Assembly (NCBI RefSeq): GCF_024436435.1
Contig: NZ_JAFMZP010000005.1
Location: 186,001-250,000, forward strand
Origin: Desertivirga xinjiangensis
GTDB lineage: Bacteria; Bacteroidota; Bacteroidia; Sphingobacteriales; Sphingobacteriaceae
Direction of reading: 5' to 3'
Length of the DNA stretch: 64,000 bases
The notes under the pieces are model-generated. The model saw only the letters and a list, made by a program, of their open reading frames with translations. It did no database searches and was not told the DNA's origin. The translations under genes were made by a program, and so were the position numbers. The stretch's first letter is position 1, and every line of letters begins with the position of its first letter. Shown piece by piece: positions 1 to 64,000 of this stretch.

Positions 1-436
1 CATCATGGTTGACAGTCTTTCCGGCAAACAGATCTCTCATTACATTCACGCACTCTAATAGCCTGGCATTCCTTTCTGTTTTGTCAGGCCACTTATCCCC
101 AGTGATCTGTTCATTAAGAGCCTCACCGCTCCCTACAGATATCCAAAAACGGTTTGGAAACATTTCAGCAAGGGTGGCTGCTGCCTGTGCAACAATAGCA
201 GGATGATTGCGCTGCCCTGGTGCACAAACCACACCGAAAGGTATGGACGTGCATTGCATAGCCGCACCCAACCATGAAAATGCATAGCCACTCTGGCCTT
301 GTCTCTCGCTCCAAGGATGGAAATGGTCAGAGGAATTAATCGATGTAAAACCGGCTTTTTCGGCTAACTGAACAAGCTTCATTAACTCACTTGGTTTGAA
401 CTGTTCGTGAGAGGCATGGTATCCAATTGAAATCAT
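1..436 (-). CDS. LLM-class flavin-dependent oxidoreductase, 5' part only
   Basis: The reverse strand reads from an ATG at 434-436 with no stop to the window edge, giving about 145 N-terminal residues of a luciferase-like (LLM) TIM-barrel oxidoreductase. The start MISIGYHASHEQF, followed by an SSDHFHPW segment and a PFGVVCAPGQRNHPAIVAQ segment, is typical of the subgroup labelled probable non-F420 flavin oxidoreductase (TIGR03885-like). Members are predicted FMN-dependent monooxygenases or reductases of unknown substrate. The gene follows dnaE2 on the same strand with a gap of about 120 bp, so it may be read through from that operon or have its own promoter. The C-terminal half lies outside the window. 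The family call is fairly secure, the subfamily less so. Confidence 0.8.
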   Translation of the reverse strand, partial: MISIGYHASHEQFKPSELMKLVQLAEKAGFTSINSSDHFHPWSERQGQSGYAFSWLGAAMQCTSIPFGVVCAPGQRNHPAIVAQAAATLAEMFPNRFWISVGSGEALNEQITGDKWPDKTERNARLLECVNVMRDLFAGKTVNHD

Positions 437-558
437 CTTTTTGAGCTTTAATTGTAGCTCTGTCAGATTCTAACTCATGGTTGTTTCTATTGTTTGGAGG
501 TTATTGCTAATTATCTGGTGAACAGCTTTGACAAATCGCATGAAAAACCAAAGATTTA

Positions 559-3510
559 TTAGCCCATTACCGGATTCTCCTGAATATCGAGCTTTGCAAA
601 CTTCCTTACCTCCAAACTAGCAAATCCAAAATCTGCTACCACCTTGCCTTCAATCAAATAACACCCTGCCCCGCGGAAAGGATAACCCGGAGTAGTACCC
701 GGAAAATGAACCGTATCGAAGAATTCACCCTCATTGTCCAGGAAAGTTCCAAACCACATTTTCTTGTTGTTCTTTGTATGAACCGTCTTTTCACAGACGT
801 ATTGCCCGACCATCTTAACCGTCTTTCCGATCACGGTATCCAGCTCTTTAGCCATTAGCTCACCCCGAAAGCTGGTTTTCAAAAGCGCGAACATTGTCAT
901 AGACACCGGGAAGCCGAGCAGCTCCAACTCATGATACGCATCTTCCAGCTTAGTACAGGTTAGTTCCGGCAGGGTGTAACTTTTTGCCTCTGTATGAAAA
1001 AGCTCCGCTTCATTCCTGCGATGAGCCTTGTTTCCAAAGGATGCAAACAACGTATGAACATCCCATAACAATTCCTTTTTTGATCTTCCTGTAAACCTTA
1101 AAGCTCCCACACGGATCAGGATAATACACTGTTCCAGGCCAATTCCCGTGCGGCTGACAAAATCGTCTAGATGGAGGTACTTACCCTTGTGCTTCCGCTC
1201 CTCCGGTATAAGGCTGATGAACTTGTTTTCCAGCCCCTGAATCCCAATGAAACCCAGATAAGCGTCTGTGCCGTATATAGATACCGCAGAATCACTATGG
1301 TTTACGCAAGGCAGGTGAACCATAGCTCCAGCCTTCTTTAGCTCATGCAGATATAGCCAGCGAGTATAAAAACCGCCATAGTTATTCAGTACCGCTACCA
1401 TGAACTCCCTCGGAAAATAAGTTTTTAAGTATAAACTTTGATAACTTTCTACCGCAAAGCTGGCTGAGTGCGCTTTAGAGAAACTGTAGCCTGCGAAACT
1501 CGATACCTGCCTCCAGACTTCTTTAATCGTGTTTTCCTCTCTGCCTAGTTTACGGGCACCCTTAAAAAAGCGCTCCACTAAACGGTCAAATTCTTTCCTG
1601 GAGCGGTACTTTCCGCTCATGCCTCGTCTCAGGATATCGGCGTCCGACCCATTCATTCCGGCGAAGTGGATGCATATTTTTATCACGTCTTCCTGATACA
1701 CCATCACTCCATAAGTTTCCCGAAGTTGTTCCTCCATTACCGGGTGGAGGTAGTTCACCTTGTCGGGCGCGTGATGGTATTTGATATAGGCAGGCATCAT
1801 ACCTGAACTGGCAACACCCGGACGGATGATAGAGCTCGCAGCCACTAAAACCAGGTAGTTATCGCAGCCCAGTTTTTTAATTAACTGACGCATGGCAGGC
1901 GATTCAATGTAGAAACACCCGATTGTGATGCCCTGCTTTAATTGCTCGTTTACTTTAGGGTCAGTCATGAAATTTTTCACCTGGTGTATGTCGATCTTAC
2001 GGTGCAGGTTTTCTTCCACCAGCCTAACCGCATTTTTAATGTGACCGATGCCGCGCTGGCTTAGAATATCATACTTGTCATAGCCAATCTCTTCAGCCTC
2101 ATACATATCCAATTGAACTACCGGCATGCCTTTGGGCGGAAGATCAAGAGCCGTATAGTAGGTAATAGGCTCTTCCGAAATCAATACACCGCCCGCGTGA
2201 ATACTACGCTGATTAGGCATATCAGACATCAGCTCATAGATGGCTAAGATCTTTTTGAAAGTTGGGTTGTTCCGGTTAACCGCTTCTTTGGTCCGGTCGG
2301 TAAACCCATCGATCTCTGCCTTAGGCAATCCCATCACTTTGCCGATCTCACGTATGATGCTCCTGTCTTTAAAGGTCGACATTGTGCCCAATAGCGCTGT
2401 ATGCTCACGGCCGTATCGCTTAAAAATATAATCCTGCACATCTTCGCGTTCATCCCAACTGTAATCAATATCGAAATCAGGAGGAGAACTTCTCTGCGCA
2501 TTTAAAAAACGTTCAAAGTAAAGATCCAGGTCAATGGGGTCAACATCAGTGATCCTCAGGCAGTAGGCTACGATACTATTGGCGCCAGAACCTCTTCCAA
2601 CGTGATAATAGCCCTGGGACATGGAATAGCGGATAATATCCCAGGTGATCAGGAAATAAGCACAGAATTCCATCTCATCGATCACTTTCAGCTCATGCTT
2701 GATCCTCTTTTGCGCTTCTCTATTTTTATCGCCATAGCGATATTTCATGCCTGCCCAGGCGAGCTTTTCCAGTAGCTCCCTGTCGTCCGACCTGCTGCCT
2801 GTAAATGTCTTACGGTTAAGCTTGATCTTTCCTTCGGGGTAATCCATCACGCAGCGGTTCATCAGATTCCTGGTGTTATCCAGAATGAAGGCATATTTAG
2901 CGAACTTCGCCTCCAGCTCGCCCGGCGATAAAAACAGATCTGTGTTCCTGCACTTATCCTGTTCCTCAACTTTGGTCAGCACCGTATTTAAGTCTATGGC
3001 TCGCAGGTATTCATGCAGACGATACTCCAGTTTATCAGCGACAAAAACTGGCTGCAGCGCGAGCAGTTTTTCCCGTAGCCCGGTTAAATCCCTTTTATAA
3101 AGCAAATGCAGTTCATCAAAGCGAATCCCCAGGAATTCATTCTTCCGGAGGATACCAGTATAGTTGAAGGGATAGATTACCACAGCATTTTGAAACGCAA
3201 CAGGCCGATCTGGCAGTGCCTTCTGCTCCAGATTATGTTCCGTTAAGAAATCATTCAGCTCTTTCATGCCTTCTTTGTTTCTGGCAATCCCGATGTAAAG
3301 CAATTGTTTATCTCTCCGAAACTCTAGTCCTCCAAGCGGTTTTATCCCTTTTTTCCTGCACTGACGCATAAACTCCATGATGCCGGTGGAATTATTAATA
3401 TCGGTGAGGGCCATCTGAGTAATTCCGCGGGCTTCTGCTTCTTCCGTTAATTTCTTAATGGACAGGGTACCATAGCGCAGGCTATATTGAGAATGAACAT
3501 TCAGGTACAT
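559..3510 (-). CDS. dnaE2: Error-prone DNA polymerase III alpha subunit (DnaE2/ImuC type)
   Basis: This is a C-family DNA polymerase of 983 residues, shorter than a replicative DnaE (about 1,160) and closer to error-prone DnaE2. An N-terminal PHP domain begins at residue 1; its first motif reads LTDINNSTG, without the metal-binding histidine of active PHP domains, so proofreading is unlikely. The polymerase palm carries GRGSGANS and PDFDIDY, with catalytic Asp345 and Asp347, and the third aspartate is probably Asp481 in KYDILS. A helix-hairpin-helix region follows, and an OB fold sits near residues 880-970. The start lies 4 bp after the stop of the Y-family polymerase gene, so the two are surely co-transcribed. 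The likely role is damage-induced translesion synthesis. Confidence 0.93.
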   Translation of the reverse strand: MYLNVHSQYSLRYGTLSIKKLTEEAEARGITQMALTDINNSTGIMEFMRQCRKKGIKPLGGLEFRRDKQLLYIGIARNKEGMKELNDFLTEHNLEQKALPDRPVAFQNAVVIYPFNYTGILRKNEFLGIRFDELHLLYKRDLTGLREKLLALQPVFVADKLEYRLHEYLRAIDLNTVLTKVEEQDKCRNTDLFLSPGELEAKFAKYAFILDNTRNLMNRCVMDYPEGKIKLNRKTFTGSRSDDRELLEKLAWAGMKYRYGDKNREAQKRIKHELKVIDEMEFCAYFLITWDIIRYSMSQGYYHVGRGSGANSIVAYCLRITDVDPIDLDLYFERFLNAQRSSPPDFDIDYSWDEREDVQDYIFKRYGREHTALLGTMSTFKDRSIIREIGKVMGLPKAEIDGFTDRTKEAVNRNNPTFKKILAIYELMSDMPNQRSIHAGGVLISEEPITYYTALDLPPKGMPVVQLDMYEAEEIGYDKYDILSQRGIGHIKNAVRLVEENLHRKIDIHQVKNFMTDPKVNEQLKQGITIGCFYIESPAMRQLIKKLGCDNYLVLVAASSIIRPGVASSGMMPAYIKYHHAPDKVNYLHPVMEEQLRETYGVMVYQEDVIKICIHFAGMNGSDADILRRGMSGKYRSRKEFDRLVERFFKGARKLGREENTIKEVWRQVSSFAGYSFSKAHSASFAVESYQSLYLKTYFPREFMVAVLNNYGGFYTRWLYLHELKKAGAMVHLPCVNHSDSAVSIYGTDAYLGFIGIQGLENKFISLIPEERKHKGKYLHLDDFVSRTGIGLEQCIILIRVGALRFTGRSKKELLWDVHTLFASFGNKAHRRNEAELFHTEAKSYTLPELTCTKLEDAYHELELLGFPVSMTMFALLKTSFRGELMAKELDTVIGKTVKMVGQYVCEKTVHTKNNKKMWFGTFLDNEGEFFDTVHFPGTTPGYPFRGAGCYLIEGKVVADFGFASLEVRKFAKLDIQENPVMG

Positions 3511-3514
3511 CGCC

Positions 3515-4672
3515 TTAAAGGTTTAAGTTCATGGTAGAAGCCAGGGCGATGGACTTGTCGCCAAACCGTTTTCTGATCCTATCCATAGCCTGACAAAGGC
3601 TATACTGTTCCTGGGATTCCGAATACAGGTCAATTTGCTCAAAACCGCTCACCAGGCTAGACAAACGTACTCCAACCAGGCGAAGCAGCATCCGTTTCTG
3701 GTAAACCTGCCTGAATAGCTCCCTCGTTTTTCTTATCAATGTACTGTCCAGGGAAGTATAGGGGATGGTTGCCTGTTTGGTTACGTCTTCGAAATTGGAA
3801 TAGCGGATAGTGACCGTGATGCAGGCTGTCAATTTCCTTTTCTGACGCAGTTCATAAGCCAGATCCATTACCATGGAAGTAAGTAAGTTGTTAATGGTTT
3901 CCACATCTATGGTGTCGGCTTTAAAGGTGCATTGCGTGCCTATACTTTTTTGTTCGTGGTACGGTATTACGGGGCTGTTGTCAATTCCTTTGGCTTTTTG
4001 AAGAAGTACTAAGCCGTTCTTACCCAAGATGCTATGCATTTGTTCCGGATGGATCTGGGCCAGGGTGAAGATCCGTTTTACCCCCATATCGCTCAGCTTA
4101 ATGAATGTTTTTTCTCCTAATCCGGGTATTTTCTTAATAGACAGTGGATTTAGAAAATTTTGTACTTCCGGTTTTTCAATGTTCAGTTCCCCGTTTGGCT
4201 TACATTCATTGGTAGCCATTTTTGAGACCGTTTTATTTACCGATAGTCCGAACGAGATAGGTAGCCCCGTTTCTTTAATCACCTGCTGTCTCAGCTCATG
4301 AGCGTACTTTAAGGTACCATGGAAACGGTCCATTCCCGACATGTCAATATAATGCTCGTCAATGCTGGCCTTTTCTATTAAGGGAACGCGTTCCCTTAAA
4401 ATATCCGTGATCTCATGCGAAGCCTTAGAGTACTCATCCATATTACCCTTAATGAAAACAGCGTGGGGGCAAAGCATTTTTGCCATCCGTGATGACATCG
4501 CCGAATGCACTCCAAACTTCCTGGCTTCATAACTGCAGGAAGCAACAACACCACGGTCGGAGCTTCCGCCGATGATCACCGGTTTCCCAACAAGGCTTGA
4601 GTCTTTCCGGACCTCCACGGATACAAAGAAAGCATCCTGGTCCATGTGAATAATATGCTTGTCGTCTGCCAT
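3515..4672 (-). CDS. dinB: Y-family DNA polymerase (DinB/Pol IV-like)
   Basis: This is a translesion DNA polymerase of about 385 residues. Numbered from a longer reading that starts at 4696, the catalytic acidic residues are Asp19 (HMDQDAFF) and Asp113-Glu114 (KASIDEHYIDMSG). The little-finger domain follows, and QIDLY in the C-terminal part resembles a beta-clamp-binding pentapeptide. Starts are possible at 4696, 4684 and 4672; 4672 is chosen because homologues begin just before the xHIxHMDxDxFF segment and AAAAGAG precedes it. It is the first gene of a two-gene operon with dnaE2. The usual partners ImuA/RecA-like or UmuD are not next to it; a universal stress gene lies upstream instead. It could act as a Pol IV or as an ImuB-like mutasome component, but the active-site acids are intact, unlike in ImuB. 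Confidence 0.92.
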   Translation of the reverse strand: MADDKHIIHMDQDAFFVSVEVRKDSSLVGKPVIIGGSSDRGVVASCSYEARKFGVHSAMSSRMAKMLCPHAVFIKGNMDEYSKASHEITDILRERVPLIEKASIDEHYIDMSGMDRFHGTLKYAHELRQQVIKETGLPISFGLSVNKTVSKMATNECKPNGELNIEKPEVQNFLNPLSIKKIPGLGEKTFIKLSDMGVKRIFTLAQIHPEQMHSILGKNGLVLLQKAKGIDNSPVIPYHEQKSIGTQCTFKADTIDVETINNLLTSMVMDLAYELRQKRKLTACITVTIRYSNFEDVTKQATIPYTSLDSTLIRKTRELFRQVYQKRMLLRLVGVRLSSLVSGFEQIDLYSESQEQYSLCQAMDRIRKRFGDKSIALASTMNLNL

Positions 4673-4769
4673 CTCTTTTACCATTACAAGTAGCAAATTT
4701 AATGCTAAAAATATTAGTAAATGGTAAGAAGAAGGAAGATTTTTTATGTGATTATAATAGAGGGAGTTG

Positions 4770-4798
4770 GTTCAAATGTAGTTCGAACAGATTTGAAC
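4770..4798. promoter_or_regulatory. Nested palindrome, candidate SOS-type operator for dinB-dnaE2
   Basis: GTTCAAAT at 4770-4777 is mirrored exactly by ATTTGAAC at 4791-4798, and between them GTTCGAAC (4781-4788) is itself a perfect palindrome. The element lies about 100 bp upstream of dinB on the transcribed side and 20 bp beyond the stop of the stress-protein gene. Toward dinB it is followed by an AT-rich stretch (TATTATAATC in the minus direction) that could hold the -7 region. GTTC/GAAC half-sites recall LexA boxes of several phyla. The symmetry is seen directly; LexA control is inference. It is not GC-rich and has no U-tract, so it is unlikely to be a terminator. Confidence 0.45.
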
Positions 4799-4818
4799 GG
4801 AAGCAAAAGAAAATGATC

Positions 4819-5658
4819 TTAGGTTTTATAATGTGCTATGAAAAGCGGCAGCTGCATATTTCTCATTAAGGAATCGGCCATACTGGGTCTAAACCACCTG
4901 GCTACCATATTGCGCTGGTAAGCACCCAAAACAACCAGCGAGTTTTGTTTAGCTTCCAGGTGCTTCACAATCTCAATTTCAGGATCTCCATGAAGTACTT
5001 TAATATTGGCATCAGGAAAATGGCAGTCGACAAATTCCCTGATCAATGCCGACTCGGGAATCGTCATCTCTTCGCTATCGGTTTTCACCGTTACTACTTC
5101 AATTGGCAGATCTTTAAAATGCGGTAGCATGTAGCTGAACATTTTTGCAGCGTATACGGAAGAGGGGGCACCATTGTATAAAACAATTATACATTCGGTT
5201 CGACTGTAAACTTTGGGCACAATAAGTACCGGACACTGTATGTCTGTCAGAAGATCGCGGATAAACCTGGTCGGAGGTTCTTCTTTTATATGTGTCAATG
5301 TTTCCTGCTGGCTGATGATCAGCAAATCGCTGTAGATAGTTTCTTTTAATAGTTCCTGAATTGCCAGACTTTTATCTCTGTGAATTTTGGTTTTGATATT
5401 TGCCTTGTGGCAAGCGTTTAGGAAATGCTGTACGGACTCGCGCCTGGTTTTGCGGTCTTTATCCCGAAGAAGCTTTGCTTTTTCGGCGGAAACACCTTCA
5501 CTTCCTACTATATCAAATACACTATAACTATGATAAGTGAAATCTTCAAGAGATATCCCTACCAGTAATCCGCTGCTATTTTTTACAATCTCAATGGCAT
5601 ATTCCAGGGTACTCTCAGAAAATTTTAAACCATCGAATGCTGCAATTACTTTTTTCAT
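4819..5658 (-). CDS. Universal stress protein, tandem Usp domains
   Basis: The 279 residues form two Usp domains. The first starts MKKVIAAFDGLKFSES (about 1-150) and the second starts TECIIVLYNGAPSS (about 155-279). UspA-family proteins are cytoplasmic, often bind ATP and help cells survive starvation and redox stress. The classical ATP-binding signature G-2x-G-9x-G-S/T is degenerate in the second domain (GAYQRNMVARWFRPSMADS), so nucleotide binding may be lost there. It is transcribed in the same direction as dinB-dnaE2, but the palindrome between them argues for separate control. The start at 5658 fits the conserved beginning of the first Usp strand. Confidence 0.9.
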   Translation of the reverse strand: MKKVIAAFDGLKFSESTLEYAIEIVKNSSGLLVGISLEDFTYHSYSVFDIVGSEGVSAEKAKLLRDKDRKTRRESVQHFLNACHKANIKTKIHRDKSLAIQELLKETIYSDLLIISQQETLTHIKEEPPTRFIRDLLTDIQCPVLIVPKVYSRTECIIVLYNGAPSSVYAAKMFSYMLPHFKDLPIEVVTVKTDSEEMTIPESALIREFVDCHFPDANIKVLHGDPEIEIVKHLEAKQNSLVVLGAYQRNMVARWFRPSMADSLMRNMQLPLFIAHYKT

Positions 5659-5876
5659 GGCTGTTAGGTTTGAGAATTTGATAGTCTGTTAGTACAAGTA
5701 TTTAGGTTTATATTACTTGAGTGTCGTACTATAAAGTTCCTGAATTATTTGAACAAAAAGAATGATTAAAATAATTAAGTGTAAGATTGTTATGAGATAT
5801 GTCTGGAGGATGGTAACTGTAAATATTGCGGTTTTTCCCTTCGGGCGGCTTCCCTGAAGTGGATCGATTGGGCCGG

Positions 5877-6610
5877 TCAAACCATTCCCAGATGTAAGAG
5901 TAAGGGAAACCGAACTTCCCGCTCCTCATGATCACCCCAATACAGCGCAATGTCTCTTTTCAATTGATCAATAGGGTTGTAGCCGTTTTGTTTAATGAAG
6001 TGTTTAACTGCCGACCACGTATCCAGATAGCCTGTCAGGTGCTCAAACGTCCATTTCAATTTATGCTGAAATTCAGGAGCTGGGATTTCCTTAAACGGGA
6101 AAGGAATAGTTTGATAATTTTCGTCCAGGTACTTCCGTTCATTGTCCCAGTAGCTTCCTATTATATTCTCGTAAAAGTTCACAATTAAGAGATCTATTTC
6201 CCTGGAAACTTCGATTTTCCCATAGCCAATTACACAGAACAGCGCATTCTTTTTGGCAGTTCGATACACCTCACTATAAAATTTATCGAAATTAAACCAG
6301 TGAATAGCTTGTGCAACGATAATCAGGTCAAAATGTTGATTGGGAAAATCCGTATGTTCCGCCGCTTGAAGGGAATAGGTGATGTTGCTGGCCTGAGCCG
6401 CATTGTCGAGCTGCTGAGGGCTGATATCAGTAGCAAAACTTTTCCGAACGTTTTGGATAACTCGAATGCCACCTGCCCATTACCCGTGCCGCAGTCCCAT
6501 GCATTTTGCCTGTTTTCTATTAACGAATTGAGGTAATTAAAAAATGCAGATGGATAAGCAGGCCGGTACTTCGCATATTTTTCGGATTGGGATGAAAAGT
6601 TATCTTTCAT
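5877..6610 (-). pseudogene. Class I SAM-dependent methyltransferase, single frameshift
   Basis: The N-terminal part begins MKDNFSSQSEKYAKYRPAYP and includes the SAM-binding motif I WDCGTGNGQ. It is in frame until GKV near 6438, then runs out of frame. Restoring one base in the A4 run at 6435-6438 (T run in the gene) resumes a perfect match to the family: GKVFATDISPQQLD, then HFDLIIVAQAIHWFNFDKFY, and on to the C-terminus EVRFPLLLHLGMV with its stop at 5877-5879. The restored protein would be about 244 residues, the usual length. Because only one homopolymer base is affected, this is either a very recent pseudogene or a sequencing error. Its substrate cannot be told. Confidence 0.85.
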
Positions 6611-6774
6611 TTTGGACCCTGTTTATGAGTATCTACTATACGCAAATGTAATCAACTTGCTCTTAATTTTTGATTATTTGAACCAGCTGTCTTTTGTTCG
6701 ACCGACCGATGAATTATTTATCACAGGTCTAAGTACTCCATCAAACAATATTCTCTTTTAAACGCTGAATAAAT

Positions 6775-7842
6775 ATGGAAAAGATAGCATTAGTAGTAGG
6801 TTCAAGCGGTATTACTGGCAGCAACCTTGCCGAAAGACTTGTTGCGAAAGAATGGAATACTTACGGATTGGCCCGCAAGCCTGGCAATGAACTAAATAAA
6901 CTTTTGCCGGTACCGGCAGATCTGTTAAGTCTCGAAAGTTTAAACAAGGCTCTGGCAAGCATTTCGCCGACCCATGTATTCATTACCACCTGGATGCGTA
7001 ATGAAACAGAAGCAGAGAACATCCGCGTAAACAGCCTTATGGTGCGCAATCTTTTGGATGTGCTCTCGGCAAAAAGATCAGTTCAGCATGTGGCTTTAGT
7101 TACCGGACTTAAACATTATTTAGGTCCCTTTGAAGCTTATGCAAAATCCGGAAATTTGCCCTTAACGCCGGTGCGCGAAGAGCATCCCCGGTTGGAAATC
7201 GAGAACTTTTATTATGCCCAGGAAGATGAGGTGTATGCAGCAGCTGAACGCGATGGATTTACCTGGAGCATTCACCGGCCGCATACCGTTATCGGCAGGG
7301 CGGTAGGCAATATGATGAACATGGGCACAACTTTGGCCGTTTATGCCAGTATCTGTAAAGAAACAGGCAGGGCTTTTCAATTTCCGGGATCAGAAGCACA
7401 ATGGAAGGGGCTTTCGGATGTTACCGACGCACGCATACTGGCTGAGCAATTGATATGGGCTGCCACAACCGATGCTGCCCATAACCAGGCATTCAATATC
7501 ACTAACGGAGAGGTGTTTAGGTGGAACTGGCTATGGTATAAACTGGCGGAGTGGTTTGGTGTTGAGGCTGCAGGTTTTGATGGAACCATCCATCCGCTGG
7601 AAGCAGAGATGGCCGCTGATGGGCCGGTTTGGGAGGGTATGGCTATCAAGTATAACCTGAAGGAGCCTGTCATTAAACGTCTGGCTTCAGCCTGGCACAC
7701 GGATCTGGATCTGGGACGCCCGATCGAGGTTATGACGGATATGTCTAAAAGCCGCAAGCTTGGCTTTACTGCTTACCAGGATACCAGGGAATCGTTTTTT
7801 GACTTGTTTGAAAAACTTAGAGCAGAGCGACTGATTCCCTAA
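6775..7842 (+). CDS. PRISE-type SDR oxidoreductase (progesterone 5-beta-reductase/iridoid synthase-like)
   Basis: This is an extended short-chain dehydrogenase of 355 residues with an N-terminal Rossmann motif GSSGITG (residues 9-15). The signature residues of the PRISE family are present: the lysine in GLKHYLGPFE (Lys113) and the tyrosine in ENFYYAQED (Tyr146/147). These replace the usual YxxxK and mark enone 1,4-reductases such as plant progesterone 5-beta-reductase and iridoid synthase. Bacterial members reduce activated C=C bonds with NADPH in vitro, but their natural substrates are unknown. The gene stands alone, diverging from the broken methyltransferase gene and converging with the PQQ dehydrogenase gene. 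Confidence 0.88.
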   Translation: MEKIALVVGSSGITGSNLAERLVAKEWNTYGLARKPGNELNKLLPVPADLLSLESLNKALASISPTHVFITTWMRNETEAENIRVNSLMVRNLLDVLSAKRSVQHVALVTGLKHYLGPFEAYAKSGNLPLTPVREEHPRLEIENFYYAQEDEVYAAAERDGFTWSIHRPHTVIGRAVGNMMNMGTTLAVYASICKETGRAFQFPGSEAQWKGLSDVTDARILAEQLIWAATTDAAHNQAFNITNGEVFRWNWLWYKLAEWFGVEAAGFDGTIHPLEAEMAADGPVWEGMAIKYNLKEPVIKRLASAWHTDLDLGRPIEVMTDMSKSRKLGFTAYQDTRESFFDLFEKLRAERLIP

Positions 7843-7943
7843 CATTTGAGGAGAAGGTCACTAGTAAACTACTTGATCTCATTTGGCTGGCTATTAAGGC
7901 CTTGAACGGCTGAGCGGCGTGATGTTGCAATGAGACTGGAGAC

Positions 7944-9242
7944 TTATCCCCGGTCAATTCGATAGAGCCTTCCTCCATCTGTAATTGCATACAGCGCACC
8001 ATCAATGCCTTGAGTGATATCTCTGAATCGCTGATGTTCATTTACAAGTAACCTTTCTTCGGCGACTACCCGGTTGTTATCAATAATAAGGCGAGCAATA
8101 TGCATTCCGCTAAGGCAAGCAATAAAGAGATTGTTCTGCCATTCGGCAATACGGTTGCCTTTGTAAAAGGTCATTCCGCTGGGTGAAATTACTGGATCCC
8201 AATAATATACCGGCTGCATCATTCCATCACGTTGTTGAATGCCTTCACCTACCCGTTGACCACTGTATTCGATGCCGTAGCTGATGACCGGCCAGCCGTA
8301 GTTTGCTCCCGCTTCAAGGCGGTTAAGCTCGTCGCCACCTCTCGGACCATGCTCCCCTTGCCATATATCGCCAGTCACAGGGTGGACAGCCAGTCCTTGC
8401 GGGTTTCGATGCCCATAGGAATAGAGTTCGGAAAGAGCGCCTGCCTGTCCGGAAAAAGGATTAGAAGGAGCAGGCTGTCCGTCTTTTGTGATCCTAAGGA
8501 TCTTTCCAAGTCCCGAATTAAGCGATTGTGCCTGAGCACGGGTTGCCAGGTCGGAGCGTTCCCCAGTACTCGCCAACAGGTGCCCCGAACGGTCGAACAG
8601 CACTCTGCCTCCATAATGGTTTACTCCGGCATAGGCGGGATTGGCCCTGTAAATGATCGTAACACCTTCAAAAGTACGTTCGTTATTTGCCAACCTGCCT
8701 TTTGCTATAGCAGTGAGGTTACCCGGTTCAGAAAAAGACCAGTATACCATTCTGTTGTCAGCGAAATCAGGATCGAGGCATAAGCCCAGTAGGCCGCCTT
8801 GTCCGGATGCGTTGACTGAAGGCACTCCGCCGATGGCTTCTCCTACATCTCCTAAACTGGTAACCATACGTATAATACCTGCTTTTTCAGTGACTAGAAA
8901 CCTACCATCAGGAAGGCTGGTGATTCCCCAGGGGCGGATCAATGAGCTGGTAAGTACTTTCGCATTGTAAGCTGCCGAAGTTTTTGTACCGCTAATCCGA
9001 GTCTGGCCGGGAAAAGCGGGACTATAATTTGTATTGGGAGGGCTTGTTTCAACCGATGGCAAAACGGTGTCCGGATCTTCAGGTTCAGGATCAGTGCTTT
9101 TCTTTGAGCAGGAAATGAACATCAGTGACCAACAGGTCAGGATGATCAGAGTCCCAATTCCGTTTTTATAGGTAGCACTTTTGTAGTTGGAATTTTCAAT
9201 ACCGGATATTTTATAGCCCTTTTTTAACGTAATGCGTTCCAT
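7944..9242 (-). CDS. PQQ-dependent aldose/sugar dehydrogenase lipoprotein (GSDH family)
   Basis: This is a six-bladed beta-propeller of the soluble glucose/aldose sugar dehydrogenase family. Visible motifs are QGGLLGLCLDPDF, the catalytic-base motif NHYGG (His209), the PQQ-binding arginine in YGHRNPQG, and QGEHGPRGGDE with NYGWPVISYG. The N-terminus has a hydrophobic stretch ending in LMFISC, a lipobox, so the mature protein should be an acylated lipoprotein. A Pro/Asp/Glu-rich linker of about 50 residues precedes the propeller. The coding frame opens at 9242, but a later start nearer the hydrophobic core is possible because about 28 residues precede it. It oxidises aldoses outside the cytoplasm; no PQQ biosynthesis genes are in the window. 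Confidence 0.88.
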   Translation of the reverse strand: MERITLKKGYKISGIENSNYKSATYKNGIGTLIILTCWSLMFISCSKKSTDPEPEDPDTVLPSVETSPPNTNYSPAFPGQTRISGTKTSAAYNAKVLTSSLIRPWGITSLPDGRFLVTEKAGIIRMVTSLGDVGEAIGGVPSVNASGQGGLLGLCLDPDFADNRMVYWSFSEPGNLTAIAKGRLANNERTFEGVTIIYRANPAYAGVNHYGGRVLFDRSGHLLASTGERSDLATRAQAQSLNSGLGKILRITKDGQPAPSNPFSGQAGALSELYSYGHRNPQGLAVHPVTGDIWQGEHGPRGGDELNRLEAGANYGWPVISYGIEYSGQRVGEGIQQRDGMMQPVYYWDPVISPSGMTFYKGNRIAEWQNNLFIACLSGMHIARLIIDNNRVVAEERLLVNEHQRFRDITQGIDGALYAITDGGRLYRIDRG

Positions 9243-9436
9243 AAATTGTATCAGCCATTTAAAGACTTTATTAAAACTTACAAGTTTAACTAGCCATTAT
9301 TAGTACCTACAATAACAAGTTGGCAAATTGTTGAATTGTTTTGCTAGTACAAACTTATCCGCTGACTTTCATTTAATTAACCTACATTTCTATTGCAATT
9401 AACATGGTAAGTATTAACTTAGGCAAAAAAAAATTT

Positions 9437-11371
9437 ATGATTAAAAGTTTACCATTTACATTATGTCTTTTGGGGTATGTAAGTGCCTATTCTCAATGGA
9501 CTTCCGATTCAGGTGTGAACACCCCGGTTGCAACGGGAACAATGGAGCAAAGTTCAATTAAGTCTTTATCTGACGGAACAGGCGGGACCTATATTGTTTG
9601 GGAGGAAGGATTCACCGACCAAAATACACAGACAACAATTGACCAGGTCAAAGTTCAGCGCCTTGATGCCCAGGGAATGCCTTTGTGGGGCAGCGGCGGA
9701 ATCACCGTTAGCAGCACAAGCCAGCAGTTAGAAAGCCCTCAGGTGATTTCTGATGCTGATGGTGGGCTAATTGTTAGTTGGGATCAATTTGACAGAGATC
9801 CAAACTCCGGCGAACGAATCGAATCTTCACATGATGTTTATGCGCAAAGAATTAACAGCAACGGTGATAAATTATGGGGTGCAAATGGAGCGGCTGTAGT
9901 TATGAGCAGAGGGAGTCAATACATTTCGGCAATTGCCGCTTTTGGCGATGGAGGTGTTCTTGTCGGATATTACGAGGAGGGCTTGAAACTACAAGCTGTA
10001 CGCAATGATGGTTCGCTGGCAGGAGGAACATTGACCGTTAGCAGCAATCCGGAGGCATGGTTTAAAAAGCTTTTTACTGGAAATAACGAGCTGACTGTTT
10101 TTTATTCTGTCGAAAATGAAAGTACTGATACCAACGATTATTATTTCCAAAAATATGACTCGAGCGTACAACCTGTTTTTTCAGGCGAGGGCATAAAAGT
10201 ACTATCAACAACATGGGTTCCTGAAGTCGAGGTTGAAGACCAATGGATTATAAGTGATGGTCAGGGAGGCATTTTTCTGCTTGTAATGGAAGAGGATGCA
10301 GGAAACAGATTACTTTTGCAACATATCAACAGCCAGGGCGCTTTAAGCTTTAGCGGTTATGGCCTCGAGATTGATCAGATCACTCAGGGTGCCGCCAGGC
10401 TTATTTCTGATAATGCCGGTGGAGTTATTGTTGGATGGTCTGATTCACGGAACGCTGCTGATACCGGGTTTTATGCACAGCGATTTGCCGTTGATGGAAC
10501 AAAGTTATGGAGCAGTGATGTGGAACTATTTGCCACTGGTATTGTCGACCATCCCTCACATGCAGTAGAGAGAGCTGCTGACGGCAGTTTTATATTTGTA
10601 GTTCCAGGAAAACTGGACGTTGAAAGTTATTCGCTGTTAGCTCAAAAAGTCTCGGTAAATGGTGTAGTTCTATGGACTCCGCAGGGAATCGTTGTTAGTG
10701 ACGCACCTGGCTTAAAATATGATCCGAATATTACTTTGAGCAATGATAACATGGTTGTAGCCTGGACAGACATGCGCAATGGTGGTGCTGATGAGGATAT
10801 TTATGCTCAGTTGGTTACGCCGTCGGGTGTTTTACCTATCGAACTCAAGTATTTCACTGCGATCTATAAAGACGGTAATTCTTATTTGAGATGGGAGACA
10901 GCTTCCGAAACGAACAATTCGCATTTCGAAGTGCAACGAAGCGCAGATGGCAACCTATTTGAAACGCTCACCATGATTAAAGGTAAAGGAACAACATCCG
11001 ACAAAAGTCTGTATTCCTATACCGACATTCAGCCCAATACATCGTCAGATCAGTTGTATTATCGCTTGAAACAGGTAGATAATAACGGTGAATATTCTTA
11101 TACTGATCCGGTACCCGTAAAGATTAATAAGTTCAAAAACCTTGATATTGCTACTTACCCTAATCCTACTACGGATATTGTGAATGTGAAGGTTCCATCC
11201 ATGGCAAAATCGACCTATCGCTTAACCGATCTTAACGGAAGGCAGGCTACCAACGGCAGTACTAGTACTGATTCGTTTACAATCGACCTTTCAGGATTTG
11301 CGTCCGGTGTCTACATCTTGCAGGTGAAAAATGGCAGTCAACTGTTTACTGACCGGATAGTTAAGAACTAG
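9437..11371 (+). CDS. Secreted repeat protein with T9SS type A sorting domain
   Basis: The product of about 644 residues begins with a signal peptide (MIKSLPFTLCLLGYVSAYSQ) if the ATG at 9437 is used; the upstream in-frame ATG at 9404 adds an odd charged leader. The body carries repeated segments of the form D..GG.IV.W.D.R..........AQR, resembling a beta-propeller. Then comes the common Bacteroidota module LPIELKYFTA..RWETASETNNSHFEVQRS. The C-terminus (YPNPTTDIVNVKV to LSGFASGVYILQV) is a T9SS type A sorting domain, so the protein should be exported and anchored or released by the type IX system. Its ligand is unknown. It diverges from the PQQ dehydrogenase gene and is followed by a terminator. 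Confidence 0.88.
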   Translation: MIKSLPFTLCLLGYVSAYSQWTSDSGVNTPVATGTMEQSSIKSLSDGTGGTYIVWEEGFTDQNTQTTIDQVKVQRLDAQGMPLWGSGGITVSSTSQQLESPQVISDADGGLIVSWDQFDRDPNSGERIESSHDVYAQRINSNGDKLWGANGAAVVMSRGSQYISAIAAFGDGGVLVGYYEEGLKLQAVRNDGSLAGGTLTVSSNPEAWFKKLFTGNNELTVFYSVENESTDTNDYYFQKYDSSVQPVFSGEGIKVLSTTWVPEVEVEDQWIISDGQGGIFLLVMEEDAGNRLLLQHINSQGALSFSGYGLEIDQITQGAARLISDNAGGVIVGWSDSRNAADTGFYAQRFAVDGTKLWSSDVELFATGIVDHPSHAVERAADGSFIFVVPGKLDVESYSLLAQKVSVNGVVLWTPQGIVVSDAPGLKYDPNITLSNDNMVVAWTDMRNGGADEDIYAQLVTPSGVLPIELKYFTAIYKDGNSYLRWETASETNNSHFEVQRSADGNLFETLTMIKGKGTTSDKSLYSYTDIQPNTSSDQLYYRLKQVDNNGEYSYTDPVPVKINKFKNLDIATYPNPTTDIVNVKVPSMAKSTYRLTDLNGRQATNGSTSTDSFTIDLSGFASGVYILQVKNGSQLFTDRIVKN

Positions 11372-11414
11372 GCCTGTAATTAACAACATTCTTTTATCGT
11401 CTATATTTACCCAT

Positions 11415-11447
11415 AATAGCCCCGTATTTACTGCGGGGCTATTTTAT
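11415..11447 (+). terminator. Rho-independent terminator after the T9SS type A gene
   Basis: A perfect stem AATAGCCCCG (11415-11424) / CGGGGCTATT (11434-11443) with a 9-nt loop is followed by TTATTG. It lies 44 bp after the stop of the secreted repeat protein. Confidence 0.85.
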
Positions 11448-11528
11448 TGATTGTTTGTTGAACACGTCTCTTGTTTTCACGCGTGTGTAGAACCAGCCAG
11501 CTTAAAAATGGTACGATAGTCGCTAGAC

Positions 11529-12611
11529 ATGCTTATGCTGCATGAAAAAACAATTGATAATCTGCTAACTATCCATGAGATCTACCATGAACCGGATATC
11601 CGTGAATATGCCCGTGGGCGTGAGATCCTGGCAAAATACCCGGGTGCCCGGCTTATAGAGGTACAAACTCATAATCAAATACCCGAATTGTTTGGCTTTG
11701 CCGGTGCGGTAGAGGACTGGCTATGGAACAAAAAAAATGTGCTCATACTCGGAACGAAGCATAGTCTGAGCGCCCGGCCAAATACCCGTAGTTCGCATTG
11801 GGTAGCCCCATCACAATCTAATGGATGTACCATGTCTTGCTCATACTGCTATGTGCCAAGAAGAAAAGGCTATGCGAATCCCATTACCATTTTCGTAAAT
11901 ATCGAAAAGATCATGGGCTATATTGAGCGCCATGCCGGGAGGCAGGGGAAGAAGTTCGTACCGGACCAGATTGACCCTGAATATTGGGTATATGAGATAG
12001 GGGAGAACGGCGACTGCAGCGCTGATGCTGCTATCTGCGACAATGTGAAAGATATGGTGCATCTATTTACAAAACTGCCCAATGCTAAACTTACTTTCGC
12101 CACAAAATTCGTAAACCGGGAGCTCCTGGATTATGACCCGCAACGGAAAACCCGAATACGTTTCAGTCTCATGCCACACCAGATGTCCAAACTGGTAGAC
12201 GTCCGCACTACGCCAATAAGTGACCGGATCGCTGTAATGAATGAATTTCATGAAGCAGGATATGAGGTTAACGTATCTTTTGCGCCGGTGATCTATTATG
12301 ATGGCTGGCTAGGCGATTGGCAAACGCTGCTCGAGGAGTTGAATGATACCCTTGATGAGCCAACCAAACGCCAGCTCGCCACAGAAATTATCTTCCTTAC
12401 TCATAACCAGCAGTTGCATGAGGTTAATTTGAACTGGCATCCAAAAGCCGAGGAAGTGCTTTGGCGTCCGGATATCCAGCAAGTTAAATACAGTCAGACC
12501 GGACAGCGAAATGTTCGTTATAAGAACAACCTGAAACGTGAACTGGTTGATGAACTAGTTAATTTATGCACGGAGATTATCCCTTATTGTAAGATCCGAT
12601 ATGCTTTTTGA
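11529..12611 (+). CDS. Spore photoproduct lyase-like radical SAM protein
   Basis: This is a radical SAM enzyme of 360 residues with a CX3CX2C cluster motif (Cys100, Cys104, Cys107 in NGCTMSCSYCY) followed by the conserved tyrosine. The long match through YEIGENGDCSADA and the C-terminal part places it in the spore photoproduct lyase (SPL) family. Cys163 in GDCSAD lies where the H-atom-donating cysteine of SPL (Cys141 in Bacillus subtilis) would be expected. True SPL repairs the 5-thyminyl-5,6-dihydrothymine dimer in spore DNA. This host is not a spore former, so the substrate may be another DNA photoproduct or something else. The gene stands alone. Met1 and Met3 are both usable starts. Confidence 0.85.
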   Translation: MLMLHEKTIDNLLTIHEIYHEPDIREYARGREILAKYPGARLIEVQTHNQIPELFGFAGAVEDWLWNKKNVLILGTKHSLSARPNTRSSHWVAPSQSNGCTMSCSYCYVPRRKGYANPITIFVNIEKIMGYIERHAGRQGKKFVPDQIDPEYWVYEIGENGDCSADAAICDNVKDMVHLFTKLPNAKLTFATKFVNRELLDYDPQRKTRIRFSLMPHQMSKLVDVRTTPISDRIAVMNEFHEAGYEVNVSFAPVIYYDGWLGDWQTLLEELNDTLDEPTKRQLATEIIFLTHNQQLHEVNLNWHPKAEEVLWRPDIQQVKYSQTGQRNVRYKNNLKRELVDELVNLCTEIIPYCKIRYAF

Positions 12612-12991
12612 ATAATGAATAAGCAATTTTCTTAAGTCAAGATGACCGCCCACTCGGGGTTATTTACGTGCCAGGCAAAAAAACCGAATCTTTTGCCAAA
12701 ATCTTGATTTAACACCTTGTGCTGGAAGTTTCTGAAACCACCGGGCTCCCACAGGGCAGAGGGACATATTGTTAAGAAGATACGTATAGCATCTACCTAT
12801 TCCGAAGCCGCACAGTAAGCTTCAGGCGAGACTAACCAGTCTCGCCTTTTTTATGGAATTATCCCACGTCAAAAAAAGAAGCCAACTGATTAATAACTTT
12901 ACTTCTCGTGGCGCGTATAAATAGCGGGGAACAGTGTTACCTTTAGCCTTCACAAAGGGGGCTTTTAAAGCATTTTTCTTTCGGTCATTCA
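12612..12991 (+). other. Structured non-coding interval, candidate small RNA
   Basis: No coding frame is convincing here. A 12-bp stem with one G-U wobble joins TTAAGTCAAGAT (12632-12643) to ATCTTGATTTAA (12701-12712). It encloses a second 7-bp hairpin, GGCAAAA (12674-12680) / TTTTGCC (12691-12697), and a small CCC/GGGG element. A further hairpin GAAGC...GCTTC lies near 12804-12823, and a strong terminator follows at once. This arrangement suggests a discrete transcript of about 220 nt. I could not match it to a known riboswitch, 6S RNA, SRP RNA or tmRNA. Confidence 0.4.
12825..12852 (+). terminator. Strong Rho-independent terminator
   Basis: GGCGAGACT (12825-12833), loop AACC, AGTCTCGCC (12838-12846), then six T. 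The stem is perfect. It ends either a transcript from the radical SAM gene or an independent small RNA, and it isolates the AraC regulator downstream. Confidence 0.92.
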
Positions 12992-14239
12992 ATGGAACTA
13001 TATTCAAGCTTCATTATCGGAGGGGTGTTTTTTACTCTTACAAGCGCCTTTTTATTAGTCAGAAGGAGGCAAAACCGCTTCAGAGCGCGGATTCTTGCCT
13101 GCGTACAACTTGCTTTGGGCTGGTATGCGCTGCTTTACCTGCTGGTGTTGTCAGGTGATATTCTAAGTGTTCCCTGGCTTTTCCGCCTAGGGGCGCCCAT
13201 CTATTACATTGTTCCTCCTTTTACCTATTTCTATTGCAGGTCTGTTTTAAAAGGAGAGGATATGCTCAGCGCCCGCGACTACCTTCATTTGCTTCCGGTA
13301 TTGTTGGGATATATCGATCTGTTGCCTTACTTTCTACTTCCTATGGAAGTGAAAATACAGCTACTGGAGAGTATAGTTAGCAAACCTGCTCTCTCTTTTC
13401 AGGTAGCAAGTGGTTTTTTACCCCCGTTAACACACTTTTTATGCAGGCCGCTGCAAGGTTTGCTATATCTCCCCGTATTGTGGCAGCTGGCCTTGGCTGC
13501 CAGGAAGAAAGGCGAGCAGATTCCGCCGAAAAAGGTGCGGTGGGTGCTCTGGTTCATATCCCTGAGTACGCTGCTTTACGGGACTTTTGCGGTAATAACC
13601 TTTCGTGGTTACGTCGCCCTCACAACCGAAAGCCAGGTGCTTTACGCCAATGGAACCATGGTTTTGTTTATTGTCTTTCTTTTTTTCATATTCGCCGCAT
13701 CCTTGTTTTTCTGGCCTACAGTGCTGTATGGTTTTGGTTCGCAGAGCAAAGCCGAACTTGCAGGCAGTAAGCCCCTGGATGCAACACATCTGGCTGAGGC
13801 TGAATTGTTTGTTCCGCCTGCTGACGAAGAGCCTGTGATGAACAGCGAGAAGGAAGAAGAATACGTGATAAGTGAGAAGCTGCTGCAGGAATATGCTCTG
13901 TCGCTAAAAGAAGTCATTCTTCAGCAGGAGCTTTATCGTAATCAGAAACTTTCAGTAAATCAGTTGAGCGTAATGCTGGGAATACCGGCAAAAACACTTT
14001 CCCACGTAATTAACCACCACTACCAGATGCGCTTTAACGATTATATTAATAGTTTCCGGGTAAGTTATGTTATCGGAAGATTTAATGCCGGCGATTGGAG
14101 GGATTTAAGCATGGAAGGCCTGGGGAGGGAGGCAGGTTTCTCCTCACGAACTACCTTTTTCAACGCATTTAAAAAGCATACCGGCACCAGTCCTTCCGAT
14201 TATCTGAAGAACCAGCAGTACCCTCCCATAGCAAGCTGA
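12992..14239 (+). CDS. Membrane-anchored AraC-family transcriptional regulator
   Basis: The 415-residue protein has about seven hydrophobic segments in residues 1-245 (for example SSFIIGGVFFTLTSAFLLV and VLFIVFLFFIFAASLFFW). An acidic linker follows, and then a C-terminal AraC/XylS double helix-turn-helix at about 305-410 (KLSVNQLSVMLGIPAKTLSHVIN, GLGREAGFSSRTTFFNAFKKHTGTSPSDYL). This 7TM-plus-AraC architecture is common in Bacteroidota and presumably senses a membrane or extracellular signal. Its target is not evident. The downstream RsbQ/PAS pair, in the same direction, is a possibility. Confidence 0.9.
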   Translation: MELYSSFIIGGVFFTLTSAFLLVRRRQNRFRARILACVQLALGWYALLYLLVLSGDILSVPWLFRLGAPIYYIVPPFTYFYCRSVLKGEDMLSARDYLHLLPVLLGYIDLLPYFLLPMEVKIQLLESIVSKPALSFQVASGFLPPLTHFLCRPLQGLLYLPVLWQLALAARKKGEQIPPKKVRWVLWFISLSTLLYGTFAVITFRGYVALTTESQVLYANGTMVLFIVFLFFIFAASLFFWPTVLYGFGSQSKAELAGSKPLDATHLAEAELFVPPADEEPVMNSEKEEEYVISEKLLQEYALSLKEVILQQELYRNQKLSVNQLSVMLGIPAKTLSHVINHHYQMRFNDYINSFRVSYVIGRFNAGDWRDLSMEGLGREAGFSSRTTFFNAFKKHTGTSPSDYLKNQQYPPIAS

Positions 14240-14454
14240 TAAACAGCCGTGACGAAAAACCGGAAGCGAAAGATATTGCGTTCAGTTTTCCGAAAATGGA
14301 ACGTTTTGATTATTAGCGTAGCCGGGACAGTAGTTTTTTTTTATAATATTTGCCTCGTTCCTCAATGAAGGACACACGTTCATCGATGATCTGCTTTAGC
14401 GCTCTCAAACAGTAAAGTATCATAGTACTTGCTGCATTATTTTTCAAATTCACA

Positions 14455-14793
14455 ATGAGCAGAACGATAAATATAAGGAATAATGTACAAGTGGAGGGGA
14501 AATCAGGGCTTGGTTCAACCTTTGTTTTTGGGCACGGTTTCGGCAATGACCAGACTGCCTGGGATGCGGTAAAAATGCCTTTCGGGCAGAGAAATGACAT
14601 GGTGCTATATGATAATATCGGAGTTGGGACGACACATCCTGTTTTTTATGCCGTTCCGGAAGAGGTAGCATATTATCTGAACAGCAGGATAAAGGGTAGC
14701 AGCTTCCGGATAGTAGACGCAGAAGGACATTTTCCGCATATCAGCGCTCCCGATTCCACTATTAAAGAAGTCACGGTCTTCATGAACTCCTGA
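14455..14793 (+). pseudogene. RsbQ-like alpha/beta hydrolase with internal deletion
   Basis: The frame is intact at 112 residues, but the family length is about 270. Residues 1-60 match the N-terminus of RsbQ-type hydrolases (GHGFGNDQTAWDAV, then MVLYDNIG). The sequence then jumps to the C-terminal end (YYLNSRIKGSSFRIVDAEGHFPHISAPDSTI). The nucleophile elbow, the cap and the acid are gone; the terminal His of GHFPHIS remains. It is therefore an in-frame internal deletion and cannot be a working hydrolase. It ends 5 bp before a PAS protein. In Bacillus, RsbQ works with the PAS phosphatase RsbP, so this looks like the relic of a hydrolase-PAS signalling pair. Confidence 0.75.
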
Positions 14794-14798
14794 GCCAA

Positions 14799-16280
14799 AT
14801 GAAGACCGACTGGTATAAAAATGGGGTAGAGCTGCTTCTGCTCAATGAGAAGATCCGCACTACTGTGCCCTTTCAGATGGAGAGTGTGGCCTTTCTTTAT
14901 CCTGCTAAAGTTTTTTCTTTGGCTGATGAAGTATGGTGGGTGGAAAAGATCGATAATCTGAAGGTAAGCGTTCTCAATACCAGGGGGCAAAAGCAAATGG
15001 AGAACGCTGTTTTTTTCAGGCCTTTTTTTAACCAGGATACGGTATCGGTATTGACGGAAGAACAACTGAACATACTGCGGACAAAGTTGAGCATCCGGCA
15101 GGAGACTGCTATACTATTGCCAGTGGAGGGAAATGGACTTCATGCTTTTCTGTTGCTGGCTTACGCTACTCAACCCGATTTAGGCACCGGATTTTCTGAC
15201 TTCCTTAGCGTACTCCGTATCCGTATCTCTGCACTTTTTGAGAACTGGCAGAAGGAAAGGCAGCTTGAAAAAATACGGGTGAGATTTAAAGGGATTCTGG
15301 AGAGCATCTCACAGAATATCGTTTTTATTGCGGAGAACGAGCATTATTGCTGGTTGAACGGACATGCACGTCGGTTACTCGGAATAAATGAGAAAAATCC
15401 CTCTTTGCTTGCGGTAAGACAAGCAATGGCCGCCCTAAGGAGCAGAGCCAGCAACGCGCTGGAAATTGAGGATGAAATGCTCTCGGTGTTCCAGGGTGGG
15501 GGCAGGGAGAACTGGCACTGGTATTTTCCTGATCCTGCGATGGTATTAAAAGTGCATTGTCGCCGAGTCCGCTCCGGGGACTTCCGCGGAATACTCTGGG
15601 TGTTTGACGACGTGAGCCGCATTGCCGCCTATGAGGAGCAATTGGAACAGCAGAATAAGGCCCTGGAAGAGAATTACCGGGCTCTCGAACGGGTCACCGA
15701 GCGTTACGTGCTGGCCGGAAAAGCTACCAACGACGCAATATGGGACTGGGACCTGATATCGGATACCATTTCCTGGAGCAATTCTTTCTTGGAGGATTTT
15801 GGATATGAAAAAGAAACACGCGGAACCTTTTGGGAATCAAAGATCCACCCCCAGGATCAGGAACGGACGATCGCGTCTATTTACAAAATAATTCGGAGCA
15901 GCCATCTGACGAACTGGGAGGAAGAGTACCGCTTTTTTAACCTAAAAAAAGGGACCTATGCCTATATTAAGGACCGGGGTTTCGTCATTCGCGATGCTGA
16001 GGGAAGGGCCGTACGTATGGTAGGTAGTATGCAGGATATTACGGCGCTGAAGATGATAGAGAAGGAGGTAGTGAGGCACAATGAGCGACTGATGGATATA
16101 GCCAACATGAACTCGCACCTTGTCCGCAAACCTGTAGCTAATATGCTTGGCTTGATCCAGCTTCTTAAAGCCTCCGATCCGAAGGAGTTGGGCCTTTTGA
16201 TTTCGATGCTGGAAGATTGTGGCGAAGAGCTGGACCAGATAGTGAAAGAGATTAACTGTAAGTCGAAGTTTTCTGGATAG
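14799..16280 (+). CDS. PAS-domain signalling protein with lone DHp-like C-terminus
   Basis: Of the 493 residues, 1-160 are a GAF-like input region and a first PAS domain lies at about 165-270. A coiled linker at 275-305 (EEQLEQQNKALEENYRALE) leads to a second PAS/PAC domain at about 305-420 (WDWDLISDTISWS, EEYRFFNLKKGTYAYIKDRG). The C-terminal 60 residues (NSHLVRKPVANMLGLIQLL, then CGEELDQIVKEI) resemble the histidine-phosphotransfer dimerisation helices of Bacteroidota PAS kinases. No ATPase domain follows and the frame ends cleanly, an architecture I recognise from other Bacteroidota proteins. It probably relays phosphate or scaffolds another kinase. It is translationally linked to the broken RsbQ-like gene. 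Confidence 0.8.
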   Translation: MKTDWYKNGVELLLLNEKIRTTVPFQMESVAFLYPAKVFSLADEVWWVEKIDNLKVSVLNTRGQKQMENAVFFRPFFNQDTVSVLTEEQLNILRTKLSIRQETAILLPVEGNGLHAFLLLAYATQPDLGTGFSDFLSVLRIRISALFENWQKERQLEKIRVRFKGILESISQNIVFIAENEHYCWLNGHARRLLGINEKNPSLLAVRQAMAALRSRASNALEIEDEMLSVFQGGGRENWHWYFPDPAMVLKVHCRRVRSGDFRGILWVFDDVSRIAAYEEQLEQQNKALEENYRALERVTERYVLAGKATNDAIWDWDLISDTISWSNSFLEDFGYEKETRGTFWESKIHPQDQERTIASIYKIIRSSHLTNWEEEYRFFNLKKGTYAYIKDRGFVIRDAEGRAVRMVGSMQDITALKMIEKEVVRHNERLMDIANMNSHLVRKPVANMLGLIQLLKASDPKELGLLISMLEDCGEELDQIVKEINCKSKFSG

Positions 16281-16811
16281 ATTTGGATGTTTCGTTGCCA
16301 TCAATCGGATTATGTGCCGGCCTGATGCCTGGGCCCTGATCTTTAATCATTTCTACCGGGCTAAAATTAATTTACGCCAGGGAAAAATTGTTCCGAATTC
16401 GGAAATCGGAACAACCGGGCACCAGGAAATCCCCCTTTTAATAGCCTGTCCTGTACTTTTGTATGCATAATTCCTAAAGTCTGGGAAAGTGAATATATAA
16501 GAATGTTGTAACATCTATTATTCTTTTTCGTAGGACGATGGTAATTCAGGAGCGGCCTTGCTTCTAATAATGATGAGTTTAGAGGGTGGAGATCCTCTTT
16601 TATTAAATATAGTTTAACCCAAATAGTGGAATTTTTATTCTACCCTGGGATGGTATTTTTTGATGAGTAATAAATCTGTATGGTAAACTTTTACTTAAAA
16701 GCAATTTTTTCGAAGGCACTTCCCGTGCCGGATTGGGTTCCCGGAGCGTATAGTTCTTTTCGGGATTTAGTTTCTTATCACAACATAGTATTCAATCGTA
16801 AATAGTTCTTT
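16281..16811 (+). other. Long non-coding leader region of the giant surface-protein gene
   Basis: No credible frame was seen in these 531 bp. It holds a nested palindrome at 16388-16414 (listed separately). A weak hairpin AGAGG...CCTCT followed by TTTATT lies near 16578-16600. A hairpin GGCAC (16715-16719) / GTGCC (16725-16729) sits about 85 bp before the start codon and would lie in the 5' leader. The remainder is AT-rich. A promoter is expected here but no clean TTTG/TAnnTTTG pair could be fixed. Confidence 0.5.
16388..16414. promoter_or_regulatory. Nested palindrome, candidate operator
   Basis: TTGTTCCGA (16388-16396) is mirrored perfectly by TCGGAACAA (16406-16414), and TTCCGAATTCGGAA (16391-16404) is a second perfect palindrome sharing the left arm. 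That gives three alternating TCCGA/TCGGA half-sites. It lies 110 bp after the PAS gene and about 400 bp before the giant gene. No U-tract follows, so a protein-binding site is more likely than a terminator. Confidence 0.35.
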
Positions 16812-19800
16812 ATGTCATATTTATACAATTATTTAATCAGAAAGAAATGGTGTAATTCTTCCTCTGTTTCAAATAAGGCAACAACCGGTACTAGCAAAGC
16901 CCGGAAACAGAGCTTTGCTCTAATTCTAGCACTGCTAGTTCTTAATGTTTTTGCATTGAGCTATAGTAGTAAAGCTCAAACGACCGTTATTAACTTCAAT
17001 AATAAAAACTTTGGTGAAAATGTGACTTACGGGTCGAAGATATATCAGGAAGGTAATATCAAAATCACCTATTCGGCGGCGAATTGGTTCGAAGATAATA
17101 ATAGTGGGGCTGGGGGGTCAGCAGCCTTGTTTGCAGGAGCTTACACGTATGCTACTGAAACTGTTACTATAGAAACGGTCGATGGCAGCGAGCTTGATTT
17201 CCAGTCATTTTGGGCGCATAATTACGGAACGGTTTATACCTCTTTGGAAGGATTTAGAAACGGCACCTCTACGGGCACTCAAACCACCGGACTTCCAGCG
17301 CAAAACACAAACGGTATAGTATCCCTAACTAATTCTGTTTTTGATAATGTAGATAAACTGGTGTTTACCTCCTCTTCGGGTTTCTTTGATCTTTTTGATG
17401 ATCTTACTTTTGGGCCGCCTGTTACTTCCCCAGCAGCACCAACCCTAAGCGCTGCCACTTCTATTAGCGCAACCGGCTTTACCGTAAATTGGGGAGCCGT
17501 TACTGGTGCAAGTTCTTATAGGCTAGATGTATCAACTTCCAGTACATTTGCCACCGCTTCATTAGTTGCCGGTTTCGAAAATAAAGAAATCACAGGCGGA
17601 TCTACCACCTCTCAGGCAGTAACAGGTTTATCAGCGGGTACTACTTATTATTATAGAGTAAGAGCCGTTAATTCCGGAGGTACGAGTGATAATTCTACGG
17701 CGGGTAATCAGGTAACTGTAACTGCAGCCCCTGCGGTTACTCTCAATCAAGGTGATCTCTTTTTTACAGAAATAGACCTCATAAATAAAGAATTTCGGTT
17801 TGTTACGCTTGCCGAAATTCCTGCAGGGTCTGAAATTTATTTCACTGATAGAGGTTGGACAGGATCGAAGTTTGTGATTCCCACCTCTTCGACCGCTACA
17901 GCAGGTGAAGGAACATTTAAGTGGGTACCTGTAGCTAAGGTGCCTGCTGGAACCGTATTTAAAGTCAAAATCACTGGCAGTGGTAATACCTCAGTTAAAG
18001 GAAGTGTTACATTAACAAATCAAACCACTAATCAAAATAAATCTAGTGAGGTTGTGGTAGTTGGTGGCTATAGTGCCACCTTAGCAGATTGGAGCGCCAG
18101 TCTCCCATTCGTTATAAGTGGGGAACAATTGTTTTTCTATCAAGGGAGCAGTGTCTCTCCGGTATTCATTACCGGTTTTAATAATACTTTATCGGCTCCT
18201 GCTCCTTCATATTGGGATACGTCTATTTCAGATAATACTCTTTATCAGTCTGTTCTTCCGAGCTCGCTAGCAGTTGGGAATAGTGTCTCTATGATCCATG
18301 ATGCAAATAAAGGAGACTTTTATACATATACTGGGCCAACTACAAAGGTTGACCGAGCAGCATGGCTAGCAAGACTATCAAATAGAGCGAATTACGGCGG
18401 CAGCAATACATCTGGTTCACCGACTACGGCCATAGGTACGTCCATCCTGATAGGTACAGAAACTGCCCCCGCTGCCCCAACTATAACCTTTTTTTCGCCT
18501 GCTTCTGGCCCTGTCGGAACAACGGTCTCCATTACCGGTACTAATTTTAACACTACCGCCGCCAATAACATTGTTTATTTTGGGGCCACAAAAGCAACAG
18601 TAACATTTGCAACGGCTACCTCTCTAACTGTTACGGTGCCGGGCGGAGCTTCCTATCAGCCCATTACAGTGCTTAACACTGCTTCTTCCTTGGTGGCACA
18701 ATCTACAAAGCCTTTCAATCCAACTTTCGTAATGGCCAGCGGAAACAGTTTTCCGGCAACCTCTTACGGTTTTGTTAATGGAAGCGAGGTTGCTATTATA
18801 GATTTAAATGGAGATGGAAAACCAGACATTGCTTCCGCAAATGCAACCGGAGCTAATGGCGTAGGCGGTTATTTGAATGCATTTACAAATAACACCAGTT
18901 CTGCAATAAGTTTTTCGGCAGCAAATACGTTTTCGAGCGGGGATAACCCAACTTCAGCAGCCTATGCCGACTTTAATGGCGATGGGAAAATGGATTTCGT
19001 TCTTGCTAATAATAGTGGCGGTTCGGTAAGTGTATTCGAGAACAATACCAGCGGTGCAACGATTTCTTTCAAAGCTCAATTAAATTTAAATCTTGGTACC
19101 ATTCCGGAAGTAGCGAGAGTGGCAGATCTTGATGGAGATGGGAAGATAGATATTGTGGTGACAACGCCCTGGGATAATTCTGTTTCCATTTTCAAAAACA
19201 CATCATCAGGCGGCGTAACCAGTTTTGCTGCCAAAGAAACCTATTCAACCGGGAGTTGTACAAACGTTGCGGTGGCTGATTTTGATAATGACGGTAAAAT
19301 TGATATGGCTGTACTAAGAAATGACCCTTCCAGGCGCATTTTATTAATAAAAAATAATTCTACACCTGGTTCCTTTTCTTTTTCCAGCAGTTCACAAGCA
19401 ATAGATATACTATATCCCCGTAATATTGCTGTTGCCGATTTCAATACCGATGGTAAAACAGATATTGCCATTGGTTTCGAAGAAGACGGTTCAGGTTTGT
19501 CAAAGCAAATACAAATCTTCAAGAATACAAGTTCAATAGGTTTAAATTTTGAGCCTCAGGCAGCAATCTCGCTCCCTACCGGTGCCGGCATGCTGGCTCA
19601 GGGAGATCTGGATGGTGATGGAAAGCCTGATCTTGCAATTGCATCGAATTATAACTATTCTGCACTTGCATTAAGAAATAATACCAGCGGCAGCACCATT
19701 TCATTTGCCATAAAAGAGATTAAAGCTGCTACTACAACAGGAGACAGCCAATTTGGAGATGTGGCAAGTGTTGCTATAGGCGACGTTGATGCAGATGGTA

Positions 19801-22800
19801 AGGCAGATGTGGTAATGACAAGTGGTTATGATGATAAGCTTTATGTTCTTAAAAATAACCTGGATTTTTATGATCCTGCTATTCCTTCCGGTCTTTCAGT
19901 AACGGCAGGCAATGCCAGGAATGATTTAAGCTGGACTGCAAATACGGAAAGCGATTTGAAGGAGTACCGGCTGTATAGCGGAACCTCCACTAACCCGACT
20001 ACTTTATTAGCAACCATTACAAAGCCAACTGTAACTTATAGCCACACGGGGTTAACGAATAACACTACTTATTACTATAAAATTACAGCTGTTGATAACG
20101 CAGGCAATGAAAGTGCTAAATCGGCAGAGGTAACACGAAAGCCAATTGCACCAGCAGTAACACCTCCCGGCAAGCCCGACAGGCCTAGCCCATCTTTGGT
20201 TACATCAAATAGTTTTAAACTTAACTGGACTCCTGTAAAGAATGCCGCTTCCTATCAACTGGATGTTTCGACTTCTAAAGATTTTTCAACTTTTATTTCA
20301 GGATATAGCTCTAAATCAATTACCGGTTTAACTGAGGAACTCACTGGTCTTACTCCAGGTACTTTCTATTATTTCCGCCTTCGGGCCGTTAATGATGGCG
20401 GTGCTGGTGACAATTCTCTATTGAATACTCAAAGGACGCATTTGGCGGGTACTACTGTTTATACTTTTAACGAGGGAACAAATGCTGGCTCTGGAGAAAA
20501 CTGGACTTGGACAGAGCCAGGGAAAACTCATCCATTAACCTTGAAAATCACTGGATCCAAAGAAGGTGAAGTATATGGCGGAGGGTTTGATTTAGGTTCT
20601 TCAGTTGAATATGCTATCAGTAACTCAGGGGTTAATGGAGCAAGTTTGGTTGCTACTATTTCAATACCTGGGTATACTTTTGACCTGAAGTCACTAAAAA
20701 TAGCAGATGGTACTAGTAATTGGGAGCCATTACCTCTTGCTACGTATTCTTTTACAACTTCTAAGGGAGGGGAATTAAGCGGTGAGCTGCCTTACGCCGT
20801 TGCTCCTAATGACTATGTTACTTTAATAGGTTCTGGTTCTGCATATGAGTCTCTTTCCTTTATAAAAATTACCTTCAATGATGGCGACATGCCTTTCCTT
20901 TATCTGGAGGATTTAGAGATTAATAATATAAGAGTAGCTATTACTGCTCCAATTGCAACCACTACAGCAGTCGCCACCAAAACCTCCACTACTGCTACCT
21001 TACCAGGTGCCGTAAGTGACGGGGGCGCTGAAACGACTATAACGTTTGAATACGGTACAAACGCAGATCTTTCGGGTGCTGCTTCTGTAAATGCAAGTCC
21101 TGATAAAATTGCGGCAGGTGCGGGCAGTACTAATGTTTCTGCTGCTATTACAGGTCTAATTGGCGGTACTACCTATTATTATCGCGTAAAAGCAGTGAAT
21201 ACCGCGGGTACTACAACCGGAGATATTAAGAGCTTTGTTACGGATCTCGCTATCCCCTCTGCTCCAACTTTAAGCGCAGCAACTTCCGTAACTGACAATA
21301 GTTTAACCATAAATTGGGCTGCTGTTTCTGGTGCTGATTCTTATAAACTGGATGTTTCTGTTTACAGCGACTTTAAATCCCATGTTTCTGGATATTATGA
21401 TAAAACTATTATCAGTACTTCGGAGGTTCTAAGCGGTTTAAATCCGGGTACGACTTATTATTATAAAGTAAGAGCCGTTAATACGAGTGGTACCAGCACC
21501 AATTCCACCACTGGGTCTCAAATTACTATACCTGCCGCGCCAAATTTATATGCTACAAACGAAGTAAATCCAGGCGGCTTTACCCTACACTGGGGCAGCA
21601 ACGGTGCAACTTCTTTCAGGCTGGATATCGCGACTTCCAACGATTTCGCCCCAGGCGCTTTGCTTTCAGGTTATACAAATAAAGAAGTAACGCTGGGTAC
21701 TTCCCTTACCGTAACGGGTTTAGCGGAGGGTACTACCTATTATTATCGGATTAGAGCAGTAAATGCGGGTGGCACGAGCCCGAATTCAGCGGTCGGCTCA
21801 CAAATAACGCCTCTTGCTGCTAGCGCTATTAGTTTTAAAGACAGCTATGAGCAAGACCCTGTTACATTCTATAGCTGGGAGATGGCTGACGGGCGACACA
21901 TATATGTTGGCGGCCCAGGCTTCGACGGGGGATATTATGAACTGAAGTTTAATCAGGTTGAAAATCGATGGGAGATAGGTATTGCAGGCGATGAGGAAAT
22001 TCTCTATTACAATACAAATCCTACCAGTCTGATACCACCAAGCTTTACTTACAGCAGCATTACAAGCGGTGGCTGGGAATCAGCAGGGGAAAATGATGAA
22101 AAATTAGAGGTACTGTCAGGTAATGTTACTAATGGTGAAGTTGCTCTTGCAGCCTCCCCAACGCTTAAATTTTCAAATTCCGATGGTTTTACCGACCATA
22201 TAGCAAATGATGGAGATGGCGGTTCTATGGTTATTAAAGACTTGAACCTTCAGGTAAGGCCAGTTAATAGCTCCGGCGTGACTCTTACTGAAAAGCAATT
22301 GAAGCTCCATGATAATACGCAGCTGAACTGGGAGAGCTATCCTCCAATTATCGTCTACGGCGGTTCTGATATGGCCAGCTTTTATGGCTGGAGCATCAAG
22401 TCGAACAATGGCGACAATTTTTCTCTGGAGTCTGTAGATTTCCACGATTGGGGAAGCCGGGAAGGCGACGTGTTTAAAATTGAAGCATTTGAGGGAGGAG
22501 AGCCGAAGGGTTCTTTAGACTTTAACGGAAATAAAACCAGCCACTATGTTGGCCTGTCGCAGGCATCTTCGGAGCTCTCGCTTACACTGCCGGCTGTGTT
22601 TAAGAACGTCGATGAAGTTCGCATTTATAAGAAGGACGGTGTAGATTCATATATCGCCTTGAATAACATAAAGGTTGGGACTCCTTTAAGTTCCACAGCT
22701 GTTTCCTCCATTGCTCGCAAGTCATCTATCAACCCAACAAATGCCACAACGGTAGAGTATACCGTTACATTTGCTGCAGATGTTACGGGAGTGGATGCTG

Positions 22801-25800
22801 GCGACTTTGAACTAACAAAAACTGGAACTGCCGATGGTAGCGTAGGGACACCGGACGGTTCCGGAAAAGTATGGACGGTTCCCGTTACTTCAGTAAAAGG
22901 AGCAGGAACACTTCGTCTTGATTTCGTAGGAACAAGCGGGGTTACGCCAAACGTTTCTGAGAGCTTTACTAAAGGCGAGGAATATACAGTAGACCATGTT
23001 GCCCCAGCCCTGGTTATCAAGAGCGATAAGTCGAAACTGAAAACTGATGAAACTGCAGTAATCACCTTTACATTTGACGAAGACCCGGGAATGACATTCA
23101 CGGACACTGACGTAAGTGTTTCGGGAGGTATATTAGGTGCAATGTCCGGATCAGGAGTAACGCGTACAGCTACCTTCACACCAGATGCTAATATCGATAA
23201 CGGAACAGCAAGCATTACCGTAGCTGAGGCAGCCTATACAGATGCTGTGGGAAACCCTGGTACCGCAGGACTTTTGCCTTCTCTTACTTTTGATACAAAA
23301 GCTCCCGCTGCACCGGTAGTCGTTGCCCTTGCTGATGGTACCTACACGAATGATAATGATCCGACCTTTACAGGGACAGCTGAACCGGGTTCAATAGTAA
23401 AGATTTATGTAAACGACGTTTTACGGACTCCGACAAAAACTGCTGACGGTAGTGGAAACTGGACCATTACACCACTGGGGGCCTATCTTGACGGAGCAAA
23501 TACCGTGAAGGCAACAGCTTCTGATGAGGCAGGCAATACCAGCCCGGAAAGCAATACCAATACATTCTATATTGATGCAGTAGCACCAAAGGTAACAAGC
23601 ATCAAACGTCAAACACCTTCTTCTGAAAAAACCAATGCAGATGAATTAACCTTCAGGGTAACGTTTTCCGAGAAGTTGAGCGGCGTTAAGACTGAACATT
23701 TTAGTGTAAGCGGAACTACGGCATCAGTAGGTGCGCTTCAGGAAATTACAGAGGGGACAGTTTTTGACCTTCCGGTATCGGGGGGAAACCTGGCTTCTCT
23801 TGATGGAGAGGTAAGCCTTTCTATCTCTTCAGTAAGCGGCATAAAGGATATTGCCGGAAATGTGTTGAGCAGCTTCACTCCGACAGATGCAAATGAAAAA
23901 TATACAATAGATAATACGGCACCTGTGATTACGGGTGTAGCGGAAGGAGAAGTTTACACTTCAGACAGAGCGATCAGTTTTAATGAAGGAAAGGGCCAAC
24001 TGGGAACGGAGACTTTTACCAGTGGAAGTACATTGAGTACTGAAGGTCCCCATAGTCTGGTTGTAACTGACGCTGCTGGAAACAGCACGACGGTTAAGTT
24101 TATTATTGATAAAACCGCGCCTTTAACACCTGCTAATTTTGTATTGACAACAAAAGATAAAGCGATCAAACTAAACTGGGATGCTAATTCAGAAGGCGAC
24201 CTGGCAGGCTATAAAGTCTATTGGGGAACAGCTTCTAATTCACTTAATGAACTTGCTGACAAAACAGCCCTGGAACTGAGCCATGAGCACCTTAGTCTAA
24301 ATAATGGAACAACCTATTATTATACCATAAAAGCCTACGATAAGGCTGGAAATGAGAGTGTGGCAAGCGCAGTGAAAAGTGGTACGCCAAAATCAGGACA
24401 GGTGATAACTTTCAATCCTTTAACCGCTGTTACTTATGGTGATGGAAGTTTCGACCTTTCAGCTACATCTACTTCCGGGCTGGAGGTGGAATATATCTCC
24501 GACAATAAAGACGTCGCAACGGTTTCAGGGAAAACGGTGAACATAATAGGGGCCGGTTCAGCTAAGATCATAGCTAAACAGACAGGTAGTGAAGCGTATA
24601 GTGCCGCTGATGAGGTGGAACAAACGCTTGAGGTCAAGAAGAAAGAAATCGCGGGAAGCTTTAAAGCAAAAAACAAAGTATACGACGGAACGAAAGATGC
24701 GACAATCACCGACAGGTCAGTGACGCCTTTAGCAGCAGATGCAGGTAAACTGGAACTGGCAGGAGGAACAGCGACCTTTGCTGACGCCAATGCGGAAACT
24801 GCTAAAACAGTAACAGCTACAGGCATGAGCCTGAGCGGAGAAGCGGCGGGTAACTATACCTTAACCGGTGTAAATACAACTACTGCTGATATCACTGCTC
24901 TTGAAATTGCAGGAAGCTTTAAGGCAAAAAACAAAGTATACGACGGAACAAATGGAGCTACTATCACCGACAGATCGGTAACACCTTTAGCAGCAGATGC
25001 AGGTAAACTGGAACTGACAGGCGGTACTGCAAGTTTCGATAATGCCAATGTTAGTACTGCTAAGACAGTAACAGCAACAGGTATGAGCCTGAGCGGCGAG
25101 GCAGCGGGTAACTATACTTTAACCGGTGTAAACACTACTACTGCTGACATCACTGCTCTTGAAATTGCAGGAAGCTTTAAGGCAAAAAACAAAGTATACG
25201 ACGGAACAAATGGAGCTACTATCACCGACAGATCGGTAACACCTTTAGCAGCAGATGCAGGTAAACTGGAACTGACAGGCGGTACTGCAAGTTTCGATAA
25301 TGCCAATGTTAGTACTGCTAAGACAGTAACAGCAACAGGTATGAGCCTGAGCGGAGAGGCAGCCGGGAACTATAGCTTAACCGGTGTCAATACAACTACT
25401 GCCGACATCACTGCCCTTGAGATTGCCGGAAGCTTTAAGGCAAAGAACAAAGTATACGACGGAACGAAGGAAGCTACCATCACCGACAGATCGGTGACGC
25501 CTCTGCCAGCAGATGCAGGTAAACTGGAACTGACAGGTGGAACAGCGACCTTTGATGACGCCAGTGTGAGTACTGCTAAGGCAGTAACTGCAACAGGTAT
25601 GAGCCTGAGCGGCGTAGCGGCAGGGAACTATACCTTAACCGGTGTGAATACAACGACTGCCGACATCACTGTTCTTGAAATTGCAGGAAGCTTTACAGCA
25701 GACAACAAAGTATATGATGGTACTGCTGATGCAACTATTCTGACCAGGAAAGTCACGCCCTTAGATGCGGATAAAGACAAGTTAAGCTTGACAGGCGGAA

Positions 25801-28628
25801 CTGCAGTTTTCGATAATGCCAGTGCAGGAACAGGTAAAAAAGTAACTGCCCAAGGCATGAGCTTAAGCGGCGAAGCAGCAGCAAACTATTCCTTGAAAGA
25901 AGTAACTAATACGACTGCCGACATCACTGCAAAAGAAATCACCGGAAGCTTCACGGCAGAGAATAAAGTGTACGATGGTACTGACGCAGCTACCATCCTG
26001 ACAAGAACAGTTACGCCGCTAAGTACAGACGAGGGTAAACTGGAGCTGACGGCTGGAACGGCAACCTTCAATAATGCCCATGCAGGAACCGGCAAAACGG
26101 TAACGGCAACAGGCATGAGCCTGAGCGGAGATGCAGCTGCGAACTACACTTTGAAGAGTGTAAATGCTACGACTGCTGATATCACGGCATTGGAGATCAC
26201 CGGAAGCTTTACGGCAGCCAACAAGGTATACGATGGTACGGCGGCGGCTACTATCTTAACCAGAACACTAATCCCGGTAGCAGGAGACGAAAACAAACTG
26301 AGTCTGACGGGCGGAACAGCAAGTTTCGATAATGCAAATGCTGGTACTGCTAGAACCGTAACCGCCACAGGCATGAGCTTAAGCGGCGATGCGGCAACAA
26401 ACTACACTTTAAAGAGCGTCAATACGACTACCGCCAGCATCACGGCTAAAGAAGTAGTGGGAAGCTTTACAGCAGATAACAAAGTGTACGATGCTACAGC
26501 AGCAGCAACCATCCTAACCAGAACAGTAACACCTGTAGCAGGCGACGAAAACAAACTAAGTCTCAATGGTGGAACAGCAAGCTTTGACAATGTTCATGCG
26601 GGTACAGGAAAAACGGTAACAGCAACAGGGATGACATTAAACGGTGCAGCAGCAGGTAACTATACCTTAAAGAGTGTAAGCACCACTACTGCCAACATTA
26701 CTGTGAAAGAGATTGCGGGAAGCTTTACGGCGGATAATAAAGTTTACGATGGGACAGACGCAGCTACGATCTTAACAAGAACCGTGACAGCAGTAGCAGG
26801 CGACGAAAATAAACTAAGCCTGACCGGTGGAACCGCCACATTTGCGAATGCTAATGCAGGCACTGGAAAAACGGTAACTGCAACAGGCATGACGTTGAGC
26901 GGAAGCGCTGCAGCTAACTATGTCTTAACCGGTGTAGGTACAACTACAGCAAATATTACGGCTAAAGTCATCACTGCAAGTGCAAGTCCTGTAACTAAGG
27001 TTTATGACGGTACTACTAACGCTGTTATCAACTTCAATACCTTTACTACCGCAGATGGTAAAGTAGGTAGCGACGATGTTGCAGTGGATTACGCTGCAGC
27101 AGCTTACGATAGTAAGAATGTGGGAACAGCTAAGGGTATCCACATCACTGGCCTGGCCTTGAAAGGATCAGCGAAGGATAACTATAGCCTGAATACGTTC
27201 AGCACCACCGGCGCGATCACCAAGGCTCCATTGACGATCACCGCCGAAAACAAAGAGAAGTTCCAGGGCTTGCCGTTGCCATCCTTTACAGCAGCCTTCA
27301 GCGGCTTTGTAAATAATGAAACAGCGGCAGTGTTAAACACCCAGCCGGGCTTCTCTACGACAGCTGACGCTATGTCGGCAGCGGGACCATATCCGATTGT
27401 GGTAAGCGGGGCAACAGCAGGCAACTACGAGATCACCCATGTGGATGGGGTGCTGACCGTAAAACCAGGCTTCCCAACCAGCATTACGCTGGTAGCAGCT
27501 ACGGTGTATGAAAATGCAGCATCCGGAACGCTGGCTGGAACACTAAGCTCTACTTCTGATGATCCGACGACTACCTTCAAATATGAACTTGTAGCAGGGA
27601 CAGGAGATACAGATAACGGTCTGTTTGAGATTGCAAGCGAAAGTAACGAGATCAGAACGAAAGCAGGACTGAACTATGAGAACAAACCAAGCTATCAGGT
27701 AAGGGTACGTTCGATAGCTCAAAACAGCCAGCTTCATTTAGACAAAGAGTTCACGATTGCTATCAGCAATGTTAACGAAGCACCGACTATCGATGCCCTG
27801 GCTAACTCGGCGATCTGCTACACTGAAGCACAGCAAACCGTGGAGTTAAGCAACATTACCCCCGGACCGGATGCTAATCAAACTACTATAGTATCAGTAA
27901 GCTCCAGCAATAACAGTCTGTTTGAAAGCTTAACGGTAACGCAGGCAGACCACAACAGAGCAGCACAACTGCGCTACAGACTGGCACCAAATGCCAGCGG
28001 TACAGCAGTGTTAACTGTGCTGATCCAGGACAACGGAGGAACGGCCAACGGAGGAGTAGACTTGAAAACTCAAAGCTTCACGCTGACGATAAATCAGCTT
28101 CCGGTGATTGCCATCAGTTCCGACAAAGGCACTACACTATCCAAAGGAGAGATAGCGGTACTGAAAGCAGATGTATCGGTAGCAAACAACGGCTTAATTT
28201 ACAGCTGGGCCGATGCCAATGGCATTATCAGCGTAGCCAGGAACGAGGCTACTCTGAATGTTCGTCCATCTGAAACAACTACTTATACTTTAACCGTTAC
28301 CAATGCAAACGGCTGCGTAAGTACCCAAAGCATCACGATCGAAGTACTGGCTGACTTTAAAGTAGTAGACGGCACCAACATCATCACACCAAACGGTGAT
28401 GACGTGAACGACAACTTCGTGATCAGAAACATCGATATGTATCCGAACAACGTGGTGAAGATCTTTGACAGAGCAGGCAGATTGCTGTATAGCAAGAACA
28501 ATTACAGCAACGAGTTCAACGGAACCTTCCAGGGCTCACCACTGGCGGAAGATACCTACTATTACGTAGTAGACTTTGGTCCGGGTAAAGAGAGGATTAA
28601 AGGATTTATTACCATAGTTAGAGATTAG
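16812..28628 (+). CDS. Giant multidomain surface protein, T9SS type B cargo (gliding-motility C-terminal domain), with YDG repeats
   Basis: This 3,938-residue secreted protein has an extended signal peptide (about 56 residues, cut near SSKA/QTT). In order: N-terminal module; FN3 (about 205-300); unassigned (303-550); IPT/TIG (556-640); seven FG-GAP/VCBS-like Ca-binding motifs of the form DxDGDGKxD (657-1016); several FN3 domains between 1020 and 1666 with jelly-roll-like spacers; bacterial Ig-like domains (about 1960-2430); FN3; an MBG-like domain (2530-2611); nine YDG repeats of exactly 86 residues and a divergent tenth (2612-3471); MBG; cadherin-like; PKD-like. The end (NIITPNGDDVNDNF to GFITIVRD) is the type B sorting domain. 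The likely role is a long stalk adhesin. The next gene encodes its PorP/SprF-type partner. Confidence 0.93.
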   Translation: MSYLYNYLIRKKWCNSSSVSNKATTGTSKARKQSFALILALLVLNVFALSYSSKAQTTVINFNNKNFGENVTYGSKIYQEGNIKITYSAANWFEDNNSGAGGSAALFAGAYTYATETVTIETVDGSELDFQSFWAHNYGTVYTSLEGFRNGTSTGTQTTGLPAQNTNGIVSLTNSVFDNVDKLVFTSSSGFFDLFDDLTFGPPVTSPAAPTLSAATSISATGFTVNWGAVTGASSYRLDVSTSSTFATASLVAGFENKEITGGSTTSQAVTGLSAGTTYYYRVRAVNSGGTSDNSTAGNQVTVTAAPAVTLNQGDLFFTEIDLINKEFRFVTLAEIPAGSEIYFTDRGWTGSKFVIPTSSTATAGEGTFKWVPVAKVPAGTVFKVKITGSGNTSVKGSVTLTNQTTNQNKSSEVVVVGGYSATLADWSASLPFVISGEQLFFYQGSSVSPVFITGFNNTLSAPAPSYWDTSISDNTLYQSVLPSSLAVGNSVSMIHDANKGDFYTYTGPTTKVDRAAWLARLSNRANYGGSNTSGSPTTAIGTSILIGTETAPAAPTITFFSPASGPVGTTVSITGTNFNTTAANNIVYFGATKATVTFATATSLTVTVPGGASYQPITVLNTASSLVAQSTKPFNPTFVMASGNSFPATSYGFVNGSEVAIIDLNGDGKPDIASANATGANGVGGYLNAFTNNTSSAISFSAANTFSSGDNPTSAAYADFNGDGKMDFVLANNSGGSVSVFENNTSGATISFKAQLNLNLGTIPEVARVADLDGDGKIDIVVTTPWDNSVSIFKNTSSGGVTSFAAKETYSTGSCTNVAVADFDNDGKIDMAVLRNDPSRRILLIKNNSTPGSFSFSSSSQAIDILYPRNIAVADFNTDGKTDIAIGFEEDGSGLSKQIQIFKNTSSIGLNFEPQAAISLPTGAGMLAQGDLDGDGKPDLAIASNYNYSALALRNNTSGSTISFAIKEIKAATTTGDSQFGDVASVAIGDVDADGKADVVMTSGYDDKLYVLKNNLDFYDPAIPSGLSVTAGNARNDLSWTANTESDLKEYRLYSGTSTNPTTLLATITKPTVTYSHTGLTNNTTYYYKITAVDNAGNESAKSAEVTRKPIAPAVTPPGKPDRPSPSLVTSNSFKLNWTPVKNAASYQLDVSTSKDFSTFISGYSSKSITGLTEELTGLTPGTFYYFRLRAVNDGGAGDNSLLNTQRTHLAGTTVYTFNEGTNAGSGENWTWTEPGKTHPLTLKITGSKEGEVYGGGFDLGSSVEYAISNSGVNGASLVATISIPGYTFDLKSLKIADGTSNWEPLPLATYSFTTSKGGELSGELPYAVAPNDYVTLIGSGSAYESLSFIKITFNDGDMPFLYLEDLEINNIRVAITAPIATTTAVATKTSTTATLPGAVSDGGAETTITFEYGTNADLSGAASVNASPDKIAAGAGSTNVSAAITGLIGGTTYYYRVKAVNTAGTTTGDIKSFVTDLAIPSAPTLSAATSVTDNSLTINWAAVSGADSYKLDVSVYSDFKSHVSGYYDKTIISTSEVLSGLNPGTTYYYKVRAVNTSGTSTNSTTGSQITIPAAPNLYATNEVNPGGFTLHWGSNGATSFRLDIATSNDFAPGALLSGYTNKEVTLGTSLTVTGLAEGTTYYYRIRAVNAGGTSPNSAVGSQITPLAASAISFKDSYEQDPVTFYSWEMADGRHIYVGGPGFDGGYYELKFNQVENRWEIGIAGDEEILYYNTNPTSLIPPSFTYSSITSGGWESAGENDEKLEVLSGNVTNGEVALAASPTLKFSNSDGFTDHIANDGDGGSMVIKDLNLQVRPVNSSGVTLTEKQLKLHDNTQLNWESYPPIIVYGGSDMASFYGWSIKSNNGDNFSLESVDFHDWGSREGDVFKIEAFEGGEPKGSLDFNGNKTSHYVGLSQASSELSLTLPAVFKNVDEVRIYKKDGVDSYIALNNIKVGTPLSSTAVSSIARKSSINPTNATTVEYTVTFAADVTGVDAGDFELTKTGTADGSVGTPDGSGKVWTVPVTSVKGAGTLRLDFVGTSGVTPNVSESFTKGEEYTVDHVAPALVIKSDKSKLKTDETAVITFTFDEDPGMTFTDTDVSVSGGILGAMSGSGVTRTATFTPDANIDNGTASITVAEAAYTDAVGNPGTAGLLPSLTFDTKAPAAPVVVALADGTYTNDNDPTFTGTAEPGSIVKIYVNDVLRTPTKTADGSGNWTITPLGAYLDGANTVKATASDEAGNTSPESNTNTFYIDAVAPKVTSIKRQTPSSEKTNADELTFRVTFSEKLSGVKTEHFSVSGTTASVGALQEITEGTVFDLPVSGGNLASLDGEVSLSISSVSGIKDIAGNVLSSFTPTDANEKYTIDNTAPVITGVAEGEVYTSDRAISFNEGKGQLGTETFTSGSTLSTEGPHSLVVTDAAGNSTTVKFIIDKTAPLTPANFVLTTKDKAIKLNWDANSEGDLAGYKVYWGTASNSLNELADKTALELSHEHLSLNNGTTYYYTIKAYDKAGNESVASAVKSGTPKSGQVITFNPLTAVTYGDGSFDLSATSTSGLEVEYISDNKDVATVSGKTVNIIGAGSAKIIAKQTGSEAYSAADEVEQTLEVKKKEIAGSFKAKNKVYDGTKDATITDRSVTPLAADAGKLELAGGTATFADANAETAKTVTATGMSLSGEAAGNYTLTGVNTTTADITALEIAGSFKAKNKVYDGTNGATITDRSVTPLAADAGKLELTGGTASFDNANVSTAKTVTATGMSLSGEAAGNYTLTGVNTTTADITALEIAGSFKAKNKVYDGTNGATITDRSVTPLAADAGKLELTGGTASFDNANVSTAKTVTATGMSLSGEAAGNYSLTGVNTTTADITALEIAGSFKAKNKVYDGTKEATITDRSVTPLPADAGKLELTGGTATFDDASVSTAKAVTATGMSLSGVAAGNYTLTGVNTTTADITVLEIAGSFTADNKVYDGTADATILTRKVTPLDADKDKLSLTGGTAVFDNASAGTGKKVTAQGMSLSGEAAANYSLKEVTNTTADITAKEITGSFTAENKVYDGTDAATILTRTVTPLSTDEGKLELTAGTATFNNAHAGTGKTVTATGMSLSGDAAANYTLKSVNATTADITALEITGSFTAANKVYDGTAAATILTRTLIPVAGDENKLSLTGGTASFDNANAGTARTVTATGMSLSGDAATNYTLKSVNTTTASITAKEVVGSFTADNKVYDATAAATILTRTVTPVAGDENKLSLNGGTASFDNVHAGTGKTVTATGMTLNGAAAGNYTLKSVSTTTANITVKEIAGSFTADNKVYDGTDAATILTRTVTAVAGDENKLSLTGGTATFANANAGTGKTVTATGMTLSGSAAANYVLTGVGTTTANITAKVITASASPVTKVYDGTTNAVINFNTFTTADGKVGSDDVAVDYAAAAYDSKNVGTAKGIHITGLALKGSAKDNYSLNTFSTTGAITKAPLTITAENKEKFQGLPLPSFTAAFSGFVNNETAAVLNTQPGFSTTADAMSAAGPYPIVVSGATAGNYEITHVDGVLTVKPGFPTSITLVAATVYENAASGTLAGTLSSTSDDPTTTFKYELVAGTGDTDNGLFEIASESNEIRTKAGLNYENKPSYQVRVRSIAQNSQLHLDKEFTIAISNVNEAPTIDALANSAICYTEAQQTVELSNITPGPDANQTTIVSVSSSNNSLFESLTVTQADHNRAAQLRYRLAPNASGTAVLTVLIQDNGGTANGGVDLKTQSFTLTINQLPVIAISSDKGTTLSKGEIAVLKADVSVANNGLIYSWADANGIISVARNEATLNVRPSETTTYTLTVTNANGCVSTQSITIEVLADFKVVDGTNIITPNGDDVNDNFVIRNIDMYPNNVVKIFDRAGRLLYSKNNYSNEFNGTFQGSPLAEDTYYYVVDFGPGKERIKGFITIVRD
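24645..27223 (+). repeat. Nine exact 258-bp tandem repeats plus a divergent tenth (YDG domains)
   Basis: Repeat units start at 24645, 24903, 25161, 25419, 25677, 25935, 26193, 26451 and 26709, each exactly 258 bp (86 codons). A diverged tenth unit starts at 26967 and ends near 27223. Each unit has the pattern (E)I.GSF.A.NKVYDGT..ATI..R.VTP followed by LTGGTA.F and VTATGMSLSG.AA.NY.L. Units 2 and 3 share 194 identical bases (24903-25096 equals 25161-25354), which shows recent duplication or gene conversion. Units 1-4 form one subgroup (FKAKNKVYDGT) and 5-9 another (FTA.NKVYD). Confidence 0.95.
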
Positions 28629-28660
28629 GATCTGGGCATTAATAAGCAAATACAACAAGA

Positions 28661-29599
28661 ATGAAAACTTTAAACACCATACAAAAGCTAATCAGCAAAG
28701 CAGGGAGCCTCTCTCTGCTTCTGTTAGCCGGCTTAACTGCCGATGAAGCCCAGGCACAGCTAAACCCGCTGGGCGCCACTTACTACCAGAACCCCTATAT
28801 TCTTAATCCTGCAATGGCAGGAGTGGAAGAAGGCGTACAGCTGGATCTGGCAGCGCGCCAGCAGTGGAGCGTATTACCAGGGGCACCCAAAACGCAGTCG
28901 ATCACGGCCGTATATGGTTCGGGAAAGAAAGCAGGGGTAGGGTTGAACCTTTACAACGATGAGGCCGGTCTGATCAAAAATACCAGGTTAGCAGCCAGCT
29001 ACGCTTATCATCTTCCATTAAACAGCGAAGGCCAGCGTCTTAGCTTCGGGGTATCCCTGGGAATGATGTACGAACGGATCATGAATGATCAGATGGACGG
29101 AGATCAGAATGATATGTCGGTAAGCCGCTTTCAGCAAAGGGAAACCTTTATCGATGGCGACTTTGGAGCAGCCTATGTAGGCAGCAGGTTAACGGCTCAG
29201 TTTGCCCTTCCTAACCTCAAGTCTTTCTTCAAGCAGGAAGAAGCACAGGGCAGCGAGCTGGTAGACCGCTCCGGGTACTTTGCTTCCCTGAGCTACAAGC
29301 TCAACTTCCCGAATGCGGTAGATGGTTTGGGGCTGGAACCAACAGTTCGGTACCGGGATATCCGGGGACTGGACAATATCATAGATGTCGGAACGAATAT
29401 TACCCTTGCCCGGGAGCAGGTGAACGTGCTGATGATGTACCATACCACTCAGAACCTTTCAGTAGGGATGGGCGTAAAGGCAAGTCCGGCCATCAGGATC
29501 AACGGTATGTACACATCAGGTACAGCAGACCTTGCTGGTTACACCAACGGTAACTTTGAGCTAAATCTTAAGCTGAACTTGTCGAAACTGAAAAAATAA
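28661..29599 (+). CDS. PorP/SprF-family type IX secretion system membrane protein
   Basis: This 312-residue outer-membrane beta-barrel protein has an N-terminal signal peptide (LSLLLLAGLTADEAQAQ). It carries the family hallmarks near the start (YYQNPYILNPAMAGVEEG, ARQQWSVLPGAPKTQ), and its C-terminal strand ends ELNLKLNLSKLKK. PorP/SprF proteins are encoded beside type B T9SS cargo and are needed to export or attach that particular partner. Here the gene starts 32 bp after the giant cargo gene and ends at a terminator, so the two form an operon. The core T9SS genes (gldKLMN, sprA) are elsewhere. Confidence 0.93.
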   Translation: MKTLNTIQKLISKAGSLSLLLLAGLTADEAQAQLNPLGATYYQNPYILNPAMAGVEEGVQLDLAARQQWSVLPGAPKTQSITAVYGSGKKAGVGLNLYNDEAGLIKNTRLAASYAYHLPLNSEGQRLSFGVSLGMMYERIMNDQMDGDQNDMSVSRFQQRETFIDGDFGAAYVGSRLTAQFALPNLKSFFKQEEAQGSELVDRSGYFASLSYKLNFPNAVDGLGLEPTVRYRDIRGLDNIIDVGTNITLAREQVNVLMMYHTTQNLSVGMGVKASPAIRINGMYTSGTADLAGYTNGNFELNLKLNLSKLKK

Positions 29600-29631
29600 A
29601 AACAGAACCCGATTTTCCCGTTTTACTTAAG

Positions 29632-29663
29632 AAAGGCAGGCGCCTAATTCAGCGCCTGCCTTT
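29632..29663 (+). terminator. Rho-independent terminator closing the cargo-PorP/SprF operon
   Basis: A perfect 12-bp stem AAAGGCAGGCGC (29632-29643) / GCGCCTGCCTTT (29652-29663) with an 8-nt loop, 32 bp after the stop. It can act in both directions. Confidence 0.9.
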
Positions 29664-29665
29664 AG

Positions 29666-29776
29666 TTATAGGCTATCGTGCAGCTCGTCTATGCGCTCTA
29701 CAGCCTTATCAAGAGGTTTAGAACGGGAGATGCTGCCGGTAAGAAAGTCGTTTAGGAGATTTTGCTCAACTAACTG
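29666..29776 (-). pseudogene. Short 3' remnant of an unidentified gene
   Basis: In the minus direction 36 codons without a start codon read QLVEQNLLNDFLTGSI, then SRSKPLDKAVERIDELHDSL and a stop at 29666-29668, preceded by an in-frame stop. The charged helical composition looks coding rather than random. It may be the C-terminal tail of a gene whose body was lost. I cannot name the family. Confidence 0.3.
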
Positions 29777-29793
29777 TTACACAGAAATACTTC

Positions 29794-30687
29794 CTACCGT
29801 CGCTCTTTACTTGTAAGATAATCGATTAGGTATTGAGGCCTGTCCGTCTGAATGATTCTTGAGCCAAGGGTTTCAATCAGGTAGCCGTAACCTTTATCAG
29901 GATTCTCAAGAGACATATCATCATCGTGTCCACCAGCCATGGTATCCCAAAGCGTGTTATACCAGATAAGGCTTTTTCCTCTTAGAGATGCCGCTAATTG
30001 CCGGGGAAGCGGATTAGAGTCTGAAACAAAAAGAAGCTCAAATGCCACTGGATTCAGTTCTTTTAAATGATCGTTCACCATTTCCATGGCACCATTTTTA
30101 TCCAGATTCACAATCGGCATATAAATGATCTTTCCGAGGTATTTACCGAACTCCTGCTTAACTTTTGCCGCTGGTGCTGAACCTTTCATAATCACCTGAT
30201 GACTGGTACCTGTTTTTTCCAGCAATTCGTACACCTGGTCAAAAAAACCATAGGCTTTGTCGAGATTGATCATGATCTTTCCTTTGGAGAGGATAAGCGC
30301 TTCTTCCAGAGTAGGAACCCTGTGCTTCGTTTTAATGTTAGCGCCATTTTTTAACTGCAGCGTCCTGATCGAGTCAAGGGGCCAGTCGCTGATCTTTCCC
30401 TTGCCAGTGGTAGTACGGTCCAGCGTATAATCATGCATGAGGATGAGCTTGCCGTCTTTGGTTTTTTGTACATCCAGTTCCACTATATCAACGCCCATTT
30501 TTATAGCATTTTCAATCGCTGCAAGCGAGTTCTCAGGAGCATACCGCCAATCGCCACGATGAGCGGTAACCAGTACCTTGCTGGTGTTTTTATCAAACAG
30601 TGTTTTACGTATTTCGGCCGCCCTGTCTTGCGCCAGACCCCGAAGTGCCGCGAAAAAGAAAAACCAGATTAAGAGCTTATTTTTCAT
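29794..30687 (-). CDS. Glycerophosphodiester phosphodiesterase family protein
   Basis: The 297-residue exported GDPD-fold enzyme has an N-terminal signal sequence (LLIWFFFFAALRGLAQ). Catalytic and metal-binding residues are in place: His43 and Arg44 in AHRGDWRYAPENS, Glu70 and Asp72 in VELDVQ, and His85 in LMHDYTLDRTTTGKG. GDPDs cleave glycerophosphodiesters to sn-glycerol 3-phosphate and an alcohol; periplasmic members in this phylum may act on other phosphodiesters. The gene stands alone, converging with the PorP/SprF gene across a bidirectional hairpin. No transporter for glycerol phosphate is adjacent. Confidence 0.9.
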   Translation of the reverse strand: MKNKLLIWFFFFAALRGLAQDRAAEIRKTLFDKNTSKVLVTAHRGDWRYAPENSLAAIENAIKMGVDIVELDVQKTKDGKLILMHDYTLDRTTTGKGKISDWPLDSIRTLQLKNGANIKTKHRVPTLEEALILSKGKIMINLDKAYGFFDQVYELLEKTGTSHQVIMKGSAPAAKVKQEFGKYLGKIIYMPIVNLDKNGAMEMVNDHLKELNPVAFELLFVSDSNPLPRQLAASLRGKSLIWYNTLWDTMAGGHDDDMSLENPDKGYGYLIETLGSRIIQTDRPQYLIDYLTSKERR

Positions 30688-30744
30688 AATTAAAAAAATA
30701 ATAACAGATGAAGAAGCTCCATCTGTTATTTGTGATGATCAATT

Positions 30745-30906
30745 TTAAAGTTGCCAGAACAGGAAAATGATCCGAAGGAGCATCGCATTTTCATGCCGGT
30801 ACAATAGTTTCCAATACCGGTTGTAAATGATTTCATAGGCATGATGATTACCTGACTGAAATACAGACAGAAGTTCCTTGTCGCTTAAATGTGATAGTGA
30901 TTTCAT
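30745..30906 (-). pseudogene. Truncated ECF RNA polymerase sigma factor (N-terminal fragment)
   Basis: The frame starts MKSLSHLSDKELLSVFQSGN and continues HHAYEIIYNRYWKLLYRH, which is the region 2 start of Bacteroidota ECF sigma-70 factors. The match is lost after about 40 residues and the frame stops at residue 53. Normal length is about 190. No anti-sigma FecR gene or TonB receptor remains beside it. It is a relic of a third ECF-type regulatory locus. Confidence 0.7.
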
Positions 30907-31257
30907 CCCCGAATAACCTTTGTATTAACTCAAGTTGGGCTAATCGTTGTATTCGTCTGTAAAGGTTGGGTTTTTGCTGAAAATAAAAGTTATAAGGGGT
31001 ATTATTAAATTGTTAAAGTTGTCAGCCTCTCACTCCTCAGCCATACCAGGGAAGATCTGCCAAACCTTGGGAATAACTAATAGTTAACTTTAATAAATTA
31101 CATAAATCACCCGTTTTGCATTATTGTTTTGCCGAACCAGGTACGCGTTTGGATGCGTTTGGTACGGGTGATTCCCAGTTGCTTCCAAAATCCTTTCTTA
31201 ATCTTAGGTTAAAGCTATTTTTACGCAGCTGTTAAACGTGACCTTAATATACAGTTA

Positions 31258-31365
31258 ATGTTGATCGATAGTTTTGACACGATTAAAGAAATTGCCCATA
31301 GCTCAGGTATTAACATATGGAAATTGTCGATCATGACACAGGTGGATGCTGACGATTGCCAATAA
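31258..31365 (+). other. Small 35-codon frame, possible gene remnant
   Basis: ATG at 31258 opens a 35-residue frame with the look of a helical protein start (MLIDSFDTIKEIAHSSG, then INIWKLSIMTQ). The pattern is loosely like the beginning of iron-sulphur L-serine dehydratase alpha chains, but the match is too short to trust. It could be a remnant, a small protein or chance. Confidence 0.2.
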
Positions 31366-31513
31366 AATTCGCTGAACGTGTTAACGGAAAATAAACATGT
31401 TTTCTTGGGTTTTGTATAGTAGGAAGTACAGCTTCGCCCTTAAATTTCTCGTCCTGAGAGTAGTAAATTCACATTGGCAAGGTTTCTGCAAGGTTAAAAG
31501 AAATACATATCTT

Positions 31514-31747
31514 ATGAAAAAGTTGAATATGGCGTTAATGTTAGCCTTTATAAATGTGATGGCATTTGCACAAGAAAAGGCTGTAGACGCAAACGTAGAT
31601 TTAAATGTCAATGATGGTTCTGGTGGAGGTTCCTTTCCATGGATGTATTTAATCGGAGCAGTACTTTTGATCGTCCTTCTTTTTGCCTTACTAGGAGGTA
31701 GAGGCAGAGACAGGATTGTTGAAAAAAGGACCGTCGTGAAGGATTAG
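31514..31747 (+). CDS. Small single-pass membrane protein, unknown function
   Basis: This 77-residue product has an N-terminal signal sequence (MKKLNMALMLAFINVMAFAQ) and a short acidic Gly-rich segment (VNDGSGGGSFP). One transmembrane helix follows (WMYLIGAVLLIVLLFALLGG), then a basic tail (RGRDRIVEKRTVVKD). The ATG at 31514 is chosen over an upstream frame opening at 31397 because the signal peptide begins here. I do not recognise a named family; similar short signal-peptide plus TM proteins occur in Bacteroidota. It is monocistronic, ending at a strong terminator. Confidence 0.7.
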   Translation: MKKLNMALMLAFINVMAFAQEKAVDANVDLNVNDGSGGGSFPWMYLIGAVLLIVLLFALLGGRGRDRIVEKRTVVKD

Positions 31748-31768
31748 AAGTGTTAATCGGAATATAAG

Positions 31769-31800
31769 AAGACTGAACCCTACGTTCGGTCTTTTTTTTT
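31769..31800 (+). terminator. Rho-independent terminator after the small membrane protein gene
   Basis: AAGACTGAAC (31769-31778) pairs with GTTCGGTCTT (31784-31793), one G-T pair, and is followed by a run of T. Confidence 0.88.
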
Positions 31801-31881
31801 GAATTTACTTTAGCAGGCCTTCAACAACTCGATAGGAAGAAAAAGGTTTATATATTTACTCTCAATATAACCTTATTAAGC

Positions 31882-34113
31882 ATGAAACTTCCCTCAGTGC
31901 TATCTGCATTTCTGGCCTTTGCTATATCAGCTTGTCACGCTCAAGGTGAAAGAGCTATCAGTCATTTTAACCTGGACCTGGAACAATTGAACAAGAGTAA
32001 TTTTCCTGACAAATGGTTTACCTGGGGAGAGGGATATACCGTTAGTTCTGATTCTGTACACAAGGTTAGCGGAAAGTACTCCGTTGTAATTGAGCCACAG
32101 GGGGCGCATGTAGAGGGGAGTTTTGGCTGTCCGGCTTTGGCTATTCCCGTAGATTTTGAAGGCAAAGAAGTGGTGCTCACCGGCTACCTGAAACTCGAAA
32201 ATGTTCAGGAAGGAAAAGCTGGATTAATGTTGCGGATAGACGGCAAAGGAAAGCCATTGCAGTTTGACAATATGCAGTCGCGAAATATCCATGGAACCAT
32301 AGGATGGATGCAATACCAGATCAAGCTCCCGCTTAGTCCGGAAGCTGAAATGATATATATCGCAGCCCTTCATACTGGTTCCGGTAAAGTATGGGCGGAT
32401 AATTTCAAACTTACAGTTGATGGGAAAGATCTATCGGAAGTGCCAATGAAACCCCGAAAGCAATACAAGGCAGAGCTAGATCATGTTTATGACAAAGGTT
32501 CGGGCGTCACTATCCAAAAGAATTTAAAAACGATTGCAGACCTGGTTGTTTTGGGAAAGGTTTGGGGATTCCTGAAATACTATCACCCCGAAGTAGGTAC
32601 CGGAAACCTTAATTGGGATTATGAACTTTTCAGGATGATACCTGCCGTGGTTAACAGTAAAAACAAAGCGGAACGCAATCAATACCTTCTCAATTATATA
32701 AAGACCCTGGGACCATTAAAAGCAGCTGCTAGCATAAAACAAGATTCAAGTCTAAAGCTTAAAGCTGATCTTTCCTGGACAGAAGATCAAAGCGAATTAG
32801 GACAAGAGCTGAGCGACATTCTGAAACAGGTGAAGCTTGCTGCACGCGGGGAAGACCACTATTATATAAACTTCACCAAATATGTTGGCAACCCCATCTT
32901 TAAAAACGAAAACAGCTACCGGGAAATGACGACCCCTGATGCGGGTTTTCGCCTGCTTTCTTTATTCAGGTATTGGAATATGATTCAGTATTATTTCCCT
33001 TATAAGCATCTCATCGGTGAAGACTGGCACATGGTGCTTTCAGAGTTCGTACCCAAATTTATAGGTGCAATGGATCAGAAAAGCTACACGGTTACCTGCC
33101 TGGAGCTCATCGCCCGCATCCACGATACTCATGCCAACATCTGGGGTAATAAATTTTTAGGAGAATTACGCGGAAAGTACAGGGTGCCGGTTCAGCTTAA
33201 ATTTGTTGAGGATAAACTTGCCATTGTCGCTTTCTATAAAGACACCCTTGGTCTTAAACGGAAATTACGGATAGGAGACGTGATCACAAAAATTAATGGC
33301 AAACGCGTAAATGAAATAGTAAAGACAAATCTGCCATTTACCCCAGCGTCCAATTATTCCACTCAGCTTCGCGATCTCACTAACACGCTGCTTAGAGCAG
33401 ACATTGCCGACTTTAAACTGGAAGTCCTTCGGGATGGGCGAAAACTGGAAGTTACTGTGCAAGGTTTGAATTCTAAGGCCTTCAGTACCAGAATTGACAA
33501 TGTTCCTCATCCGGAAAAACCTTCTTTTTATATGCTTGCGGACAACATTGGTTACATATTTCCCGGACAGTACAAAAATGAGCAATTGCCCGAAATTAAG
33601 AAGCTGTTTGGCAGGGCAAAAGGTATTATTGTAGATATGCGTTGCTATCCGTCTGACTTTATGCCCTTTACTTTCGGGAAGTTTATTAAGCCTGAGCCAC
33701 GTCCCTTTGTAATGTTTACCAGCACCGGTTTTGAACATCCAGGCAACTTTCAGGTTTCTAAACCACTCGACAATGGGGGAGAACGCGCCGGCTTCAATGG
33801 AAAAGTGGTAGTTCTAGTTGACGAACGAACTCAGAGTCAGGCGGAATACACTACCATGGCCTTTCAAAGCTCTCCGAATGTCACTGTGATCGGTAGTACC
33901 ACAGCAGGGGCAGATGGAAATGTATCCGCTATTAAACTACCTGGTGGATTGGAAACAATGATCTCTGGCATAGGTGTTTATTATCCTGACGGAACAGAAA
34001 CGCAGAGAGTTGGGGTGAAAATTGATATGCGGGTGAAGCCAACATTAGCCGGAATTAAGGCCGGTCGGGATGAATTGCTGGAGAAGGCGAAGGAGCTAAT
34101 TTTGAAAGAGTGA
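31882..34113 (+). CDS. S41-family peptidase lipoprotein (C-terminal processing peptidase-like)
   Basis: The 743-residue exported protein has a lipobox at AISAC (residues 14-18). Residues about 25-190 form a jelly-roll or carbohydrate-binding-like domain, a helical region follows, a PDZ-like segment lies near 450-540 (RKLRIGDVITKINGKRVNEIV), and the S41 protease core is C-terminal. The catalytic serine is likely Ser652 in ERTQSQAEY, with the partner region in GSTTAGADGNVS. Such proteins act at the cell surface or in the periplasm on unknown substrates. No partner genes are adjacent; the gene downstream is unrelated. Confidence 0.88.
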   Translation: MKLPSVLSAFLAFAISACHAQGERAISHFNLDLEQLNKSNFPDKWFTWGEGYTVSSDSVHKVSGKYSVVIEPQGAHVEGSFGCPALAIPVDFEGKEVVLTGYLKLENVQEGKAGLMLRIDGKGKPLQFDNMQSRNIHGTIGWMQYQIKLPLSPEAEMIYIAALHTGSGKVWADNFKLTVDGKDLSEVPMKPRKQYKAELDHVYDKGSGVTIQKNLKTIADLVVLGKVWGFLKYYHPEVGTGNLNWDYELFRMIPAVVNSKNKAERNQYLLNYIKTLGPLKAAASIKQDSSLKLKADLSWTEDQSELGQELSDILKQVKLAARGEDHYYINFTKYVGNPIFKNENSYREMTTPDAGFRLLSLFRYWNMIQYYFPYKHLIGEDWHMVLSEFVPKFIGAMDQKSYTVTCLELIARIHDTHANIWGNKFLGELRGKYRVPVQLKFVEDKLAIVAFYKDTLGLKRKLRIGDVITKINGKRVNEIVKTNLPFTPASNYSTQLRDLTNTLLRADIADFKLEVLRDGRKLEVTVQGLNSKAFSTRIDNVPHPEKPSFYMLADNIGYIFPGQYKNEQLPEIKKLFGRAKGIIVDMRCYPSDFMPFTFGKFIKPEPRPFVMFTSTGFEHPGNFQVSKPLDNGGERAGFNGKVVVLVDERTQSQAEYTTMAFQSSPNVTVIGSTTAGADGNVSAIKLPGGLETMISGIGVYYPDGTETQRVGVKIDMRVKPTLAGIKAGRDELLEKAKELILKE

Positions 34114-34193
34114 AAAGGTAAACTTACGTCTGGCGAACATGATTCGGGACGAATCGATATTGGAGAGATTTCGGTAAAATATAAACATTTGCT

Positions 34194-35123
34194 ATGTGTA
34201 AATTTATAACGGTCATTATACTTTTGCTTACCGCTCTGACATCAATGGGACAAGAAATCCCGAAAATGAAAGAATATTTGAGTATAATAAAAAACGCTTC
34301 GAATCTTTATAAAATAAAGTGTTACAAAGATGCCGCAGCAGAATATGATAGAGCATTTAATCTCGGTGATAGATTTATTCGTGTTGCAGATTACTACAAT
34401 TCCGCCTGCTGCCAGGCTTTGAACAATAACAGTGACAGAGCTATTCGAAACTTGTCTAAAGCAATAATGGATGGAAAATATTCAAATTACACACACATCC
34501 TATCGGATCCAGATTTTAAATCTTTAAGAAAAAAAAGAGAGTGGGGATTGTTGGCAGAACATGTCAGAGTAAATGAGCTGAATAAAAACAGGTTATCTGC
34601 ATTATTGGATTCAATACTAGAAATGGATCAAAATTACCGGAGCAATCTTGACAGCGTAACAAAAGAATTTGGAGCAGGTTCACCAAAGACGAAAGAGTAT
34701 TACCAAAAGATGCACGAGCTTGATTCTCTTAACCTTCTTAAGGTACGTCCGATTATCGACAGCATTGGTTGGCCTGGCCCTTACGAAGTGGGAAACAAAG
34801 GTGGGTTAGCTATTTTTCTCGTAATACAGCATTCGAATGCAGAAGTTCAAGAAAAATATTTACCCCTTATGCGTTCAGCAGCAATGAAAGGCAACGCAAT
34901 CTTGGCAAACTTAGCTTTATTAGAAGACAGGGTTGCAATAAGTAACGGTAGAAAACAATTATATGGCTCTCAGGTCTTTGTTGATCCAAAAACAAATTCA
35001 TATTTCTTAGCTCCAATAGAGGACGAAAAAAATTTAAATTTACGACGGAAGGAAATGGACTTGCAGCCGATTGAAGAGTATTGTAAACTTTTCGGAATTG
35101 AATATTCTTTTGCTGATAAGTAA
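34194..35123 (+). CDS. Secreted TPR-like protein with DUF6624 domain
   Basis: The 309 residues begin with a signal peptide (FITVIILLLTALTSMGQ). A tetratricopeptide-like region follows (CYKDAAAEYDRAFNLGD, NNNSDRAIRNLSKAIMDG) at about 40-120. The C-terminal half is the DUF6624 domain (IIDSIGWPGPYEVGNKGG, FLVIQHSN, YGSQVFVD, LAPIEDEKNLNLRR). The function is unknown; related proteins are scattered among Bacteroidota genomes. A hairpin GATTCG/CGAATC (34141-34155) lies between it and the peptidase gene. Confidence 0.8.
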   Translation: MCKFITVIILLLTALTSMGQEIPKMKEYLSIIKNASNLYKIKCYKDAAAEYDRAFNLGDRFIRVADYYNSACCQALNNNSDRAIRNLSKAIMDGKYSNYTHILSDPDFKSLRKKREWGLLAEHVRVNELNKNRLSALLDSILEMDQNYRSNLDSVTKEFGAGSPKTKEYYQKMHELDSLNLLKVRPIIDSIGWPGPYEVGNKGGLAIFLVIQHSNAEVQEKYLPLMRSAAMKGNAILANLALLEDRVAISNGRKQLYGSQVFVDPKTNSYFLAPIEDEKNLNLRRKEMDLQPIEEYCKLFGIEYSFADK

Positions 35124-35253
35124 CTATTACAGAACAAATCGCAACGCGACTACCCTGGACTGCCACCCTTGTGAATGTTGGATGATGAAAGCCATCCTCT
35201 AAACTGCTTACTTTGTTCCACCAAAAGGAATAATATTTAAATTAATTTTACGT

Positions 35254-36021
35254 ATGAAGATTTTAGTAATTGGAGGAACCGGGCTGATAGGTAAAGATGT
35301 CAGCGCCAAATTAAGTAGGGAAGGTCACGAAGTTATCATTGGTGCACCCTCTCACGGTGTTAATATTGTTTCGGGCGAAGGTCTGGAAGAAGCGCTGAAA
35401 GGTACCGACGTGGTGATCGATCTCTCAAATTCTTCATCACCTGATGATGAAACCGCTTTGAACTTTTTTCGTTCAGCAGGCAAGAATTTAAGAGCTTATG
35501 AAAAAGAAGCTGGAATAAAACATCATTTGGTCTTGTCAATCGTGGGAACAGATCGCGCTCAATATATCGGTTACCTAAAGGCAAAGAAAGAACAAGAGGA
35601 TAATATTAAAGGCTCAGGTATTCCTTATACCATTGTTCGCTCTACCCAATTTCACGAGCACGTTACCACAATTATTGCTGTTCAGGGTAACGAGAACGAA
35701 GTTAAGGTCTCTACTGTTGACTATCAGCCTATAGCAGCAGAAGATGTTGTGAATTACCTGTCAAAGTTTGCTTTGGAAGAGCCAAAAAATGGTACTGTTG
35801 AGATTGCCGGCCCAGAACGTGGTTCAATGACACAGTTTGTACAAAGATATTTGGACACAACAGGTGACAGTAAAGTGATGGTCTTTAACGATGAGAATAA
35901 ATACATGTATCTGGATATTCCAAAAGATCTTCTAGTCCCACTAGAAAATTACTACAAAGGTGCTATTAACTTCGAGGATTGGGTGAAGACTCAAAAGCCA
36001 ATTTCTCATTCTAAGTACTAG
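35254..36021 (+). CDS. NmrA-like NAD(P)H-binding oxidoreductase
   Basis: This is an atypical SDR protein of 255 residues with Rossmann motif GGTGLIG (8-14). An NmrA/HSCARG-like course follows: SIVGTDRAQYIGYLKAKKEQE, and then SGIPYTIVRSTQFHEH. It lacks the YxxxK pair of classical SDRs. Such proteins act as redox sensors or reductases on small substrates. It converges with the MocR regulator gene across a GC-rich hairpin. Physiological role unknown. Confidence 0.85.
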   Translation: MKILVIGGTGLIGKDVSAKLSREGHEVIIGAPSHGVNIVSGEGLEEALKGTDVVIDLSNSSSPDDETALNFFRSAGKNLRAYEKEAGIKHHLVLSIVGTDRAQYIGYLKAKKEQEDNIKGSGIPYTIVRSTQFHEHVTTIIAVQGNENEVKVSTVDYQPIAAEDVVNYLSKFALEEPKNGTVEIAGPERGSMTQFVQRYLDTTGDSKVMVFNDENKYMYLDIPKDLLVPLENYYKGAINFEDWVKTQKPISHSKY

Positions 36022-36041
36022 TCTAATATATCATAATTTTT

Positions 36042-36063
36042 TGGCGGGTCTGATAACCCGCCA
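36042..36063. terminator. Convergent hairpin between the NmrA-like and MocR genes
   Basis: TGGCGGGT (36042-36049) and ACCCGCCA (36056-36063) form a perfect 8-bp GC-rich stem directly at the stop of the MocR gene. No good U-tract follows on either strand, so it may only be a weak terminator or an mRNA 3' end stabiliser. Confidence 0.5.
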
Positions 36064-37539
36064 CTATTTCACTTCTCCCAGCGCCCGGGCGAACTTCAAC
36101 ATCTCTTCGTCATTAAGCGAAGCAAAGCCAAGCCTCATGCCATTGACACTATCAGAATATTTATAAAGGCTACCATCATTCATATAAATACCTTTTGAAG
36201 CCAGGCGCTTTGCCAGGTCGGGAATTGAATAGTCCTTATCGAAGGTAACCCATACAGCCATCCCGCCTTGCGGAGTCGTAAAATGTGATATATCACCCAT
36301 GGAAGCCTTGAGTAAATTGCAAAACTGATTTCGCCTTTGATGGTATAATTTTACAGACCTCCGGATATGCCTCTGCATTTCTCCTGTATTGAACAGATGG
36401 GCTACGGATTCTTCAAACACTACATCACCACGGATCTCTACCAGTTGTTTAAACTTCGATGCCTGCGATATAAAATCGGCATTACCTACCATATAGCCTA
36501 TTCTGATAGTTGGTGCCAATGTTTTTGATATTGAACCGATGTAAAGCACATAGCCCTTGTGGTCGGCGCTTGCTAATGGTAAGATCGGACTGTTTTCGTA
36601 ATGGAAGTCGTAATCGTAATCATCTTCGATGACGGGAAATTTATAACGCCGGATCAAGTCTAACAGCTTAAGTCTTCTTTCTGCGCTGAGTGTTACTGTA
36701 GTTGGATGGTGATGATGAGGAATAATGTATAATAGATCTGGTGGAGAGGTGTTGCAGATCGTTTCAATTGCATCTACATCTATACCATTCTCATCAACCT
36801 TCACCTTAATCAAGTTTGCGCCCAGTTGTTCGAACACCTTATCTGCCAGAATGTAATTCAGATCTCCAACAATCACTGTACTGCCTAGTTTCAATATCAT
36901 GCTTGCAGCAATGAAAATGGCAAACTGCGCACCATGCGTAACTAGTACATTTTCTTTTTCAATATTCAGCGCTCTTGTTGCAGACAAAAAAACGGCGAGC
37001 TCACTTCTCAATGCCGAGCTTCCGGAGGAGCTCTCTTTCATAAGCATCCCATGTAAAGAAGATCTATACAATAAGGCTTTGTAACGATTAAGGATCGACT
37101 CCAGAGGTGCTATGCGCTGGTCCGGATAGCCATCGTTGATTAGTAGTTGGTAAGGTTTTAAATCAAGGGAGGGTGGGCGGCTAAAGCCAATCTCCCGGTA
37201 GAAACTCGTCTGATTAAAAGCCTGTGTGTCCTCCAGATGATCTGTGTATAACACTTTGGGTTTAATCACCGGCAACTGCCTGGAAATAAACATTCCTCTT
37301 TTACCAACAACTTCTACCCAGCCTTGTACCCGCAGTTCATCATAGGCTGCGACTACTGTCGTTCGATTAAGTTTCATTATAGTCGCCATTTCGCGACTTG
37401 CCGGTAATTGGTAACCTGGTCTTATTTTACCATTTCTGATTAAGTCGATGACCCCATTCGCTACCTGGCGGAAAACTGGAATAGCTGAGCTCCTATCTAT
37501 GTCTATAAGATTCTTAAATGGTAAGGTTTGGACTGTCAT
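36064..37539 (-). CDS. MocR-type regulator: GntR helix-turn-helix fused to PLP-dependent aminotransferase fold
   Basis: Of the 491 residues, about 15-85 form a GntR winged helix (GKIRPGYQLPASREMATIMK, then LNRTTVVAAYDEL). Residues about 110-490 are a class I aminotransferase domain. The PLP lysine is probably in LYIGSISKTLAPTIRIGYM, and VIEDDYDYDFHYE carries the conserved Asp/Tyr. MocR regulators such as PdxR sense PLP or amino compounds and usually control a divergent gene. Here the divergent neighbour is a decayed lipoprotein gene, so the original target may be lost. It could be PdxR, but no pdxST genes are near. Confidence 0.88.
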   Translation of the reverse strand: MTVQTLPFKNLIDIDRSSAIPVFRQVANGVIDLIRNGKIRPGYQLPASREMATIMKLNRTTVVAAYDELRVQGWVEVVGKRGMFISRQLPVIKPKVLYTDHLEDTQAFNQTSFYREIGFSRPPSLDLKPYQLLINDGYPDQRIAPLESILNRYKALLYRSSLHGMLMKESSSGSSALRSELAVFLSATRALNIEKENVLVTHGAQFAIFIAASMILKLGSTVIVGDLNYILADKVFEQLGANLIKVKVDENGIDVDAIETICNTSPPDLLYIIPHHHHPTTVTLSAERRLKLLDLIRRYKFPVIEDDYDYDFHYENSPILPLASADHKGYVLYIGSISKTLAPTIRIGYMVGNADFISQASKFKQLVEIRGDVVFEESVAHLFNTGEMQRHIRRSVKLYHQRRNQFCNLLKASMGDISHFTTPQGGMAVWVTFDKDYSIPDLAKRLASKGIYMNDGSLYKYSDSVNGMRLGFASLNDEEMLKFARALGEVK

Positions 37540-37643
37540 CGTAAAAAACTCTGGATAAGTAAGGCCAGCCAGCTGCGCTGTAATTTTACGAAAAAAACCT
37601 TATTTTTTCTGATTTCCCTGTTGGGGAACCGTATCTGTTTTTC

Positions 37644-37656
37644 GTTTTCCGAAAAC
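37644..37656. promoter_or_regulatory. Palindrome in the MocR upstream region, candidate operator
   Basis: GTTTTC (37644-37649), one base, GAAAAC (37651-37656). A second inverted pair CGTAAAA (37540-37546) / TTTTACG (37584-37590) lies nearer the start codon. MocR proteins often bind repeats in the divergent intergenic region; assignment is inference from position only. Confidence 0.3.
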
Positions 37657-37738
37657 TAATCAATTAACAATAACACAATATTCGAAATGACAATGTTAGC
37701 AATTCTTAGATAATTTTTGTTGTAGTAACCTAAAATAC

Positions 37739-38157
37739 ATGAAATTCAACAAACTACTCCCGTTAATTCTTTATGTATGCTTTTTATCCTTGACAGGTAT
37801 GAAATGTAAAAAGGACAGTACCTTGATTATACATAAAGAAAAACTGCCTGCCATTACACAATCTGGATCACATACTTTCGGTTTTTATCCTCCGAAAATC
37901 AGATGGAGTTAAGAATTGGGTTGACAGGGGTCAATAAGACAGGAACATATACTTTTGATAATAACGGAGTGATCTACTATGACTCGAAATCAAGGTGTTA
38001 TTATTATGAGGATAGGATCGTATCGGGTTCGTTGAATATTACTAAGATAGACCTGGTCAATCATTTCATTTCTTGCACTTTCGAATTTAAACTTGATAAA
38101 CAGGGGTGTCAAAGCATTAATGCCACTGAGGGAAGATTCGATTTAAAGATTCAATAA
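37739..38157 (+). pseudogene. Broken small lipoprotein gene (DUF6252-like)
   Basis: ATG at 37739 opens a lipoprotein leader (MKFNKLLPLILYVCFLSL, lipobox TGMKC) followed by KLPAITQSGSHTFGFY, a pattern common at the start of DUF6252-like proteins. It stops at 37910. The rest of the family-like sequence resumes in another frame from about 37900 (NQMELRIGLTGVNKTGTYTF) and ends at 38157 (NATEGRFDLKIQ). About 40-50 middle residues seem missing, so an internal deletion broke the frame. The gene diverges from the MocR regulator. Confidence 0.7.
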
Positions 38158-38220
38158 GCGCGTCAATTCTGAAGAAATACGTTTTCTATTTATCAAATAG
38201 GAAAGATAAAAAAGCTTGAG

Positions 38221-38950
38221 GCTTAGTCCAATACTCAAATCCGATTATCAGAGTTGACGACCAGTTATTGTTTGTCGGCCAATCATTTGACACATTAAAA
38301 GATAGCCTTATAAGTAATTTTAACTTTGTTTCCTATACTGATTGTCTGACGGACAAAGTTAATTTTTATCATACATATCCTGATTCACTGTATTGGAATA
38401 ACTATAACTGGAGTGGAGAAAAGTTACAGAAGTGTTTATGGATTACAATGATGAAAAGGGAATTTTAGTATTCAGCTTTCCGATTTCTCATGACTTATAT
38501 ACTGCTAAACTAAAGCAGCCAGATTACAAAGTGACTTATGGAGGAAGTAATTTTGCCAATACGATCCGGTCAATTCAAACCCAACCTAGTGAAATGTCAG
38601 TCAAAACTTTTGTAAAACATGTTTTAGAAAATGACGAGTATGCAGCTATAAAGTATGATAAATTCAGGAAGGTATATTATCGATTTTTAAGGCATCGGGT
38701 TAATAACTATACGGAGTCTAGCCAATGGACAGATAAGTCCGTTTCCATAATTATTTTAGATGAAAGCTTAAACTATTTGGGAGAAACGAATATTGGAACA
38801 ATTAAGAATTGGTACCTGCAAAATGCATTTGTTACAGAAGAAGGATTAAATATTGAATATATCCCTGATAATTTAAATGAAGACTATCTGATCTATAAGA
38901 TATTTACATTAGAAAAAAGAAGCAGAATCAATAAGAGGCAGTTAAAGTAG
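38221..38950 (+). pseudogene. Truncated and frameshifted DUF4221-like protein
   Basis: Frame 1 from 38221 reads GLVQYSNPIIRVDDQLLFVG and continues to LYWNNYNWSGEKLQK near 38428. The sequence then continues in another frame as VFMDYNDEKGILVFSF to the stop at 38948-38950. The second part has the DUF4221 hallmark KYDKFRKVYYRF. The N-terminal half of the usual protein (about 370 residues) is absent and an in-frame TGA sits upstream at about 38218. So there are both a 5' truncation and an internal frameshift. DUF4221 proteins are predicted exported beta-propellers of unknown role. Confidence 0.7.
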
Positions 38951-38973
38951 TGAAGTTTCAATCAGTAAAATTA

Positions 38974-41542
38974 ATGATGATAAATAAGTTTTTATGTTTG
39001 GCTTTTTTGTTTTGGTTTGTGTTTCCGGTGGATTCATTCTCTCAACTGGACACAAAGGTAACAAGACAGTTAATTGATAGTTTAGAAACGTCGTTAGCAC
39101 GAAAAAATGCTGTAATTTACCTCCAGCCTAACAAAGATATTTACGAAACCGGAGAAGACCTGTGGTTTAAGGCATATTTTGCAGATGCACAGAGCTTGAA
39201 GCCATTTGCTATCGATACCACGCTTTATATCCAGCTTACTCCGGTAGATAAGCCTGGAGCGGTGATAGAGGAAAAATTTGTGATAATGGATGGCTTCTCG
39301 GAGGGTCGTTTATACCTTCCCGACACGCTTGAGGAAGGGGACTACGATCTCAAAGCATTCAGCACCAGTAGCTTCTTCAAAGGTCAAAATGATTTTAAAA
39401 ATTTAAGGCGGATCAATATCAGAAAAAGCATTATCCCTCAACTTAAAATCGAGGCACAATTTGACAAAAAGGTCTATGTAGATGGTCAGCAGATATCTTT
39501 AGCACTGAAATTATCTTCCTCCTCCGGAGCTCTGCTTCCTTTAACAAATATAAATGCTGTACTGAACAATGACGGCCAGCTTTTGGAAACTCTGAAACTG
39601 CAAACAGACTACGCGGGGAGGGCAAAAATAACGTTCAAGGCAGGTATTCCGGTCGCAGGCTCTCAGGTCATGATAGAAGCTTTCAATCAAAAAGAAGGTA
39701 AATCGGCTGTCGGGATCATGCCAGTACCTTATAACAGAAATAAAGTTCATTTCTATGTTTTTCCGGAAGGTGGTTACCTTGTTGCAGGGCTTCCCAATAT
39801 TTTAGCCTTTAAAGCCGTTGATGTGAAAGGTATTCCTGTAGAAGTTAGCGGTACCTTATTAGAAGAGAACAAGACTTTATCACGTTTCAAGTCATTGCAT
39901 GATGGAATGGGAAAAATTGAGTTAAGACCGATAGCAGGCAAACAGTACCGCCTGCGACTTGATGCGCCTTACTCCGATTCAATCTACCCTGTAGGGGAAA
40001 TATTACCCAAAGGTATTGTGCTGCATTATATCGGAGAGAGTACAAAAGATCTGGTTTTTAAACTTTACAAATCTTCAGCCAGCATTCCTGGAACCATTTA
40101 TTTAAGAGCACAAATTCGTGGCAAAGTATACAGTATGGCTAAGGCTATCTTAAAAGACAGTCTAACCATAGAATTGCCGGCAAAAGAATTTACTCAGGGA
40201 GTGGCCGAAGTAACACTATTTGGAGAAGATATGATGCCCTTAGCGGAAAGATTGGTCTACGTAAATACGAAAAGCAAGTTGTATATCACATCCAAATTAC
40301 TTAAACCGGTACTAGGTTTACGTGAAAAGGGATCCATTAAAATTAAAGTTACTGACGAACTTAATAATCCTGTAGTGGCACATTTAGGCGTAAGCATTTT
40401 TGACCGCTTGTATAAAGACCCATCTAACTGCAAAAATATTCTGACACATTTTTACCTGGACAATCAACTTAAGGGAGATATATACAATCCTGCTTATTAC
40501 TTCGAAGACGAAAATTTGCAACGTGTAGCAGCATTGGATGTTCTGATGCTTACACAAGGATGGCGAAGATACGTCTGGAATCATAACACCCCGAAAATGT
40601 CCGACACGCCATCCATTCTTACAAATAGCATACACGGAAATGTGAGTGTAGTGAAGCAAAAAAAAGGAACATCAGGACAATTCCCTGTACAACTTTTTGC
40701 CCCCGACAATAAGGGATATGGAAGATTTACCGTGCTCGATTCCCTGGGCTCGTTTACCATTGCCCCCTATGACCTGGCATCAGCCAACAATGGTTACCTC
40801 TATTTAAGAGCCATGGTTGCAGAGGAAACCAAGACTGATATTAAAATCGTTGACCCTTTTGAGCTAATATAATGAAATTCAAGCAAAGAAAATTAGCTAC
40901 CCAATACACGAAATAAATAATATAAACAGAACAAACAAGGAAATTCCAGTGACCTCCATGTGGGGAAGAGGCATTACCTTAAAAGAAGTGACAATTAAAG
41001 AAACGGGCAATCGGCAATTTCGTGATAAGTATTTGGGCTATCTGGATAGTCTAACCAAAGCCGATCTTATAAAAGACTATGTGGGAACATGCGGGTGGTT
41101 AAATTGCCCCGCTGAATCTGGCGGCCCTAAGCCAATTGAAGGCAAACAATATTCCACCTTAATTGAACCTAAACGTAGCCAGGTTATCTCTCATCCCTAT
41201 TCGTTTGGATCAGGAGATTTCAAACAAGTGGTCTACCATTATCCGCAATTCACCGAGGAGGAACTCCTGAAAAAAAGAAATATGGCGAGATTACGGGGGT
41301 ATAGTTTACCGAGGGAGTTTTTTCATCCGGATTATGAAAATAATACGTCTCGCCTGGATCCTTTACCTGATTTTAGAAATACCCTGTATTGGAAGTCTGA
41401 TTTAATTACAGACAAAAGGGGGGAAGCGGTAATTGATTTTTATAGCTCTGACCTGGTATCAGGTTTTGTGTGCAGGATAGAGGGCTTATGTGCTGAAGGA
41501 TTGTTAGGGAAGAAAGATATTGAGTTTACAGTACAGAAATAA
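38974..41542 (+). pseudogene. Frameshifted MG2/A2M-like exported protein of the TonB-plug-associated family
   Basis: Start at ATG 38974 gives a signal peptide (MMINKFLCLAFLFWFVF). Residues from about 40 carry an MG2-like start (YLQPNKDIYETGEDLWFKAYF), several macroglobulin-like repeats and DVLMLTQGWRRYVW. Frame 1 ends at 40872 after KIVDPFELI. The family continues at once in another frame from 40871 (NEIQAKKISYPIHEI, GRGITLKEVTIKE) to 41542. One base lost or gained around 40866-40872 explains the break. The whole protein would be about 855 residues. Such proteins are outer-membrane-associated and of unknown function. It overlaps the end of the DUF4221 relic upstream. Confidence 0.75.
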
Positions 41543-41963
41543 TTTTCATCAACCAATTGCTTCTTAATGCGCCTGATTGACGAAAGATTAAACTTTCAAA
41601 CTTTTTGAAAGTTTAATAAATGCTTCTACAGATCAGAGTGGGGATAAACCGCACGATGTGCTTCGCTGATGGGAGCGTCTTTGCCTGTAACCGGATACAT
41701 AATCTGGTATAACCGTAAATGGGGGAAAAGGGGAAAGAAAGCGAAGAAACGGCATTTGCAGATCCAGGATTAGTTCACACAGAATCTTAGTCAGTATGTT
41801 TTAATCGTGGAAGACTCAAATGAAAAAACGAGTCATTGTGATATTGAACGTAGGCTTCTAATTTTAATTTAATATAAACTTAATACACCTCTTTAGTCCC
41901 CTCGGCCCGATATTTCATAGCTTTGCCACTGTATTACACACGCACAATAACGTATTACATGGT
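41543..41963. other. Intergenic interval upstream of the SusCD locus
   Basis: These 421 bp contain no convincing gene. A hairpin at 41588-41616 (listed separately) ends the upstream decayed gene. A short minus-strand frame near 41640-41740 looks coding-like (YQIMYPVTGKDAPISEAHR) but could not be assigned. The last 100 bp should hold the promoter of the ECF sigma gene. Confidence 0.4.
41588..41616. terminator. AT-rich 13-bp perfect hairpin
   Basis: TTAAACTTTCAAA (41588-41600), 3-nt loop, TTTGAAAGTTTAA (41604-41616), 46 bp after the frameshifted MG2-like gene. The stem is unusually long with a minimal loop and has no strong U-tract, so it could be a terminator or a protein site. Confidence 0.45.
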
Positions 41964-42548
41964 ATGGTTAATCTAACGGGTAGTGGGACAGCAACTTTTG
42001 AGTTTTCGGAAACCAATTATACCATCCTTTTCAATACGTACTGGAAGGGACTGTATGCTATTGCCTATCGTCGTTTGCGTGATGCCGACCTGGCAAAAGA
42101 CATTGTGCAGGACCTGTTTGTTTACTGCTGGCAGCAGCGCGAAACTATCCGGATAAACACTTCCATCGAAGCTTATTTACGTTCTGCCCTGCAATACCGC
42201 CTTATTGCGCACTTCCGGAAACTCGATGTGGAAGACCGTGCTTTTACTTACCTCTACGATCGTATGGTTGAAGTGGAAGCCAGTATTAAGGATAACCTTG
42301 CCGCACAGGATCTGGGCAGAATGCTCGACAAAGAATTTGAGCAGATGCCCGACACCATGCGCGAGATATTTAAATTACGAAGCCGGGATTATTCGGTGAA
42401 CGAAATAGCAGAGAACCTCAATCTGGCTGAGAAAACTGTTCGGAACAACATCACCAGGGGCCTGCAGCAATTACGCACAGCGCTTTCAAAAGAATCCCCG
42501 GAGGATTACTCTACACTCTTTTTTGTACTTTACATTCTGTTAACCTAA
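41964..42548 (+). CDS. ECF RNA polymerase sigma-70 factor (FecI-like)
   Basis: The 194 residues carry sigma region 2 (LFNTYWKGLYAIAYRRLRD, then DIVQDLFVYCW) and region 4 (EIFKLRSRDYSVNEIAENL, then EKTVRNNITRGLQQLR). It is the first gene of a classical ECF sigma - FecR - STN-TonB receptor series. In this scheme ligand binding to the SusC-like receptor signals through its STN domain to FecR, which frees the sigma factor to transcribe the receptor operon. The anti-sigma gene starts 98 bp downstream. Confidence 0.93.
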   Translation: MVNLTGSGTATFEFSETNYTILFNTYWKGLYAIAYRRLRDADLAKDIVQDLFVYCWQQRETIRINTSIEAYLRSALQYRLIAHFRKLDVEDRAFTYLYDRMVEVEASIKDNLAAQDLGRMLDKEFEQMPDTMREIFKLRSRDYSVNEIAENLNLAEKTVRNNITRGLQQLRTALSKESPEDYSTLFFVLYILLT

Positions 42549-42646
42549 CAGTTAAGATTTCTTAATCGATTTTATCGGGACGGATCGCAGAGGTCCTCTA
42601 CTTATCCATAGAAGCGCATCAGATGTTTGGCGCGATCTGCTGATAA

Positions 42647-43630
42647 ATGGATAAAAATAAGTTTAAGCAATTAATGGAAGGGTATCTCCAAGGCGACCTT
42701 TCCAAACCTGATGAGGAGCTGCTACAGCGTTGGTACGCTTCCTTCGGGGAATCAACAACCGGAGTGCCGGGTCTGGAAGATGAGGCTTCTTCAGAGGAAT
42801 TACGGGAAGAGCTTGACAGCCGGATACGGGAGCTGATAGCCATACCGGAGCCTAAAAAAGTTTCCTGGTTCAGAACAAAGGGTTTCCGCTATATGGCTGC
42901 TGCGTCGTTTGCTGCTGTAATCGGCGGTGCTGTCTGGCTGACAACGGGAAGACTGAATAAAAATGCAGATCAGGATATAGCTGCTCAGCATAAGGCTTTT
43001 GACCAGATTGAAACAGGCATCAGGCAAGTTAAACGGGTCATCCTGCCAGATAGTACCACGGTATTCTTAAACTCTAATTCAACATTGAAGATCTCCGCAA
43101 GCTTTGGCAAGGTTCGGCGCGAAGTGTCCCTTAGCGGTGAAGCTTTTTTTGACGTAAAAAGGAATCCGGAAAAGCCTTTTATCATTGCAGCTTCTGGCCT
43201 AAAGGTAAAAGTATTAGGAACTTCTTTTAACGTTAGTGCATACGATGCTTTACCTGATGTAAGGGTTGCCGTGAATACGGGCCTGGTACAGGTAGCGGAT
43301 CAACATAAAGTACTTTCTAACCTAAAACCCAATAAAATGCTGGCTTATAATAAAGAAACCCATGGGTATTCTGTAAAGAATATGAACGCCGGCTCGGTTT
43401 CCTCCTGGCGGGAGGGTATTATCCAGTTAAACCATGCAACGTTCAGGGACTTTCAGCAGGCAATGCTGAACACCTACGGTGTACATGTAGGGTATGCTGA
43501 TGCAGAACCTGCGACCCGGTTCAACTATACCGTTCGCTCAACGCGTCCCCTGGAACAAACGCTGGAACAGTTTTCTGAAGTTGTTGGCAAAAAATACAGG
43601 AAGGAGGGGGATAGGGTAGTTTTCTATTAG
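42647..43630 (+). CDS. FecR-family anti-sigma factor
   Basis: The 327-residue inner-membrane protein has a cytoplasmic sigma-binding part (1-85) and one transmembrane helix near 88-105 (YMAAASFAAVIGGAVWL). A periplasmic FecR domain follows (ILPDSTTVFLNSNSTLKISA, SLSGEAFFDVKRNPEKPF, VKVLGTSFNVSAY). A C-terminal DUF4974 (STN-like) domain closes the protein, from FRDFQQAMLNTYGVHVGYA to the end. It should bind the ECF sigma factor encoded just upstream and receive the signal from the STN domain of the SusC protein encoded next. A small hairpin GCCGC/GCGGC (43646-43660) separates it from the receptor gene. Confidence 0.92.
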   Translation: MDKNKFKQLMEGYLQGDLSKPDEELLQRWYASFGESTTGVPGLEDEASSEELREELDSRIRELIAIPEPKKVSWFRTKGFRYMAAASFAAVIGGAVWLTTGRLNKNADQDIAAQHKAFDQIETGIRQVKRVILPDSTTVFLNSNSTLKISASFGKVRREVSLSGEAFFDVKRNPEKPFIIAASGLKVKVLGTSFNVSAYDALPDVRVAVNTGLVQVADQHKVLSNLKPNKMLAYNKETHGYSVKNMNAGSVSSWREGIIQLNHATFRDFQQAMLNTYGVHVGYADAEPATRFNYTVRSTRPLEQTLEQFSEVVGKKYRKEGDRVVFY

Positions 43631-43844
43631 ATCTCAATAAACAGGGCCGCAAAGAGCGGCACCTGCTCAATATATCAGAATTGGCAGTAATAGATTGGAC
43701 CCTAAGCCTGCAATTCTTCTTTTTAGCAACAAATTAATGTCACCATACCCCCAAATCTAGGGAAAATAACAGGCATTATCAGGTATTATATTTTGTACAA
43801 ATGCTTTTTTCCTGGTTTAGGGTGGTACTAGTTTTTATAATGTT

Positions 43845-46800
43845 ATGCGCTTTTTACTTCATTGGAAGTGGTTTATGAGAGTATCAGGTTTACTTTATTT
43901 TATTCTGGCAATCAGTGCCAATATCCTGCAAGCCTCTACGGGCAAGGCACAGGCCCTGAATAAAAGAATTACAGTAAGTTATACACAGAAGAATCTCTAC
44001 GAGATAATTTTAGATCTTCAGGACAGGGCACAGCTCGATTTCGGCTTTACCCAGGGACTCGGACTGGAAAAGATAAAGGTTCCGAAAGCTGAATTTAACA
44101 ATGAGCGCCTGGAGGATGTCCTGAAGGACCTTTTTAGCAGGCACAATGTGGAATTCACGGAGAGCAACGGAACGGTTATCCTGAACCGCAAACAGCAGCC
44201 GGGCCGTATCGCCGGCCGCGTTACCGACAACAAGGGGGAGCCGCTGGCCGGAGCCAGTTTACGTATTAAAGAACTCAGCAGGAGTTTTACCACTGATTCA
44301 GAAGGGCGATATTCTGTGGCTGTAAATCCGGGTACTTATACGCTGGAAGTTCACTTCATTTCTTTTGGGACACAGGAGCGGAAGCTTGAAGTACAGGCGG
44401 GAAAAACGGTAGAAGCCGTTTTCTCTCTCACGCCGCAGGGAAGTGCTCTAAATGAGGTGGTGGTAATTGGCTATGGTGAAGTTAAGAAGAAGGATCTGAC
44501 AGGTTCTGTGGTCAGTATAGACATCGATAAGATCAAAGATACGCCTGTTCTTTCTGTCGACCTGGCCTTGCAGGGCCGGATTCCGGGTGCGGATATTATG
44601 GCTTCTACGGGTGAACCGGGGGCGCCGGCTTCCATCAGGATCCGCGGAACAAGGTCTATATCGGCCACCAACGAGCCGCTTATAGTGGTCGATGGTGTGA
44701 TCGACGGTATCAGCAACCTTGCCGACATCAATATGGCAGACATCGCTTCGGTAAGTGTATTGAAAGATGCCTCGGCTACCGCGATCTACGGTACCAGGGG
44801 AAGTAACGGGGTGATCATCATTACCACCAAACAGGGCCGGAAAGGAAAAGATGACATCACCGTAAAAAGCGTTGCCGGAATTTCTCAGTTGCCGAGAAGG
44901 CTGGATATTATGAACGCCGCCGAATTTGCGCAGTATCGTAATGATGTGGCTTTCTTTTCAACTTCTGATAATTACGGAGAGATCGGATCAGAAACACCCC
45001 AATCCGCTTACCCATACCCTGACCCGCTATCGCGAGGCAAAGGAACCGACTGGGTAGAGCAGATCTCCAGGACGGCACACTACCATAATCATCTCGTATC
45101 TTTATCGGGGGGAGCCAAAAAAACCAATTATTACGCATCTTTTGCCTATGATAATACGCAGGGTATTATTGACAAAAGCGGCGTAAAGCGTTTTACAGGT
45201 CGTTTAAACCTGGATTACCAGCTGTTTCCCTGGATGAAAACCGGGTATAAGTACAATTATACCGGGCGCGACGACGATCAGAACCTGGTGACGATCGGGG
45301 GAACCAACTGGTGGAGCGCAGCCATTTACCTGAACCCGCTGATCCAGCTGAGGGATAACTTTAACGACCTCTGGTACTCCGGGCAGCGTTTTAATTCGCC
45401 GCGCGCCGTGCTTGACTACGGTGTGATCCGCAATGCAAAAAGAAATGGTAATACGCATACCGGATACGTTGATATTGAGCCATTAAAAGGACTTAAACTA
45501 AACTCACAGTTAACATATTACCAGTACCAGCTCCGCACCTTCCGCTATGAACCGGGAACACTTCCTGCGAAATCGGTAAATGAAGGCGGAACGGCTTACC
45601 GGGGCGAGTTTAATGAATCTAACCTGATGAGTCAGACCACGCTTGCCTGGCTAAAAGACTGGAACCGTACGCATCATGTGGATATGACGGCTGGCTTTAT
45701 CGCTCAGAAAAGAGGGTCGGATAACTTAACCTTACAGGGCGAGGGTTACCAGTCTGATGATGTGACCTGGAATAACATGAATGCTATTCCCGACAAGGAG
45801 AATTATTCAGCCTCTTCTTCAAATACAGAAAAGGTAGCTATGTCATTCCTGGCAAGAGCCAACTACAACTACAAGAGCAAATACTATCTGACGGTTACCG
45901 GTCGCCGCGACGGTGCCTCCAACTTTGCAGCTAACCAGAAATGGGCATTTTTCCCTTCAGCGGCTTTGAAATGGAGTATCAGCAATGAAAACTTCATGAA
46001 GAAAGTGGATTGGATCAATGATCTTTCACTTAGACTATCGGCCGGGCGTACCGGAAATGACGGTATCAGCTCGTACCGCTCACTTTCTGCCCTGGCGTCC
46101 ACTACCGGAGGATACCTGTTCAATGGCTCTCAGCCCGTGGCGTTTTATCCTTCCCGTTTGGCGAGTCAGAACCTATCCTGGGAAAAGACCGATATGTATA
46201 ACATAGCCACCGATATCTCCTTGTTCAAGAACCGTGTGAACATGGTGTTAGAGGGCTATGTATCGTATACCAGCGATCTCTTGCTCGATGTACAGGTTCC
46301 TACACAAACCGGTTACAGTACCCGTTTTGCAAATGTGGGAAAGACCTCCAATAAAGGAGTTGAATTTAGTATCGAAACGAGAAATATTGAAAAACGCAAT
46401 TTCAGCTGGTCCAGTTCTTTTTCTGTATCGCATAATGCGCAGAAGGTAGAGGATATTGGTACGCTTGATTATGTGAACGTGTATGGCGCATATGGCAACA
46501 ACAGCTATATGATGTACGGCTATGTGCAGGATTATCCGCTGAATGCCTTATGGGGATTCAAATATGGCGGAACCTGGAAATCTCAGGAGGAAATAAACCG
46601 GAATAAAATAACGAAAGCTTACGTTTCGGCCTCAAATCCGCAGTATACGCCTGGCTCCGCCCGTTACCTGGATACCAATCACGATGGAGTGTTTAATGAG
46701 CAGGATCTTGTGTATCTGGGGAATGCAGATCCGTATCTGTACGGTGGTCTGCAGAATAACTTCCGTTATAAGAAATTGTCGCTTGGGGTATTTATTGCCT

Positions 46801-47222
46801 ATTCGCTGGGCGGTAAGATCTATAATATTTCTGAGCAATGGATGGGCAACGGCTCGATCAATACCAACCAGTACCGCTTTATGCTGGATGCATGGCACCC
46901 GGTTCGAAATCCCGGTTCTGATCTTCCCCGTGCAGGAAGTGCCGATGCCATTGCCTCAGACAGGATGGTATACGATGCTTCTTTCCTGCGCCTGAAGACT
47001 GTTTCACTCGGCTATACCTTCGATATTCATAAACTAACCCGCAATACGCTAAGGGATGTACAGTTTGTGCTGACGGGAGAAAATCTCCTTCTATGGAAAA
47101 AGTACAATGGTTTTGATCCGGATGTATCATCGGAAAGCGGTACTTCTACCTTGCGCAGGCTCGACATAGGGGCTTACCCTAAACCAAGGACGATCACCGC
47201 CAGCGTGCAGATCAGATATTAA
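43845..47222 (+). CDS. SusC/RagA-family TonB-linked outer-membrane protein with STN signalling domain
   Basis: The 1,125 residues comprise a signal peptide, an STN (secretin/TonB N-terminal) domain at about 40-115, a carboxypeptidase-regulatory-like domain at 124-210 (IAGRVTDNKGEPLAGASLRI), a TonB plug at 215-330 (YGEVKKKDLTGSV, IRIRGTRSISATNEPLIVVD, YGTRGSNGVIIITTKQG) and a 22-strand-type barrel to the C-terminus. The STN domain links it to the FecR protein upstream. It imports the ligand caught by SusD, powered by TonB-ExbBD encoded elsewhere. SusD follows after 38 bp. Internal Met10 is an alternative start. The ligand is unknown; the neighbours suggest a phosphodiester-containing polymer. 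Confidence 0.95.
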   Translation: MRFLLHWKWFMRVSGLLYFILAISANILQASTGKAQALNKRITVSYTQKNLYEIILDLQDRAQLDFGFTQGLGLEKIKVPKAEFNNERLEDVLKDLFSRHNVEFTESNGTVILNRKQQPGRIAGRVTDNKGEPLAGASLRIKELSRSFTTDSEGRYSVAVNPGTYTLEVHFISFGTQERKLEVQAGKTVEAVFSLTPQGSALNEVVVIGYGEVKKKDLTGSVVSIDIDKIKDTPVLSVDLALQGRIPGADIMASTGEPGAPASIRIRGTRSISATNEPLIVVDGVIDGISNLADINMADIASVSVLKDASATAIYGTRGSNGVIIITTKQGRKGKDDITVKSVAGISQLPRRLDIMNAAEFAQYRNDVAFFSTSDNYGEIGSETPQSAYPYPDPLSRGKGTDWVEQISRTAHYHNHLVSLSGGAKKTNYYASFAYDNTQGIIDKSGVKRFTGRLNLDYQLFPWMKTGYKYNYTGRDDDQNLVTIGGTNWWSAAIYLNPLIQLRDNFNDLWYSGQRFNSPRAVLDYGVIRNAKRNGNTHTGYVDIEPLKGLKLNSQLTYYQYQLRTFRYEPGTLPAKSVNEGGTAYRGEFNESNLMSQTTLAWLKDWNRTHHVDMTAGFIAQKRGSDNLTLQGEGYQSDDVTWNNMNAIPDKENYSASSSNTEKVAMSFLARANYNYKSKYYLTVTGRRDGASNFAANQKWAFFPSAALKWSISNENFMKKVDWINDLSLRLSAGRTGNDGISSYRSLSALASTTGGYLFNGSQPVAFYPSRLASQNLSWEKTDMYNIATDISLFKNRVNMVLEGYVSYTSDLLLDVQVPTQTGYSTRFANVGKTSNKGVEFSIETRNIEKRNFSWSSSFSVSHNAQKVEDIGTLDYVNVYGAYGNNSYMMYGYVQDYPLNALWGFKYGGTWKSQEEINRNKITKAYVSASNPQYTPGSARYLDTNHDGVFNEQDLVYLGNADPYLYGGLQNNFRYKKLSLGVFIAYSLGGKIYNISEQWMGNGSINTNQYRFMLDAWHPVRNPGSDLPRAGSADAIASDRMVYDASFLRLKTVSLGYTFDIHKLTRNTLRDVQFVLTGENLLLWKKYNGFDPDVSSESGTSTLRRLDIGAYPKPRTITASVQIRY

Positions 47223-47260
47223 TTTAAAAGAAGTATTAGATAAATCTTGAAGATAAATCA

Positions 47261-48736
47261 ATGAAACGTTTAGTTTTTACATTCATGATGTTCGGACTGG
47301 TTACGGGCTGCTCTTTAGATGAGGTTCCGTCATCCTTTGTGAACACAGGCAATTACTATCAAACCGAGTCGCAGCTGGTTACAGGGCTAAATTCCTGCTA
47401 TATTCCTTTACGGTCTATTTATAATTATACTTACCTCATAGCTACAGAAGGTATAACCGATCTGATGTGGATAGCTTCGGGAACTCTGGATGCCCAGCTT
47501 GATATTTCTCCCGCCCAGCCACGCTTCGGGCAAACCATGTGGACGCAGGGCTACCGCGGAGTGATGTACTGCAATTCCATTATTGAGGCGATAAAACGTG
47601 CTCCTGTAGAAGAGGAGGTAAAGAACAGGCTCCTGGCCGAAGGGATGGTGATGAGGGCCTATTATTACTGGTTCCTTACCTGCACCTTTGGTGATGTACC
47701 TTTTTATACTGAAGACATTGTTAATGTAGAGGTTTTGGAACGGGTTTCAAAGCTGGGACGTATGGATGCCGTGGGAACCCGGAATTACCTGATCGAGGAA
47801 CTGATCAGGTATGTGCCGCATCTGCCGCAGGTGCGTACCAATGATGTGGCCGGTAACAGAAGCGGAGCCGCCATGGGCTGGATGATGATCGGCAAGCTGG
47901 CGCAATGGAATAAACGCTGGGATGTGGCCAGGGACGCTATGGATAAGCTGGAAGCCATCTATGGCGACCTTAGCCAGTATCCTTTGACGGATATTATGCT
48001 GAAGAATAAAAATATCAGGGAGTCGATATTTGAGATCCAGTACCTGTATGATGCTACCGGTCTGCAGGTTACCACCAATTCGGCAGCGATCTGTATGCCG
48101 CCGAGAAATTCGGGTTCCACTTACGATGGTGTGAACATTCCGGAACTGGGGGCGAACGCTACAACCTGGACGCCGCTAAGGCCCACCAACTATTTCTTCC
48201 AGTCGCTTCAGCGCAGGAACAGTGCTGACTTAAGAACTACTTTGAATATGGCCTGGGAATACAATGGTCAGGCTTTCAGAACTGCAACGAATGTTCCATG
48301 GCCCGGACCAAAATTCTGGAGTTTTAACATGTTTAACGTTGCAGACGGTAATAACCAGCGGGTGTTCCGTTATGCTGATGCCTTGCTGATGCAGGCTGAG
48401 AATTATCTGGAACTGGGCAATACTACCAGATCAGTTGAATATTTGGATAAAGTACGTCAGCGGGCAGGTACCGGGTCTTATACTTTCAGAAACCGGGAAG
48501 CGCTTCTTGATGAGATCCAGAGGGAACGTGGACGGGAGCTGCTGGGTGAATATCAACGGAAATATGATATGGTTCGCTGGGGCAACTGGTACCAGATGAC
48601 CTACGACTATACCGACTATGCTACAGTGAAGAACAGGATTCTGCCATGTCATGAGTATTATCCAATCCCGGATATGGAAGTGGTAAAATCAGATTATAAC
48701 CTTGACAATAAAGCTTATGAAGCATATGGAAAATAA
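47261..48736 (+). CDS. SusD/RagB-family nutrient-binding outer-membrane lipoprotein
   Basis: The 491-residue lipoprotein has lipobox VTGC (residues 14-17) and the SusD course: SLDEVPSSFVN at the start, TPR-like helices (EGMVMRAYYYWFLTCTFGDVPFY), and the C-terminal end LLDEIQRERGRELLGEYQRKYDMVRWGNW. SusD forms the lid over the SusC barrel and binds the incoming ligand. The gene end overlaps the next gene by about 11 bp, so coupling to the EEP lipoprotein is tight. Confidence 0.95.
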   Translation: MKRLVFTFMMFGLVTGCSLDEVPSSFVNTGNYYQTESQLVTGLNSCYIPLRSIYNYTYLIATEGITDLMWIASGTLDAQLDISPAQPRFGQTMWTQGYRGVMYCNSIIEAIKRAPVEEEVKNRLLAEGMVMRAYYYWFLTCTFGDVPFYTEDIVNVEVLERVSKLGRMDAVGTRNYLIEELIRYVPHLPQVRTNDVAGNRSGAAMGWMMIGKLAQWNKRWDVARDAMDKLEAIYGDLSQYPLTDIMLKNKNIRESIFEIQYLYDATGLQVTTNSAAICMPPRNSGSTYDGVNIPELGANATTWTPLRPTNYFFQSLQRRNSADLRTTLNMAWEYNGQAFRTATNVPWPGPKFWSFNMFNVADGNNQRVFRYADALLMQAENYLELGNTTRSVEYLDKVRQRAGTGSYTFRNREALLDEIQRERGRELLGEYQRKYDMVRWGNWYQMTYDYTDYATVKNRILPCHEYYPIPDMEVVKSDYNLDNKAYEAYGK

Positions 48737-49694
48737 TAAAACAAGCTTGCTAAACTTCAGAGCTCATATTAGATCTTTCGCTCTTCTTGCACTTGTTGCT
48801 TTTTTGCTGACTGGTATTACAGGTATCACAGGCTGCAAGAAAACCGATGAAACAGTGGCTGCCCCTGAAACAGGGGAATTAAACGATGACACGCTCAGGG
48901 TGATCAGCTATAATATACTGGAAGGAATGAAGAACGATAGGGCTAAAAACTATGACAACTTTGTTGCCTGGGTAAAGTCTTACGATCCTGATATTTTGCT
49001 CTTGCAGGAAGCCAATGGTTTCACACAGGAATCCCTGCAAGGCCTGGCGGCCAGGTTTGACCACCCTTACGTGCTGACCAATTTAAAGGCAACGGATAAT
49101 TATCCAGTGGCTATCACCTCCAGGTTTCCCCTGGAATCACGCAGGAGGGTTACCCTGAATGTCTCTCATGGAGCGATCTTCGCCAAGCTTAGCAATCGTA
49201 ACTTAAACCTGGTAGTTACTCATTTGTGGCCACAAAACTACTGGCATCAGCAGGGTGACGGATTGGGAAATGATTACCGTCTGCAGGAGATAAATACGGT
49301 ACTTGACAGTACCATCCGCAAGTTTCCGCAGGAATCAAACTGGATCCTTGCCGGTGATTTCAATGCTGTCGCAGCAAAAGACTATGAAGCAGGAAATACC
49401 GCCAACAGTTATGTAGTAACAGATGCTATTGAGAGTGCCGGCTTTACCGATGCCATTCACTTTCTGCATGGTTACAAGCAAAAAGGAACGTCTCCTAATT
49501 CTGTAAATAATTCTTTTACTTACCCTTTTACCTATCCGGGACGAAGGATTGACTTTGTTTATGCTACACCAGCTGTGCTTCAGGGCACATTCGCGGCACA
49601 GCCTATTTACGATGATTTTACGAGGCAATACTCGGATCATCCGCCTATGATAATGGATATTGACACCCGCAACATAGCTAAATTCAAATACTAA
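48726..49694 (+). CDS. Endonuclease/exonuclease/phosphatase (EEP) family lipoprotein
   Basis: This is a DNase I-like-fold enzyme of about 322 residues with a lipobox at TGITGC. EEP motifs are all visible: VISYNILEGM (Asn), LLLQEAN (metal-binding Glu), VVTHLWPQ, LAGDFNAVA (Asp and Asn), and the catalytic YSDHPPM (Asp-His). Such enzymes hydrolyse phosphodiester bonds in DNA, RNA, sphingomyelin or inositol phosphates. As a surface lipoprotein inside a SusCD locus, it is a candidate for the depolymerising step. The start at 48726 (MENNKTS) is preferred; upstream in-frame ATGs at 48702 and 48717 lie further inside susD. Confidence 0.9.
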   Translation: MENNKTSLLNFRAHIRSFALLALVAFLLTGITGITGCKKTDETVAAPETGELNDDTLRVISYNILEGMKNDRAKNYDNFVAWVKSYDPDILLLQEANGFTQESLQGLAARFDHPYVLTNLKATDNYPVAITSRFPLESRRRVTLNVSHGAIFAKLSNRNLNLVVTHLWPQNYWHQQGDGLGNDYRLQEINTVLDSTIRKFPQESNWILAGDFNAVAAKDYEAGNTANSYVVTDAIESAGFTDAIHFLHGYKQKGTSPNSVNNSFTYPFTYPGRRIDFVYATPAVLQGTFAAQPIYDDFTRQYSDHPPMIMDIDTRNIAKFKY

Positions 49695-49697
49695 GGT

Positions 49698-52136
49698 ATG
49701 GAAACTTATAACTACTATAAAAAATACGGCTGTATAAAGTTCAGGGGTATTGCCTGCCTGCTATTCTTGTTCCTGTGGGCTTTTAGTGCCTGTAAGCGCG
49801 AGTTTGAAATGGATCTGTCACTTGCCGTGAATTCTAATGAGCTGCACCTGGCAGCAACCGAAGGGAATACGCATATAATGATATATTCTACCGGAAAATG
49901 GACTGCCCGCTTAAGCGAAGAGGCCGACTGGCTTTCTCTCAGTAAACTTGAAGGCCAGGGCAATACGGACATTACCGTAACGTATGCACGGAATTTCGGC
50001 GTACCAAGAAGCGCTACACTTATTCTGACAAAAGGTGCCGAAACCCAGGAAATAAAGATCATACAGGAAGGACTGAACGTGGCACTGCACTTTTCTAAAA
50101 CGAAGTACACGGTTCCCCGGACTTCCCTGCCTGTAAGTCTTTCGCTGGTAGGTGACCTCAAATATAATGTAAGCGATGTTAAGATCGATTACCTGTACGA
50201 TGATGAGACTTCTGAAAAGTGGATAGCTGAGCCAGTGATCACCAGAACTGCCTTTACCTTTCAGACCCGTGAAAATAACAGCGGAAGGGACCGCGCTGTC
50301 CGAATAACACTTAGCCTCAAAGATGGATTTGGTGAAACGCTGACCTTCTACGCCGATGTTCAGCAAACGCAGCAAAATGCCTCGTTTACACAGGAACAGG
50401 AAGAATCTAAATATACTAAACGGGCAGTGAAAGATACCGTGCTCCTTTCAGGAAACACAGGTGCGAGTCTGGCTTATGTAGAAACAAATGTGGTGTATGA
50501 GTCGGGTGCCGGATGGATTGAGCAGGTAGCTTTAGCGAACGACAATATGCTGATCGTAAATCTCCGGGCTAACGATACAGGCTTAGATCGTGCGGCAACT
50601 GTTCAGCTCAGACTTATGAGTAAAGGGGCTGCAATCGCTACCCTTAACCATCGTATCTTCCAGTCGGCAGAGGACTTTGAGTACTATACTTTCAGTGAGC
50701 TTCGCCGCCTGATCCCGGGAGCTTCCGGCGAACTGGCCCTCAATGATCCCCTGAAAGCTTTAGAAGGTGTGGTGATCAGTGATAAGGCGAATCCGAACAT
50801 GGAGACGAATCCGAACATCACGTTTAATTCTATGGACCTGACTGAAACCAACCGCACCGCTTACATCCAGGCAAGTGACGGGAGTTATGGCTTCAGATTG
50901 AAAACAAGCAGTGATGCTGACAATAATTTTATCCGCTACAGCAAAGTTTCAATTGCACTCAACGGCTTAACCATGGTGAAAGAATCTAATCCTGAGCGGT
51001 ATACCATTAAAGGGATTACCGGGGGAAATATCGTTAAGACCACTCCTGGAACAGCCGCAGGCCTTGTATCTAAGGTCAAAACTATAAATGCGCTCAGCGA
51101 TGCTGATATGTACACCTGGGTAACATTCCAGAATACTGAATTCGCAGTTCCTTATGGCAGTTACGCCAATGTAAATGCCGGTTATACCATGAAATCTAAC
51201 TGGAACCAGGCAGGAGCAAGCACCCCCTACACGGATGCGATCCCTTCTGTGATCCGCGATGATAACGGCGGAAAGATGAACCTGCTTGTTAATACTATGG
51301 CTCCCTGGAGCCGGAATGCCCTCCCTGCTGGTTCGGGAACTATTTCGGGCGTTATTGTACACTCTAAGCTAATCCGCTTTGGTGCAGGATCCGGCGATAT
51401 CGGACGGTATGCTGTACGCCCGCTGAATGAGGATGATATTGAACTGGGTGGGGCTGCCAAAGGAAAGGTAATTGCTTTATGGAACTGGTTGAGAAACGGA
51501 ACCGATGTAAGTGCTGCGGCTAGCATTGTAAGAAATGCAGCTGGCAATGTACTTCCGGTCACAGGCAACGGCGAGCTTTCCTGTACTGTTCCCGGCCTGA
51601 CGCCTTCACTTGGTGCGCATCCGGTGTACCAGACAGACCCGGCGTCTAAAGCAGTTCCAAGCAGCTCTTTACAGTACAATACGAGGTGGTGGAATACCAC
51701 AACAAATTCAGGCGAAGGCTTAGTGTTTCGTTTTTCTACTTCGGGGATTACGGGCAGGAATCTCAGCATAAACTTTTCGCAGGGTGGAGGATCTGGTTCT
51801 GCTGCAACACTTAATGTGCCGGTATACTGGGGTGTTGAATACTCCCTGGATGGGCAGAATTATACGAGCCTTGCTAATTCAGACTATGCAGTTCGTCCGC
51901 TTGCTGGTTGGGGATTGAATCTGAACTACGCTGCGCTGGGTCTTAGCACCCACAGTTTTGTTCTGCCGGCCTCATTGCTCGATCAGCAGAATGTGTACGT
52001 AAAGTTGAAAGCAAAGCAAAATATCTTTGGCACCAATTCGCCGAATGGAGCGGAGTCGGGAACGATCACTGCTACGGCTAACAATGCTGCAGTTACTGTC
52101 CGTCTTGGAGTAGTATCGTTCACTTATAATCAGTAG
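49698..52136 (+). CDS. BACON and DUF5689 lipoprotein
   Basis: The 812-residue lipoprotein (lipobox FSAC near residue 32) has an N-terminal BACON-type Ig domain (about 45-130: IYSTGKWTARLSEEADWLSL, then VTYARNFGVPRSATL and IKIIQEG). Further beta-rich domains follow, then a DUF5689 domain at about 335-580 (SELRRLIPGASGELALNDPL, EGVVISDKANPNME, GSGTISGVIVHSKLIRFG, GDIGRYAVRPLNEDDI). The C-terminal jelly-roll-like region covers 585-812. DUF5689 resembles OB-fold domains found with secreted nucleases. It starts 3 bp after the EEP gene. It probably binds the substrate at the cell surface. Confidence 0.85.
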   Translation: METYNYYKKYGCIKFRGIACLLFLFLWAFSACKREFEMDLSLAVNSNELHLAATEGNTHIMIYSTGKWTARLSEEADWLSLSKLEGQGNTDITVTYARNFGVPRSATLILTKGAETQEIKIIQEGLNVALHFSKTKYTVPRTSLPVSLSLVGDLKYNVSDVKIDYLYDDETSEKWIAEPVITRTAFTFQTRENNSGRDRAVRITLSLKDGFGETLTFYADVQQTQQNASFTQEQEESKYTKRAVKDTVLLSGNTGASLAYVETNVVYESGAGWIEQVALANDNMLIVNLRANDTGLDRAATVQLRLMSKGAAIATLNHRIFQSAEDFEYYTFSELRRLIPGASGELALNDPLKALEGVVISDKANPNMETNPNITFNSMDLTETNRTAYIQASDGSYGFRLKTSSDADNNFIRYSKVSIALNGLTMVKESNPERYTIKGITGGNIVKTTPGTAAGLVSKVKTINALSDADMYTWVTFQNTEFAVPYGSYANVNAGYTMKSNWNQAGASTPYTDAIPSVIRDDNGGKMNLLVNTMAPWSRNALPAGSGTISGVIVHSKLIRFGAGSGDIGRYAVRPLNEDDIELGGAAKGKVIALWNWLRNGTDVSAAASIVRNAAGNVLPVTGNGELSCTVPGLTPSLGAHPVYQTDPASKAVPSSSLQYNTRWWNTTTNSGEGLVFRFSTSGITGRNLSINFSQGGGSGSAATLNVPVYWGVEYSLDGQNYTSLANSDYAVRPLAGWGLNLNYAALGLSTHSFVLPASLLDQQNVYVKLKAKQNIFGTNSPNGAESGTITATANNAAVTVRLGVVSFTYNQ

Positions 52137-52193
52137 TATGTTGAAAAGCACACGCGGCACGCGTGCGCTAGCAAAAGTTTAGTTATAATCAGT
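52124..52193. repeat. Direct repeat TTATAATCAGT flanking a GC-rich hairpin
   Basis: TTATAATCAGT occurs at 52124-52134 (the end of the first DUF5689 gene) and again at 52183-52193, 59 bp apart. Between them lies a hairpin GCACACGCG (52148-52156) / CGCGTGCGC (52160-52168) that is much richer in GC than its surroundings. The repeat may mark a small insertion or a slippage duplication; the hairpin may tune expression between the tandem genes. Confidence 0.5.
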
Positions 52194-52220
52194 GCAACTT
52201 TAATTAATGAAAAGATCATT

Positions 52221-54380
52221 ATGAAAATCAATATAAGACTTTTTTTTATTTTGCTGCTCGGACTGGGGGCATGTAAAAAAGACGATGGCGACCTGGTAAG
52301 TATGTCAGAACTGGGAGCCGTGAACGGTGAATATACGGTTTCTAAGGAAGCCGGATCAGTAGCTGTGGAAGTACTTTCTAACGAAAAATACAAGGTATCT
52401 GTTGTCGATAATGCTGACTGGGTGAAGGTTAATGCAGCCGAACTTCAGGGGGATGCAAAGTTCGATGTCAGCTACGATGGCAATGCCGGTTTTCCGCGCA
52501 GGGCCATGCTTGATCTGTTCTCTCCGGGGAGCAACAGGCATGATACCATTGTTATCAAACAGGAGGGAACGCTTGTGCCTGAGCTCGCATTTCCCAAAAC
52601 AAACACCACTGTCCTGGGAGACGGAGGTGAGGTTTTGAGTGCTATCGAAACCAATTTAGAGCTGAAAGATATCCGGGTAGATGTTATTTATCCGAACGGG
52701 GGCGAAGGCGATTGGGTGAACAATGACTTCACGTTCAAATCAGAGAATCAGCAATTTGCTTTTTCCGTAAAACCCAACCCGGACCAGGTAGCATTAAGAA
52801 ATGCCCAACTGCGTTTGTCGTATACCGACGGCTGGGGTGTGGATCATATAACTACGCTTTACCTGCTTCAGGCAAATGCGCAGAACCTTTTTGGCAGCAA
52901 AGCGGAATTTCCGGAAGTCAGGCTTTGGGCCGGAGACAAGATCACTTCGGATATCTTTATTGAAGGGTATGTAGTAAGTGATGCCATGAACAAGAACATG
53001 GGAGACAATGTACAGACAACCCCTACGGCAATCGATTATTCCCGTAACGATAAAACCGTGTACATAGAAAGTCTCGACGGCCGCTATGGTTTCAGGATAG
53101 AGACAGCCACTGCTGCCGACAACATTTTTACCCGCTACAGCAAGGTACAGCTGCTGCTTAAAGGCACCACGGTTGGGCAGAACAACAACCCCCATTCCTA
53201 TAATATCACCGGGGTGACTTCGGGGATGGTGATGAACCTGGAGCAGGGAACGGCTTCAGCACTGCCGCTTAAAGAAAAATATATGTCGGAGTTGACAGAT
53301 GATGATATTTATACTTATGTGACCTTGAAAGACTGTGAGTTTCCGGTTAGAAAAGGTTCCTTTACCCCGGTAAATGAAGGATACTCGCCTTTGTTCAATG
53401 CAAACCGTATCTCCAAGTACCCTTTACTTATGCGCGATATTATGGGGAACAGCATGTTCCTTCTTACTAATATGAATGTTCCTTATCGCAGGGATGGAGC
53501 TATGCTTCCTTACGGTTCTGGTACGGTTTCCGGTATTGTGGTGCATGAGAAGTTCACACGTTTCAGCTATGAAGATGCAGCCAGTGAGGAGGAGTACGGC
53601 AATATTGGCCGCTACCAGATCAGGCATGTAGGTCGCAGCGACATTAAACTGGCAAATGATTTTTCAAATAGTTTCTCAGCGCTGTTAACGGAATACCGTT
53701 ATCCAATTTTATCATCAGGTGCTGCTTTACCTACCGAAGGTAACAATGGACGGATCACCCTTTCTGCCCCCGTTTCAGTTACAGCCACTTCAGACTATAC
53801 TTACCTGGGACCTGTGGGTGCAAGCTTCCTGGGCAACACTAATCAGTATGGCAATGGTGTAATGATTGGCAGCAGCAAGCAAAATGTGGCTACAGCAACC
53901 AACTCCGACGGTAAAGGCGGCGTGTCAGGCAGTGCCCTGAACGGCAGCTGCGTTTGGTGGAATTCGGAAAGGAACCGTGGTGAGGCATGGATCATAGAAG
54001 TTTCAACAGCCAGTATCAGCACCAATAAGCTTTCCCTGCAATTTACTGCCCTGAACTGGGCTTCGGCAGGTGCCGGAACACCGAGGTACTGGAAAGTGGA
54101 ATGGTCTGAACACGGCAATATGGAGGGCAACTGGAACACGATAACTTCTTACACTGTGCCAGATGCGTCAAACTGGTCGAACACCCTGATGCACCAGTTA
54201 CCGGCATTTAAAAATGTGAATGTACCGCTTCCGCTTGATATGTTGGGAAAACCGCGGGTATACATCCGCCTGATCGTAGATCAAAACAAGGCCAGCAGCG
54301 GAACTACTTATGCTTCTGAACCTATTGAAAGGTCGCTGGGCAGTGCGTTGGGGTATGTGGCGATCCGGTATAATAAATAA
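52221..54380 (+). CDS. Second BACON and DUF5689 lipoprotein, paralogue of the preceding gene
   Basis: The 719 residues start with a lipobox (GLGAC, about residues 13-17), followed by a BACON-like domain (NEKYKVSVVDNADWVKV, VSYDGNAGFPRRAMLDL, IVIKQEG). A DUF5689 domain follows (DKITSDIFIEGYVVSDAMNK, TVYIESLDGRYGFRIETA, PYGSGTVSGIVVHEKFTRF, GNIGRYQIRHVGRSDI), and then a C-terminal beta-rich domain (SGSALNGSCVWWNSE, EAWIIEVSTASI, then RYWKVEWSEHGNMEG). Order and motifs match the upstream gene, so the pair arose by duplication, although sequence divergence is large. It probably binds a related ligand. Confidence 0.85.
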   Translation: MKINIRLFFILLLGLGACKKDDGDLVSMSELGAVNGEYTVSKEAGSVAVEVLSNEKYKVSVVDNADWVKVNAAELQGDAKFDVSYDGNAGFPRRAMLDLFSPGSNRHDTIVIKQEGTLVPELAFPKTNTTVLGDGGEVLSAIETNLELKDIRVDVIYPNGGEGDWVNNDFTFKSENQQFAFSVKPNPDQVALRNAQLRLSYTDGWGVDHITTLYLLQANAQNLFGSKAEFPEVRLWAGDKITSDIFIEGYVVSDAMNKNMGDNVQTTPTAIDYSRNDKTVYIESLDGRYGFRIETATAADNIFTRYSKVQLLLKGTTVGQNNNPHSYNITGVTSGMVMNLEQGTASALPLKEKYMSELTDDDIYTYVTLKDCEFPVRKGSFTPVNEGYSPLFNANRISKYPLLMRDIMGNSMFLLTNMNVPYRRDGAMLPYGSGTVSGIVVHEKFTRFSYEDAASEEEYGNIGRYQIRHVGRSDIKLANDFSNSFSALLTEYRYPILSSGAALPTEGNNGRITLSAPVSVTATSDYTYLGPVGASFLGNTNQYGNGVMIGSSKQNVATATNSDGKGGVSGSALNGSCVWWNSERNRGEAWIIEVSTASISTNKLSLQFTALNWASAGAGTPRYWKVEWSEHGNMEGNWNTITSYTVPDASNWSNTLMHQLPAFKNVNVPLPLDMLGKPRVYIRLIVDQNKASSGTTYASEPIERSLGSALGYVAIRYNK

Positions 54381-54445
54381 TTGGGAGTTGTAAAATATAA
54401 GTAATAGTGTTAAGTTCAGAGTAGAAAGTTTTAAGTAAAAAGTTT

Positions 54446-55294
54446 ATGAAAAGAAATATATTTTGTTCCTTATTTATTGTGTTTAGTGTGCTGTGTACAT
54501 TGAACGTGGTGGCTCAGTTGCCAGATAACGCTCCCCTGAGAATGAGGGTGGGTACTTATAATGTTGGACATTTTAACCAGGGCTGGTCTGGCGGGTTTCG
54601 ATTTAATGGCGACCCGGCGTATTCCAAAGAGCAAAGAAAGAGTACTACAGAAAAACAGGTAGCCGCATGGCGTCAGTGGATAGGGGCACAAGGGCTGGAT
54701 TTTCTTTGTGTTCAGGAATGGAACCGGTACTTCGATGCCGACAGTAACTTTAATGCAGAAGACGAACTGCTGAAGCCATACTACAACAATATTTATTTTG
54801 GCAATGAACACAAATGGATATTCAACGGCATCGCTACCAATTACAAGCTGACAAACCTGCGCAAAAAGTATTCGTACGGCGATTACTACGCCCTTATTGG
54901 TGATCTGCGTGTCGGTAAGAAAACCATTACCGTCATCTCCACGCATATTCCCTGGCAAAAAGACTGGCACAAGCCAGCCCTGGATGAACTAATTGCAGAT
55001 CTAAAAAAATATGAACACTTCATTTGTTTTGGCGATATAAACGCCATGGATAAGGAGCAAATGCTTTTCAGGGAGGCTGGGTTTAATATGGCCAACGGCG
55101 GCTACCAGGGATGGTTCGGAACCGCCGGAGGAGGATTGATACTGGAAGGCAGACAGGGTAAAGTTGATTCCAACATCGACAACATCATCACCAGTAAGAA
55201 CATTAAGATCATGAATGTTACTGCTCCGCATACCGGGGTGAATGATTTCGATCATTTGCCGGTTCTTGCAGATCTCATCATAACGGGCCTTTAG
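54446..55294 (+). CDS. Secreted endonuclease/exonuclease/phosphatase (EEP) family enzyme
   Basis: The 282-residue product has a cleavable signal peptide (IVFSVLCTLNVVAQ) rather than a lipobox, so it should be periplasmic or exported free. EEP motifs are VGTYNVGHF, LCVQEWN (Glu), ISTHIPWQ (His), FGDINAMD (Asp and Asn) and DFDHLPVLAD (Asp-His). It is only distantly similar to the EEP lipoprotein of the same operon. One lipid-anchored and one soluble phosphodiesterase suggest stepwise cleavage, outside and then inside the outer membrane. Confidence 0.88.
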   Translation: MKRNIFCSLFIVFSVLCTLNVVAQLPDNAPLRMRVGTYNVGHFNQGWSGGFRFNGDPAYSKEQRKSTTEKQVAAWRQWIGAQGLDFLCVQEWNRYFDADSNFNAEDELLKPYYNNIYFGNEHKWIFNGIATNYKLTNLRKKYSYGDYYALIGDLRVGKKTITVISTHIPWQKDWHKPALDELIADLKKYEHFICFGDINAMDKEQMLFREAGFNMANGGYQGWFGTAGGGLILEGRQGKVDSNIDNIITSKNIKIMNVTAPHTGVNDFDHLPVLADLIITGL

Positions 55295-55333
55295 AAAATT
55301 GTAGTGAGAAGCGCATTAGCTAATGATAATAAG

Positions 55334-56377
55334 ATGAAGAAAAGTTTTAAGATAAGTTTTAAATACCATAGCCTTACAATCCATAAGGTTACCATGTATG
55401 CTTTGCTGGTATGTTTACCCATACTTAGCAGCTGCAGTAAGGACGAATTGCTGGATGGAAGGTCTGACGTGATCCTGGTAACAGAAACCACAGAGAAGAC
55501 CGGCGTACTAACTCAACTGGCGATGCCCCTGGAAGGAGGGAAAGACACCCTGTATATACATTCCGGTCTGGAATTTAATGTTGCTTTTGAAACGGACGAC
55601 AAAGAGGAGTGGATTAAGGTTGAAAGTCTGGAACAGCTTCCGGGCACCGGAACCTCACGGCTTATTCTAAGCATTGCACCACTGCAAGGCAGCTATAACT
55701 TGCGTTCAGGGATGTTGTCAGTTTCTAATAAATCGAAATACCTGGGACACTTTGTGCGCTTATCGCAGGGTTATACAGCTCGATTTGCCGAAACTTTCTC
55801 CTGGTTAAAGTATGGGACATTCGATCCTTTTGATGCTAGCAGGGAGGTTGCTATCCAAAGCTGGAGTACCGCACAGAAACAGTATGGCTGGACCTCAACG
55901 GCTGATGGCGGAGGCCTGGCATATGCTTTCGGGCGTAATGAGCATGTTAAATTGGGTTCTGATCTGGCTGGTGCCGACCTGATTTCTCCAAGAATTGGAG
56001 GAATTGTAAAGGACAGTATCCTGCTTTTGACATTTAACGCTGTTGCACAGGTATCGCGCGCGGGTGAAAAGGATTTGAATAAGCTGACGGTGAGTATCAC
56101 AGAAGGAGGGGACTTTGTGTCGGGCGGCAGATCAGCAGTGGTAGAGGCCGTTTATTTAGATCACCAGTCTTCGATGGCAGATACTAAGATGTGGGATAAT
56201 TCTCTGCATGTGCTTTACATCAAAAAGCCGGATATCGATCCGAATGCGTCAACTATAAAGATCCGCTTTAATACGGGGGGAGATGGGCAGTCAGCTGCTT
56301 CAAACAGGATCTTTATTGACAATGTAAATATACATGTAGTGCACCAGTTTGGAGAAGGGAATATCTTGATCAGGTAG
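55334..56377 (+). CDS. Lipoprotein of unknown family, last gene of the SusCD operon
   Basis: The product of about 347 residues has a hydrophobic leader ending in lipobox LSSC. The start at 55334 (MKKSFKISFKYHS) is preferred over the frame opening at 55304. The N-terminal third is beta-rich, BACON-like in feel (FNVAFETDDKEEWIKVESL, then LRSGMLSVSNKS). The C-terminal two thirds (about 160-340) look like a jelly-roll binding domain (FAETFSWLKYGTFDPFD, DLISPRIGG, TIKIRFNTGGDGQSAASNRI, then FIDNVNIHV), as in choice-of-anchor or carbohydrate-binding modules. I recognise no named family. Position suggests a surface ligand-binding accessory. Confidence 0.7.
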   Translation: MKKSFKISFKYHSLTIHKVTMYALLVCLPILSSCSKDELLDGRSDVILVTETTEKTGVLTQLAMPLEGGKDTLYIHSGLEFNVAFETDDKEEWIKVESLEQLPGTGTSRLILSIAPLQGSYNLRSGMLSVSNKSKYLGHFVRLSQGYTARFAETFSWLKYGTFDPFDASREVAIQSWSTAQKQYGWTSTADGGGLAYAFGRNEHVKLGSDLAGADLISPRIGGIVKDSILLLTFNAVAQVSRAGEKDLNKLTVSITEGGDFVSGGRSAVVEAVYLDHQSSMADTKMWDNSLHVLYIKKPDIDPNASTIKIRFNTGGDGQSAASNRIFIDNVNIHVVHQFGEGNILIR

Positions 56378-56425
56378 CCGCGGGCTTCTGTTTTGATCTG
56401 ACTGGTGTCTTAAAATATGTTTTAG

Positions 56426-56455
56426 AAGGGTGTCCAAATTTGGGCACCCTTTTTT
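56426..56455 (+). terminator. Rho-independent terminator closing the SusCD/EEP operon
   Basis: AAGGGTG (56426-56432) pairs with CACCCTT (56445-56451), extended by CC/GG inside, and is followed by TTTTT. It lies 49 bp after the last lipoprotein gene and sets the 3' end of the operon before apbE. Confidence 0.88.
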
Positions 56456-56609
56456 GCAGGTAATTAATCAATAGCGGGCTTTCGCATCTCCAGATATTTC
56501 AAAGTTCTTGAGTTGATAATTCAAAATTAACTTCCGGAAATTTCAAAAATAATAGTAATATAATTCAAAGTTTTACGTCAGATATTCGAAAAAAAACTCA
56601 ATTTTAACC

Positions 56610-57611
56610 ATGTTAAAATACCTTTTAAGTATCATCATAATTGCCTTGCTCAGTTTTAACAAAAAAGCTGAAATAAGTCGCTGGCGGATCACCGGGTATG
56701 CACAGGGAACTACTTATAGTATTACCTATTATGCAGAAGACAGTTTGGTTAGCAGAAGCGAAGTGGATGATATTTTGAATGGGATTGACAGCTCGCTCTC
56801 CATTTATAAAAGCTACTCTCTTATCAATACAATTAATAATTCAGAAAGGGGTGGGGAGGCCGATAAACATTTAAAAGCAGTAGTGAATAAATCTCTGGAA
56901 GTTTATAAAGAAACAGGAGGCGCCTTTGACATTACTGTTTTTCCCCTGGTTCGTGCCTGGGGATTCGGAACGAAGAGCGTTTCTATCCTTCCTAATGCAG
57001 ATACTATCAAATCAATCCTTCCTTGTGTAGGCTCTGATAAGATCTATTTGGACCAGGGAAGGCTTATTAAAACCAATCCTTGTGTGAAGATCGATGTAAA
57101 TGGGATTGCACAGGGCTATTCGGTTGATAAGCTGGCTGATTACCTGGAACGCAAAAAGATAAACAATTACCTTGTTGAAATTGGCGGTGAGATCCGTGTA
57201 AAAGGACGCAAGTTTCCTGAAAATCAACCAATGTCTATTGGCATCGAAGCTCCGGCAAAATCGAGTACAGACGAACAAGTTATTCAAAAAGTAATCCAAA
57301 TCAATAAAGGGGCAGTAACCACTTCTGGCAATTACAGAAAGTACGTTAAAAACGGCAACAAGAAATTATCACACCTGATAGATCCTAAAACCGGCTATCC
57401 ACTGGATAATGAACTTATCAGTGTAACTGTAATTGCAGACGATGCAATTTCAGCCGATGCATATGATAATGCTTTGATGGGAATGGGCTTAAAAAAGGCC
57501 ATGCAATTTGCAAAGGATCATAAATTGGAGGCTTATTTCATCTATTATAATTCTAAGAAACAAATTACCGATACAGCAACCACTGGCTTCTATACTTTTA
57601 TAAGAAATTGA
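56610..57611 (+). CDS. apbE: FAD:protein FMN transferase (ApbE family)
   Basis: The 333 residues begin with an N-terminal membrane or signal segment (LKYLLSIIIIALLSF). ApbE motifs are present: GAFDITVFPLVRAWGFG, KIDVNGIAQGYSVDKLA (FAD and substrate binding), EIGGEIRVKG, TSGNYRKY, HLIDPKTGYPL and ISADAYDNALMGMG. In the last motif the usual metal-site Thr (A.AT.) is replaced by Asn, a variation worth noting. The enzyme attaches FMN through a phosphoester to a Ser or Thr of extracytoplasmic flavoproteins such as NqrB/C, RnfG or FMN-bind proteins. No such target is adjacent. It has its own promoter region after the operon terminator. Confidence 0.92.
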   Translation: MLKYLLSIIIIALLSFNKKAEISRWRITGYAQGTTYSITYYAEDSLVSRSEVDDILNGIDSSLSIYKSYSLINTINNSERGGEADKHLKAVVNKSLEVYKETGGAFDITVFPLVRAWGFGTKSVSILPNADTIKSILPCVGSDKIYLDQGRLIKTNPCVKIDVNGIAQGYSVDKLADYLERKKINNYLVEIGGEIRVKGRKFPENQPMSIGIEAPAKSSTDEQVIQKVIQINKGAVTTSGNYRKYVKNGNKKLSHLIDPKTGYPLDNELISVTVIADDAISADAYDNALMGMGLKKAMQFAKDHKLEAYFIYYNSKKQITDTATTGFYTFIRN

Positions 57612-57857
57612 ATTTTTAGAAAATTCGGTTTAAGTAAATTCTGCCATAAAGCTCTGGGCTTTTGCACGCAGGAAATTTCAATCGTTTGGCAGCCAAGAGC
57701 ATGCGGCTTTCAGTCGCTTGTTGAAGAGTATAAAATTCCCCATACGAGCGTTTTCATGAGAAAACTTTTTCTTCATTTTCTACGTTGATCATCAATTGTT
57801 TTAAATTTAGCTTAAGTTTTTTATTGGCTTGAACTTTGTTCACTAATAGCCCATTCT

Positions 57858-58964
57858 ATGAACAAGGGAAATAGTATTAAACCAGTATTGCAATTAGAGA
57901 GTATGATCGACGAGATTGAAGATTATGCGATTCTCTTTCTGGATGTAGATGGAAACATCATGACCTGGAACAAAGGAGCAGAGAAGGTTAAAGGATATAA
58001 GTCCCGGGAAATAATAGGATGCAATTTTCGGCTGTTTTATACCTCTTCAGACAGAGAGGTCCATCTGCCTGAACGTTTGATCCAAACGGCAATTAAAGAA
58101 GGCAAAGCGGCTGATGAAGGATGGCGGGTGAAAAAAAATGGGGATTTGTTTTGGGGAAGCGTAAGTATAACAGCCATTCATGATCAGCACGGACATTTAT
58201 TAGGCTTTACCAAAGTGACCCGGGATCTCACAGAGAAGATGAGAGCTGAATCAGCTTTGCGGGAGTACTCAGCACAACTAAGTACTAAAAACAAGGAGTT
58301 GGAGCAGTTTGTTTATATTGCCTCCCATGATTTACAGGAGCCTCTCCAAACTGTTATCAGCTTTATTGATCTGTTAAAAACAGAGTACGAAAGCGTCCTG
58401 GATGAGGAAGGCAGGATGTATATGGACTTCATTACAGGTGCATCCCAACGGATGAGGTCGCTCATTAAATCTTTGCTCGACTACTCCAGGATCGGACAAA
58501 ATAAGTGTCTTGAAGATATTAATTTGAATGACCTGGTTTCATCGCTCCTGATGGATCTTCACTCTGTTATAAAGGAAAAAAATGCCGATACAAGCGTTTC
58601 TGAACTTCCGGTAGTTAAAGGCTATAAAACAGACATTACCCAGCTTCTTATGAACCTGCTGAAAAATGGAATTAAATTCAGCAGACAAGGTGTACCACCA
58701 AAGATTGAGATTTCGGCCTGCAGGCTGGAATCTCAGTGGAAGATCATGGTATCCGACAATGGGATAGGTATCAAGGCTGAGCACCGGGAAAAAATATTTC
58801 TTATTTTTCAGCGGCTGCACAATAGGAACGAATATGAGGGTAACGGCATCGGGCTCGCCCATTGCAGAAAGATTGCAGAAGTTCATAAAGGCCAGCTGGA
58901 CTTTGATTCTGTACCCGGAAAAGGCAGCACGTTCTGGTTTACAATTCCTGACGTATTAAACTAA
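57858..58964 (+). CDS. PAS-domain sensor histidine kinase
   Basis: Of the 368 residues, about 12-135 form a PAS/PAC domain (AILFLDVDGNIMTWNKGAEK, then VKGYKSREIIG). A coiled linker leads to the HisKA domain with His157 in YIASHDLQEPLQTV. The ATPase domain has the N box (LLKNGIKFS), G1 (VSDNGIGI) and G2 (EGNGIGLAHCRKIAE). It has no transmembrane segment, so it is a cytoplasmic sensor. It resembles the phytochrome-type kinase class with the DLQEPL H box. One base separates it from a single-domain response regulator gene. Confidence 0.92.
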   Translation: MNKGNSIKPVLQLESMIDEIEDYAILFLDVDGNIMTWNKGAEKVKGYKSREIIGCNFRLFYTSSDREVHLPERLIQTAIKEGKAADEGWRVKKNGDLFWGSVSITAIHDQHGHLLGFTKVTRDLTEKMRAESALREYSAQLSTKNKELEQFVYIASHDLQEPLQTVISFIDLLKTEYESVLDEEGRMYMDFITGASQRMRSLIKSLLDYSRIGQNKCLEDINLNDLVSSLLMDLHSVIKEKNADTSVSELPVVKGYKTDITQLLMNLLKNGIKFSRQGVPPKIEISACRLESQWKIMVSDNGIGIKAEHREKIFLIFQRLHNRNEYEGNGIGLAHCRKIAEVHKGQLDFDSVPGKGSTFWFTIPDVLN

Positions 58965-58965
58965 C

Positions 58966-59397
58966 ATGACAAAATATAAGGATCTTAATTGTATTCTCCT
59001 GATAGACGATGATTTAGCTACTAATTTTCTTCATCGAAAAGTAGTGCAAACTACAGGGATCGAGGTGCATGTTCAAACGACCACTTCAGGAAGGGACGCA
59101 CTCGATTTTTTATGTGAGTTAAGTGCGTATCAGAATACGCCCGAAATTCCAAGGCCGGGAATCATTTTCCTTGACATCAATATGCCGGAAATGAATGGCT
59201 GGGAATTTCTGGAAGAATATGATAAACTGAAAGATGAACAAAAAGCAGAAATCGTTGTGGTTATGCTAACCACGTCGTTAAATCCTGATGATGAAGCTCG
59301 TGCATTTTCAAATAAAAACATAACCACTTTTTTAAACAAACCGCTTAAACCGGAGGTGCTGGAAGAACTAGCTGAAAAATTTTTTACAACTAAATAA
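58966..59397 (+). CDS. Single-domain response regulator (CheY-like)
   Basis: This 143-residue receiver domain has no output domain. The acidic pocket is LLIDDD, the phospho-acceptor is Asp70 in FLDINMPEMNG, the conserved Thr is in MLTTS and the Lys is Lys125 in NKPLKP. It is co-transcribed with the PAS kinase (1-bp gap). Such pairs usually feed a phosphorelay or bind another protein, because no DNA-binding domain is present. Confidence 0.93.
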   Translation: MTKYKDLNCILLIDDDLATNFLHRKVVQTTGIEVHVQTTTSGRDALDFLCELSAYQNTPEIPRPGIIFLDINMPEMNGWEFLEEYDKLKDEQKAEIVVVMLTTSLNPDDEARAFSNKNITTFLNKPLKPEVLEELAEKFFTTK

Positions 59398-59515
59398 CTA
59401 CGAGGTGACTGTCCGGTGAACTTAAAAAGGAAGCTGGCATGAAAGGGCCGGCTCCGAGCCTGTGTCTTCATGAAAAAGCGCAAAAAGACTGGGCAAAAAT
59501 CGCCGGATCAGGCAT

Positions 59516-60424
59516 TCAAAATTGCTCTTCACATAGTTCTCTATTAGTTGCAGCACCTGCAAAGTTTCCTGAGGCTACGGCGTTGGCTACAGAACGCATA
59601 GGCGTTGTAATATCGCCGCAGGCAAACACCCCACTTACAGTTGTTTGCTGAAACTCATTTGTTCTTATAAAGCCCTGCTCTGTCATCTCACAGCCTAGTT
59701 GTTGAGCGATGTCGCTATGTTGTATAAATGGAACCCTGGCATAGAGGGCTATTAACGGAACAGTGGTTCCGTCTTTAAAAATAACCCTTTCAATCTGACC
59801 ACTGCTTTGCTCAAGGCGGTCGATCTCAGTCTCAAGTATTTTAATATTTCTGTTTTCGAGTTTCAGCCTTTGTTCACTCGTTAATACCGATCTCCCGTTT
59901 GTGAAAACAGTCAGCGACTTCGTTAGATTGTTGACCAGCGGAGCATAGTGCATGGCCGTATCACCATCAGCGAGAATACCCGTTTCCAGATCCCTGATCT
60001 CATAGCCATGGCAATACGGGCAATGCACCACTGAAATACCCCAGCATTCAGAAAAACCCGGTATGTCTGGTAGTAAGTCTTTGATGCCTATGGCCAGTAT
60101 CAATTTCCTCGAGCTAAACCGCTCTCCACACTGTGTCCCAATTTCAAAGCCCATATGGGTCTTTGCACCTTCTATTGCAATTCCTTTGTGAAAAGTTACC
60201 GTGTTATATTTACTAACTTGCTCTCTTGCAAGTGATGAAATGTCTGCCGGTGTACTTCCATCCTGGGTTAAAAAGTTGTGGGAGTAAGGTGTCTGGCTGT
60301 TACACGGCTGACCGCTGTCAATTATTAAGACGTTTCGCAGCGAACGGCCGAGCGCCATTCCCGCTGAAAGACCTGCATAGCTGCCTCCAATTATTATTAC
60401 ATCGAAAATGTTATCCTGTGCCAT
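59516..60424 (-). CDS. Thioredoxin reductase-like NAD(P)/FAD-dependent oxidoreductase
   Basis: The 302-residue flavoprotein has an N-terminal FAD motif (VIIIGGSYAGLSAGMAL) and a redox CxxC of sequence HCPYCHGYE (Cys135, Cys138). The C-terminal FAD contact is GVFACGDITTPMRSVANAVASG. The GxGxxA/G NAD(P) motif in the middle is weak (GILADGDTAMHYA), so pyridine nucleotide use is uncertain. It is close to ferredoxin/flavodoxin- or HcpY-type TrxR-like proteins rather than canonical TrxB (CATC). It stands alone, converging with the response regulator gene. Confidence 0.87.
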   Translation of the reverse strand: MAQDNIFDVIIIGGSYAGLSAGMALGRSLRNVLIIDSGQPCNSQTPYSHNFLTQDGSTPADISSLAREQVSKYNTVTFHKGIAIEGAKTHMGFEIGTQCGERFSSRKLILAIGIKDLLPDIPGFSECWGISVVHCPYCHGYEIRDLETGILADGDTAMHYAPLVNNLTKSLTVFTNGRSVLTSEQRLKLENRNIKILETEIDRLEQSSGQIERVIFKDGTTVPLIALYARVPFIQHSDIAQQLGCEMTEQGFIRTNEFQQTTVSGVFACGDITTPMRSVANAVASGNFAGAATNRELCEEQF

Positions 60425-60653
60425 GCTGGTGGTTAATGTTTACATTACAAATATAGACAATTGTAGTGTTATTGCAACTATATTGCATTAGTTGAGCTTT
60501 TCCTGAATATAAGCTTAAAAACAAATCCAGGTAAGTATTTTGGTGTTCACAGACATTATACTTGCTAATTCTTTTTATTTATTTTAGAATTGTATACCAA
60601 GTGGGGGAATATCAAATAAATCATAGAGTAAATGTGTTTAAAGACCTTGTTTT

Positions 60654-61244
60654 ATGCGGCAAATAGCTGAAGATGACTATATATTGCTTCTTTTAAGTGC
60701 CTCAGAGGGAAATGAGAGGGCCTTTGCAAGTCTTTTTTATAAATACAGTCCAGCTTTAATGTCTTTTGCCAAAAAGTTTACCCATAATTCTGACGAAGCA
60801 GAGGAAATTCTGCAAAATGTTTTCCTGAGAGTATGGTTACACCGGGACAAACTGCCAGAAATTGATAACATAAAAAGCTGGCTTTATAAATTTGTGGCAA
60901 ATGAGAGCCTGGCCTATATTCGTAAGAAGACGACAAGGGCTAAAACTCAGCTTCATTTCCAAAGCAAGGCAAGCATATCTTATAATGATATCGAACAGAC
61001 CGTAAATGCTAATGAGCTGAAAGATATTGTGGCTCAGGCCGTAAATTCCATGCCTGAGCAGAGGAGAAAGATCTTTAATCTTAGCCGGACAGAAGGTTTG
61101 ACCATTCTCGAAATCAGCGAGCAGTTGAATATTTCCCAAAGCACGGTAAAAAACACGTTAGTCACTGCTCTGAAATTCATTCGTGATTATCTCAAAGCCT
61201 ACGGTTATTCTTCTTTTGTTTTTATTGCCCTAATACTAAGTTAA
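60654..61244 (+). CDS. ECF RNA polymerase sigma-70 factor, second locus
   Basis: The 196 residues carry region 2 (AFASLFYKYSPALMSFAKKF, then AEEILQNVFLRVWLHR) and region 4 (MPEQRRKIFNLSRTEGLTIL, ISEQLNISQSTVKNTLVTAL). It heads a second ECF/FecR/SusC series. Together with the first locus and the truncated copy near 30.8 kb, this makes three ECF genes in 31 kb. Confidence 0.93.
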   Translation: MRQIAEDDYILLLLSASEGNERAFASLFYKYSPALMSFAKKFTHNSDEAEEILQNVFLRVWLHRDKLPEIDNIKSWLYKFVANESLAYIRKKTTRAKTQLHFQSKASISYNDIEQTVNANELKDIVAQAVNSMPEQRRKIFNLSRTEGLTILEISEQLNISQSTVKNTLVTALKFIRDYLKAYGYSSFVFIALILS

Positions 61245-61333
61245 TTTTATTTTATTATTCAATAGTACTTTCATTCTTCAGCTGCTTCTTACCATAAAAA
61301 GCCTGATCATTCCGGCCTTTGTATACATGCAAA

Positions 61334-62500
61334 ATGGAAAAGCAGAGAATAAGATATCTATTTCAAAGTTTCATGAACAAGACGATAAGTCTTGAGGAAC
61401 AGCAGGAGTTGCTTGAACTGATCGAACATGAACCTGAAGAAAAGTTCAGTGAGATTATCTCCGAACTTATTGAGTCGGGAGACAGGGAAAATGTGTCTCT
61501 AGAGGAATGGACAAATTTCGTGTCTGCTGCAATTTCTGCAGACAAACCTGTAGCCAGAGTCCGCAGCTTCCGCCCGCTTTACCGTTATATTTCAGCGGCT
61601 GCCATTGTGGTGATCCTTGGTATTGGAGCTTATTTTTATATTAATACACTAAGGCAACCTAAACAGATCGCATCATCAAACATCAGACCCGGCGAAAGCA
61701 AGGCAGTATTAGTGATGGAGAATGGTGAGACAATAGAATTAGATAAGAATTTAAAGGCCAACGAAGTATTTGCTTTAAATCCTACCATTAAATCTATTAC
61801 AGAAGGCGAACTGGTTTATAATAAAGATGCCGCAGGCGCATCAAAAACTTCAGGAATCAACATCCTGAGAACTCCCAAAGGTGGTGAGTACCGGGTGGTT
61901 TTGCCCGACGGTACTATAGCCTGGTTAAACTCCGATTCGGAATTGAAATTCCCTACATCCTTTGATGACGCCACACGTAAGGTTGAGTTGAAAGGTGAGG
62001 CTTATTTTGAAGTAACGAGTTATTCTAATAGAACCTGGCCGTTTATAGTTAGTACTCTTCACCAGGAAGTGCAGGTGTTAGGTACTAAATTTAACATAAG
62101 CGCCTACCAGGAAGATGGTTTTGTCAAAACTGCCTTGCTGGAAGGTAAGGTCAGAGTGCTTAATAAAAACTCCCAGGAAACAGTTATTCTAAAACCCGGT
62201 CAGGAAGCTTCTTTAGACAAAGCTTCCAGTCAGCTAAATGTGTACACCACAGAAGTGGAGGAGGCAATTGCATGGAAAGAGGGCCTGTTTGTATTTAATA
62301 ATGAGGACTTATATCTGGCAATGAATAAGATTTCCAGATGGTATGATGTAGACGTCGTTTACAAAGGAGATTTTCAGGATAAAGAGATCTGGGGTACGGT
62401 ATCCAGGAATGAAGATATAAATAGTCTTTTCAAAACCCTTGAGGCTACAGGAGTAGCTACATTTAAAATAGAAGGAAGGAGGGTGCTGGTAATGCGCTGA
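61334..62500 (+). CDS. FecR-family anti-sigma factor, second locus
   Basis: The protein has about 388 residues from ATG 61334 (MEKQRIRYLFQSF); the frame also opens at 61319. It has a cytoplasmic part, one transmembrane helix (YISAAAIVVILGIGAYFYI), a FecR domain (YRVVLPDGTIAWLNSDSELK, KVELKGEAYFEV, VQVLGTKFNISAYQ) and a DUF4974 end (NNEDLYLAMNKISRWYDVDV). It should restrain the sigma factor encoded 90 bp upstream and listen to the STN domain of the receptor downstream. Confidence 0.92.
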   Translation: MEKQRIRYLFQSFMNKTISLEEQQELLELIEHEPEEKFSEIISELIESGDRENVSLEEWTNFVSAAISADKPVARVRSFRPLYRYISAAAIVVILGIGAYFYINTLRQPKQIASSNIRPGESKAVLVMENGETIELDKNLKANEVFALNPTIKSITEGELVYNKDAAGASKTSGINILRTPKGGEYRVVLPDGTIAWLNSDSELKFPTSFDDATRKVELKGEAYFEVTSYSNRTWPFIVSTLHQEVQVLGTKFNISAYQEDGFVKTALLEGKVRVLNKNSQETVILKPGQEASLDKASSQLNVYTTEVEEAIAWKEGLFVFNNEDLYLAMNKISRWYDVDVVYKGDFQDKEIWGTVSRNEDINSLFKTLEATGVATFKIEGRRVLVMR

Positions 62501-62637
62501 TCTTAATGAAAATGATGTAGCTTTTTTTAATAAGCTGAGGACAGTTCCAGTGTCCCCAGCATTATAAAAATTAGCTTAGAAATACTTAGTAATAGTCGTT
62601 AATCAATCCTATTGTATAATCCAAACCATACAAAAAT

Positions 62638-64000
62638 ATGTTTTTTTCTCCTTTCGTTACAGGACTTTCTGTAATATTTAACAGGCGTAATTTCCTAATT
62701 ATGAGGCTAGTGTTTTTTTTAATGACCCTGTTTATCATTGAAGTGAATGCCGAAGGGTATGCACAAAAGATTTCCCTGTCAAAAAGCGGAGTGCCACTTG
62801 CATCAGTTTTCCGGGAAATAAGGAAGCAAACCCAGTATAATGTGATCTGTGATGCCTCGATTATAAAAAAGGGGTATTCAGTTTATGTGAATGTAAAAGA
62901 AGCCAGTGTTGAAAAAGCCCTGCAGGAGTGCCTGAGTGGTTTGCCTTTAACGTTTATGATCAATTCTAAGAATATTATCATAATGAGAAAAAGTGAGGTA
63001 TCCGCCCAGATAAATGCTGTTAAGGGAATCGTCACTGACCTTAATAAAGTACCCTTGCCGAGCGTGGCGGTGAAAGTTAAGTCTACCGGCAAAACCACAT
63101 TGACTTCAGGAAATGGAGCGTTTTCTGTCGAGATTCCAGACCAATCGGATGAATTGATAATCAGTCATCTTGGATTCAATACCCAAACCCTAAAAGTGAG
63201 TACCGGGCAAAATTTAGCTATTGTGCTGGAAGAAGCTGTTGAAGTGTTGAAAGACGTTGTGGTGGTAGGTTATGGTGCACAAAAAAAGAAAGATATTCTT
63301 GGTGCAGTAAGCGTTATCACTTCAGAGGATTTTGAAGACAGGCCCTCAACAAATTTAGGTTATTCAATACAAGGAAAAGCTGCGGGGGTTCAGGTCACCA
63401 GGCCATCAGGAAAACCACAGGGTGGTTTCAGTTTACGGGTTCGGGGAACAAACTCTATTACTGCCGGAAGTGAGCCTTTATATGTTATTGATGGAGTTCC
63501 AACGCAATTACTCTATGATATAAACCCGAATGACATAGAAAGCATGACTGTCTTGAAGGATGCAGCATCAGCCGCGATTTATGGAGCATCGGGTGCAAAC
63601 GGAGTAGTTTTAATAACGACAAAAAGGGGTAAAACTGGAAAAACGAGATTGAATCTAAGTGCTTACAGCGGGATAAGTACTACTGCAAACAAGCTGGATG
63701 TATTAAACCGAACAGAATATTTGTCCTTAATGGACGAACTAGGTCAGGTGGCAAACTGGAATAACTTTACCGCAAATACCAATTGGCATGATGAAGTGTT
63801 CAGGACGGCTAATCTGCAGAATTACCAGTTGTCTGTAGATGGAGGAAACGAACAAACCAAGTATTATGTTTCCGGCGCTTATACAGCGGAGCAGGGAGTA
63901 GTTAAATCAAATGACGTAAAAAGGGGAACCTTCAGAACCAATATAGATCAAAAGATTAATGAGCGGGTTACCATTGGAGCTAGTTTAAGTTATGCCCGCT
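62638..64000 (+). CDS. SusC/RagA-family TonB-linked outer-membrane protein with STN domain, 5' part only
   Basis: The frame is open from ATG 62638 to the window edge, covering 454 N-terminal residues. A second ATG at 62701 (MRLVFFLMTLFIIEVNAEGYAQ) gives a more usual signal peptide. An STN domain follows at about 45-115, then a carboxypeptidase-regulatory-like domain (VKGIVTDLNKVPLPSVAVKV) and the plug (VGYGAQKKKDILGAVSV, LRVRGTNSITAGSEPLYVID, YGASGANGVVLITTKRG). The barrel begins before the cut. A SusD gene is expected just beyond the window. Confidence 0.93.
   Translation, partial: MFFSPFVTGLSVIFNRRNFLIMRLVFFLMTLFIIEVNAEGYAQKISLSKSGVPLASVFREIRKQTQYNVICDASIIKKGYSVYVNVKEASVEKALQECLSGLPLTFMINSKNIIIMRKSEVSAQINAVKGIVTDLNKVPLPSVAVKVKSTGKTTLTSGNGAFSVEIPDQSDELIISHLGFNTQTLKVSTGQNLAIVLEEAVEVLKDVVVVGYGAQKKKDILGAVSVITSEDFEDRPSTNLGYSIQGKAAGVQVTRPSGKPQGGFSLRVRGTNSITAGSEPLYVIDGVPTQLLYDINPNDIESMTVLKDAASAAIYGASGANGVVLITTKRGKTGKTRLNLSAYSGISTTANKLDVLNRTEYLSLMDELGQVANWNNFTANTNWHDEVFRTANLQNYQLSVDGGNEQTKYYVSGAYTAEQGVVKSNDVKRGTFRTNIDQKINERVTIGASLSYAR

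Follow-up and report, generated by a model that had tools for sequence, protein, structure and literature searches.

A conserved SusCD locus of Desertivirga xinjiangensis that joins EEP-family enzymes to DUF5689 lipoproteins, and a tentative reading of its substrate as a phosphate-bearing polymer

A 2019 survey found no CAZyme in 52% of SusCD loci, and counted 576 loci among 14,713 that lack CAZymes, sulfatases and peptidases but carry phosphodiesterases, a CAZyme-free group for which its authors suggest nucleic acids as the substrate (Lapebie et al., 2019, PMC6499787). The locus described here resembles these in combining SusCD with putative phosphodiesterases; the published count, however, is built on PF00149 and PF01663, and EEP (PF03372) and DUF5689 go unnamed in the survey's account of it (PMC6499787). 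In Flavobacterium, the PUSI and PUSII systems likewise set SusCD-like pairs beside phosphodi- and monoesterases that replace CAZymes, although these systems are induced by phosphate depletion and their enzymes belong to other families and are predicted to be periplasmic (PMC8115612). The D. xinjiangensis locus differs from them in having its own ECF sigma/FecR pair, which would speak for induction by the substrate rather than by phosphate depletion. With PULs under ECF sigma/FecR control it has in common SusC, SusD, surface-type lipoproteins, a sigma/anti-sigma pair, an STN-like extension and a single coding strand, but its recognised enzymes are of the EEP family and not CAZymes, as they are in 25 of the 31 loci compared below.

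The locus comprises nine open reading frames, all on the + strand, between positions 41964 and 56377 of the window (the whole stretch of D. xinjiangensis DNA that was analysed, 64,000 nucleotides long). The genes run from sigma factor to LP9 in the order given here, and a hairpin follows them:

41964..42548, + strand: ECF sigma factor (Pfam Sigma70_r2/r4_2; TIGR02985 119.4 bits, slightly below the cut-off of 126.4)
42647..43630, + strand: FecR anti-sigma factor (Pfam FecR E 2.5e-15, FecR_C 4.2e-6)
43845..47222, + strand: SusC TonB-dependent transporter with an N-terminal extension, STN-like (TIGR04056 SusC/RagA, 793 bits)
47261..48736, + strand: SusD lipoprotein (SusD_RagB 91 bits; lipobox VTGC)
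48717..49694, + strand: EEP1, an EEP-family lipoprotein, predicted surface enzyme (PF03372 E 3.7e-18; lipobox ITGC)
49698..52136, + strand: D1, a BACON-DUF5689 lipoprotein, predicted ligand binder (BACON 2.5e-13, DUF5689 4.2e-11)
52221..54380, + strand: D2, a BACON-like/DUF5689 lipoprotein and the marker of the locus (DUF5689 6.7e-10; lipobox LGAC; alignment; model)
54446..55294, + strand: EEP2, a soluble EEP enzyme, predicted periplasmic (PF03372 29.9 bits; no lipobox)
55334..56377, + strand: LP9 lipoprotein, predicted ligand binder (lipobox LSSC; no Pfam match)
56424..56453, + strand: terminator-like hairpin with a T run (folding energy against shuffles)

The earlier note had described nine same-strand genes with tight spacing and a terminal hairpin, free of glycan enzymes and peptidases, and the description stands: the open reading frames lie where it placed them, Pfam/NCBIfam and folding agree with it, and among the nine proteins Pfam/NCBIfam searches at E values up to 0.1 recognised neither a glycoside hydrolase nor a lyase, carbohydrate esterase or peptidase, leaving the nine without the CAZymes of a classical PUL. 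SusC and SusD are neighbours, with 38 bp between their genes and lipoproteins adjoining, as in SusCD loci generally. The gaps around fecR are 98 and 214 bases, and those downstream from susC, the start of EEP1 aside, measure 3 to 84 bases. EEP1 most likely begins at ATG 48717 or 48726, not at TTG 48702, and from either ATG it overlaps susD by 11-20 bases; the LP9 frame opens at GTG 55304, with an ATG at 55334. Lipoboxes were found by pattern in SusD, EEP1, D2 and LP9, and that of D1 (FSAC) was read by eye, the pattern match in this protein being spurious; a surface location is predicted for the lipoproteins. The hairpin, which was assessed by folding and not by terminator scan, has an energy of -21.6 kcal/mol (z -3.76), equalled by 1 of 200 shuffles, and the promoter and terminator scans of the locus did no better than shuffles.

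Sigma factor, FecR and STN-like receptor follow one another as they do in ECF/FecR-regulated TonB systems. Of the receptor's previous description as an STN-SusC, the second half holds by its TIGR04056 score, and Pfam assigns it CarboxypepD_reg and Plug domains; the STN domain is unscored by Pfam in the D. xinjiangensis protein and appears in orthologues only, weakly in two (E 6e-4 and 9e-3) and above cut-off in one SusC of type 2. Identity of SusC is 67-68% to two Sphingobacteriaceae orthologues and 51-55% to five from Bacteroidales. The nearest solved SusC and SusD belong to the same entry, 9sje (626 and 83 bits), whose proteins are named merely as homologs and hence offer no hint of a substrate. 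D2, which had been put forward as a second BACON-DUF5689 protein, carries DUF5689, whereas its BACON domain is unscored by Pfam in D. xinjiangensis and is supported instead by the orthologue of S. chuzhouense (24.9 bits against a cut-off of 25) and by the D2 model, in which residues 30-118 match the N-terminal part of BoGH5 (3zmr) with Z 13.8 and an rmsd of 1.8 over 86 residues. The whole-protein model (pLDDT 68) finds its matches mainly through this N-terminal Ig/BACON part, and neither D2 nor the DUF5689 domain found anything meaningful when searched against PDB sequences. An idea that DUF5689 is an OB-type nucleic-acid fold, and a marker of DNA, was dropped, and we claim no fold for the domain; no OB-fold entry stood among the matches listed. 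The DUF5689 Pfam model scores in the Bacillus subtilis control as well. LP9 gives a partial match of 19.2 bits to T9SS_DNase_Rie (NF052644), short of the curated score of 260, and in type 1 relatives the genes related to it either close the locus or precede sigma.

Both enzymes exceed the EEP family cut-off of 24.5 bits, EEP1 with 66.5 and EEP2 with the 29.9 given above, and in both the residues that we checked and take to be catalytic (Asn, Glu, His, Asp, Asn, Asp, Asp-His) are intact, all eight being invariant across 32 EEP1-like and 13 EEP2 sequences. As to nuclease families, the matches are at superfamily level, with 41 bits to the xth model against a cut-off of 99, and PHROGs gives a single weak endonuclease match to EEP1 (E 1e-4). 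PDB searches with the single EEP1 and EEP2 sequences found no match and the EEP2 profile nothing meaningful; the EEP1 profile finds DNA endonucleases as its best matches (LINE-1 endonuclease, ExoIII/Mth212, APE1), and Foldseek with the EEP1 model (pLDDT 78.7) ranks the same group first. The top structural match is the Neisseria DNA 3' phosphatase/exonuclease NExo (Z 23.2), and the best 50 matches listed (Z 21.5-23.2) hold not only nucleases (ExoIII 22.0, LINE-1 22.2, APE1 21.9) but also human neutral sphingomyelinase (8j2f, 21.9), Nocturnin (22.5) and BT3783 (4c1r, 21.7), each of these last less than 1 Z from ExoIII, LINE-1 and APE1 and 0.7-1.5 below NExo. Fold was therefore rejected as a guide to the substrate of EEP1, since nucleases and non-nucleases score alike: NExo leads sphingomyelinase and BT3783 by 1.3-1.5, a lead that ExoIII, LINE-1 and APE1 do not show. 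Thus the structural comparison proposed at the outset bears out the EEP fold for the EEP1 model and, with overlapping Z values, does not choose between nuclease and non-nuclease. Nor need an EEP enzyme be a phosphodiesterase, because BT3783, of the same fold, is a mannosyl-6-phosphatase by the title of its PDB entry.

We compared 31 loci of one family, the D. xinjiangensis locus included, these being the ones with enough sequence to judge and partly near-duplicates; L140, L148 and L149, cut by contig ends, were dropped from the counts, and L137 was kept though cut inside SusC. The search for a shared gene order that had been recommended was successful: SusC-SusD-EEP-(D1)-D2 is retained in 30/31 loci, and the arrangement is therefore not due to chance. 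All 31 have some EEP, which directly follows SusD in 30, while sigma and FecR share the gene run in 27. At least three SusCD subtypes, from several genera, show an EEP between SusD and a DUF5689 protein, and Bacteroidales have related sets. It is a supported reading that the locus is of the SusCD type, has a sigma/FecR pair of its own and keeps EEPs as its conserved enzymes. The view of the EEPs as core enzymes stands. As to coverage, Pfam scans were made of chosen flanking ORFs of L013, L014, L043, L044, L077-L081, L083, L084, L086 and L087 and of ten genes that belong to or follow the runs of the D. xinjiangensis locus, L131, L138, L146 and L147; the Bacteroidales loci were scanned in part, and the other flanks of L130-L149 were compared with the reference set only. 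The ORF lists omit ORFs beneath longer overlapping ones, and the SusD genes of L032 and L036 were recovered by tblastn. Those ten members or followers were ApbE, kinases, regulators, DUF4440, a Na/H exchanger, a GMC oxidoreductase and a gluconate-dehydrogenase subunit.

Glycan enzymes (GH20, CE2, GxDLY esterase) share the gene run in six of the 30 relatives. A CE2 esterase follows D2 in L077 (8 bp, in the position that EEP2 holds in sister loci) and L087 (83 bp), GxDLY esterase and GH20 occur together in the runs of L079, L142 and L146, and GH20 is found in that of L083; in G409 a GH20 lies 309 bp upstream of the locus. The other 25 of the 31 loci, that of D. xinjiangensis among them, have no recognised glycan enzyme among the run members scanned, which upholds the earlier view of an uptake system not defined by CAZymes. 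GH20 taken alone was dismissed as weak evidence because it is common, with 2-12 matches per genome (12 in D. xinjiangensis, one below cut-off). GxDLY is scarce, with 24 genes in 15 genomes, of which six lie in SusC-EEP runs (L079, L142, L146, L054, L159, L165); its presence in 3/13 type 2 loci has a P of 0.004-0.08, assuming 20-60 SusD loci per genome. Farther afield in Bacteroidales, L036 and L037 unite a type 3 SusCD, an EEP and LP9 with the SusC type of the D. xinjiangensis locus in one run, and L026 and L033 join a type 3 SusCD and EEP to a phosphodiester-glycosidase (NAGPA) protein. In L030, a D1-like protein, itself unmatched in Pfam, and two EEPs accompany a PF01663 phosphodiesterase, glycerol-3-phosphate dehydrogenase, MFS and GDPD-GH2. 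The NAGPA and GDPD associations with the locus are indirect.

With a confidence that falls a little short of even, we read the locus as a SusCD utilisation system, induced by its substrate, for a glycan that bears phosphate or for a polymer of polyol phosphate; the polymer would be teichoic-acid-like or some other phosphoglycan. A sugar polymer containing phosphate, in preference to DNA, is suggested as the food by the sugar-cutting enzymes beside some relatives; this is weakened by the locus's own type, in which a glycan enzyme occurs in only 1/11, and by the GxDLY genes, of which 18/24 lack an EEP match in their vicinity. What we observe is the gene content, the retained order, the intact catalytic residues and the recurrence of glycan enzymes beside relatives; where the products act in the cell, that the locus is induced, in what sequence the steps follow and which substrate is used are what we infer from these. 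The lipoproteins D1, D2 and LP9 would keep the polymer bound to the outside of the cell, where EEP1 would cut it at phosphodiesters or strip its phosphate; SusD and SusC would import the fragments using TonB energy, and soluble EEP2 would carry on in the periplasm. The N-terminal domain of SusC would signal through FecR to the ECF sigma factor and so switch the locus on, and the hexosaminidase or esterase of some relatives may handle decorated forms.

Nucleic-acid feeding, with EEP1 as a surface DNase/RNase, D1, D2 and LP9 binding DNA, SusCD importing oligonucleotides and EEP2 finishing in the periplasm, seems to us unlikely, even though EEP1 finds DNA endonucleases first by profile and by Foldseek, has NExo as its best structural match, and has a distant relative between purine-synthesis genes (L019, no SusCD seen). 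The 2019 proposal for CAZyme-free loci points the same way (PMC6499787), as does Riemerella, whose natural transformation is reported to require, among others, a DUF5689 protein and the neighbouring RA0C_RS04915 (PMC8459023). Against this, sphingomyelinase, Nocturnin and BT3783 fit the EEP1 model about as well as ExoIII, LINE-1 and APE1, the neighbours of D2 loci that were scanned include no recognised gene for the catabolism of nucleotides or nucleosides, and three further DUF5689 genes of the D. xinjiangensis genome sit in TonB-receptor loci without an EEP match. The earlier note had held nucleic acid to be the simplest candidate and had named co-regulated glycan enzymes elsewhere as evidence against its reading; with glycan enzymes at 6/30 relative loci, as judged by co-location, nucleic acid is the simplest candidate no longer.

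Alternatively, the EEPs might be phosphomonoesterases: they would strip a glycan of its phosphate decorations, and CAZymes from other parts of the genome would cut its backbone. BT3783, the GH92 in the EEP-EEP locus of the same genome and the abundance of GH20 there agree with this, but we consider it quite unlikely: the first gene after SusD in PULs often encodes a surface backbone-cutting enzyme, and it is an EEP that holds this place in nearly all the loci, a lipoprotein in D. xinjiangensis, while no glycosidase was recognised in the run of 27/31. Very unlikely in our estimation is a phospholipid, a sphingolipid or inositol head group or a glycerophosphodiester, with EEP1 acting like sphingomyelinase or phospholipase C. 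The closeness in fold of human neutral sphingomyelinase and the EEPs beside glycerol-3-phosphate dehydrogenase, MFS and GDPD in L030, L028 and L038 would suit such a substrate; small head groups, however, would hardly need SusCD and three binding lipoproteins, the GH20 and acyl esterases beside relatives would better suit a polymer, and the FA_desaturase genes in the vicinity of L081 and L084, at distances above 500 bp, seem to have no connection with the loci.

The EEP placed so constantly between SusD and a DUF5689 protein offers a testable core for one group of CAZyme-free SusCD loci. If its substrate is a phosphoglycan, the locus would let the cell feed on polymers from its neighbours' envelopes; if nucleic acid, it would be an example of the SusCD importers of nucleic acid proposed in the 2019 survey (PMC6499787). 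The broader picture is offered as a doubtful extension: Bacteroidota would feed on envelope phosphodiester polymers of other cells (teichoic acids, phosphoglycans) through a dedicated SusCD system in which an EEP phosphodiesterase cuts the backbone, and DUF5689 proteins would form a new class of polymer binders. A likeness in a glycan degrader is BT3783 of Bacteroides thetaiotaomicron, which has the EEP fold in common with EEP1 but is deposited as a phosphatase acting on mannose phosphate; it presumably belongs to a yeast-mannan PUL, for which setting an open-access full-text search found no paper. Within the same genome, a second locus (L054, G000:C19) runs FecR-SusC-SusD-EEP-EEP-GxDLY-T9SS protein-GH92, and thus also has EEP genes directly after SusCD (27-29% identity to EEP1), but it differs in its SusD, of the SusD-like_2 family, in its GH92 and esterase, and in that no DUF5689 protein was seen there. 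A search of open-access full texts found no description of a SusCD-EEP-DUF5689 locus. SusCD loci with phosphodiesterases in place of CAZymes are known in print, and the EEP/DUF5689 module is a new variant of them.

The nine-gene set lies on the plus strand at 41964-56377, as the earlier note had stated, and Pfam and NCBIfam profiles bear out its families: ECF sigma factor, FecR, SusC, SusD, the EEP-family lipoprotein EEP1, the DUF5689 lipoproteins D1 and D2, the soluble EEP2 and the lipoprotein LP9. susC and susD are 38 bp apart, the 3' end of susD is overlapped by the EEP1 gene, and the gaps after EEP1 run from 3 to 84 bp. Lipoboxes were found by pattern in SusD, EEP1, D2 and LP9 and by eye in D1; the pattern found none in EEP2. 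The terminal hairpin that had been noted is likewise seen:

56424-56453, downstream of the nine-gene set: terminator-like hairpin (RNA folding)

Beyond it lie genes for an ApbE family protein and then a PAS histidine kinase and a response regulator (56610-57611 and 57858-59397).

Conservation of this order in the Sphingobacteriaceae was assessed in the window and 33 further loci (L013, L076-L087, L130-L149), of which three cut by contig ends (L140, L148, L149) were left out. SusC-SusD-EEP-(D1)-D2 is kept in 30 of the resulting 31 loci, the window included, the exception being L081 (SusC-SusD-D2-EEP2), and sigma factor and FecR genes lie upstream in the same same-strand run in 27. Near-identical scores mean that L131-L135, and likewise L143-L145 with L147, are not independent. 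Three types can be distinguished: type 1, that of the window (11 loci), has D1 and, in 10 of 11, EEP2; type 2 (13 loci) is without D1; and in type 3 (7 loci) SusC is distant from that of the window (212-223 bits in the four loci scored). In L139, SusC is split over two adjoining ORFs (638 and 549 aa) and is perhaps disrupted there. G409, which belongs to a different family, carries LP9-D2-SusC-SusD-EEP1-D1-D2-EEP2.

The locus is patchily distributed and uncommon. Counting the window's own genome, EEP1 matches at E <= 1e-30 occur in 3/61 family genomes, D2 matches in 13/251 family genomes at 1e-40 and 2/395 genomes of the class at 1e-20 (a profile search returned the same two), and SusC matches at 1e-250 in 1/395 phylum genomes. 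The D2 profile at 1e-60 finds 20 of 93 genomes of Sphingobacterium and 8 of 145 of genus g13.

Five Bacteroidales loci (L015, L021, L031, L032, L036) keep SusC (51-55% identity in the Bacteroidales loci), SusD, a D1-like gene and D2; their EEP gene precedes SusC rather than following SusD. In L036 (3258-20801) and in L037, a Bacteroidales locus cut in SusD, a type 3 SusCD pair, an EEP protein, LP9 and a window-type SusC form one same-strand run, possibly a two-transporter locus for one substrate. In two further loci the gene directly after a type 3 SusCD with EEP encodes a BACON-Glug protein with a C-terminal phosphodiester glycosidase (NAGPA) domain:

L026, 7909-10353: BACON-Glug-NAGPA protein, directly after the SusCD pair
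L033, 13000-15438: BACON-Glug-NAGPA protein, directly after the SusCD pair

A more distant locus, L030 (1-15922), linked to the window by genes only 26-32% alike, encodes in a single run a D1-like protein, two EEP proteins, a PF01663 phosphodiesterase, a glycerol-3-phosphate dehydrogenase, an MFS transporter, a GDPD-GH2 protein and Glug-repeat proteins. Its D1-like protein, cut by the locus edge, is 30% identical over 383 residues and has no Pfam match; L028 and L038 keep the run from the EEP-BNR gene onward.

The earlier note had counted glycan enzymes co-regulated with the locus elsewhere against its reading; glycan enzymes are found, as co-location within the same run, in 6 of 30 relatives (window included, 1/11 of type 1, 4/13 of type 2 and 1/7 of type 3):

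L077: CE2 carbohydrate esterase, 8 bp after D2, in the slot of EEP2 in sister loci
L087: CE2 esterase, 83 bp after D2
L079, L142: GxDLY-GDSL esterase and GH20; reverse order in L146
L083: EEP, unassigned protein, GH20

G409 has a same-strand GH20 gene 309 bp upstream. GH20 is weak evidence, since it is common in these genomes (2-12 matches in each of 15). GxDLY is scarce, with 24 genes in the 15 genomes, six of them within SusC-EEP runs (L079, L142, L146, L054, L159, L165) and 18 with no EEP match within the stretch read. Its presence in three of 13 type 2 loci (P 0.08 to 0.004, assuming 20-60 SusD loci per genome) is suggestive, the P values not being proof. L054 is a second SusCD locus of the window's own genome (G000:C19:282000-297000), where two tandem EEP genes are followed by genes for a GxDLY-GDSL esterase, for a protein whose T9SS tail match is weak and for GH92; L159 likewise combines SusC with two EEP genes and GxDLY. 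Further run members and followers scanned with Pfam in the window, L131, L138, L146 and L147 include neither glycan hydrolases nor nucleotide enzymes. The window's contig also carries two GH20 matches some 12 kb further downstream of where the locus ends (G000:C22:254311-257455).

The first step of the earlier note, which placed EEPs at the core of an uptake locus, stands. All eight catalytic positions compared are invariant in 32 EEP1-like and 13 EEP2 sequences. An EEP1 profile best matches DNA endonucleases among PDB sequences, and among the structural matches listed the modelled fold scores highest with NExo (Z 23.2), with Nocturnin (22.5), LINE-1 (22.2), ExoIII (22.0), sphingomyelinase (21.9), APE1 (21.9) and the mannosyl-6-phosphatase BT3783 (21.7). 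The model thus offers no clean choice among nucleases, sphingomyelinase and phosphatase, and the fold by itself settles neither diesterase versus monoesterase activity nor the substrate. Trimming by the EEPs as phosphatases only seems rather unlikely to us, and lipid head groups as the substrate distinctly improbable.

Nucleic acid, the simplest candidate according to the earlier note, is weakened because glycan enzymes are co-located, and because the neighbours scanned at D2 loci include no recognisable gene for the breakdown of nucleotides or nucleosides. A DUF5689 protein and its neighbour RA0C_RS04915 are reported to be needed for natural transformation in Riemerella (PMC8459023), which speaks for DNA; however, the window's own genome has DUF5689 in three more TonB-receptor loci (L051, L052, L053), with no EEP match beside it. 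(In L051 and L053 the DUF5689 lipoprotein is preceded by one of 285-287 aa.) An EEP relative in an Alistipes MAG (L019, 6307-12029) is flanked by two purine-synthesis genes (GATase_5/AIRS_C and AIRS) and another (L020) lies near a UvrA-type gene, which would favor nucleic acid, but no SusCD was seen around either. We regard nucleic acid as doubtful, and tentatively favor a phosphate-bearing glycan or polyol-phosphate polymer as the substrate. Related SusCD-EEP sets are accompanied by a hexosaminidase, by acyl esterases, by a phosphodiester glycosidase and by enzymes acting on glycerol phosphate, which fit a polymer of this kind; teichoic acid, when decorated with HexNAc and ester groups, would be an example.

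SusCD loci with phosphodiesterases are already known. In PMC6499787, 52% of SusCD loci are without a CAZyme, PF00149/PF01663 phosphodiesterases occur in 576 of 14,713 SusCD loci lacking CAZymes, sulfatases and peptidases, and the authors propose nucleic acids for some of these. Searches of open-access full texts yielded no description of an EEP/DUF5689 module with its own ECF sigma factor and FecR, which we rate as a new version of such loci. It resembles PUSI and PUSII of Flavobacterium, in which SusCD is paired with phosphoesterases under phosphate depletion (PMC8115612).
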